A stretch of 34,458 nucleotides of DNA from Sorangium cellulosum (GTDB lineage: Bacteria; Myxococcota_A; Polyangia; Polyangiales; Polyangiaceae): contig DYPH01000060.1 in the NCBI GenBank assembly GCA_020720045.1, forward strand, positions 1 through 34,458. The letters are read 5' to 3'. The notes under the pieces are model-generated. The model ran no database searches and had not been told where the DNA came from. It saw nothing but the letters and a program-made list of their open reading frames with translations. The position numbers and the translations under genes were made by a program. The stretch's first letter is position 1. Each line of letters begins with the position of its first letter. Shown one piece after another: positions 1 through 34,458 of this stretch.

Positions 1-2
1 TT

Positions 3-1361
3 TCGCGAGGACGTGTCGCACTCCGAAAAGGAGATTCCGAGCAGCTACCTAGCGATCGCCTCGCGCCGAACACGGTCCCCGGCCTCGCCGGCGTCGTCGA
101 GATCGTCGCCGGCGGCACGAGCGAAGAGCCTGCCGGCGGCCACACCTGCGCGCGCCTTGCGAAGGGGGACGTCCGCTGCTGGGGGGACAACGCCGTCGGT
201 CAGGTCGGCGACGGCTCCCAAACGACACGAAAAACGCCGGTCGCCGTCACGCTCGCCGCGCCAGCGATCCAGCTCTCCGTCGGTTACCGCCACGCCTGCG
301 CGATTCTTGTCGACGACACCGTGAAATGCTGGGGTGGAAACGAGCAGGCCCAGCTTGGCTTGGGGGACCTCCGCAACCGCGGCGACGGGCCGAACGAGAT
401 GGGGGCTCAACTGCCACGGGTCGACCTCGGGCCTGGTGCGAAAGTCGCCGCGGTGTCCGCAGGCGCCTACCACACGTGCGCGGTCCTCGTGGACGGCCGC
501 CTGAAATGTTGGGGGACGAATGCCTACGGGCAACTCGGCCTGGGGACCACGGAGAGCCACGGGCACGCCGCCGGTACGATGGGTACTCAGCTGGCAGCCG
601 TCGACTTCGGTGGAAGGCGGCGGCCGGTTCAGGTCACGGTGGGCCAGTGGAGCACGTGCGCCCGGACCCACGACGGTGCCGTCGCGTGCTTCGGCGTCAA
701 CGGCGACGGGCAGCTTGGGATCGGCACGAGGACGTCTCGAGGAGGGGCACCGGGCGATATGGGCAACGGAACCGCCTACGTCGACTTCGGAAACGGCCGG
801 CGCGCGACTTCGGTCGCCTTCGGCAGTTCGCATGTCTGCGCCGTGCTTGATGACGGTACGGCGAGGTGTTGGGGGAAAAATGTTTACGGCGAATTGGGGC
901 TCGGCGACCAGGTTTCGCGCGGAGGGACGCCCGCCACGAGCGTCGCAAGCTTGCCGCCAATTGACGTTGGCAGCGCCCAGCCGGTTGTCGCGCTCAGTCC
1001 GCGCGTGAATCACACCTGTGCGCTGCTCGGAGATGGGGCCGTTCGGTGCTGGGGAATGGGGGCGAACGGGAATCTGGGCAATGAATCACCGCTCGCCCGC
1101 GGCGATGAAGCGGGCGAAATGGGCGGCGCCCTTCCGCCCACGCTGCTGAGCGGCAATGCGCGGGCGACCTACTTGGCCAGCGGCCCCGGCGGCCTCTTTT
1201 CGTGCGCCCTGGTGGCGGGCGGCGTGAAGTGCTGGGGGCTCGCTAGCTACGGCGCCCTTGGCCTCGGGGACTCCCGGGACCGCGGAAACGTCGCCGGACA
1301 GATGGGGGACACTTTGCCCTTTGTTTCGCTGAGCTCGTCGCGACCAATCGCGACGCCATAG
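3..1361 (+). CDS. RCC1-repeat beta-propeller protein, 5' end outside window
   Basis: The reading frame is open from the first bases of the window, so the N-terminus and any signal peptide lie upstream; 452 residues are visible. Seven blade signatures can be read, each made of an HTC(A/V) element and, about 10-15 residues later, a (K/R)C(W/F)G element followed by xN or a variant and GxLGxG. The variants in order are CWGDN, CWGGN, CWGTN, CFGVN, CWGKN, CWGMG and CWGLA. Many linkers are of a long type (LGLGD..NRGD..xxMG..LP.VDLG), also found in the RCC1 gene at 11369-12853, so the two look like paralogs. Each blade carries two Cys, which suggests disulfides and an extracytoplasmic location. RCC1 propellers are protein- or ligand-interaction scaffolds; the partner is unknown. 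The gene ends just before a hairpin terminator. Confidence 0.85.
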   Translation, partial: SRGRVALRKGDSEQLPSDRLAPNTVPGLAGVVEIVAGGTSEEPAGGHTCARLAKGDVRCWGDNAVGQVGDGSQTTRKTPVAVTLAAPAIQLSVGYRHACAILVDDTVKCWGGNEQAQLGLGDLRNRGDGPNEMGAQLPRVDLGPGAKVAAVSAGAYHTCAVLVDGRLKCWGTNAYGQLGLGTTESHGHAAGTMGTQLAAVDFGGRRRPVQVTVGQWSTCARTHDGAVACFGVNGDGQLGIGTRTSRGGAPGDMGNGTAYVDFGNGRRATSVAFGSSHVCAVLDDGTARCWGKNVYGELGLGDQVSRGGTPATSVASLPPIDVGSAQPVVALSPRVNHTCALLGDGAVRCWGMGANGNLGNESPLARGDEAGEMGGALPPTLLSGNARATYLASGPGGLFSCALVAGGVKCWGLASYGALGLGDSRDRGNVAGQMGDTLPFVSLSSSRPIATP

Positions 1362-1384
1362 CGGCTCACGCCCGCGCGTAAACG

Positions 1385-1422
1385 AAAGAAGGTCCGCGTG
1401 CCCCAGGCAGCGAACCTTCTTT
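1385..1422. terminator. Bidirectional hairpin terminator
   Basis: The arm AAAGAAGGTCCGC pairs with GCGAACCTTCTTT (13 bp, one mismatch) around a 12-base loop. The T-rich 3' flank (CTTTTGTT on plus, CTTTCGTTT on minus) would allow termination in both directions. It lies 24 bases after the RCC1 stop codon. Confidence 0.7.
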
Positions 1423-1552
1423 TGTTCCCACTTCGATCGTGTCGAAGGTGCCTTTGCGACCGGTCACCCCAATTTTAAAAGGAGTGACCGAACCACGCGG
1501 CGTCGATGCCGGCTTCGGCGATAATCTTCTCTAGCTTCCAATGGCAGAGCGG

Positions 1553-1569
1553 TACGTGGTTTCCACAAT
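1553..1569 (+). promoter_or_regulatory. 17-base regulatory motif, copy A
   Basis: TACGTGGTTTCCACAAT, identical to the copies at 8685-8701 and 15559-15575 on the other strand. It contains the dyad GTGG-TTT-CCAC. Here it reads toward the small lipoprotein/tail-collar pair, 237 bases before the TTG start at 1807, or 38 bases before a doubtful ATG at 1608. Its function (operator or promoter element) is inferred from recurrence and position. Confidence 0.6.
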
Positions 1570-1794
1570 TGTTGGACCGCGCACCGTGATCGTATTCTCC
1601 GTCGGCGATGCACGAAGTGCTCCCGAAATCGCCGTCGTCATTGCAGCATCTGCGTGCACGGAACTGCTCGGTATCGAAGGCGAATGTCGACGTCGACCTG
1701 GTCCATATCCACAAAGAACCCGACGTCAGCTCGCCGATGCCTCTTGACGTCGCGAAGAACGCCGCGGTCGTCGAGATTGTCGCCAATTGCATCT

Positions 1795-1800
1795 AGGAGG
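1795..1800 (+). promoter_or_regulatory. Strong ribosome binding site fixing a TTG start
   Basis: AGGAGG lies six bases before TTG 1807. It is the best Shine-Dalgarno sequence nearby and is the reason for starting the lipoprotein at this TTG rather than at the upstream in-frame ATG at 1654, which would bury the signal peptide. Confidence 0.65.
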
Positions 1801-1806
1801 ACCTGT

Positions 1807-2085
1807 TTGAACTATTCCAAAAGACTCATCGCCTTTATTCCGCTCATTATCGCATCGAGCCCCCTTTCTCTGCTCGCGTGCGAACCGACCCCGTCGCCGA
1901 CCACGCCCAGCGAAGATGCAGGATCGCCGGACGTTCCCGATGGCGGCACCGCGGACAGTGGCACGACCGACAGTGGCGCTCCTGACAGCGGCTCGAAGAT
2001 CGACGCAGGTTCCGACACCGGCGGCAGCCCCTGCGTTCTCGACAATCCCACTTCTACCCTCGATAGCTGCACTCTTTCCCTGTGA
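1807..2085 (+). CDS. Small lipoprotein with Asp/Ser/Gly/Thr-rich tail
   Basis: This is a 92-residue protein translated from a TTG start behind a strong ribosome binding site. It has a basic N-terminus (KR at 5-6), a hydrophobic core and a lipobox LLAC with lipidated Cys25. The rest is a low-complexity spacer with repeated DSG/TDSG units and two further Cys near the C-terminus. No catalytic domain is visible. Such Asp/Ser/Thr/Pro-rich stretches after the lipid anchor are common in myxobacterial surface lipoproteins and probably act as flexible tethers. Its stop overlaps the GTG start of the tail-collar gene by four bases (GTGA), so the two are translationally coupled and may act together at the envelope. 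The function is unknown. Confidence 0.65.
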   Translation: MNYSKRLIAFIPLIIASSPLSLLACEPTPSPTTPSEDAGSPDVPDGGTADSGTTDSGAPDSGSKIDAGSDTGGSPCVLDNPTSTLDSCTLSL

Positions 2086-2816
2086 GGATGCCCATGTTCC
2101 CCTTCGCCTCTTTGAAGAAGAATCCGTTCGCGCACATCGGCATTCCCCTCGCACTCGTCCTCGTTGGGACGCTCGCCTACGCGGGGGTTCCACGCACATT
2201 TTCCGCTGGGCAGCCGCTCCGCTCCGCCGACCTCAATGATAATTTTTCCGCCCTCTCCGCCCAAATCGACGCCCTTGCGGCGAAGTCGGGCGTCCCGACC
2301 GGCACCGTCGAAGCGTGGGCGGGAGACACGGGGAAGATCCCGGCCGGCTGGGTGCTGTGTGACGGCCGTTCCCTCGACAAAGCCCAGTTCCCCGCCCTCT
2401 TCGACGCCATCGGCTTCGCCCACGGCGGAAACGGCGCCAGCGCATTTAGCGTCCCCGACCTTCGCGGCCGCTTCCTGCGAGGCGTCGACAACGGGTCGAC
2501 GCGCGACCCGGGTCGCGACACGCGCACCGCCGCCCAGCCGGGGGGCAACGTCGGGAACGCCGTCGGCACCGTCGAGGCCGATAGCCTGAAGACCCACACC
2601 CACGGTGTCACCGACCCCGGCCACAGCCACGCCATCCCAACCGACAACGGTGTGGGGGGCGGCTTCAACGAGGTGCCGACCGGAATCGGTCGCGGCTACG
2701 ACTACGCCCCAAACGAGCCGACGTCGCGCGAGACGACCGGCATCTCAATCAACGCGGCAGGCAGCGAGGAGACGCGCCCCGCCAACGTCGCCCTGAACTT
2801 CATCATCAAGACCTGA
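2082..2816 (+). CDS. Membrane-anchored phage tail collar domain protein
   Basis: The protein has 244 residues and a GTG start coupled to the preceding gene. A hydrophobic segment at about residues 19-34, after a KK, acts as a signal peptide or anchor. A short helical stretch follows (DLNDNFSALSAQIDALAA, coiled-coil-like). Then comes a Tail Collar domain (PF07484 type) at about 75-140, with GTVEAWAG, PAGWVLCDG and FSVPDLRGRFLRG. The C-terminus has a His-rich segment (HTHGVTDPGHSHA) and ends ETRPANVALNFIIKT, typical of short tail-fibre tips. In phage this fold forms trimeric fibre parts. In myxobacteria similar domains occur in single secreted proteins, and no other phage gene is present here, so a domesticated surface fibre or adhesin is more likely than a prophage remnant. 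A strong terminator follows. Confidence 0.8.
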   Translation: MRMPMFPFASLKKNPFAHIGIPLALVLVGTLAYAGVPRTFSAGQPLRSADLNDNFSALSAQIDALAAKSGVPTGTVEAWAGDTGKIPAGWVLCDGRSLDKAQFPALFDAIGFAHGGNGASAFSVPDLRGRFLRGVDNGSTRDPGRDTRTAAQPGGNVGNAVGTVEADSLKTHTHGVTDPGHSHAIPTDNGVGGGFNEVPTGIGRGYDYAPNEPTSRETTGISINAAGSEETRPANVALNFIIKT

Positions 2817-2834
2817 ACGGGCGACCCGAAAAAG

Positions 2835-2873
2835 AAAGAGCCGTACGACCCCAACGGATCGCACGGCTCTTTT
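2835..2873. terminator. Bidirectional hairpin terminator
   Basis: AAAGAGCCGT and ACGGCTCTTT form a perfect 10-bp stem around an 18-base loop, with a T run after the right arm and an A run before the left arm. It sits between the stop codons of two convergent genes (2816 on plus, 2900 on minus) and can serve both. Confidence 0.75.
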
Positions 2874-2899
2874 GCGTAACGTGTGGTCTGGCGCTTCGC

Positions 2900-3433
2900 T
2901 CACTCGGGCTTCTTGGCGGCGCGGGACTTTGCGGCGCGGGCGGCCGGGGCTGCGTAAAAGTCGATGGCCGGGGCGAGCTTGCTGCGGGCCCCCGCGTCGA
3001 GCTTCGCCAGCGGCTTGGCGATTTCGTAGGCGGCGAGGAGCGGGCGGCGCACCGCCTCGCCGAGGAGGAGCTGCGTGTCGCGCACATCGCGGGCGAGCGC
3101 CTCAAGGGCATCGGCGAAACTGCCGAGGAGCTCCGCGGAACGGAGGCTGTCGCGGAGGCGGGCCGTCTCGAAGACGGTCGGGTCGACGCCGCCATCCCGG
3201 TCGGCGAGGACGGCGAACGACCCCGGGTAGGCCTCGGCGACGTCGAGGACCGCCTCAAGGGCGCGCGGCTCGCCGTCGCGAAAGCGGCCGTCGCTCGCTT
3301 TCCGCTCCTCGAGGGTGAGCGTCATGAGGCCCGGCAACTCCTCCGAGGCCCCCTCCAGCGCCTTCTGCGCGCGCCCGAGCGTCGCTTCGAGCTCCGCCGC
3401 CGTCTGCTCCTGGATCTTCTTCTTCTTCGACAT
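2900..3433 (-). CDS. Helical protein of unknown function
   Basis: The protein has 177 residues. The ATG at 3433 was chosen because GGGGAG lies eight bases upstream; the longer frame to 3514 adds an Arg/Gly-rich leader without such a site. The sequence begins MSKKKKIQEQ, is almost entirely predicted helix with many Ala, Leu, Glu and Arg, and ends in an Ala/Lys-rich basic tail (AAKSRAAKKPE). There is no signal peptide, membrane segment or recognisable catalytic motif, so it is probably cytoplasmic. I do not recognise the family. The basic tail could contact nucleic acid, but that is a guess. The gene stands alone, converging on the tail-collar gene with a shared terminator. Confidence 0.65.
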   Translation of the reverse strand: MSKKKKIQEQTAAELEATLGRAQKALEGASEELPGLMTLTLEERKASDGRFRDGEPRALEAVLDVAEAYPGSFAVLADRDGGVDPTVFETARLRDSLRSAELLGSFADALEALARDVRDTQLLLGEAVRRPLLAAYEIAKPLAKLDAGARSKLAPAIDFYAAPAARAAKSRAAKKPE

Positions 3434-3638
3434 GCGATCACTCCCCAAAAGCGAGGGAGATCCCGCCACGCCGAGCGCACCCCAGCGACCGCGCCCGTGG
3501 CCCCCCACGGGCACACCAAGCCTCCGACGTTCCCCCTACGCGGCGAGAAAATCATGGCGCCTTCGCGCTGTCTAGGGCCTTCAACGGAGGCATCCGTCCG
3601 CAAAGCGGGAGAAGGCGCGGAGGTCTGAGCAAAGGCGT

Positions 3639-4967
3639 TTAGGGGAGTTTGAGTTCGACGGGCTGCGCGTAAATCGCGGGGACTGTCGCTCCCGTTGCAA
3701 GCTGGGCGTGGCTATTGTCGCCCCAGCAGAAGATTCTGCCGCCTGCCGTCTTTGCGCACGTGTGGTGATATTGAGCACTGAGTTCGACGACGCTAGAAAG
3801 CGGTTTTGTCTCCCCCACCGGCGTCGTTACGAGCGCCGGAATTCGCACGGTGCCTTGTCCGCCAAGACCGGTCTGCCCGAGGTCGTTGATGCCCCAGCAG
3901 GCGACCGATCCAGACGCGCCAAAACTGACGCACGTGTGGCCATTCCCGGCCGTGATTGCCCGCACATCGCTTATGCCGGTCACGGGAACGAATGTACGAC
4001 TGTTCTGGACATCGGGGAACGTCCCAAGCGTGCCGTACTGGTTGTCGCCCACGCAACGAACAGCCCCATCTTTCACGATGCACGTGAACGATGCGCCGGC
4101 GGCAATGAGGTCTGCACTTCCTGGAGGAGCCACTTGCACCGGAACACGAGAGATGAGTGATTCATCTTTCACGATGAGACCTTCAATCGTCTCGCCCCAG
4201 CACCAAACGGCGCCGTCCCGAAGCACCGCACAGGCGTGGCTATCGCCAACTGCGAGCGCTTTGGCCGGGCCGAGATTCCGAACCGGCGTCGGCGTCGGAT
4301 TGAACTCGTCGGTCCCCCCGTTTCCGAGTTCCCCGTGAGCGTTCCATCCCCAACAAAGAACCTGGTCGTTGGCAGCGATGGCGCAGTTGAATCCCTTCCC
4401 ACTGTCGAGCGTCTTCACCCCGGAAATACCGGCGACCTTTTGTGGTGCGGTAACGGGTCCGGCATTGCTGCCTACCGCGCCGAACCCGTCGTCCCCCATG
4501 CAATAGACGTCCCCTGGGGCGGCAACAAAGCACGAATGGGTGAAGTTTCCGGTTCCGCTCACAAAGTCCGAAGCGAGTGGATTGATGGCGAAAGCCTTCG
4601 AATCTTGATCGGCCTCTCGCTGAAGCTGCCCGTTGCCGACCTGGCCGTAATAGTTCCACCCGACACAGCCGACACGACGGGCATCGGCAAGGCAGGTATG
4701 AAGGGAACCGACGAACATCCGCGGATAGGGAGCGACGGTCGGGCCGGCATCGATCGCCGCAGAATCGCTTGAACTATCCCCAACAGCGCCGTCCGAGGCA
4801 TCGGGCACCTCCCCATCGGCGGCATCAACTGCGGGGGCAGCGTCAGACGCCGTACACGACCCCGCATCCGACTGGGTGCAAATGCACGTTGTCGGCGAAG
4901 AGCACGCAACGAACGTCCCCCCCGCGGCGACGGACGACGCGAGAAGAAATAGCAAATGAGCTTTCAT
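3639..4967 (-). CDS. RCC1-repeat lipoprotein (seven blades)
   Basis: The protein has 442 residues. The ATG at 4967 is preferred over the GTG at 4976 because AGGTGG lies about six bases before it. The signal peptide ends in lipobox FVAC (Cys22). An Asp/Ala/Ser-rich tether follows (about 23-78), then seven RCC1-type blades. The CWG-equivalents are CVGWN, CMGDD, CWGWN, CWGET, CVGDN, CWGIN and CWGDN, each preceded by an HTC/HSC/FNC/HAC/FTC element. This is the most divergent RCC1 copy in the window, with shorter linkers. The predicted product is a lipid-anchored, disulfide-rich seven-bladed propeller in the envelope. It lies 66 bases downstream of the gene at 5034-5981 on the same strand, so it may be the distal gene of that operon. 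The ligand is unknown. Confidence 0.85.
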   Translation of the reverse strand: MKAHLLFLLASSVAAGGTFVACSSPTTCICTQSDAGSCTASDAAPAVDAADGEVPDASDGAVGDSSSDSAAIDAGPTVAPYPRMFVGSLHTCLADARRVGCVGWNYYGQVGNGQLQREADQDSKAFAINPLASDFVSGTGNFTHSCFVAAPGDVYCMGDDGFGAVGSNAGPVTAPQKVAGISGVKTLDSGKGFNCAIAANDQVLCWGWNAHGELGNGGTDEFNPTPTPVRNLGPAKALAVGDSHACAVLRDGAVWCWGETIEGLIVKDESLISRVPVQVAPPGSADLIAAGASFTCIVKDGAVRCVGDNQYGTLGTFPDVQNSRTFVPVTGISDVRAITAGNGHTCVSFGASGSVACWGINDLGQTGLGGQGTVRIPALVTTPVGETKPLSSVVELSAQYHHTCAKTAGGRIFCWGDNSHAQLATGATVPAIYAQPVELKLP

Positions 4968-5033
4968 CCATTCCACCTATCTTGAGATACGATGCGTTAG
5001 AGCACCGATGCACTCGTGGCCATACCAGGTCTT

Positions 5034-5981
5034 CTAGAAGCGAAACTGTGCGGAAATGGACCCGCTTTTTCCGTCGGTCATGCCGGAGACATCGACCTTC
5101 TCTCGCCACGGCGCAAATGCGAGAATACCCGCGCCAACTAGAGAGACCGCAGCACCACCTACAAACACGATGGTCGATACATTTGCCGTCGACTGCGCCG
5201 ATTTAAATGCGTCGGTATCTGCACTCGTATTGCAAACATTTCCCGTGCATCCCGCCGGCTTCTTGCTTGCGGCAATGCCCCCGAAGATCCCGCCCGTCAC
5301 CAACGCGACCCCGCCAAGGCCGAGGAGAACGCCGCCGACGGCCGGATAGGCGGTCGGGCGAGACGGGGCAGGTTCAGTGGCAACACCTTTTGCCGGCGCC
5401 GCCGGGGCCACCGCGCGCTCGGGAACTTTGCAGACGCGCTCGGCGCTGCAGGCAAGGCCACCGGTGCAGTCGGCGTCATTTCGACACTTTCCGCGGAGAA
5501 AGACGACTTCGACGCGGTTGGCCGACTGGGGCACCACCACCGTCTCGAGGTCCTTAGGCGCCTCACCGGCGAGGCGGACAGAGATCTTTCGTGCCCCCTC
5601 GAGTGCATCAAACGCTGCATTCGCTTTCGCGGGGCGCCCATCAAACAGCACCTCGGCGTCATTGATCGGGCTGCCGGAGGCGTCATGTACGAGGACGACC
5701 ACCCGTCCGATATGGCTCGCGGCCGCCGAACGCTGCTCGCCGCAGCGTTCCAAGAGGCCGCTCGCGCTCTCTCCACAGGTGGTGCACTGTCTCGCGCAGG
5801 AGATGCAGGCCTCGGCGGCGCTGTAAGAGGCGAGCCAATCGCTCGCCGCGCTGCTCTTCATCGATGAGGAGAGCTGCTCGATGCAGGTCGCGGCCGAATT
5901 TTGGGCGGCGGCCGGAGAAGCAAGCGCGAGGAGCGTTGCGACCCCGGCGACCACGTGCATCAACTTTTTCATTCGGATCAT
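5034..5981 (-). CDS. Secreted two-TM protein with Cys-loop module
   Basis: The protein has 315 residues, with signal peptide ending SPAAAQ at about 27. It carries a Cys-rich N-terminal region (CISCARQCTTC), then a beta-type domain (RVVVLVHDASGSPINDAEVLFDG, carboxypeptidase-regulatory/Ig-like) at about 90-165. A short Cys motif (CRNDADCTGGLACSAERVC) and a Pro/Ala linker follow. The C-terminus holds two TM helices (about 215-235 and 270-290) flanking a loop with a GCTGNVC Cys pair. This TM-Cys-loop-TM module is also present at the C-terminus of the caspase-like protein at 10099-11358. It is probably an inner-membrane or envelope protein. The gene starts three bases after the kinase stop, so it is in the same operon and may be a kinase partner. 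Function unknown. Confidence 0.75.
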   Translation of the reverse strand: MIRMKKLMHVVAGVATLLALASPAAAQNSAATCIEQLSSSMKSSAASDWLASYSAAEACISCARQCTTCGESASGLLERCGEQRSAAASHIGRVVVLVHDASGSPINDAEVLFDGRPAKANAAFDALEGARKISVRLAGEAPKDLETVVVPQSANRVEVVFLRGKCRNDADCTGGLACSAERVCKVPERAVAPAAPAKGVATEPAPSRPTAYPAVGGVLLGLGGVALVTGGIFGGIAASKKPAGCTGNVCNTSADTDAFKSAQSTANVSTIVFVGGAAVSLVGAGILAFAPWREKVDVSGMTDGKSGSISAQFRF

Positions 5982-5984
5982 CGC

Positions 5985-7412
5985 TCAGTTTTTCGTGCAG
6001 ATTTCAATGCGACCGCCGCCGTAGTCACGAAGCCCCTTCACGCACGGAGGCTTCGCCGGCAAAGGCGGTTGAGGTTTCGGAGTCTGTGGGCGCATCTTCA
6101 CAACCGGGGTCGGGTCCCCGGAAATCGAGGGGAGTGGGATCGGAACGAAACCGGCGTCCAGCGGAGCGGGGCTCGAAGCCGCGTCGAGCGGAGCGGTGCT
6201 TGGAGCGGCATCGACGGGAGCGGGACCAGGACCGGCGTCGGTCCGTGCCTGGTCGGGAGGTAGCGACGGCGCGCGAAGGGCAAAGCCGGCAACGACCGCC
6301 GCGACGACCGCGACGTCTGCGGCGACGAACTTCCAGAGCGGAGTGCGATCGCTGTGATGGGGGACGCCGGCGACCGGGCCGACCGTCTCGCTCGGCGGGA
6401 CGGCCCGCAGCAGCGGTAGCTCGCCGGGCTCCGGTCGCCAGGTCGCCTCCCGAAGCGGCGGCGACGAGACTGCAGGGGCCGGCGATACGAACCGTTGAGG
6501 GGCCGTCGGAAGCCCGTAGGCGGTCGCCGCGAGCGCGTAGTGGTTCGCGTCGGCCTCGGCGAAGGGCGCGAGGGCAGCAGCAAACTCTCCCATGCTCGCG
6601 AAGCGATCGGCCTGCTTCTTCGATAGCGCCCGCGCAAGCACGTCGGCGAGACCGCTCGGATAGCCGCGGACGACGGCGTCGGCGCGCGGTGCCTCTTGGC
6701 CCACAACCTTGAAAAGGAGCTCCTGGATCGACTCGCCGTCAAAGAGCGTTCGTCCGGTCGTTAACTGAAACAATGTTGCTGCGAGGGCGTAGATATCCGA
6801 GCGCGCATCGGCCAATTTTCCGTCGGTGACCTGTTCCGGCGGCATGTATTGGGGGGAGCCGATCATTCCGGCGGTCATGGTTCGATTCGTACCGCTCGCG
6901 ATCCCAAAATCGAGGATGCGCACAAGCCCCCGACCGGCACCCGGCTTGGCAGGATCGACGACGTCACACCAGAAAAGGTTTGCCGGCTTAATATCGCGGT
7001 GGGTGACCCCTTTCGCGTGGGCCGCCGCAAGCCCTTCCGAGACCTGAAGGACGTAACGGACCGCCTCCACAATCGGCAGCACTCCTCGCGAATGGAGGAC
7101 CTCATCAAGGTCCCGCCCTTCGTGGAAGTTCATCACGAGGTAAGGGACGCGGTCCTCGATCCCGAAGTCGATCACCTTGACGATGTAGGGACTCTCGACG
7201 GTATGGGCGGTCTTCGCCTCATGTTGAAAGCGGGCGGCGAACTCGGCCTCATTGCCCCCTTGGAGGGTCATGAATTTGATCGCGTACTCCGAGCCGAGTG
7301 CGATATGGCGCGCCTTCCAAACTTCGCCCATACCTCCGCGACCGAGAAGTCTGAGGAACTCGTATTTCCCAAGGAATACAAATCCTGGGGCAAGGCGGCT
7401 TAAGAGGTCCAT
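5985..7412 (-). CDS. Transmembrane serine/threonine protein kinase
   Basis: The protein has 475 residues. An N-terminal Hanks-type kinase domain spans about 17-285 and contains the glycine loop GRGGMGEV (24-31), ATP-binding Lys46, helix-C Glu65, catalytic loop HRDIKPAN (Asp140), DFG (168-170) and activation segment GSPQYMPPE (185-193). All key residues are intact, so it should be active. A Pro/Ala-rich juxtamembrane linker leads to one TM helix (about 361-379). A short Ala/Pro/Asp repeat region follows outside the membrane, then a C-terminal tail with two Cys (PCVKGLRDYGGGRIEICTKN), possibly a disulfide-closed sensor. It starts three bases after the stop of the secreted DUF1566 gene and ends three bases before the next gene. 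The context suggests that it signals on the state of envelope proteins encoded in the same operon. Confidence 0.93.
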   Translation of the reverse strand: MDLLSRLAPGFVFLGKYEFLRLLGRGGMGEVWKARHIALGSEYAIKFMTLQGGNEAEFAARFQHEAKTAHTVESPYIVKVIDFGIEDRVPYLVMNFHEGRDLDEVLHSRGVLPIVEAVRYVLQVSEGLAAAHAKGVTHRDIKPANLFWCDVVDPAKPGAGRGLVRILDFGIASGTNRTMTAGMIGSPQYMPPEQVTDGKLADARSDIYALAATLFQLTTGRTLFDGESIQELLFKVVGQEAPRADAVVRGYPSGLADVLARALSKKQADRFASMGEFAAALAPFAEADANHYALAATAYGLPTAPQRFVSPAPAVSSPPLREATWRPEPGELPLLRAVPPSETVGPVAGVPHHSDRTPLWKFVAADVAVVAAVVAGFALRAPSLPPDQARTDAGPGPAPVDAAPSTAPLDAASSPAPLDAGFVPIPLPSISGDPTPVVKMRPQTPKPQPPLPAKPPCVKGLRDYGGGRIEICTKN

Positions 7413-7415
7413 CGA

Positions 7416-7907
7416 CTAGCTCGCCTGGCGAACACACCGAAGAAAGACAGTCGTCGGCCCCGCCTCGATGCCAAAGCGTTCGGTAACGCCGCTTTCAAAA
7501 TCGAAGAGAAATGCTGTTCGTGCACTCGAAAACCGGGGACCACGGGACTGGGTCAGTGCGGGAAGACGCGGCGTCGCTGGAAAGGCGGCGGTATCAATAT
7601 GCAGACCCGTGACTACCGAGGTATCCTCCAGGGAAAGCACCTCAAGGAGCGTTGGTACGTGCCACTTGTCGACCGATGTCGCCCCGAGGTTCAGCGCCGC
7701 GCAGCGCCCCGGTCCGTCAGCGAACACTTGGTAGGCGGGGCCGGTCACTTCAACGCCCCGCTGCCATTCGAGGTGGGTCTGCGTGTCGTAAACGACGGCG
7801 CCATTGGCGCGAAATTCGTAGCGACACGGGGGTGCTTTTGCAGTAACCGCTGTGGCCGTAAGTGCAAGTGCGACGAGGAGACTGGCGGAATAGAGGCGAT
7901 GTTTCAC
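7416..7907 (-). CDS. Secreted DUF1566 (Lcl C-terminal) domain protein
   Basis: The protein has 163 residues. The GTG at 7907 was chosen because it overlaps the upstream stop as GTGA and is directly followed by a good signal peptide (KHRLYSASLLVALALTA, cleavage near VTA-KA). The remaining domain matches the DUF1566/Lcl pattern: YDTQTHLEWQRG, then CAALNLG, WHVPTLLEVLSL, SSARTAFLFDFESG and a C-terminal FLRCVR. These domains resemble C-type-lectin-like/FGE folds and occur on bacterial surface proteins; binding is their presumed role. It has one Cys near the start of the mature protein, one in the middle and one near the end, so a disulfide is likely. It lies between a lipoprotein with the same domain and the Ser/Thr kinase in a four-gene coupled operon. 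Confidence 0.8.
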   Translation of the reverse strand: MKHRLYSASLLVALALTATAVTAKAPPCRYEFRANGAVVYDTQTHLEWQRGVEVTGPAYQVFADGPGRCAALNLGATSVDKWHVPTLLEVLSLEDTSVVTGLHIDTAAFPATPRLPALTQSRGPRFSSARTAFLFDFESGVTERFGIEAGPTTVFLRCVRQAS

Positions 7908-8617
7908 TTGACGCACCTGACGCGAAGACTCTGTGTCGGAAACTGGGGATCTGGTCGGCTTTCCCCTGGGCCGTGGCTGACGGTCCAAATCTGGCCTGTT
8001 GGAGTTTTTGAAGAACTCCAGTACCCTTGCCCAACGGACGTATCGGCCATCTCGGTGATGCCCGCCGGCGAGATCCCATTCGTCGGCACATCGTTTGGAG
8101 CGAGGAAGTCCGGTTTGAAGGCGTTATATTGGACGACGGTGAAGAGTTCGAATTTGGTAGGAATACGCCAGCCCGTCAAGCCACCAATGGAGAGCGTCCT
8201 GCAGATCTCTTCGGCCTGGGAAAATGTCACCAGTACCGGCTGACCATTGCCATCAACCGTCTTTAACTGCCACTTCAAGCCGGTGCGGGTATCTTCGGTC
8301 GCTGTCGTCGTAGAGCGCCAGCGACCATCGTCTTCAAAGGAGGATGGGGACGAGATTACGACGGTCGGCATGTCGGTGGCGAAAGGGCCACCTGCGTCGG
8401 GGAAGTCACAGCTAGGACCAGCCTCTGTCGTCGTCGAATCGGCGGTACTTGCCTCCTCCGTGGGGCCCGCATCGCTTTCGGAATCTTCGCCCTCTCCCGC
8501 GTCCATAATTCCAGGATCACGAGTGACAGGTTCGCCGGAGATACCGAGGATGCTGGAGCATCCGAGCGGGGCAAGCAGGCCTAGGGCGAGAAGAAGTGTC
8601 GATCGATAAAATCGCAT
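7904..8617 (-). CDS. DUF1566 domain lipoprotein
   Basis: The protein has 237 residues. The ATG at 8617 gives a classic signal (MRFYRSTLLLALGLLAP) with lipobox PLGC, Cys20; an earlier GTG at 8698 lies inside the 17-base motif and would spoil the signal. After Cys comes SSILGISGEP, the CxxxLGI pattern also seen in two RCC1 lipoproteins here. An Asp/Glu/Ser/Thr tether follows (about 30-70), then a DUF1566 domain: TEDTRTGLKWQ, FSQAEEICRTL, LTGWRIPTKFEL, GYWSSS and a C-terminal LRVRCVK. It is first gene of the operon leading to the kinase, and motif copy C lies 67 bases upstream. Likely role: surface-exposed binding protein; the ligand is unknown. Confidence 0.83.
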   Translation of the reverse strand: MRFYRSTLLLALGLLAPLGCSSILGISGEPVTRDPGIMDAGEGEDSESDAGPTEEASTADSTTTEAGPSCDFPDAGGPFATDMPTVVISSPSSFEDDGRWRSTTTATEDTRTGLKWQLKTVDGNGQPVLVTFSQAEEICRTLSIGGLTGWRIPTKFELFTVVQYNAFKPDFLAPNDVPTNGISPAGITEMADTSVGQGYWSSSKTPTGQIWTVSHGPGESRPDPQFPTQSLRVRCVK

Positions 8618-8684
8618 GAGTTCCGATCCGGAGACGCAGGTCTCGTGGTTCTCAAGCGATACCAGTGGCGACGAAGTATCGTCT

Positions 8685-8701
8685 ATTGTGGAAACCACGT
8701 A
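8685..8701 (-). promoter_or_regulatory. 17-base regulatory motif, copy C
   Basis: TACGTGGTTTCCACAAT on the minus strand, 67 bases before the start of the DUF1566 lipoprotein. Together with copy B it shares 19 identical bases (TC is added at the 5' side). It is in the right place to be an operator or promoter element of the DUF1566/kinase operon. Confidence 0.65.
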
Positions 8702-8795
8702 GACACGGAGTCCGACACGAAAAATAATTCTACATCATTTCAAAGGCTTGATTGCGCGCACGATCTCGCAGTAGCAGCTACGGTTGTCCGTGCGG

Positions 8796-10102
8796 CTAAA
8801 AGACAACGGTCGATGGCGCCTGTCGGATGTTTCCCGTCGTTCCGTCGCCGACCTGGCCGTATTGGTTGTCCCCCAGCATTTCACGGTAGAATCGAGGAGA
8901 AGTGCGCATGTGTGTGACTGCCCAGCTGCCACAGACTTCACGCTGGCCAGAACCCGCGCCGGGCCGCTCTGGACGGTCGTCCCGATGCCAAGTTCGCCGG
9001 AGGCATTTGAGCCCCAGCAGTAGAGATTGCCATCGCTACGCAGCGCGCATGTGTGTCCACCGCCAGCGGCGCCTGCGGTGACTTCTGTTACGCCCGTATC
9101 GACGGGGTATGCGACTTTTGAATTTGCGCTCGCCAGAAGCTGCCCATTTGCATTGTTGCCCCAGCAGCGAAGCGTCCGATCGGTGAGCACCGCGCAGGTG
9201 TGAGAGGCACCGGCAAAAATCTGCGAAGCTGCAGGGAGCCCATTCACACTTGTCGGTGCAGCCCGTTGAATGAGCGTCCCATCTCCGAGCTGCCCTTGTT
9301 CATTGAATCCCCAGCACCTCACGCTTCCGGTCGCAAGCATCGCGCAGGTGTGAACGTCCCCCGCCACGAGTAAGGCGACATTCGTCGGCAACGCATCGAC
9401 GAGCGTCGGAAGCACCCGTGCGTCGGTCGTGCCATCGCCGCACTGCCCGTAGTCGTTGCGCCCCCAGCACTTCGCCGCCCCCGTCGAAAAGAGCGCGCAG
9501 GTGTGGGAGCCACCTGCTGCCAGTCGGTCGGCGCCAATGACGCTTTGAACCGCCGTTGGCGTGGCTCGGTCGATCGTTGTCCCGTCCCCGAGGCGGCCCT
9601 CCGGATTGCGCCCCCAGCAGCGCGCGCTCCCGTCCGTTGTGCGCGCGCAGGTGTGGACATCGCCTGCAATGATTTCAGTCGCTTGAAGACCGGGAATCCG
9701 CGTCGGAACCAAGCGGTTTGTCGTTGTTCCATCCCCGAGCTCCCCCTCGGAGTTTCGCCCCCAACAGCGAACGCTGGCATCGGAGAACTGCGCGCACGTG
9801 TGATAATTTCCTGCGACCAGCGCCGTCGGAATCACGGGATCGGTGCACGCGCCGTCGACACAGGAATCCTTGCATGGCGTCGTGACCGCCCAAGTGCCGG
9901 CCGTGCACCGTTCGGCGTTCCCGGAACTGCATCGCACTTGCCCGTCGGCGCATGCCGGTAGAGTCGCATCGGGCGTGTCCGCGCTCGAGCCAGCTTCCGT
10001 GGGAATTGCAGGCTCAGCCGGCAGTTCATCCAACCCAAGAACGGCGTTGCAGCCGAGCCCGCTGGTGAGGACTGCGAATAGTCCCGTAACCAGCCGCCTC
10101 AT
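8796..10102 (-). CDS. RCC1-repeat lipoprotein, last blade frame-broken
   Basis: ATG at 10102 overlaps the stop of the caspase-like gene by four bases (ATGA). The signal peptide has lipobox GLGC (Cys18), followed by NAVLGLDELPA and a spacer with four further Cys. RCC1 blades read CWGRN three times, then CWGFN, CWGNN and CWGSN, with short linkers of the GDGTTTNRLVPT type. In the seventh blade the frame as given leaves the family after KCWG and runs on to 8735. Adding one G to the five-G run (plus positions 8870-8874) restores DNQYGQVGDGTT and a TAG stop at 8796, giving 435 residues and a full seven-bladed propeller. The indel is either a sequencing error or a slippage site. The protein is lipid-anchored and extracytoplasmic; its partner is perhaps the co-encoded caspase-like protein. 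Confidence 0.82.
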
Positions 10103-11358
10103 CGAAACACCCCCGTCACCTGGACACCTCCCGGCCCCGCGAGGACGCCGACGCGTTCCTGGGACGACGGCGACGTGAACCACAAGGCACCACCGATCCC
10201 CATGACGACTCCGCCGCCGATCGCGAAGCCGGTCGCGACGTTTCCAAGCGCGCGCGAAGCGGACGCCTGCGCGCGCGCGTCCTCCGGGCAACCGAGCGAC
10301 GAGCACTGGCGCGCCGCCTCATCGTAACGAGACTTGGCAACTGCGGCGAACCCACCGGCCGTGAGGAGCCCCGCAAGGCCAACACCAGCCACAGCAATTC
10401 CGGTGGTCTTCTGGCCAGAAGTCCGCGCCCCACCGCCGAGAAAAAGCGCGGCGAGGTCGGGCTTGGGCTCCGTTGCGTGCTCGCTCAATTCTACGTCCTT
10501 GTCGGACGAAAAATAGGAAGGCGTTTGCGCGTGAGACTGAGGAAGAACGGCAAGAGTTTCCGCGGAATAGTCGACCGCCTCGGCGAGCGTTACTTTGCCA
10601 TCTCGATTCGCATCTCCCCACCCACGCAGCGCGCCCAGTATCAAGTAGCTAAATGCAGGTCGCCCTTCTCCAGGAAGCTCACCAGCAAACTCATCACTCT
10701 TGGCCGCAAGGGCCCAAGAAATCGTCGATGATGCTTTGACGTTCGTGGTGCCGATGAGCGGCTGTTCCCCGCTCGCAGAGAGACTCTTATTCGTTCTGTC
10801 ATGCCCACTAAAGCATGCATCAAGAACTACGACTGCGCGCGGGCCGCCTGCGTGTTCAATCGTACTCACGATCTCCGACTGTCGGACCGACCGCGTGGAA
10901 ATACTTGCCAGACTCTGCTGGGCATCCACCGCGACGATGGCCCCCTCCGGATCGCTGTCGCCAACCTTTACCGGCGCGCCATGCCCAATAAAAACGACCC
11001 AGAGTTTTCCGCCTTCCCTTACGGACCGCGCAGCTTTTTCGAGCGCCTGCAGGATCTGTTCACGCGTAGCATTCGAGTCGCGAATTTGGAAGACATGCGA
11101 CGCTGACATTCCGCCATTTTCGACGAAGTATCTGTACCAATCCCGAGCATTAGAGGTGGCACCGACAACATCGGAAACGAACGCGTAGTCTTCGACAGAA
11201 ATGACGAGCGCGGAATCATTGCTGGGTGTGGTCCGGAAGGACTTCTCAGAACTCGCCAGCGATGGCCAACGGGTTGGAGCCGCCGCATGGGGCGAACACC
11301 CGGTCGTCAGTAGTGCAAGTAGACCAGCGCAGAACGCAAATGACTGAAGATATGCCAT
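10099..11358 (-). CDS. Caspase-like (peptidase C14) lipoprotein
   Basis: The protein has 419 residues. ATG 11358 follows GAGAGG and gives a signal peptide with lipobox TTGC (Cys21). A caspase/metacaspase p20-like domain spans about 48-245, with catalytic His126 in FIGHG and Cys182 in LDACFSG. An EF-hand-like loop, DANRDGKVTLAE (249-260), follows; known metacaspases are often calcium-dependent. The C-terminus has two TM helices (about 320-341, 372-394) flanking a loop with Cys352 and Cys357, the same module as in the protein at 5034-5981. An envelope location is unusual for this protease class. The gene begins 10 bases after one RCC1 lipoprotein and overlaps the next by four bases, so all three are co-expressed. 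Substrate and role (envelope processing or regulated death) are unknown. Confidence 0.88.
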   Translation of the reverse strand: MAYLQSFAFCAGLLALLTTGCSPHAAAPTRWPSLASSEKSFRTTPSNDSALVISVEDYAFVSDVVGATSNARDWYRYFVENGGMSASHVFQIRDSNATREQILQALEKAARSVREGGKLWVVFIGHGAPVKVGDSDPEGAIVAVDAQQSLASISTRSVRQSEIVSTIEHAGGPRAVVVLDACFSGHDRTNKSLSASGEQPLIGTTNVKASSTISWALAAKSDEFAGELPGEGRPAFSYLILGALRGWGDANRDGKVTLAEAVDYSAETLAVLPQSHAQTPSYFSSDKDVELSEHATEPKPDLAALFLGGGARTSGQKTTGIAVAGVGLAGLLTAGGFAAVAKSRYDEAARQCSSLGCPEDARAQASASRALGNVATGFAIGGGVVMGIGGALWFTSPSSQERVGVLAGPGGVQVTGVFR

Positions 11359-11368
11359 ACTGACCCTC

Positions 11369-12853
11369 TCAAAATCCGAGTTCGACCGGGGGGTAGCTCG
11401 CCCCGAGCTGTCCCGCCGCAACGCCGCGATCGTTCGCATCGCCCTGCCCAAGTTGGCCGAAATAGTTCCGCCCCCAACATCGAACGCTCTTGTCCGCCAA
11501 TTGAACGCACGTGTGAAAACCGCTCGCGCGCACCTTGACGGCCCGGCCTGGACCTAAGTCGACTTCCCGCAGGCTCGAGCCCATCTCATTGGGCTGATCG
11601 CCAACATTTGCCGTGTTCCCAAGACCAAGCTGACCGTAGAGATTGAAGCCCCAGCACTTCACTGCACCGCTAGAGAATCGCGCACATGCATGCGCCGACC
11701 CGGCAGCAATCTCCTCTACGGTCCCGGCACCGAGGTCAACCGGAGGGAGATATGCCCCCATTTCTCCGGGAGCATCCCCTCGATTTTCAAGGTCACCATA
11801 GCCAAGTTGCCCGAAGTTGTTGTGCCCCCAACACTTCACAGAGTTTCCGCTTATGATGGCACAAACAAATGCATCACCCGCCGCGATACTCACAATCTTC
11901 TTTCCCAGACCAACGTCAATATCCGGGAGTTTTGCGGGAAGAGTGCCTGCCGTGTCTCCACGGTTTGCGGTATCGCCAGTGCCGAGTTGCCCTGCGAAGT
12001 TGAATCCCCAACAGCGCGCACTCTGGTCCTCCAACACCGCACAGGTAAAGTTCCGACCGACAGCGACCGCCGTTGGATTTTTTGGAAGCCCCAGCAGACC
12101 GAGCTGGTTCCCCATTTCGCCAGGACGCGATCCGCGGTCATAGGCGTCACCAAGCCCGAGCTCGCCGTGTCCGTTTGAGCCCCAACACTTCAGACCCGAC
12201 GGCGCCAGCAACGCGCATGCGTGCCAAGCGCCAGCGAACACACGACGGACGGTGAGCCCGGCCCCCAGGTCTACCGCCGGCAACGAGCTCCCCATTTCGC
12301 CGGGGTCGTCGCCGCGAGGGCGCGTGTCGCCATTCCCGGTCTCCCCATAGTCGGAGCGCCCCCAACACTTCAGCGCTCCCGTGGCCGAGCGCGCGCACGC
12401 ATACCCCGCCCCCACGGAGACCTGGTCACTCGACTGCGCGAGCGAGACCTCCGGCAGCGCCGTCCCCATTTCCCCGGGCCCGTCGCCGCGATTGTTTGAA
12501 TCGGCGAGCCCCAGTTTTCCGTAAGAATTTTCCCCCCAACACTTCACGGCACCGTCGGAGGCGACGAGACAAACAGAGTCACCGCCGGTTGCGATGTCAT
12601 CCACCGTACGCTCTCCGCTATCGGTTTTCGGTCCGCCGTCGACCCGCGCGCCATCGCTCGAAGGCGCATCGTAGGACGTCACATCGCCGCCTCCGTCGGT
12701 CGTAGCAGGCGAACCGTCGGGAACGGCGGCATCCGCCGTTCCACTGGGAACAGCGGGGAGCTCCGCAATGCCGAGCGCCGCATTGCATGCCCCTAGGAGC
12801 ACGAGCGCGCTGAATGCTGGCGCTCGCGGAGTGAATTTTCGACGAAGAAACAC
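11369..12853 (-). CDS. RCC1-repeat lipoprotein, first gene of caspase operon
   Basis: The protein has 494 residues. GTG 12853 was chosen because it gives a compact signal (MFLRRKFTPRAPAFSALVLL) with lipobox LGAC, Cys23, and leaves the 17-base motif 34 bases upstream; the longer frame to 12940 reads through that motif. After Cys comes NAALGIAELPA, then an Asp/Ser/Gly spacer. Seven blades are marked CWGEN, CWGRS, CWGSN, CWGFN, CWGHN, CWGFN and CWGRN. Linkers are of the long type (GD..NRGD..GEMG..LP.VDLG), shared with the gene at the window start, its likely paralog. Each blade has an HTCA/HACA-type and a CWG Cys, so up to seven disulfides are possible. It is predicted to be a lipid-anchored propeller displayed outside the inner membrane. 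Confidence 0.87.
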   Translation of the reverse strand: MFLRRKFTPRAPAFSALVLLGACNAALGIAELPAVPSGTADAAVPDGSPATTDGGGDVTSYDAPSSDGARVDGGPKTDSGERTVDDIATGGDSVCLVASDGAVKCWGENSYGKLGLADSNNRGDGPGEMGTALPEVSLAQSSDQVSVGAGYACARSATGALKCWGRSDYGETGNGDTRPRGDDPGEMGSSLPAVDLGAGLTVRRVFAGAWHACALLAPSGLKCWGSNGHGELGLGDAYDRGSRPGEMGNQLGLLGLPKNPTAVAVGRNFTCAVLEDQSARCWGFNFAGQLGTGDTANRGDTAGTLPAKLPDIDVGLGKKIVSIAAGDAFVCAIISGNSVKCWGHNNFGQLGYGDLENRGDAPGEMGAYLPPVDLGAGTVEEIAAGSAHACARFSSGAVKCWGFNLYGQLGLGNTANVGDQPNEMGSSLREVDLGPGRAVKVRASGFHTCVQLADKSVRCWGRNYFGQLGQGDANDRGVAAGQLGASYPPVELGF

Positions 12854-12887
12854 TCCGAGGAAAAACCACAGCGCCCCCGAGCCTACA

Positions 12888-12904
12888 ATTGTGGAAAACA
12901 CGTA
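12888..12904 (-). promoter_or_regulatory. 17-base regulatory motif, copy D
   Basis: TACGTGTTTTCCACAAT, one mismatch from the other three copies; the mismatch weakens the GTGG-TTT-CCAC dyad. It is 34 bases before the GTG start of the RCC1/caspase/RCC1 operon and reads toward it. Confidence 0.55.
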
Positions 12905-12992
12905 GTCGCTCGGTGACGTGAACGCGCGATGGCTCAACACGCACTCGCGCAGTCATTCACAATTCATTGGGACCTCGCCCCCAAGAACGCCC

Positions 12993-14174
12993 CTACTTCT
13001 TCGCCGCTTTCCCAACAGCCGCCTTCGTGGCCGCTTCGTCGGAAGCGGAAACTTTCCCGGTCTTCTTCTTCTCTTCGAGAGCCTTTTCTGCAGCAAGAAC
13101 AGCGGCATGGTCGACCGCCGCCTTGCTTACGTAGGCCTGCACCTTCACCACCTGAAGATGGTCGGGGGAGTTCTGCTTCTTGATGCAGAACTTCTGCCCC
13201 TTCACTTCGCTCACGAGGCCGTTTGCAAGCGCCGTCGTAAAGGTCGTCCCACTGAGGAGCCCCTTCGTCAGCGACGAAGACTGCTTCGTCTCGGTGACAA
13301 TTTCCTGGCCAAGGTGATCGACGATCTGCTTGCGGGCGTCGAGCATGGCCGAGTTCCGGGCGTCACTCTCGTTCACCGCCGGCGCAGAGACGCCGCAGAA
13401 GTAGAGGCCGCTGTCGTCCGTCGGAAGGTTCATGCAAAAGCCGCAGTCGGTGCCCCCGGTGACGTCCTGCACCTCGCCGGTGACCGTCGGTCGAAAGGCA
13501 AAGTAGGTGTCATTGAAGGACTTGACCTTCTTCCACTTCGTCGCGTCGGAATAGGAGACGTTTGCCGCGGCGACCGGAATGCTCAGCTCCGCTTGGGCAT
13601 GAGCATCAGTCATAGCGAGCGCGTACATTTCGCCGGTCCCTCGGACGAACTCCCCCACGGCCAGCTTGGTGCAGGCACCGGAGTTTTCCCGGCAGCAGGT
13701 GCTGAGCTTCTCCGCGTCGCTCACAACCTGCATCTTCTCGGTAATCTTATAGTGAACCCGATAGACGGTTCCGCTCGACTTCGACGCGGATGCGGCCCCC
13801 GCCGCGGTTCCGTGACTGCCGGAGATCCCGCCGGCGATCGTGCTCGAAGCGATCAGATATTCGTCCATTTCCTGATCGGCTTTCACGATCTTCGTGGAAA
13901 AATATTTTGAGCACTTCGTATTCGAGGCTTCGCTCTCGTCCAGGTTGGGACTGCTCGCGTCGAGGCCGGCCGGGAAGAAGTGCCCCGCGTAAACGGACGG
14001 GTCGGCATCAAAGGCGGCGCGAATTCGAAGCGCTCGCGACGGCGACACGGTCTGAACTTCGCCGAAGCCGTCCGGAACGACTGGCGGCTGCGGCGACGCC
14101 GTCCCACACGCGGTGACGACGAGAAACGTTGCGAAAACAAGGGAAGCCGGAATGAACAGGGGCTGGGGTTTCAT
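12993..14174 (-). CDS. Lipoprotein with Cys-rich core and LPP20-like segment
   Basis: The protein has 393 residues with lipobox VTAC (Cys23). The mature part includes a Ser/Gly/Ala-rich segment (IAGGISGSHGTAAGAASASKSS) and several Cys pairs (CC at about 160, CGFC, YFCGVS). A stretch, FCGVSAPAVNESDARNSAMLDARKQ read in two parts, resembles LPP20/DUF400-like lipoproteins, in which an Ala/Asp-Ala-Arg helix recurs. The C-terminus is a Lys/Ala/Glu-rich helix. It starts 13 bases after the stop of the DUF4384 gene with TGAGGA as ribosome binding site, so the two form an operon. No enzyme motif is visible. The family assignment is tentative; envelope lipoprotein is the safe call. Confidence 0.7.
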   Translation of the reverse strand: MKPQPLFIPASLVFATFLVVTACGTASPQPPVVPDGFGEVQTVSPSRALRIRAAFDADPSVYAGHFFPAGLDASSPNLDESEASNTKCSKYFSTKIVKADQEMDEYLIASSTIAGGISGSHGTAAGAASASKSSGTVYRVHYKITEKMQVVSDAEKLSTCCRENSGACTKLAVGEFVRGTGEMYALAMTDAHAQAELSIPVAAANVSYSDATKWKKVKSFNDTYFAFRPTVTGEVQDVTGGTDCGFCMNLPTDDSGLYFCGVSAPAVNESDARNSAMLDARKQIVDHLGQEIVTETKQSSSLTKGLLSGTTFTTALANGLVSEVKGQKFCIKKQNSPDHLQVVKVQAYVSKAAVDHAAVLAAEKALEEKKKTGKVSASDEAATKAAVGKAAKK

Positions 14175-14187
14175 GGAAGAGCGGTCC

Positions 14188-15522
14188 TCACGGGCAGGGG
14201 GGAAGTGCGGCGACGGCCTTCGCCACCTCCGCGGAATGTTTGGGGTCGACGGCCGGGCAGGTGGGCCCGTCGAGCACGCGGTAGCCGGTCACTCCCGCGG
14301 TGAGACCCGGCGGGAGTCCCCCGGAAAGGAGCGTCGCTGCCGTGTTTGAAGGGAGCACACAGGCGCGCTTCATCGATTTGTAGGGCCCGAGCGCCTCTTC
14401 CGTCGGTGCCGCGACGACCATAAAGCGCTCGTGGGAACTGCCAGCGAGCGGGTACGCTTCGAAGGTTCCCAAATTGAGAGGCTGCCCGGCACGAAGAAAT
14501 CCGTTGCCACCTTCTGGGTAGAGGAGGGTGCCTGCGTCCTTCCCCCAAAGGTCAAATACGCGGATGAAAACATCGCGGTCGAGCGACTGAGCCCACAGCG
14601 TCGTCGTCTCGCCGGGGCAAAGACTGCCCCCCGGATGGGGGCTCGTCATCGCGACCGAAAGCGCCGGTGAAGACGGGAACTTCGGGAGCGGCGGTGGCGG
14701 CGTAGGCCCTGCAATCGTTGGAAATTGGGCCGGCTCCAGGGTGAGCTTTCCACCGGCATGATAGGCTTCCCAAATCACCTCCACCGTCGGCAGCCCGGCG
14801 GCACTCCGCGTGTGGAGGCGTCCGACGACGATGACGTCCCAGTCGGCGGGAATTGGCATCCCGGGCGTCCAGGGCATCGGCGGGGAGACGGTCCCGTCGG
14901 GGAATTTAGCTTGGTAGCGTAGGGCGACCCAGTCGGCGCGTGTACCGCCGGGGGTCGTCGCCTCCGTCGCACTGGTCGACTCATCGTCAAACACCCGCGC
15001 AATCGCGATTTTCTTCCGCTTCGCCAGCGAAAGAATTCGCTCAGCCCCTGCCTTCAACGCGCGATCGAAGTCGGCCAGGCTGGGGGAGTTCCATTCGTCG
15101 ATGCACTGCTTTCGGATCGCGACCGAGGCGCAGACACTCTTGTTGTTTCGCCCGGTCTTCCACGGATCGATGCACTTCGCGAGGTAGGTGCATTCCGCCG
15201 AATCGGGGGCGAGCGAGCCGCAGCTCGCTGCCCGAAGTTTGTCGCGAGCGAGCGCCTGGGCGCGTTCGAGGGCATCGGGAGCCCCCGCCTCTACGGAAGC
15301 GACCTCGACGCGCCAACCGCCTGCAATATCAGGCGGTTCTCCAAAGCAATTCCAAGCAACGCTTGGCGCTGCCTCCGGCGGGCGTGGGCTCAGCGGCCCG
15401 GCGGGTCCGGCGGTGGGTGACCCGGCCGGTCCTGGCGGGGACGCGGGGTGCGTCTGCTCCTTCGTGGAGGCGCAGGCGACGAGGAGAAGGAGGCTCGAAA
15501 GGATTGCGGAGCGGCCAGCCAT
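14188..15522 (-). CDS. DUF4384 domain lipoprotein
   Basis: The protein has 444 residues. ATG 15522 gives signal MAGRSAILSSLLLLVAC with Cys17 lipidated; the longer frame to 15648 has no signal. A Pro/Gly/Ala tether (about 20-52) is followed by a Cys-containing alpha/beta region (about 60-255) with ERAQALARDKLRAASCG, resembling LPP20-type lipoprotein helices. A DUF4384-like domain spans about 300-372: CPGETTTLWAQSLDRDVFIRV, then TLLYPEGG, GFLRAGQPLNL and ERFMVVAAP. DUF4384 is often found fused to, or encoded beside, caspase-like peptidases and Ser/Thr kinases, and both occur in this window. Motif copy B lies 36 bases upstream. It is first gene of a two-gene operon and is divergent from a LuxR-type regulator. 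Confidence 0.82.
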   Translation of the reverse strand: MAGRSAILSSLLLLVACASTKEQTHPASPPGPAGSPTAGPAGPLSPRPPEAAPSVAWNCFGEPPDIAGGWRVEVASVEAGAPDALERAQALARDKLRAASCGSLAPDSAECTYLAKCIDPWKTGRNNKSVCASVAIRKQCIDEWNSPSLADFDRALKAGAERILSLAKRKKIAIARVFDDESTSATEATTPGGTRADWVALRYQAKFPDGTVSPPMPWTPGMPIPADWDVIVVGRLHTRSAAGLPTVEVIWEAYHAGGKLTLEPAQFPTIAGPTPPPPLPKFPSSPALSVAMTSPHPGGSLCPGETTTLWAQSLDRDVFIRVFDLWGKDAGTLLYPEGGNGFLRAGQPLNLGTFEAYPLAGSSHERFMVVAAPTEEALGPYKSMKRACVLPSNTAATLLSGGLPPGLTAGVTGYRVLDGPTCPAVDPKHSAEVAKAVAALPPCP

Positions 15523-15558
15523 GGGGGCCGAAGGCACCAGGTTTCCGCGCCGGTCACC

Positions 15559-15575
15559 ATTGTGGAAACCACGTA
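15559..15575 (-). promoter_or_regulatory. 17-base regulatory motif, copy B
   Basis: TACGTGGTTTCCACAAT on the minus strand, 36 bases before the DUF4384 lipoprotein start, in the divergent region shared with the LuxR-type gene. It is identical to copies A and C. Confidence 0.65.
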
Positions 15576-15621
15576 GATCTCCGGCGGGGCAAGCCACAGC
15601 GCCCGTCGATGCACGCCGCCG

Positions 15622-15638
15622 ACTGTGGAAATCCCTTA
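15622..15638 (-). promoter_or_regulatory. Degenerate second half-copy of the motif
   Basis: Thirteen of 17 positions match the motif, with core TTTCCACAG. It starts 63 bases from copy B, about six helical turns, so it would lie on the same DNA face. The match could still be chance. Apart from B and this site, nothing recognisable was seen in the divergent region 15523-15798. Confidence 0.3.
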
Positions 15639-15827
15639 CTGGGCGCAAACGGCTCGCCCCCTAAAGGGTGTCTTTTCCGCGACGCGGCGCATCTGACGCG
15701 GCGTGCAGCGCATTTCGGTAGCTGACTTGTGGGGCACGCCTTAGCGTCGATGCGTTGAAATGAATGTGCCTCCGTTGCCCCCGCGGCGGAACGCATCGAT
15801 GCGCAAATTCGTCGAACGTCTCCGCAC

Positions 15828-16808
15828 ATGGGCGGACGAAAACGACACCCTAGCGCTGAACTTCCCGAGTGGATTCGGCTGCTCACCGGTGCGCGCGATG
15901 CATTCTTTTTGCCGTTTGATGAAGCCGCCCAATCCCCTCCAAAGTCGTCGCCCCCCGCCAATCGCGCGGGACCTAAGGCGAATCTCCTCGCCCATTTTGA
16001 TACGAGCAAAGGCGCCTTTGATTGGCGCCCGATCCTTAACGATCGCGCCTTTTTTGAGCGCCCCCCAAGGCGCCCCTACTTTCTCGACGAACCGGACGAG
16101 AATTCTGCGAGCAAACACGGAGAGTCCCGTCGCGCAGCCGCCGGGATTTTCCTGGACGACACGCTGAGCGCCCTCGGCTTCGGTCGCTCGGTGTGCGTCG
16201 CCCCATGCAACGACCGAAATCGGCCCCTCGGCCTCCTTGGCATCGTCGATGACGCCCATTCGGCGACGACCATTCGCACGTTTCAGCGCCTGATTCCGCA
16301 CGTCCGTATCCGACTTCGCCTCGAGGCGGCGTTTCGTCGGGCCGATCGCCTGGAGGCGGTTTCGCGGAGCCTGCTCGATCTCGTGCCGCGGGAAGTCTTC
16401 CTCTGCGACGGCGACGGTCACATCCACGATGCCAACGCCGCCGCGGCCGCGCGCCTCGCCACCGATGGCCCGAGCCTCCGTGAAATCATTGCGTCGTGCG
16501 TGCTCCTGGAGCGGAACACCGCCGACTGGGAAGTCCGCACCCGTCGGGGCAGTCCTCGAGGGTTTTCCGTCGTTTGCGCGCGCACAATCGGGCCCCGCCG
16601 GGATGCTCTCGGCGCCTTCGTCGATCTCTGGGACCTCTCCGATCGCCAACGCGACGTCCTCGCCCTCGCCATCGACGGCTGCACGAACCGGGTGATCGCC
16701 TCGTCGCTCGGGATTTCCGAGCGCACGGTTGAGGTCCACCTCTCGTCGATTTACGAGCGGACCGGCGTGAAGAGTCGCTCCGAGCTGGTCGGGCTCGTCC
16801 TTCGTTGA
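15828..16808 (+). CDS. LuxR/GerE-type transcriptional regulator, N-terminus uncertain
   Basis: The frame gives 326 residues. The C-terminal ~58 residues are a GerE helix-turn-helix: LSDRQRDVLALAIDGCTNR, then VIASSLGISERTVEVHLSSIYERTGV and SRSELVGLVL, with the conserved ERTVEVHL recognition region. The N-terminal two thirds form an uncharacterised sensor-like region (KHGESRRAAAGIFLDD, DDAHSATTIRTFQRLIPHVRIRLRLEAAF) typical of stand-alone myxobacterial LuxR proteins. No receiver domain is present. ATG 15828 has no ribosome binding site. A start at ATG 15799 in another frame gives MRKFVERLRTWADE, and one extra A in the run at 15840-15843 would join it to this frame (WADEKRHPSAELPEW). The N-terminus is therefore probably frame-broken. 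It is divergent from the DUF4384 operon and beside motif B, making it a candidate regulator of that operon. Confidence 0.82.
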   Translation: MGGRKRHPSAELPEWIRLLTGARDAFFLPFDEAAQSPPKSSPPANRAGPKANLLAHFDTSKGAFDWRPILNDRAFFERPPRRPYFLDEPDENSASKHGESRRAAAGIFLDDTLSALGFGRSVCVAPCNDRNRPLGLLGIVDDAHSATTIRTFQRLIPHVRIRLRLEAAFRRADRLEAVSRSLLDLVPREVFLCDGDGHIHDANAAAAARLATDGPSLREIIASCVLLERNTADWEVRTRRGSPRGFSVVCARTIGPRRDALGAFVDLWDLSDRQRDVLALAIDGCTNRVIASSLGISERTVEVHLSSIYERTGVKSRSELVGLVLR

Positions 16809-16914
16809 CGGGACAAACCCCGCATTCGTTGCGTAGCTACGGAAAGAGTTGCTCCATCGGCGCCAAACGGCCGCCGATTCCTCCAATAGCCCAACGATTC
16901 CGACGCGGGGTTCA

Positions 16915-16930
16915 CGGCACGCCCTTTGCC
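16915..16930 (+). promoter_or_regulatory. Sigma-54 promoter (-24/-12)
   Basis: CGGCACGCCCTTTGCC matches the consensus TGGCACG-N4-TTGCW, with GG at 16916-16917 and GC at 16928-16929 in exact spacing. Transcription would start near 16941, about 41 bases before the ATG of the first pilin-like gene. Pilus genes are often controlled by sigma-54. Confidence 0.65.
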
Positions 16931-16981
16931 TTGTGTAGCTCCCGCGAGGCGACTTCCGCCCGCCTGCACCTGGTAGCACCG

Positions 16982-17626
16982 ATGCCCTTTCCGCTCCGGC
17001 CCCCCCCTTTTCGCACCCGACTGCGCGCATTCACGCTGATCGAGCTGATGGTCGTCGTCGTGGTGATCTCGATCCTCGCGATGCTCGCGGTCCCTTCGAT
17101 GATCCGCGCCAAGAATGAGCGGCGCGGGGTCGGTGCCGCCGGGAACATCAACCTGATCCTGCGAGAGGCGCGGGCGCGCGCCCAAGGGCGTGGGTCGGCG
17201 CAGGCGCTGATCATCAACGTCGGCCCCGGGACCGGTCAGCGCGGCACGTTCAAGATTCGCGAGGCGCTCGACGCCGACGGCAACCCGTACCCGAACTGCC
17301 GGTCGACGAACTGGAATGCGGCGAACGTCGCCGGCAAGGAGACCGGCCTCTTAGACCTGAACGGCGGCATCGACGCCCAGACCGACCTTGAGACCTCGGC
17401 CCTCCTAGAAGGTGCGCAAGTCTCGAGTTTCGTTCTCTGTTTCGCGCCGAACGGCCGCGTCTATCAGGCGGCGGGCCTCGGGAACCTCGGGCAGGCGGTC
17501 GAACTCGTCCAGCCGATTCGCTTTGATGTCTCCCAGGTTAATGCGGGCGCCAAAGTAGGCCGGACCCGCAGCATCTTCCTCACCCCCAACGGCCAATCGC
17601 GCATTCAAACGCGCCTCGGGAGCTGA
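16982..17626 (+). CDS. GspH/FimT-type minor pseudopilin
   Basis: The protein has 214 residues. ATG 16982 was chosen to put a short basic leader before the prepilin site RA|FTLIELMVVVV (Ala16/Phe17, with Glu21 at +5); the longer frame starting at 16805 overlaps the LuxR stop and adds an unlikely leader. A hydrophobic helix (17-39) is followed by a GspH-like globular domain (NLILREARARAQGRG, then beta strands), with two Cys that may pair (YPNC, VLCF). It is processed by prepilin peptidase and assembled in the inner membrane as part of the priming complex of type IV pili. It is first gene of the minor-pilin operon, downstream of a sigma-54 promoter. Confidence 0.85.
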   Translation: MPFPLRPPPFRTRLRAFTLIELMVVVVVISILAMLAVPSMIRAKNERRGVGAAGNINLILREARARAQGRGSAQALIINVGPGTGQRGTFKIREALDADGNPYPNCRSTNWNAANVAGKETGLLDLNGGIDAQTDLETSALLEGAQVSSFVLCFAPNGRVYQAAGLGNLGQAVELVQPIRFDVSQVNAGAKVGRTRSIFLTPNGQSRIQTRLGS

Positions 17627-17628
17627 TC

Positions 17629-18276
17629 GTGAACCCTATCGATCGCCAACCGCGCCGCTTCCGCCACTTCCGGAAGGCCCTCCAGGCCTACACAGCGGTG
17701 GAAGTATTGATTAGCATGACCGTTTTTGCGATCGGTGCCTCTGGCGTCATCGCAATGCAGCGGACGAGCGTCCAAGGCAACTACGACGCACGCACCCTCG
17801 ACGTGGCGAACTCCATCGCGCGTTCCTGGGAAGAGCGCCTCCGTCGCGATGCGATGCTGTGGACGACCCCCGAAGCGAACGTCGCCGGCTCCCGCGAGCA
17901 GAACACCCGTTGGCTCAAGGATGCTGCTGCCGATGCCGCACCGTGGACGCTTGTGACCGTCCCCCCCGGCGGCACCGACCCGACTGGTCTCTCCCCCGCC
18001 TTCGACATCTTCGGCCGCGATCTCGACGTCACGCACGTGCAAGATGCCGTGTTTTGTACGCAAGTTCGCCTCCAATGGCTCTCCGTCGAGACCCGCGGCG
18101 GTGGCGTCGTCCCGCGGACGATCCGCGCCGACGTCCGTGTATTCTGGCCGCGCGGCACTGGGGAGACCTCCCCGTGCTCGGCGGCTGGCCTCGCCGCCGG
18201 TCTCGGCCCCGCCGACAAACCAGATCGCTACCGCTTCGTCTCCGTAAGCTCGGCGATTCGGGGGAATTTCCAATGA
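17629..18276 (+). CDS. pilV: PilV-like minor pilin
   Basis: The protein has 215 residues. GTG 17629 begins two bases after the previous stop. A basic leader of 20 residues precedes QA|YTAVEVLISMTVFAIG, where the +5 Glu25 is kept. A helix follows (IAMQRTSVQGNYDARTLDVA), then a C-terminal domain with two Cys (VFCTQVRLQW, SPCSAAG). The pattern, size and position between GspH- and PilW-like genes support PilV. It would help prime pilus assembly and present PilY1 at the tip. The -1 residue is Ala instead of the usual Gly, as in the upstream gene. It overlaps the next gene by four bases. Confidence 0.8.
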   Translation: MNPIDRQPRRFRHFRKALQAYTAVEVLISMTVFAIGASGVIAMQRTSVQGNYDARTLDVANSIARSWEERLRRDAMLWTTPEANVAGSREQNTRWLKDAAADAAPWTLVTVPPGGTDPTGLSPAFDIFGRDLDVTHVQDAVFCTQVRLQWLSVETRGGGVVPRTIRADVRVFWPRGTGETSPCSAAGLAAGLGPADKPDRYRFVSVSSAIRGNFQ

Positions 18277-19661
18277 GCGCGCGCACGCCTCTGTTTTCTA
18301 AGCGTTTTGCCAAGCGACGTTCCCGCGTCCGCGGCTTTACGCTCGTCGAACTCCTCGTCGCGACCGTCGCCGGCCTCGTTGTCGCGATGGCGGTCGTCGG
18401 CCTCTCGAAGATCGCCAACGACACATTCCACGAGGAGCTCCGAAGCTCCACTGCTGAGCTCGCCCTTCGCGGCGCCTCCGACCGCCTCCGCCTCGACCTC
18501 GCCCGCGCAAGTTACATGGGGACCCCCAACGGCCTCATCGACCCGCTGATCGTCGGTGCCATCGGCGCCCCGGACCGCCTCGGGCCCGGCGTGTATGGCG
18601 CTGGTCTCGGTCAACTTGCCGGAATTGCCTTCCGAAATGAAGGCAGCTACGCCGACGACGCGAAGGTTAGCGCCCTCTCTGAGGTCAATCATATCCGCCC
18701 CGACTCGATCCGCCTCGGCGGCAATTTCACGAGCGGCGACGAGTACATCGTCCAGTCGGTCCGCGACGGCGGCGCCTGCGGCGGCAGCGACATCACGCTC
18801 TCCCTCGACAGCCCCGCCTCGCTCCGCCTCGTCGGCCTCCCCGACGGGACGATGAAATCGGCGGGCGACGCCCTCGTCACACTTCGCGAAACGTTTCAGC
18901 CGGTTCCGAATGCGAGCTTCCTTGTCCGCCTCGTCGACGACTCGGGCAAGATCCAGTTCGGCGTGACCTGCGCCGCCGATCCGGTCACGTACGGCGGTGG
19001 CGGCGGCCCGGTGCTCCACCTCGCGACGCCCCTCAAGACCGGCGCAAACGTCGGCGGCATCGGCGGCGTGAGCGGCCTTGGCGTCGGCCGCTACACGGTC
19101 AACCCGGTCCAGATCGTCGAGTGGCGCCTGGCCCGCGTCCCCAGCGCGATCCTAGACCCCTACGATACCCGCTACAGCGATGGAAAGTTTGACCTTTTGC
19201 GGACCTGGGTCGACGCATCGGGGGTCGCGCTCGTCGCCTCGGCCCAGCTTGTCGCCGAATACGCGACCGACCTTCAGTTCTCCTTCGTCGCAGACACCCG
19301 CCCGGTTGGCACCGCGATCCCAACGAAAGACGACCTAAAAATCCTCCCATTTTCGGACCTTGGTGGCGCGAACACCGTCGCAACGCTCAACAAATACGGG
19401 ACGGCGACCGCCGACCCGAACGCGCCCGGCCCCCAACGGATCCGCTCGATTCGCTTCCTCCTCGCGACGCGAGCCGCCCTCCCCGACCGCGAGCAGCCCC
19501 TCGATCCGGTCGTCATCGCCGGCAACGATCCGCTCGCTGGCCACTACATGCTCCGCTACTGCGTCCGCGCCGCCGGCTGCGCCGCCGGGGACGCCGGCTA
19601 CGCACGGGTCCGCAGTGTCACCGGCGAAGTCACGCTCCTTAACCAGTCGAGGCTGTTCTGA
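18273..19661 (+). CDS. pilW: PilW-like minor pilin
   Basis: The protein has 462 residues. ATG 18273 overlaps the pilV stop (ATGA). The prepilin site VRG|FTLVELLVATVAGLVV (Gly21, Glu26 at +5) is canonical. The long globular part carries helix DTFHEELRSSTAELALRGA, typical of PilW (LRSAL.FALDRLSRDLRMAGY-like: here LRLDLARASYMG), many beta strands and a Gly-rich loop (YGGGGGP). A C-terminal part (YATDLQFSFVADTR, IRSIRFLLATRAAL) matches the PilW end. Larger than the typical 250-400 residues. It is predicted to join PilV, PilX and GspH/FimT in the pilus tip complex. Confidence 0.85.
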   Translation: MSARTPLFSKRFAKRRSRVRGFTLVELLVATVAGLVVAMAVVGLSKIANDTFHEELRSSTAELALRGASDRLRLDLARASYMGTPNGLIDPLIVGAIGAPDRLGPGVYGAGLGQLAGIAFRNEGSYADDAKVSALSEVNHIRPDSIRLGGNFTSGDEYIVQSVRDGGACGGSDITLSLDSPASLRLVGLPDGTMKSAGDALVTLRETFQPVPNASFLVRLVDDSGKIQFGVTCAADPVTYGGGGGPVLHLATPLKTGANVGGIGGVSGLGVGRYTVNPVQIVEWRLARVPSAILDPYDTRYSDGKFDLLRTWVDASGVALVASAQLVAEYATDLQFSFVADTRPVGTAIPTKDDLKILPFSDLGGANTVATLNKYGTATADPNAPGPQRIRSIRFLLATRAALPDREQPLDPVVIAGNDPLAGHYMLRYCVRAAGCAAGDAGYARVRSVTGEVTLLNQSRLF

Positions 19662-20347
19662 TGCGCCCCTCCCGAACCGTCGCGCCTGCTCTTCTCCTCC
19701 GCCGCGCCCGCCAACACCAGCGCGACCGTGGCGCGATCATCTTTATCGTCGCGATGACGCTCTCCCTCCTGGCCGCGATGGGCGTCTACGCGCTGACCGC
19801 CACCAGCTCGGAAATGCGCACCTCCGGCTACGCGCGCCAGTCGACGCAGGCCCACTACGTTACCGAGTACGCCTCCCAGGCGACCAACGACGTAATTTCC
19901 CCCGAAAATGCGAGCTTTTACGACAACCAGATGGCGCTGAACGTGGGCGTCGGTACCGTCACGTGCGAATCGGCGGCGCCGAAAGCGACCGACCCGACGA
20001 TCGCCACCGAAATCTCGAAGCGCTGCGTGAAGTTCAGCCAATCGGGCCTCGCCGACATCTGGCGCATCAACCGGGGCGCCACCGTGACCCCCTTCAGCGC
20101 CGACGCCTTCGCGCCGAGTGGGTCGCCGGTGTACGGCGCACAAGCAGCAGAATTTAAAGCCGAAATTACGGAACCGATCTCCAACGGTCTCCAGCCCGGC
20201 TTCGACGTCAATAACGGGAAGTGTTTTCGCAAGTACACGGTCACGGCGATTGGTTCGCTGCGAGACGGCGGGGGCGCGGGGCGAATTCTGGCCCGTGAAG
20301 CCGGTCGCTCGCGCATTGTTGCCGGTCCATTCGACTGCGGAGGTTGA
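19661..20347 (+). CDS. pilX: PilX-like minor pilin
   Basis: The protein has 228 residues. ATG shares one base with the pilW stop (TGATG). The N-terminal pattern RG|AIIFIVAMTLSLLAAMGVYA, then TATSSEMRTSGYARQSTQAHYV, matches the PilX N-terminal domain (RGA-VLVV...L-GV-AL.TA..E..M.GN.R). There is no Glu at +5, a trait of tip-type subunits such as GspK. The mature domain has four Cys (TCES, KRCVK, GKCFRK, FDCGG), which probably form two disulfides. It sits directly before pilY1, as in other bacteria, and should couple PilY1 to the minor-pilin complex. Confidence 0.78.
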   Translation: MRPSRTVAPALLLRRARQHQRDRGAIIFIVAMTLSLLAAMGVYALTATSSEMRTSGYARQSTQAHYVTEYASQATNDVISPENASFYDNQMALNVGVGTVTCESAAPKATDPTIATEISKRCVKFSQSGLADIWRINRGATVTPFSADAFAPSGSPVYGAQAAEFKAEITEPISNGLQPGFDVNNGKCFRKYTVTAIGSLRDGGGAGRILAREAGRSRIVAGPFDCGG

Positions 20348-20349
20348 TC

Positions 20350-23300
20350 ATGATGAAGAGCCGTATTCCCGCATTTTTGCTTGTGGCCGTCACGCTCGGC
20401 GCCACCTCGCGCGCGTATGCCCAAGCCTCGGCGATCGACAAGCCGCTGCCGAACGTCCTCCTGCTCGTCGACAACTCGGGCTCGATGGAGCGCCTCCTCG
20501 ACGGCCACCTCCCCGGTGACCCCCACGACGCCAACTCGGCCTGCACGCCGGGGACCGTCTCGACGGCGAACCGTTGGGGGACGCTCGTCCAGGCGCTGAC
20601 CGGCACCTTTGCCGACGGCTACATGTGCGGGAAGGTCGACCGCAGCGGCTCCCAGTTCATCGGCGAGTACGGCGCGGCGCTCGGCGGCGCCGGAAATCTC
20701 TACGATGCCCGCTACTTCCTCCCCTACCACCGCCCGGTCGGCTTCGGAAACGGCGCGACGAAGTGCACCGTGGGACCGAAGCTCGGCGCGACCGGCAACC
20801 AGCTCGAACTCGTCAAATGGGACGACGTCGCGGCAGGCTCCGCGAACCCGGGCGCGTGCCCGCTCACCGTTGCGACCGCCGACCCCGACGGCTTCCTCAA
20901 CCAGGCGACCGACGGCCAGCTCGACTCGGCCCGCCCCTTCCTCCGCCTCGGCCTCATGACCTTCGACAGCACCCAGGGGAAAGCCCAGGACGCGTCCGGC
21001 ATGTGGAGCTACCCGACCGACGGCTTCGGCGGCATCTCCGGCCACGGCCAGGGGCAGCTCGCCGCCTGTCTGGCGAGCGACATGGAAGTCGGCGCCCGCA
21101 ACTCGAGCGCCCCCGATTTTGAAGGGCGTATGGTCCTTTTCCCGCCGCCGTTCGCCGGCACGGATCAGATCGACGCGTTCAACAACGATGTCCAGCGCAC
21201 GCTCCTCGCAGCACGGCCCTACGGCGCGACCCCGATCGCCGGGCTCCTTGACGATGCGCGTCATTACTTTTGGAAGGACTCCAAGGGGCCCCAGAGCGTC
21301 GATCCCTACGTCCAGGGGGGATGCCGCGAGGAGTTCGCGATCCTCCTCACCGACGGCGGTCCGAACCTCGACATGCGCCCCGAATGCACCGGTTCGTCCG
21401 GCGGCGTCACCGGGACGTGCCCCTACGCGCCTGCCAAAGACATCGCCCAATCGATGTTTGAGGGGACGGCGACGGCGAACTTCGGCGGCGCCCCCGGCAA
21501 AAAGGTCACGACCTTCGTCGTCGGCTTCTCGGTCAACGGATCCGGCGGCGTCGCCGATGGGTTTCCGGCGCCGACCCCGACCTGCGGCCAGTGGTACACC
21601 AGCGTCGCCGCGGGACAGCCGGCGGGCACCTCGGACAAGGATCGCGCGCAAGCCTTCGTAAACACTTGCAAAGCAACGAATCCCGCCCGCGGTTCGGCGG
21701 CAGCTGCCTGTTGCAACCTCCATGAAATTTCGGTCGCTGGCAACGGCGGCCCCGCGTTCTTCGCCGAGTCCCAGGCCGACCTTGTGAAGGCGTTCGGTAC
21801 GATCCTCGGCGTGATCGCGAAGGGGACATCGACGCGCACCGTGCCGTCCTACGCGGCGCCGACCGGCACATCCTCCGCCTCGGCGACCTTCGTCGCGAGC
21901 TTCGACCCGCAGCCGCTCGCGCCGTGGGCCGGAAACATCCAGCGCTCCCGCCTCCGCTGCGAGGGGGGGACCCGCACAGCCGACCCGACCGCCATCGGCT
22001 ACGGAGACGACTTCGCGATCAACCTCGGCAAACAGGCGCTCGCCGGGAAGCGTCGATTCTTGCTCGTAAAACCGGACGGCCTGGACGGCAAGGGCTCCGA
22101 CGACGAGAAGAAGGTCACCCAGTCGGTCCGGCCCTTCGCTTCGGGCGCGTCCGACGGGATGAACTCGAATAAGAGTACCGAAATCTTCACGACGAACCCG
22201 ATCGGCGACCTCCCGCTCTCCTCGAAGAGCATCGACAAGGGGGTCTGCAAGACGTCGGTCGATGCGACCGGCCACGCGATTCCGGCGCTCTCCCAAGACG
22301 ACTGCAAGAAGGCGGTCATCGGCTTCACGGTCGCCGAGCCGTCCCTCAACCTCGGCGCGCCAGCCTACAACTTCGGCAAGTTCCGCTGTCCCGGCGGCGA
22401 GTGCTCGGCGATGGGCGCGATTTTCCGCTCGAATCCGACCGTCGTCGGTCCGCCCAGCGCCGTCCTCCGCGATGAGTCTTACCGGGCCTTCGCCGATCGC
22501 ATGAAGAACCGCCCGACGGCGCTCTACGTGGCGAGCATCGATGGCCAGCTCCACGCCTTCAAGGCCGACGTCGACACCGACGGGGCAGGCATCCCGAAGC
22601 CGGACGGTTACTACAACGAACTCTGGTCGTTCATCCCGCCGGCTCTTTACGCGAGCCTCGACGCCAACTATCCGCGCGGCAACCAGATTTTGCTGGATGG
22701 GACGGTCGCTTCTCGCGACGTCGTCTTCGAGCGCGGCGCAAACGACGTCACCAGCGCGGCACTCACCTCGGGCGCGACCTACGAAAAGTGGCACTCGGTG
22801 GTCGTCGGTAGCTTCGGCGTCGGCGGGTTTGGCTACTACGCCCTCGACGTCACCGATCCGGGCCCGGGCACCTTCGACGCAACCAGCGGCACCGGGACCG
22901 GCTCGTGGGCAAAGCCGACGACAACCGTCCCGATCCCGACCCGCCCCTCGGAGGGCGGCCCCCACTTCCTGTGGCAAATCGTCGACTCGGAAGACGATCC
23001 GAGCGGCAAGGGGAAGGACAACGGCAAAGGCGGCGCGATCAAACGTGCCGACCTTTTCGCGACGCGCACCCCGACGCCGGCCGTGACGACCCTCTTCTTC
23101 AAGGCCCCCGGCGCCGCAGAAGTGAAGGAAATCGCGGTTGCCATTCTCCCCGGCGGCACCAGCGGCCCGCCAGCGACGACCCCGTCGCCGAAGACCTGCG
23201 CCCGTGACGACCTTTCGACGTTGGTCGACCCCGCCTTCCCGGCCCGCCCGGCGGTCCGCAACTGGGGAACCTGCCCCGGGGACGGTGCCAGCCCGGTCGC

Positions 23301-24285
23301 GGGGCGCTCGGTGATGGTCGTTCGCGTCGACACCGGTGAAGTCATTCGCGTCTTCGGCCGCGACCTCGACGTCCCCGCCCGCTTCAAGGCCCAGGGCCGC
23401 CTCGGCAACCAGCCGGTCACCTTCCACGCCCCGATGGTCGGCACGCCGGTCGTCTACCCGGGCGGCACGGGGGCCATCGGCCAGAAGGCCTTCGTCGGCG
23501 ACGCCGATGGCATGCTCTGGCGGATGGATTTCACCGACCCCGATCCGAAGAACTGGACGGCAAAGCTCTTCCACGACACCTACGCAGCCGCAGCAAACAT
23601 CCAGGACGGCATCTACCCGCCGACGGACGCTCAGCCGCTCCTGTTGACGCCGGTCCTCGCCGCCGACCAGGACGGAAACATCGTCCTCGGCATCGCGACC
23701 GGGGACAACGACGCCTTCGCCCCCGACGGCCGTAACTTCCTGTATTCGCTCTCGGAAAAGACCTCGTTCGTCGCCGGTTCCACCCGCGTCGGCGCGAGCG
23801 TCAACTGGTACCTTCGCTTCAACGCAGGGGAGCGCGTGAGCGGCCCGATGTCGATCTTCGACTCGAACCTCTTCTTCTCCACCTACGTCCCGGCCGGCCT
23901 CGGCAACGTCTGCGCCCCCGGCCAGGCGCGCCTCTGGGGTCGCGACTACATCCGCCCGTTGGGCGCCGACCTCTCGCGCGGCGGTCTCCGACGGACCCCC
24001 GTGGCCGACGGAACCCTCAGCACGACCGACGACTTCTACCCGGCCGGCGACGCGCTGATTCCTGGCGTCTCGATCCGGGCGGTCCCCGCCTGCGGGAGCT
24101 CGGACCTCGGCCAGGGCCTCGGCGCGGCAGGTGCATCCTTCACGAGCGGCTCCTACGAACTGTTCGCCCCGGTCGCGAAGGAGAAGGTACAAGGCACCCT
24201 CAAAACGCCGGACGCCATTCGCGTCACCCTCCCCCTCGTGAAGAACCAGACCCGCGTCGATTCGTGGGCTGCGGTTGTGGAATGA
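20350..24285 (+). CDS. pilY1: PilY1-type pilus tip adhesin
   Basis: The protein has 1,311 residues. ATG 20350 was chosen because GGAGG lies about six bases upstream; ATG 20353 is possible. Signal peptide ends RAYAQA. A von Willebrand factor A domain (about 36-490) begins NVLLLVDNSGSM, with an intact MIDAS (Asp41, Ser43, Ser45) and a later LLTDGGPN. The C-terminal part (about 690-1,200) is the PilY propeller, with LYVASIDGQLHAFKADVDTD, VVVGSFGVGGFGYYALDVTDP, FVGDADGMLWRMDFTDPDP and DQDGNIVLGIATGDND. Many Cys are present. PilY1 sits at the tip of type IV pili and is involved in adhesion, surface sensing and pilus extension. It overlaps the following lipoprotein gene by four bases. Confidence 0.93.
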   Translation: MMKSRIPAFLLVAVTLGATSRAYAQASAIDKPLPNVLLLVDNSGSMERLLDGHLPGDPHDANSACTPGTVSTANRWGTLVQALTGTFADGYMCGKVDRSGSQFIGEYGAALGGAGNLYDARYFLPYHRPVGFGNGATKCTVGPKLGATGNQLELVKWDDVAAGSANPGACPLTVATADPDGFLNQATDGQLDSARPFLRLGLMTFDSTQGKAQDASGMWSYPTDGFGGISGHGQGQLAACLASDMEVGARNSSAPDFEGRMVLFPPPFAGTDQIDAFNNDVQRTLLAARPYGATPIAGLLDDARHYFWKDSKGPQSVDPYVQGGCREEFAILLTDGGPNLDMRPECTGSSGGVTGTCPYAPAKDIAQSMFEGTATANFGGAPGKKVTTFVVGFSVNGSGGVADGFPAPTPTCGQWYTSVAAGQPAGTSDKDRAQAFVNTCKATNPARGSAAAACCNLHEISVAGNGGPAFFAESQADLVKAFGTILGVIAKGTSTRTVPSYAAPTGTSSASATFVASFDPQPLAPWAGNIQRSRLRCEGGTRTADPTAIGYGDDFAINLGKQALAGKRRFLLVKPDGLDGKGSDDEKKVTQSVRPFASGASDGMNSNKSTEIFTTNPIGDLPLSSKSIDKGVCKTSVDATGHAIPALSQDDCKKAVIGFTVAEPSLNLGAPAYNFGKFRCPGGECSAMGAIFRSNPTVVGPPSAVLRDESYRAFADRMKNRPTALYVASIDGQLHAFKADVDTDGAGIPKPDGYYNELWSFIPPALYASLDANYPRGNQILLDGTVASRDVVFERGANDVTSAALTSGATYEKWHSVVVGSFGVGGFGYYALDVTDPGPGTFDATSGTGTGSWAKPTTTVPIPTRPSEGGPHFLWQIVDSEDDPSGKGKDNGKGGAIKRADLFATRTPTPAVTTLFFKAPGAAEVKEIAVAILPGGTSGPPATTPSPKTCARDDLSTLVDPAFPARPAVRNWGTCPGDGASPVAGRSVMVVRVDTGEVIRVFGRDLDVPARFKAQGRLGNQPVTFHAPMVGTPVVYPGGTGAIGQKAFVGDADGMLWRMDFTDPDPKNWTAKLFHDTYAAAANIQDGIYPPTDAQPLLLTPVLAADQDGNIVLGIATGDNDAFAPDGRNFLYSLSEKTSFVAGSTRVGASVNWYLRFNAGERVSGPMSIFDSNLFFSTYVPAGLGNVCAPGQARLWGRDYIRPLGADLSRGGLRRTPVADGTLSTTDDFYPAGDALIPGVSIRAVPACGSSDLGQGLGAAGASFTSGSYELFAPVAKEKVQGTLKTPDAIRVTLPLVKNQTRVDSWAAVVE

Positions 24286-24833
24286 CCAACGAACGCCCCA
24301 CCTCGGTACCGAGCAAGCGCCCCCCGTTCTTCGGAGCGGGGGCGCTTCTTTCTGTCGCCCTTTTCACCGCGTGCAAGAAGCCGGAGACGCTGACTTCCGT
24401 CGCGGCCGGCCCCTCCGCTTCGGCCGCCGCGCCCGCCGATCGCCTCGCCCGCGGTGAGCTGGTCCCCGGAAAAGAGACCGCCTTCGCGCTCGTTCTTCCT
24501 CGCGATTTCGAGCTTGGGATCCGTTTGTCGACCTCGACGACGGCGACCGGCCGGGCGAGCCTGGAAGACGTCTCCAACTACGTGCGCGCCCGCGTGGCCG
24601 ACGGAAAAATCGAGCTGGGTGCCAACGAAACGCGCTTTGACGACGTCCGCGTCCCCGAGGATCCGAAGCGCGTCCTGCGGATCCGAATCACCAAAGAGCC
24701 CTTCGGCCAAGTGCGAATGACCATCGAGGACACCACCCCGATTGTCCTCGAGCCGGAAGACGAAGCGTCCCGCATGAAGCGCGTCGGCCTCACGAAAGAC
24801 GGCAAGGTCATCGACCCGAGCCACCTCGAGTGA
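24282..24833 (+). CDS. Lipoprotein coupled to pilY1
   Basis: The protein has 183 residues. ATG 24282 overlaps the pilY1 stop (ATGA), so it is translated with pilY1. The signal ends in lipobox FTAC (Cys31), followed by KKPETLTSVAAGPSASAAAPADR, a short Ala/Ser/Pro tether. The mature part reads RGELVPGKETAFALVLPRDFELG, then VSNYVRARVADGKIELGANET and VPEDPKRVLRIRITKEP, which looks like a small alpha/beta domain. I do not know a named family. Its place as last gene of the minor-pilin operon, where PilE is found in pseudomonads, suggests a role in pilus assembly or anchoring. Confidence 0.75.
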   Translation: MTNERPTSVPSKRPPFFGAGALLSVALFTACKKPETLTSVAAGPSASAAAPADRLARGELVPGKETAFALVLPRDFELGIRLSTSTTATGRASLEDVSNYVRARVADGKIELGANETRFDDVRVPEDPKRVLRIRITKEPFGQVRMTIEDTTPIVLEPEDEASRMKRVGLTKDGKVIDPSHLE

Positions 24834-24866
24834 CAGCCTCCACGCCGGGCTGCTAGCAGGGCAGCC

Positions 24867-26018
24867 ATGGGTCCCTTGCGCCGCCACCTCTCTTCGGCCT
24901 TCCTCGTCGCGTTCGGCGCAGGTACCGCGGCCGCTTGCGCGGACGAAGCCGTGGCGACGCCCCCCTGCGAAGCGCAGGAAGTGCTCGTATTGGCGAGCGA
25001 TTTCTCGTCTTCCCGCGTCGGCGGCGCCCGCGGGGATGGCACGTCGAAACTCGTCGGCGGCGTCGATCTCTACAAAGATCCAGCACTTGCCCGCTCTCAG
25101 GGGCGCGCGTTCGCCATCGCCCGCGACAACGACACCGTCCTCGAGCTCTTCCCGAGCTGCGGCCTCCCGAACGGCAAAACGCCCCTTTCCGTCGTCGCCC
25201 CCGGCGGGCGCCCTGGCTCCAAGAACCCACAAGACGTCGCCGTCGCCCCCGACGGCACCCTGTGGATTCCGAGCTTCTATCAGGCGCTCGTCGATCACCT
25301 CGCCACCGACGGGACGCTCCTCGCGCCGATCGACCTCTCCACCTTCGACGACGACAAGAATCCGCAAGCTTCAAGCGCATTTACCGCGAAGTCGGAGGGG
25401 AAAGACTCGCTCTTTGTGGTCCTTGAGCGCCTCGACGACGGCGACCTCTACGCCTCGACGCGCCCCTCCCAGCTCGCCCGCTTCGATGCCGTCACCGGCG
25501 CAGCGACCGGCGTCCGCGACCTCGCCGCCCGGAATCCCTTCGGCGTCGCCAAGCAAGACGTCGACGACCCGTCGGTCTACTGGCTCGCAAGCGCTGGAAA
25601 TTTTGACAGTTCTAGCGACAGCGCCGCCGGCATCGAGCGCGTCGATGCTGCCGCCTTCACAAGCAAGCTCCTTGTGCCCGAGAGCGCCCTTGACGGGAGC
25701 GTCGTCGAGACGAGCGTCGCCGGGCGCTGCGGGGCGGCGATCGTGGCCGGCGCGACGGCGAACGTGAACCCGACGCGCGCGGTGCTCTTCGACGCCACCA
25801 ACGGCGGCAGCGTCCGCGAGGTGCTCCCGAAGACCCCCGGCTTCGACTACTACGGCATCGGCATTACTGGCGAAAAGGGCAAGCATATCCTTTGGATCGG
25901 CGATCGACGCCCCGTGGGCGGCCGCTACGCGCTCCACCGCTTCGCCCTCGCCGACGACTGCACGCCGACCCCCCTCGCCGACGTCTTCATCGCCCAAAAA
26001 CCGGTCGCGCTGCGCTGA
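24867..26018 (+). CDS. Lipoprotein with predicted beta-propeller fold
   Basis: The protein has 383 residues, a basic leader (LRRH) and lipobox AAAC (Cys24). The body is built of repeated strand patterns with Asp/Gly turns: AVAPDGTLWIPSFYQALVDHLATDG, SQLARFDAVTGAATGVRDLA, DPSVYWLASAG and HILWIGDRRPVGG, as in NHL/SMP-30/YVTN-type propellers. No catalytic residues can be assigned. Several Cys (PPC, PSCG, GRCG, DDC) suggest disulfides and an envelope location. It follows the pilus operon by 33 bases on the same strand and may be part of the same transcript, but coupling is absent. Confidence 0.72.
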   Translation: MGPLRRHLSSAFLVAFGAGTAAACADEAVATPPCEAQEVLVLASDFSSSRVGGARGDGTSKLVGGVDLYKDPALARSQGRAFAIARDNDTVLELFPSCGLPNGKTPLSVVAPGGRPGSKNPQDVAVAPDGTLWIPSFYQALVDHLATDGTLLAPIDLSTFDDDKNPQASSAFTAKSEGKDSLFVVLERLDDGDLYASTRPSQLARFDAVTGAATGVRDLAARNPFGVAKQDVDDPSVYWLASAGNFDSSSDSAAGIERVDAAAFTSKLLVPESALDGSVVETSVAGRCGAAIVAGATANVNPTRAVLFDATNGGSVREVLPKTPGFDYYGIGITGEKGKHILWIGDRRPVGGRYALHRFALADDCTPTPLADVFIAQKPVALR

Positions 26019-26073
26019 GGCGCCGCTTTCGCTTCTACGTCACCGGCGACGCGTGCAAAGACTCGCCGCCGCG

Positions 26074-27711
26074 ATGAGCAGCGAATCGAATGAATCCCGT
26101 CCGCCGGCCCCCGCCGTCTCTTCATCGCCTCCTGCGGTTCCCGGGGACAGCGCCAAGAAAGCCGGCCGCGGCGGCCTCTTCGTGCTCGCGGCGAAGGTCT
26201 TCTTCCTCGGGCTCGGGTTCGTCCAGCAGGTCGTCCTTCAACGGGTGCTCGGTGCCGCCGACTTCGGCGTACTTGCTCTTGTTTTAGCCCAGTCGAACAT
26301 CCCGAACAACGTCATCGTCGCTGCGTCCGTCCAAGGCGTCTCCCGGGCGGTCGCTGGCGCCCCCGGCGGCGCCCAATCCCCCTCAGGCCGCGCCGCCCTC
26401 CGTGGCGCGCTCGCCGTTCATGGGCCCCTCGCCCTCCTCTTCGGTGGCGCCTTCGCCTTCGCCGCCCCCTTCCTGGCCGACGCCGTCCGCGCCCCACGCA
26501 TCGCAGCCCCGCTGCTGGTAATGGCCGTCGTTCTTACCTTTTACGGCATTTACGCGCCCCTTGTTGGCGCCCTCAACGGCGACGGTCGCTTCGGCGCCCA
26601 GGCCTTCCTCGACGGCACCTACGCGACGCTCCGGACGGCCGGCCTCATCGGCGGCGCCCTCCTGCTCGCCCATTTCGGCACGAGCGGCGATCCGCTCCGC
26701 GGCGACCGCGTCCACGGCGCCACGCTCGGCATCGCCATCGCCTCGGGCCTGATCATCCTCCTCGCCGCCTTTTTCCTGAGCCGCGGGAAGGCGCTCGCGA
26801 CCGACGCGCGCGTCACCCCCTTCGACATCAAGGCGTACATCCTGTTTTTGTTGCCGATTATGGCAACCCAGCTCTTCGTGAACCTGCTCATGCAGGTCGA
26901 CATCACCCTCCTCGGGCGCTTCCTCGGCGACAGCGCCAAAGCGGCCGCGACGAAGGCCCCGGCCGAGGCGTCGGCGGCGATGATCGGCGTCTATCGGGCC
27001 TGCCAGCTGCTTGCGTTCCTCCCGTATCAATTGCTCTTTTCGGTCACCCAGGTCCTCTTCCCGATGGTCGCCAAGGCCGACGCCGACGGCGATCGCGAAG
27101 GGGTCAAGGCGGCCGTCAGCCGCGGCGCCCGGCTCGCGTGCATCGCCGGCGGCCTCCTCGTCACCGTGCTGGCAACGCTCCCGAGCCCTCTCCTCCACGT
27201 CGTAAGCCCGGCAAACATCGCCGCCCACGGCGGGAACACGCTCCGTATCCTCGCGCTTTCCCAGGGTATTTTCGCCATTCTCGGCATCGCAACGACGGTC
27301 CTTAGCAGCCTCAAGAAGGCGCTCACCAGCGCGGCGATCACCCTTGTCGCCCTCGGGGCCACGGCGACGGTCGCCTTCGTCCTCGTCCCGACCGCCCCCT
27401 TCGGCACCGATCAGCTCCAGCGCATGGCGCTCGCCACCGGCGCCGGCCTCACCGTCGGCCTCGTGCTCGCCGGGGTCGCCGTCTACCGGGCGGCAGGCGC
27501 CTTCGTCCCCCTCAAGACTGCGCTGCGCGTCGGCGGAATTCTTGCTGTTTTCGTCTTCGTAGGGACGTTGCTGCCCGCACTTGGGAAGGTCGCTACGCTG
27601 GGGGCCGCCGCCGCCGTCGCCGTGCTCTACCTGGTCGCCCTCGTCGTCACCGGCGAACTCGGAAAGGCCGATCTCGCGATCGTCGCCCGCATCGCGGGAA
27701 AACGCACCTGA
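26074..27711 (+). CDS. Oligosaccharide/lipid-II-type flippase (MVF/PST family)
   Basis: The protein has 545 residues from ATG 26074; a GTG at 26053 is an alternative, and neither has a clear ribosome binding site. A polar leader is followed by about 14 hydrophobic helices. The start of the transport domain, KAGRGGLFVLAAKVFFLGLGF, then QRVLGAADFGVLALVLAQSN, is the classic polysaccharide biosynthesis flippase signature (Wzx/MurJ superfamily). A Cys-containing conserved loop reads YRACQLLAFLPYQLLFSVTQ, and later VLFPMVAKADADGD matches the P..... helix region. It would move lipid-linked glycans across the inner membrane for exopolysaccharide, O-antigen or spore coat. No glycosyltransferases are adjacent. 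Confidence 0.88.
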   Translation: MSSESNESRPPAPAVSSSPPAVPGDSAKKAGRGGLFVLAAKVFFLGLGFVQQVVLQRVLGAADFGVLALVLAQSNIPNNVIVAASVQGVSRAVAGAPGGAQSPSGRAALRGALAVHGPLALLFGGAFAFAAPFLADAVRAPRIAAPLLVMAVVLTFYGIYAPLVGALNGDGRFGAQAFLDGTYATLRTAGLIGGALLLAHFGTSGDPLRGDRVHGATLGIAIASGLIILLAAFFLSRGKALATDARVTPFDIKAYILFLLPIMATQLFVNLLMQVDITLLGRFLGDSAKAAATKAPAEASAAMIGVYRACQLLAFLPYQLLFSVTQVLFPMVAKADADGDREGVKAAVSRGARLACIAGGLLVTVLATLPSPLLHVVSPANIAAHGGNTLRILALSQGIFAILGIATTVLSSLKKALTSAAITLVALGATATVAFVLVPTAPFGTDQLQRMALATGAGLTVGLVLAGVAVYRAAGAFVPLKTALRVGGILAVFVFVGTLLPALGKVATLGAAAAVAVLYLVALVVTGELGKADLAIVARIAGKRT

Positions 27712-27725
27712 GCGTAGCTACACTC

Positions 27726-27770
27726 CTGCGCGGCGGTTCCGGGTGGACGCGCAGCTGAGCGATCTTTTTT
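27726..27770 (+). terminator. Possible terminator after the flippase gene
   Basis: CTGCGCG pairs with CGCGCAG (7 bp, 15-base loop), followed after 10 bases by six T. The gap between stem and T run makes it imperfect. Confidence 0.3.
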
Positions 27771-27804
27771 CGTCACGAAGCCGCGGTTCGCGCCCACCGC
27801 CGGT

Positions 27805-27984
27805 ATGAACCTCCTCGCCCGTCTCCGGTCCTTCCCCCGCGTCCTCTCCCTCGGCCTCCTCGTCCTCGGCTCCGGCGCCGCGACCTACGCGGTCAGCCAC
27901 GCCCGAAACCTCGGCGGCGAGTGCTGCGGAACCGGCGCCGCCTGCTGCAAGCCGGGCGCCGCCTGCTGCAACAACCACCACTGA
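27805..27984 (+). CDS. Exported peptide with three Cys-Cys pairs
   Basis: This is a 59-residue ORF. The N-terminus has Arg at 6, 8 and 12 and a hydrophobic helix (VLSLGLLVLGSGAATYAV) acting as signal or anchor. The end reads ECCGTGAACCKPGAACCNNHH: three CC pairs exactly seven residues apart, with a recurring GAACC unit and a terminal His-His. All codons end in G or C except a few, as in real genes of this genome. Six vicinal Cys and His are typical of soft-metal ligands, so a periplasmic metal-binding or metal-buffering peptide is plausible, though disulfide chemistry is possible. It is 17 bases before the ECF sigma gene on the same strand. Confidence 0.6.
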   Translation: MNLLARLRSFPRVLSLGLLVLGSGAATYAVSHARNLGGECCGTGAACCKPGAACCNNHH

Positions 27985-28001
27985 TCGTGTAAGAAATCGC
28001 T

Positions 28002-28622
28002 TTGTCTTCGTCGCCCTCCAGGTCCGGCTCGGCCGTCCCCCTCGCTTCGCGAGGACGGACCGAGCCCCAGTCCGACCGAGCCCTCGAAGAGCTCCTTGAG
28101 AGGATTGCCCGTGGCGACGAAGCGGCGATCTCCCCCTTCGTGCGCGCCCTTCGACCGGCCCTTTTTTCCTATTGTAGCAGCCAGTTGCAGGACGCTTCCG
28201 CCGCCGAAGACGCCACCCAGGAGGCGCTCTGCGAGCTCCTTCAAAAGGCCCCCTTCTACGATTCAACAAAGGCGGTTCTCCCGTGGGCCTTCACGATCGC
28301 CCGCTACGCCTGCCTCACCGAGCGCCGGCGACGGACGCGACGCCGCGAAACGGCGGAGGGCCCCGGCGACGGAACCGCAGAAGATTCGGGCGCTTTTCGC
28401 GCCTCGGAAGCGCCCGACGGCGAAGCGGTGATCCTCGCCCGCGAAGCGCTCGCCCGCGCCGGCACCGCCTTTGACGCCCTCGACACCGGCGCCCGCGACG
28501 CCATCGTCGCCGCCATCGATGGGCACACCGGCGACGCCCCCCTCGATGCTCGCACTCGCAAGGCCCGCCAACGCGCCTTTGAAGGCTTCCGAACTCTCTT
28601 CAAGAGGCTCTACGATGGCTGA
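28002..28622 (+). CDS. ECF-type RNA polymerase sigma factor
   Basis: The protein has 206 residues from TTG 28002; the start is uncertain because no strong ribosome binding site is seen. A sigma-70 region 2 lies at about 30-112: LERIARGDEAAISPFVRAL, FSYCSSQLQDASAAEDATQE and PWAFTIARYACLTERRR, fitting the core-binding and -10 recognition helices. After an acidic linker (about 115-145), region 4 is weak: the AFDALDTGARDAIVAAIDG helix, then ARTRKARQRAFEGFRTLFKRL as the likely recognition end. This degenerate region 4 means its -35 preference may be unusual. It overlaps the next gene, a Cys-rich membrane protein, by eight bases, the usual arrangement for an ECF factor and its anti-sigma. Confidence 0.82.
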   Translation: MSSSPSRSGSAVPLASRGRTEPQSDRALEELLERIARGDEAAISPFVRALRPALFSYCSSQLQDASAAEDATQEALCELLQKAPFYDSTKAVLPWAFTIARYACLTERRRRTRRRETAEGPGDGTAEDSGAFRASEAPDGEAVILAREALARAGTAFDALDTGARDAIVAAIDGHTGDAPLDARTRKARQRAFEGFRTLFKRLYDG

Positions 28623-29181
28623 ATTGAACCCCAATCCGGACCTCCGCGCGGAAGCGATCGCCTTTCGCGCCGGTCGTCACGCCGCCGCCCGAACGGCAAC
28701 GGCAGTCGTTGTGGTGCTGGTCGCCGCCGTCGGTGCCCTCAGCGCCTGGCTCGGGCTCGAGCACGCAGGACTGCTCGTAGGCGGAGGCACGGCCCTTATT
28801 TTTCTAAGTTATTTTGCTGTGTTCCGTGGCGGTCCCCTCGCCCACGGCGCGACGCGCGGCCTCCTCGCCGGCCTGATCCCCCTCGGCGCCGCCCTCGCCG
28901 CCCGCCCGGCCGGCCACCTCTGCGCGGGGGGCCAATGCTTCTCCGCCTGCGTCCCGATCTGCGCGTGTGCCGCCCTCGCCGCCGCCGCCTGGATCGCCTA
29001 CCGCGGCGTAAAGACCGGCGCAAAGCCCTTGTTTTTCCTCGCGGCAGGCTCCACGGCGACCCTCGTCGGCGCCCTCGGCTGCAGTTGCATCGCTGCGACC
29101 GGCGCCCTCGCCACCGCCGCCGTCACCGCGATCATCCTCGCCCCGGCCGCCGTCATCGCCGGGAAGCGCGTGGCTGCCTAA
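28615..29181 (+). CDS. Cys-rich polytopic membrane protein, candidate anti-sigma factor
   Basis: The protein has 188 residues. ATG 28615 follows AGAGG and lies inside the sigma gene's end. The first 26 residues are polar and cytoplasmic-looking; then come about six TM helices (27-46, 52-70, 82-97, 111-128, 139-153, 159-182). Seven Cys cluster around the fourth and sixth helices: CAGGQCFSACVPICAC (103-119) and CSC (156-158). The layout, six helices plus Cys encoded directly after an ECF sigma gene, resembles NrsF/DUF1109 anti-sigma factors that sense metals or redox, but the sequence similarity is not clear. The protein could instead be a metal transporter. It converges with the deformylase gene; their stop codons share bases. 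Confidence 0.7.
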   Translation: MAELNPNPDLRAEAIAFRAGRHAAARTATAVVVVLVAAVGALSAWLGLEHAGLLVGGGTALIFLSYFAVFRGGPLAHGATRGLLAGLIPLGAALAARPAGHLCAGGQCFSACVPICACAALAAAAWIAYRGVKTGAKPLFFLAAGSTATLVGALGCSCIAATGALATAAVTAIILAPAAVIAGKRVAA

Positions 29182-29873
29182 GGGGAAATCCCAAGGCTTT
29201 CGAGAATTTCCGCGATCGGCTTGCCGGCAAAGCGCTCTTTTGCGTGGGCCTGCGTGGTGAACGAGCGCGTCTCCATACGGTCGACGTAGAGGGTGCCGTT
29301 GAGGTGGTCGACTTCGTGCTGGAGGATGCGGGCCGGCCACCCTTTCACGCGCCACGTTTGCGGCGCGCCGTGCTCGTCGAGGCCGGAGACCTCCACCTCC
29401 GGGAAGCGCCGGACGAGCCCGGCAAAGCCAGAGACGCTGAGACAGCCCTCAAAGAAGATCGGCTTCGCCGCAGCCGCGTCCCCGACTTCGTCGGATCCCG
29501 CCACATGCAGCACCGGGTTCACAAAGACCCGCGGAGCAAAGGCGACGCGCCCGCGCTCCGAAATTTCCAAAGGATTCAGCGTTTTCATCCGCTCGGCGTT
29601 ATCCTCAAGCACGATCACGCGGAGCGGGATGCCGATTTGGGGCGCGGCGAGCCCGACGCCAGGGGCCGCGCGCATGACGGCGATCATCCGCGCCACGAGC
29701 GCCTGGAAGGCCGGCGTCGGAATCTCCCGCGGGTCGACCGGCTTGGCGATGCTTCGAAGGACGGGATCCCCCACCTGAACGATCGGGGTTGCCGGAGCCG
29801 TCGGCGCCGTTGGGGCGGCCGGGCCACCACAGGCAACCAACGAAAAAAGCGCGGGAATCATCGGGGAACGCAT
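29178..29873 (-). CDS. def: Peptide deformylase with lipoprotein-like leader
   Basis: The protein has 231 residues from ATG 29873 (GTG 29876 is also possible). The catalytic domain (about 30-215) has all three deformylase motifs: GVGLAAPQIG (72-81), EGCLSV (142-147, metal ligand Cys144) and QHEVDHLNG (185-193, ligands His186 and His190, catalytic Glu187). The enzyme removes formyl from N-terminal Met, a cytosolic reaction. Here the domain is preceded by MRSPMIPALFSLVACGGPAA, with a short hydrophobic stretch and a VAC lipobox-like site (Cys15), then a Pro/Ala/Thr tether. If processed, the enzyme would be lipid-anchored outside the cytosol. The leader is short, so it may instead be uncleaved. 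Probably a second copy beside a housekeeping def elsewhere. Confidence 0.9.
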   Translation of the reverse strand: MRSPMIPALFSLVACGGPAAPTAPTAPATPIVQVGDPVLRSIAKPVDPREIPTPAFQALVARMIAVMRAAPGVGLAAPQIGIPLRVIVLEDNAERMKTLNPLEISERGRVAFAPRVFVNPVLHVAGSDEVGDAAAAKPIFFEGCLSVSGFAGLVRRFPEVEVSGLDEHGAPQTWRVKGWPARILQHEVDHLNGTLYVDRMETRSFTTQAHAKERFAGKPIAEILESLGISP

Positions 29874-29937
29874 CACAGTGCGTCGTTAGCGCTGCGACGA
29901 TCGGCGCGCAACCACCGGTCGACAATAAAGTCAACTA

Positions 29938-30003
29938 GACTCTTTATAAGAGTCCTAGCCACTCTTTTTATCTAAAATGAGTCTAATTCACCCTTTATAA
30001 AGG
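29938..30003. repeat. Three evenly spaced AT-rich palindromes
   Basis: GACTCTT-TAT-AAGAGTC (29938-29954), CTCTTTTT-ATCT-AAAATGAG (29962-29981, one mismatch) and CCTTTATAAAGG (29992-30003) have centres about 25-26 bases apart. They form the most AT-rich part of the window and lie in the 293-base gap between the deformylase start (minus) and the outer-membrane gene start (plus). They look like operators or a divergent promoter region. Nothing else was recognised in this gap. Confidence 0.55.
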
Positions 30004-30166
30004 TACCACTCACCTTATTTACACAAGCCCGCTCCCGCAATCGCCGCACGTCCAACTCCAGGAACGTTGGTGCACAGCGGTGCCGTTCGGAAGCCTGATT
30101 TCCTCGCTTTTTCGCCGTTGGAGGTCTGCTCCGCGGCGGCATGCCCCGTGCTAAGGCTGCGCGCCT

Positions 30167-30988
30167 ATGCGTGCTTTCCCTCGGTACCTCGGCGCCCCCG
30201 TCGCCGTGCTCGCGATGACGACCGCCGCCGGTGCCCAGCAGGCCCCTGCAGGCCCGCCCCCGGGGCTCCAAAACGTCCCTCCGCCGGCTCAAGACGCCGC
30301 CCAGCAATCCCGGGAAGAGCAGTACGCCGAGCAAGAGGCGCGGGCGGAAGCGGCGCGTAACATGCCCCAGTTGCAGCAGAATGCGGCCAACGCCGTCGAT
30401 GCCGAGCGGCACGCCGCCTACGAGCAGGCCCGCCCGGTGATTCGCATCCCCTCGTATCCGCTCCCGTCCTCGCCGGTCGTCGTCGGCCTCGGGATCGGCG
30501 CCCGCGGAGCGAGCGGTAAACGAGCGTCGAACGCCATCGACGTGCTCGCCTACGGCGCCCTTCCGCTTACCGATATCCTAAGCCTTTTCGTCGAAGGGGG
30601 CGTCGCCTTCCGGAGTGTCGACCGCGGCGTCCCCTCCCAGGTGCCGGTCCGCTACCTCCGCCCCGTCGTCGGCGGCGGCGTCGAGTTCATCACCACCGTG
30701 GACGGCGGCCGGGTGGGCTTCGGCGTGGCGCTCAACAGCGAGTTCGCCGTTGGAAGTGGCCGGATTGCTTCGGAACCGACCACCTTCCTCACGCCGTCGG
30801 CCCACTTGCGCGGCGACTACTGCGCGCTCCGCTACACGATCGGCGGCGGCAACGGCTGCATCGGCCTCGGATTCTCCAGCCGCTTCGGCGTCCAGATCCC
30901 GCTCGGTGCCGACGGCACCGGCACCACCGGCTCTGACAAAGTGCGCGTCGTCGTTACCGCCAACGTCGGCCCGAGCGTCCAGTTTTGA
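30167..30988 (+). CDS. Outer-membrane beta-barrel-like protein
   Basis: The protein has 273 residues with a signal peptide ending AAGAQ. A Pro/Gln/Ala/Glu-rich helical stretch (about 25-90; REEQYAEQEARAEAARNMPQ) precedes a barrel-like domain: VVVGLGIGARG, VLAYGALPLTDILSLFVEGG, VGGGVEFITTVDGGRVGFGV, GLGFSSRFGVQIPL and the C-terminal VTANVGPSVQF. The final Phe and alternating hydrophobic strands are typical of outer-membrane barrels inserted by BamA. Cys are two (DYCALRY, NGCIGLGF). Function unknown. The next gene, a similar secreted protein, begins 11 bases after its stop, so they form an operon. Confidence 0.75.
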   Translation: MRAFPRYLGAPVAVLAMTTAAGAQQAPAGPPPGLQNVPPPAQDAAQQSREEQYAEQEARAEAARNMPQLQQNAANAVDAERHAAYEQARPVIRIPSYPLPSSPVVVGLGIGARGASGKRASNAIDVLAYGALPLTDILSLFVEGGVAFRSVDRGVPSQVPVRYLRPVVGGGVEFITTVDGGRVGFGVALNSEFAVGSGRIASEPTTFLTPSAHLRGDYCALRYTIGGGNGCIGLGFSSRFGVQIPLGADGTGTTGSDKVRVVVTANVGPSVQF

Positions 30989-30999
30989 GGAGCCTCGCG

Positions 31000-31953
31000 A
31001 TGAAATTCATTCACGTTCTTCCGCTCCTTTCGGCGACCGCTCTTTTCGCACTTCCGCGCATTTCCTACGCCCAGTTTTGCGTCCCGGGCACCCCCATTTG
31101 CGCCGGAAAAGACGGCGTCACAGTGACCGGGCCCGGTGTAAACCAGGGGGCCGGTGCCGGCGGCTCTACCCAGGGAAATGCAGGGGGAACCGCTCAGGGC
31201 CAGGGGGGCTTCACCCTCCCCAACGTGACCGTCACGCCGCCGAAGGTCGATTACACGGTCCAGTGGCAGGCCTACGCCGCCTGGCGCGCGCAAATTCAGG
31301 CACAGGTAAAGGCGCGCGTGCGCCTGCAAATCGAGGCGGAAATTGCGGCGAACCTTCGATTGACGCTCCCCAATCCCTACCTCGGTCTCCCGCTTACGCC
31401 ACGCTACGAGGGGGGCGGCGCCCGCGGCGGGGCTAGGGGCGGCGCGCGGGGCGTCAGCATCGGACTGCTCGGCCTTGTCGTCGGGGACATCTCCGGACGC
31501 AAGAGCCCGATTTACGTAGGGTATACGCTTCCGATCCGCGTCCCGGTCGGCGACGATTTCCGCATCGCGACCGACCTCTCGATGGTGGCGATGAACGTCG
31601 AGGGGACCGGCTTCACCGCGGCCAACGGAAGCGTCCGCAACTCCTCGACCTTCGGCGCCTTTCAAGTGCGCCCGGCGCTCATCAACGACATCGTCCGGAG
31701 CCGAACTGGGAGCGGCTACGCCTATTGGCGCGCCGGCGCCCACCTGACGACGCCGACCGGCGGCGGCGCGAATTCCCCCGATTTCTTCTACGGCCCCAGC
31801 GCCGGCGTCGGCCTCCAAGGGGGGAGCACACTCGTCGTTGGCGCCGAATGCAACGTCGACGGCTGGGCGGCCGTCGGAAGCAAGAAGGACCCGGAATACA
31901 ACCGGTTCCGCGTCGGGACCGACGTGCGCGTCTGGCTCGGGCTCAACCTCTGA
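31000..31953 (+). CDS. Secreted Gly-rich protein with barrel-like C-terminus
   Basis: The protein has 317 residues. ATG 31000 was chosen because GAGGAG lies seven bases upstream; TTG 30985 would extend it without need. The signal peptide ends ISYAQ. A Gly/Gln/Thr-rich segment (GPGVNQGAGAGGSTQGNAGG) is followed by a helix with repeated Gln/Ala/Arg (WRAQIQAQVKARVRLQIEAE), a short repeat of GGARG units, and then barrel-like strands (SIGLLGLVVGDISG, PIYVGYTLPIRVPVGDDFRI, GGSTLVVGAECNVDGWAAVG) to the end VRVWLGLNL. Probably located in the outer membrane with the protein encoded just before it. Family unknown. Confidence 0.72.
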   Translation: MKFIHVLPLLSATALFALPRISYAQFCVPGTPICAGKDGVTVTGPGVNQGAGAGGSTQGNAGGTAQGQGGFTLPNVTVTPPKVDYTVQWQAYAAWRAQIQAQVKARVRLQIEAEIAANLRLTLPNPYLGLPLTPRYEGGGARGGARGGARGVSIGLLGLVVGDISGRKSPIYVGYTLPIRVPVGDDFRIATDLSMVAMNVEGTGFTAANGSVRNSSTFGAFQVRPALINDIVRSRTGSGYAYWRAGAHLTTPTGGGANSPDFFYGPSAGVGLQGGSTLVVGAECNVDGWAAVGSKKDPEYNRFRVGTDVRVWLGLNL

Positions 31954-32014
31954 TTGCGCGGTAGGCGACGAATCGCCCCGACGCAGGCGAGCATGTTTGC
32001 GGTAGTCTCCTCCG

Positions 32015-32589
32015 ATGTACGGTCTCATCAACAAGGCGATCGAGGGCCTTATCCGGAGCGAATTCGGCGATTTGGCCTGGGAAAAATCCGCGTCGCCGCA
32101 AACATTCCCGACGAGCCGTTCCTGGCGATGGAACCCTACGACGATCGCGTGACCTACGCCCTGGTCGCCGCCGCGGAAGCGACGCTCGCCCTCCCGGCCT
32201 CGGAGGTCTTACGCGCCTTCGGTCAGTACTGGGTGCGCTACACGGCCGACGTCGGCTATGGGGGCATGATGGCTTCCGCGGGGGGGACGTTTCCGGAGTT
32301 TCTCGCAAATCTTGATGGGTTGCACACGCGCGTCCAGCTCGCCTTCCCCGACCTCCGCCCGCCGTCGTTCGCCGTCTCCGAGGTCGCGACCGACGGGGCC
32401 CAAGCGGGCACGCTGACTCTCGACTACCACTCGGAGCGCGTCGGGCTCGCGCCGCTCGTCGTTGGGCTGCTTGAAGGGCTGGGGCTGCGCTTCCGCATCG
32501 CCGTGAAGGCGAGCTACACCGCCCAAACGGCACCGAGCGGTCGCCCCTTTGAACGTTTCCTCGTGGCCTGGCAGCCACTCGCGACATGA
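32015..32589 (+). CDS. H-NOX heme nitric-oxide sensor, frame-broken as read
   Basis: From ATG 32015 the frame reads MYGLINKAIEGLIRSEFGDL, then AWEK, and is lost at a five-A run (32082-32086). One extra A joins it to IRVAANIPDEPFLAMEPYDD and the rest, giving 191 residues, the normal H-NOX length. The heme ligand is His104 in NLDGLHTRV, and the heme-propionate clamp YxSxR is YHSER (138-142), so the family is clear. H-NOX proteins bind nitric oxide (or O2) through ferrous heme and control a partner, often a histidine kinase. The stop overlaps the kinase start by four bases (ATGA). The broken run is more likely an error than a true mutation, as the downstream frame is intact. Confidence 0.85.
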
Positions 32590-34265
32590 CCGCGCTCCTG
32601 GCCGAATTATTTCCGTTTTTTGTCGCCATCGGCGGCGAGGGGCAGGCAGGGGCGAGGGTCTGCGCGCTCGGGCCGCGGTGGGCGAGCTTTGCGCCGTCGT
32701 TGAGGGTGGGCACCCCCTTCGCAGAAGCCTTCGCCGTCGATCGCCCCTTCCAGGTCACCACCGTGGCCGACTTCGTCGCGCGCCCGAAAGACGTCTTCCT
32801 CCTGCGCGCCCTCGCCCACCCGAAGCTCCAATTTCGCGGGCAAATGTGCCGCGTTGACGGCAGCGATGACGTCTATTTTCTTGGCGGGCCGTGGATCGTC
32901 CGGATGGAGGACTTGGCGACCCACGCCCTCCGTCTCGACGATTTCCCGCCCCACGATCCGCGCGGCGACCTCCTCGTCCTCGTGCAGGCTCGTGAGTCGA
33001 TGGTGGCCGACCTCCGCACCCTTACGACACGGCTTCGTGAGACGGCGGCCCGCCTCGACGAGCGGAACCGGGAGCTCGAAGAGCAGGCAGCGCTCCAGAA
33101 GCGCCTCGAAGAGCAGCTCCGCCAGAGCCAGCGCCTGGAAGCAATCGGCCGCTTCGCTGGGGGTGTAGCCCACGATTTTAACAATATTCTCATGGCGATC
33201 GGCGCGCATGTCGCCCTCGCCGACGCCGCCCTCCAGACGCCAAACTCCCCCGACACGACGGCGACGATCGCCGAGAGCCTGACGCAAATTCGGAGCGCGT
33301 CCGATCGGGCCGCCCAGCTCACTCAGCAGCTCCTCGCCTTTTCGAAGCAGCGACTCGTCTCTCTCGCGCGCGTCGACCCCGCGAAGGAAGTCCTTGCGAT
33401 CGCAGCACTTCTTCGCCCCCTCCTCGGCGATTCCGTCCGCCTCCGCACCGAAATCGCTGACGATCTCGGCCCCCTCTGGGCCGATCCTTCGAGCTTCCAG
33501 CAGATCCTCGTCAACTTGGCGCTCAACGCCCGCGATGCGATGCCCGACGGCGGCGAACTCACGATCGCCCTCCGTCGCGACGGCGGCGAGCGGCCGATGC
33601 TGGTCTTGACGGTGACCGACACCGGAATCGGGATGAGCGACGAGACCTTGGCAAACGCGTTCGACCCTTTCTTCACGACAAAGCCGGCCGGCAAGGGGAG
33701 CGGCCTCGGCCTGGCGACGGTCCACGGGCTGATTGTGCAAGCATCTGGAACGATTACCGTTCACAGCCGTAGCGAGCCTCCGTCCGGGACGACCTTCGAA
33801 CTCTCCTGGCCCCTTTCCGCGGCGCCAGCCGCCCGCCGAGGTGCTTCTGACGGAAGGGACACCGCCGGCAGACGAGGTGCTGGTGCTGCTGGTGGAGGAC
33901 GACGACGCGATTCGCCGCCTGATGGAACGCCTCCTCACCCGCGCCGGCTATCACGTAACCGCCCTCCCCCCCGCGAGGCGGGCGCGGTTGCCGCCCGTGC
34001 ACCGATCGCCGCCCTCGTCACCGACGTCGTGATGCCCCACGGGAGCGGGCCGGAGGTCGCCCTGGCGGTAGAAGTCCATCGGCCGAATATTCCTACGATT
34101 TTTATGAGCGGCTACACGGAAGATGCGCGGCTCCGCGCCGAAGCGCTCCGGCCCAACCAGCGCTTCCTGGCAAAGCCCTTCCCACCGGGCGTCCTCCTGG
34201 CGACCCTCCAAGCGCTGCTGAGTCGCGAAGGGGCCGTTCAGCCCTCGGCGCGGCACCCCATGTAA
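32586..34265 (+). CDS. H-NOX-associated hybrid histidine kinase, receiver frame-broken
   Basis: Residues 1-125 resemble the HNOBA domain found with H-NOX proteins ([40 protein letters not shown]). A signalling coiled coil (about 133-185) leads to the H box [15 protein letters not shown] (His196), N box [15 protein letters not shown]1 DTGIGM, F box FDPFFTTK and G2 [13 protein letters not shown], all intact. A C-terminal receiver is split between frames. Near 33,820 the family sequence moves to another frame ([32 protein letters not shown]), and after the seven-C run at 33966-33972 it returns ([32 protein letters not shown]). Two opposite one-base errors would explain this. It is predicted to phosphorylate its own receiver in response to nitric oxide sensed by the H-NOX. 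Confidence 0.85.
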
Positions 34266-34336
34266 TCGCCCGCAAAGCTCGGAATGCGGGAAACATCGAC
34301 CTTGCAGGGCGATCCGAGGTCAGGTACGCGTCCTCG

Positions 34337-34423
34337 ATGAGCATTCTCCGGATTTCGTTCGCCGCGTTCGCGCTCGCCTCGGTCTCTTTCCTCGCCTGTT
34401 CGTCTGAAGGACCGGTCCTCTGA
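34337..34423 (+). CDS. Possible very small lipoprotein
   Basis: This is a 28-residue ORF: MSILRISFAAFALASVSFLA, then CSSEGPVL. It has a basic residue, a hydrophobic core and a lipobox LAC (Cys21), and only seven residues follow the Cys. The layout recalls entericidin-like mini-lipoproteins. No ribosome binding site is evident, and the stretch after it (34424-34458) holds nothing recognisable, so it could be the start of a longer gene broken by an indel or a chance ORF. Confidence 0.4.
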   Translation: MSILRISFAAFALASVSFLACSSEGPVL

Positions 34424-34458
34424 TTACACTTTGGCCCGGGAGCCTTGGTTACAGATCG

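Follow-up and report, generated by a model that had tools for sequence, protein, structure and literature searches.

A directional 17–20-base word repeated ahead of predicted genes in a variable island of an uncultured myxobacterial genus

Gene content and motif copies of the island

The window, a stretch of 34,458 nucleotides that forms contig C99 of the 6.34-Mb, 357-contig home assembly (G000), carries the 17-base motif TACGTGGTTTCCACAAT in three exact copies (w1, w2 and w4) and in one copy with a single change (w3), all located where the initial annotation had placed them (Table 1). Its claim that four near-identical 17-mers do not arise by chance was borne out: dinucleotide shuffles of the window lead one to expect 0.01 matches at up to three mismatches, and none of 100 shuffles reached four. 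At ≤3 mismatches, the 6.34 Mb of the home genome contain six sites of the 20-base form, TACGTGRTTTCCACAATNGT, namely the four of the window and two on contig C311 (c311a and c311b).

Each of the six home sites points to a predicted gene start lying 16–67 bases ahead, an arrangement that we count in favour of the promoter-proximal reading given below. The gaps between the motif end and the start codon are, as originally reported, 67 bases for w2, 34 for w3 and 36 for w4, and they amount to 16 bases for w1, 37 for c311a and 18 for c311b. The starts at w1 and c311b are GTG codons; both are tentative, which we count against that reading. The copies are also directional and sit just 5′ of the first genes of envelope or lipoprotein units, as had been stated.

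Behind w1 come a short lipoprotein-like frame and the genes of a small lipoprotein-like protein and of a collar-domain protein; the unit behind w2 encodes two Lcl_C proteins together with a Ser/Thr kinase, a no-family protein and an RCC1-like lipoprotein. RCC1, caspase-like and RCC1 genes follow w3, in this order, and two lipoproteins without family follow w4. On C311, c311a leads a caspase-like gene and then an RCC1-like lipoprotein (by eye), and c311b leads an RCC1/ZU5 protein. One C311 RCC1/ZU5 gene, which starts at 9626 on the minus strand, has no motif ahead of it at ≤5 mismatches, which we count against the promoter-proximal reading. RCC1-like and lipoprotein labels without a family match were read by eye. 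Pfam confirmed the original assignments of the DUF1566 proteins (Lcl_C, PF07603, which we take to be the current form of DUF1566), the Ser/Thr kinase, two RCC1 proteins and the collar-domain protein. The caspase-like label stood in part, with a match to NCBIfam NF047832 at 57.9 bits that falls under the curated cut-off of 140 (scanned as 10319–11358). The DUF4384 label given to gene 14188–15522 found no support, since this gene has no Pfam match up to E = 1.

Table 1. Motif copies and genes of the island. Positions refer to the window unless a contig is named; G001 is the second species of the genus.
Feature	Position	Strand	Observation
w1	1553–1569	+	exact match; 20-base form to 1572; region not found in G001 assembly
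w2	8685–8701	-	exact match; G001 orthologue L010:5596-5612, 17/17 identical
w3	12888–12904	-	one change, G to T at position 7; region not found in G001 assembly
w4	15559–15575	-	exact match; G001 orthologue L010:5821-5837, 17/17 identical
w4up, weak copy between w4 and regulator	15622–15638	-	4 mismatches; identical in G001 at L010:5884
c311a	C311 1716–1735	-	20-base form, ≤3 mismatches
c311b	C311 9837–9856	+	20-base form, ≤3 mismatches
Short lipoprotein-like frame led by w1	1586–1747	+	translation; GTG start tentative, inferred
Small lipoprotein-like protein 3′ of w1	1807–2085	+	translation
Tail-collar-domain protein	2094–2816	+	PF07484 9.3e-20, scanned as 2082–2816
RCC1-like lipoprotein, end of w2 unit	3639–4967	-	translation; repeats by eye
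No-family protein of w2 unit	5034–5981	-	membrane segment by eye; no Pfam match up to E = 1
Ser/Thr protein kinase (w2 unit)	5985–7412	-	PF00069 3e-41
Second Lcl_C protein (w2 unit)	7416–7907	-	PF07603 40.8 bits, cut-off 34.9, scanned as 7416–7988
Lcl_C (DUF1566) lipoprotein, first gene of w2 unit	7904–8617	-	PF07603 55.6 bits, cut-off 34.9, scanned as 7904–8698
RCC1 lipoprotein, third gene of w3 unit	8735–10102	-	PF25390 1.3e-78, scanned as 8735–10306
Caspase-like protein (w3 unit)	10099–11358	-	NF047832 9.8e-16 on 10319–11358, below cut-off; 41% identity to c311a gene
RCC1 lipoprotein, first gene of w3 unit, GTG start	11369–12853	-	PF25390 2e-58, PF13540 8.3e-50, scanned as 11369–12940
Second lipoprotein of w4 unit	12993–14174	-	translation; no Pfam or NCBIfam match up to E = 0.01
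Lipoprotein, first gene of w4 unit	14188–15522	-	signal by eye; no Pfam or NCBIfam match
GerE/LuxR-type regulator, candidate motif binder	15828–16808	+	PF00196 2.8e-16; divergent from w4; 96% identical in G001

The only other genome of the genus that was searched, that of a second species (G001, assembly 90% complete), helps to place C311. Contig C265 of G001 is 80–96% identical to five large C311 pieces in rearranged order. Close to its end lies the left portion of the c311a motif; the right portion is found near the start of contig C27 (from 116), which continues into sequence homologous to the window. On this evidence C311, reversed, most likely borders the window on its left side, which would most likely place the six home sites within roughly 25 kb plus the gap between C311 and the window. 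G+C is lower in the left half of the window (0.60–0.67 before 16 kb, compared with 0.66–0.69 beyond). About 6.8 kb (8708–15522) have no counterpart in the G001 assembly except short RCC1-type matches. The island is variable and fast-changing, and it is specific to its genus, which is uncultured and myxobacterial.

Distribution of the motif

In G001, TACGTGRTTTCCACAATNGT has three sites at ≤3 mismatches, all of them on one contig and in the orthologous island, and no further site was found elsewhere in G000 or G001 at this threshold; the reversed control pattern matched once in the home genome and not at all in G001. The sites of the home genome do not scatter through coding DNA and do not belong to a longer dispersed repeat, two patterns that the initial annotation had named as contrary to its proposal. 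The scan of related Polyangia that it had proposed was negative outside the genus: the motif is absent from 57 other relatives (of 59) at ≤1 mismatch, and 181 other genomes of the order yielded, at ≤2 mismatches, two matches, one each in two genomes. Both fall within long reading frames, which by eye are those of a response regulator and of a methyltransferase. An exact scan of GTDB contigs returned 16 stretches, one of which is a G001 contig with two copies (JAAFHJ010000122.1, a Myxococcales metagenome assembly); the other 15 are single copies in other taxa, which is roughly the chance level of about 20 by our own estimate. Viral contigs gave two single matches. Neither the 17-mer nor its reverse complement nor either of two shorter forms occurs in the literature text searched, and broader literature searches showed nothing on the element among the papers listed.

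From the home, G001, 57-relative and 181-genome scans, the element is therefore confined to one genus and one region within what could be searched. The term regulon, as used initially, thus applies within one island and does not hold genome-wide, given that the 6.34 Mb contain no further site at ≤3 mismatches. The motif does not mark a genome-wide or family-wide envelope regulon: the former is rejected by the lack of extra-island sites at ≤3 mismatches or of the form TCCACAAT-N18-21-TGGT, and a family- or order-wide motif by the scans of the 57 relatives and 181 genomes.

Five caspase-bearing stretches from four other genomes were also examined for repeated words. One of them has a repeated end that shares CGTGGTTT with the motif, among the matches listed. 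This end is the right end of an ISCR/IS91-type transposon, of which 23 copies were examined (the stretch that they have in common upstream of the fixed end ranges from about 30 to over 900 bases), and the 8-mer was therefore treated as a coincidence. A scan with PF04986 (Y2 transposase) gave no match in G000 or G001 and was silent likewise in 14 control genomes. A coding explanation, in which the copies would specify a common N-terminal peptide, was rejected because the frame opened by the motif GTG at w4 differs from the frame of the gene.

Flanking signals and symmetry of the word

With moderate confidence, we read the motif as a directional, promoter-proximal cis-element common to the transcription units of one island, and as the mark of a putative local, cluster-type regulon; the same word stands before several units of one cluster and is absent elsewhere in G000 and G001 (≤3 mismatches). 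The flanks of the sites were analyzed for further promoter signals. Upstream of the six home motifs nothing is shared beyond chance (148 of 300 shuffles equal for 5-mers), and no −35 box was found. On the downstream side, a GC-rich word that starts about 5–11 bases 3′ of the motif gives a weak signal, equalled by 4 of 300 shuffles for 5-mers, by none of 300 for 6-mers and by 28 of 300 for 8-mers. TGGT is present 19–20 bases 3′ of the motif in w2, w3, w4 and c311a, again a weak signal (for 4-mers, 3, 11 and 14 of 1000 shuffles are equal at a jitter of 1, 2 and 3 bases, respectively). Since the six leaders otherwise share only weak signals, recent duplication of a longer stretch does not account for the common word, which we count in favour of the promoter-proximal reading.

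The placement of TGGT in four of the six sites would suit a bipartite promoter, with the motif as upstream box, TGGT as downstream box and RNA starting near the start codon. We regard such a promoter as rather unlikely: 5-letter words give no signal in the same downstream test (807 to 976 of 1000 shuffles equal), w1 and c311b lack TGGT, the expected place of which is occupied by their best start codons, and a search for TCCACAAT-N18-21-TGGT returned island sites only, with no further genome-wide targets. A sigma-70 consensus scan of positions 1–16500 (16–18 spacer) found two sites against 2.0 expected, none of them correctly oriented at the motifs; the sigma-70-like site that touches w2 (8700–8728, plus strand) points the opposite way. 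CACAAT may be a −10-like element, as proposed initially, next to which there is no correctly oriented sigma-70-like site and no common −35 box. We count the absence of both against the promoter-proximal reading.

The letters common to the six home sites are TACG-x-GNTT-x-CC-x-CAAT, where x denotes a position at which one site differs, and TACGTGNTTTCCACAAT is followed by NGT at five of the six. The initial annotation had taken the core GTGG-TTT-CCAC for a dyad, as in an operator; a dimeric repressor or activator would then bind it symmetrically. A perfect 4 + 4 dyad is indeed present in w1, w2 and w4, but these are the only three of the six home sites in which all four arm pairs are intact. 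Three of the four pairs are kept in w3 and c311a and two in c311b; the weak copy w4up also breaks two. Moreover, position 7 in the left arm is G, T or A and its partner is always C, and conservation is strongest in the asymmetric TTTCCACAAT. The dyad is not conserved in both arms, and an operator of this type is unlikely.

Conservation between species and a candidate binder

Three sites can be compared between the two species. At w2, the two species become homologous within 6 bases of the motif. Of the 60-base blocks, the first two counted from the motif are identical at 58 and 57 of 60 positions, the upstream block, where the sequences are unrelated, at 28, and the next six at 49, 41, 41, 53, 55 and 55. 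One later block of the 17 in this alignment reaches 58 of 60 and is thus conserved as the leader is, which we count against the promoter-proximal reading. At w4, identity is complete over 57 consecutive bases, which run from the fourth base ahead of the motif up to the last one preceding the home start codon, and roughly 38 bases upstream have diverged. Motif and leader persist in G001; the w4 gene was not found in that assembly, which also counts against this reading. At c311a, the 43 bases that follow the first base of the motif contain one difference, after which homology stops, and the upstream DNA is conserved. Two unjoined contig ends of G001 suggest that a mobile element has entered the c311a motif and duplicated 5 bases, TGATT; the persistence of motif and leader even though the motif is split is counted against the promoter-proximal reading as well. 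Across the three pairs, motif and leader are kept, but gene content is not, and neither is the upstream DNA at two of the three sites. This pattern fits a promoter-proximal control region in which the information lies in the motif and 3′ of it.

The onset of homology within 6 bases of the w2 motif, together with the 6.8-kb extra home block, whose borders are the w2 motif and the w4 start codon, could also mean that the motif is the 5′ edge of exchangeable gene cassettes, either as a recombination site or as the end of an element. We consider this improbable, because G001 retains both flanking copies, which means that the block was not simply cut out between them, the upstream DNA of c311a is conserved between the species, and no partner end was recognised beside the sites. 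Slightly less credible still is a combined reading in which the 20-base word would be promoter and 5′ boundary at once, with new surface-protein genes swapped in behind a fixed motif-leader under the same local control. A structured RNA leader, with which the conservation of the leader between species and the z values against shuffles of w2 (−3.48), its orthologue (−3.40) and c311a (−2.23) would agree, is highly improbable given that the other seven of ten leaders range from −0.33 to +1.60 with no common fold and that the window and C311 have no Rfam match at the gathering threshold. No common RNA or DNA fold was found among the sites.

The promoter-proximal reading rests on the copy number of the motif, its confinement, its direction, its place before predicted starts and the conservation of motif and leader in two species; from these features we infer that the motif controls transcription. 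In this mechanism, a dedicated DNA-binding protein would recognise TACGTGNTTTCCACAAT as an asymmetric site, the bound protein would recruit or position RNA polymerase such that RNA starts 3′ of the motif, and the island with its RCC1, caspase-like, Lcl_C/kinase and lipoprotein genes would be switched as one local regulon. If so, most of an unusual surface-protein island (RCC1 propellers, caspase-like enzymes, Lcl_C and kinase) would constitute one switchable unit, a single short word would suffice to find its members and their regulator, and the gene content behind the element would turn over between species as element and leader stay.

Cluster-situated (pathway-specific) regulons have a repeated binding word before each operon, for example of the LuxR or SARP type in biosynthetic clusters. 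The island resembles them in that one word precedes several units of one cluster, is absent elsewhere and is accompanied by a GerE-type regulator at the edge; it differs in its envelope, caspase and RCC1 genes, which are not biosynthetic, and in its asymmetric new motif. Sites of LuxR/NarL-type (GerE) regulators are mostly dyads; the island motif is like them in its length of about 20 bases and its position near the promoter, and unlike them in that its dyad is not conserved. ECF and other alternative-sigma promoters are directional and close to gene starts, and local regulons are common among them. The island motif shares the first two properties, but is one contiguous word of 17–20 bases with a second box that is at best weak. 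By eye, w3 matches the core of the DnaA box consensus and the other copies nearly do, whereas conservation of the motif spans 17–20 bases and is confined to one island. The system is of a familiar type, with a motif and a gene set that are new as far as our searches go.

Our guess for the binder, made from proximity, is the GerE/LuxR-type protein listed in Table 1 as the best candidate; failing it, one of the regulator-like proteins of C311 could take this part. The gene of the GerE/LuxR-type protein starts about 250 bases from w4 (ATG at 15828), or about 185 bases if the G001 start, 15760, applies. In both species it points away from w4, with the conserved w4up in between, and we count this divergence in favour of the promoter-proximal reading. 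The gene in the window lacks one base near 15854 relative to G001, which puts the first 30 or so residues out of frame unless the start is at 15828 and which we count against that reading. The helix-turn-helix passes the Sigma70_r4_2 cut-off (31.0 versus 25.7 bits), but GerE scores higher (59.3 bits); there is no sigma factor among the island frames scanned. C311 contains five further regulator-like frames (grouped by eye), with one weak GerE match and one weak PAS match. Relatives of the window regulator occur in at least 4 of 95 other genomes at E ≤ 1e-15 and, among the matches listed, show no more than 39% identity over part of the protein. In a comparison directed at leaderless translation, ribosome-site energies range from −3.0 to −10.4 kcal/mol for the motif-led genes and from −1.7 to −15.4 kcal/mol for other genes, values that include four entries (w2, w3, c311b and one regulator-like frame) with off or out-of-frame starts.

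Probable insertion-type elements at contig ends

The breaks in the home assembly seem to be caused by high-copy insertion-type elements. Approximately the first 52 bases of the window match at least 39 other places in the home genome with 93-100% identity, and many of the matches listed for this segment lie where a contig begins or stops. The same pattern is seen at the two ends of C311, the contig that probably adjoins the left end of the window. At its right end the window carries the element end that also splits c311a, the motif copy on C311, in G001, a second species of the genus.

One caspase-bearing stretch from another genome led to an ISCR/IS91-type transposon, of which 23 copies, spread over two further genera of the family, were examined; one end is fixed, the shared length ranges from ∼30 to >900 bases, and some copies stop exactly at gene starts. 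A TTGCGGTC-N4-GAGAATGGCGG-like word was present in five copies within ∼380 bases of G057 contig C404, which also carries a caspase gene, with further copies near position 5800 of the fetched stretch.

Locations of the features described
Feature	Location	Genome
Right-end element	window 34406-34458	home
w2 leader with long hairpin	window 8642-8701	home
Kinase	window 5985-7412	home
Caspase-like protein matched by PADLOC	window 10319-11358	home
Caspase-like protein matched by PADLOC	L009 386-1681	home
Five adjacent regulator-like frames	L009 1969-7639	home
ISCR/IS91-type transposon copies	L095, L100-L133, L139-L141	G075, G012, G006
Five copies of the repeated word	L097 ∼617-995	G057
Further copies of the repeated word	L097 5784-5877	G057

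Hairpin in the w2 leader

In the leader of w2, the motif copy preceding the Lcl_C/kinase unit, the CGTGGTTT of the motif pairs with a downstream GAACCACG to form a long hairpin (z ∼ -3.4). Among the leaders folded, this hairpin was limited to w2 and its G001 orthologue.

Regulators, kinase and caspase-like proteins

The five regulator-like frames on C311 are rearranged in G001; three of them gave no Pfam match up to E = 0.01. Comparison of the GerE/LuxR-type regulator with its G001 orthologue (window 15741-15860) revealed that the window copy lacks one base near 15854; this is either a genuine frameshift, a sign that translation begins elsewhere, or a mistake in the assembly. Many PADLOC kinase models match the kinase, the best being PD-T4-6 (2.6e-78), and the PADLOC caspase model matches both caspase-like proteins (9.6e-13 and 1.4e-08); all of these may be generic domain matches.
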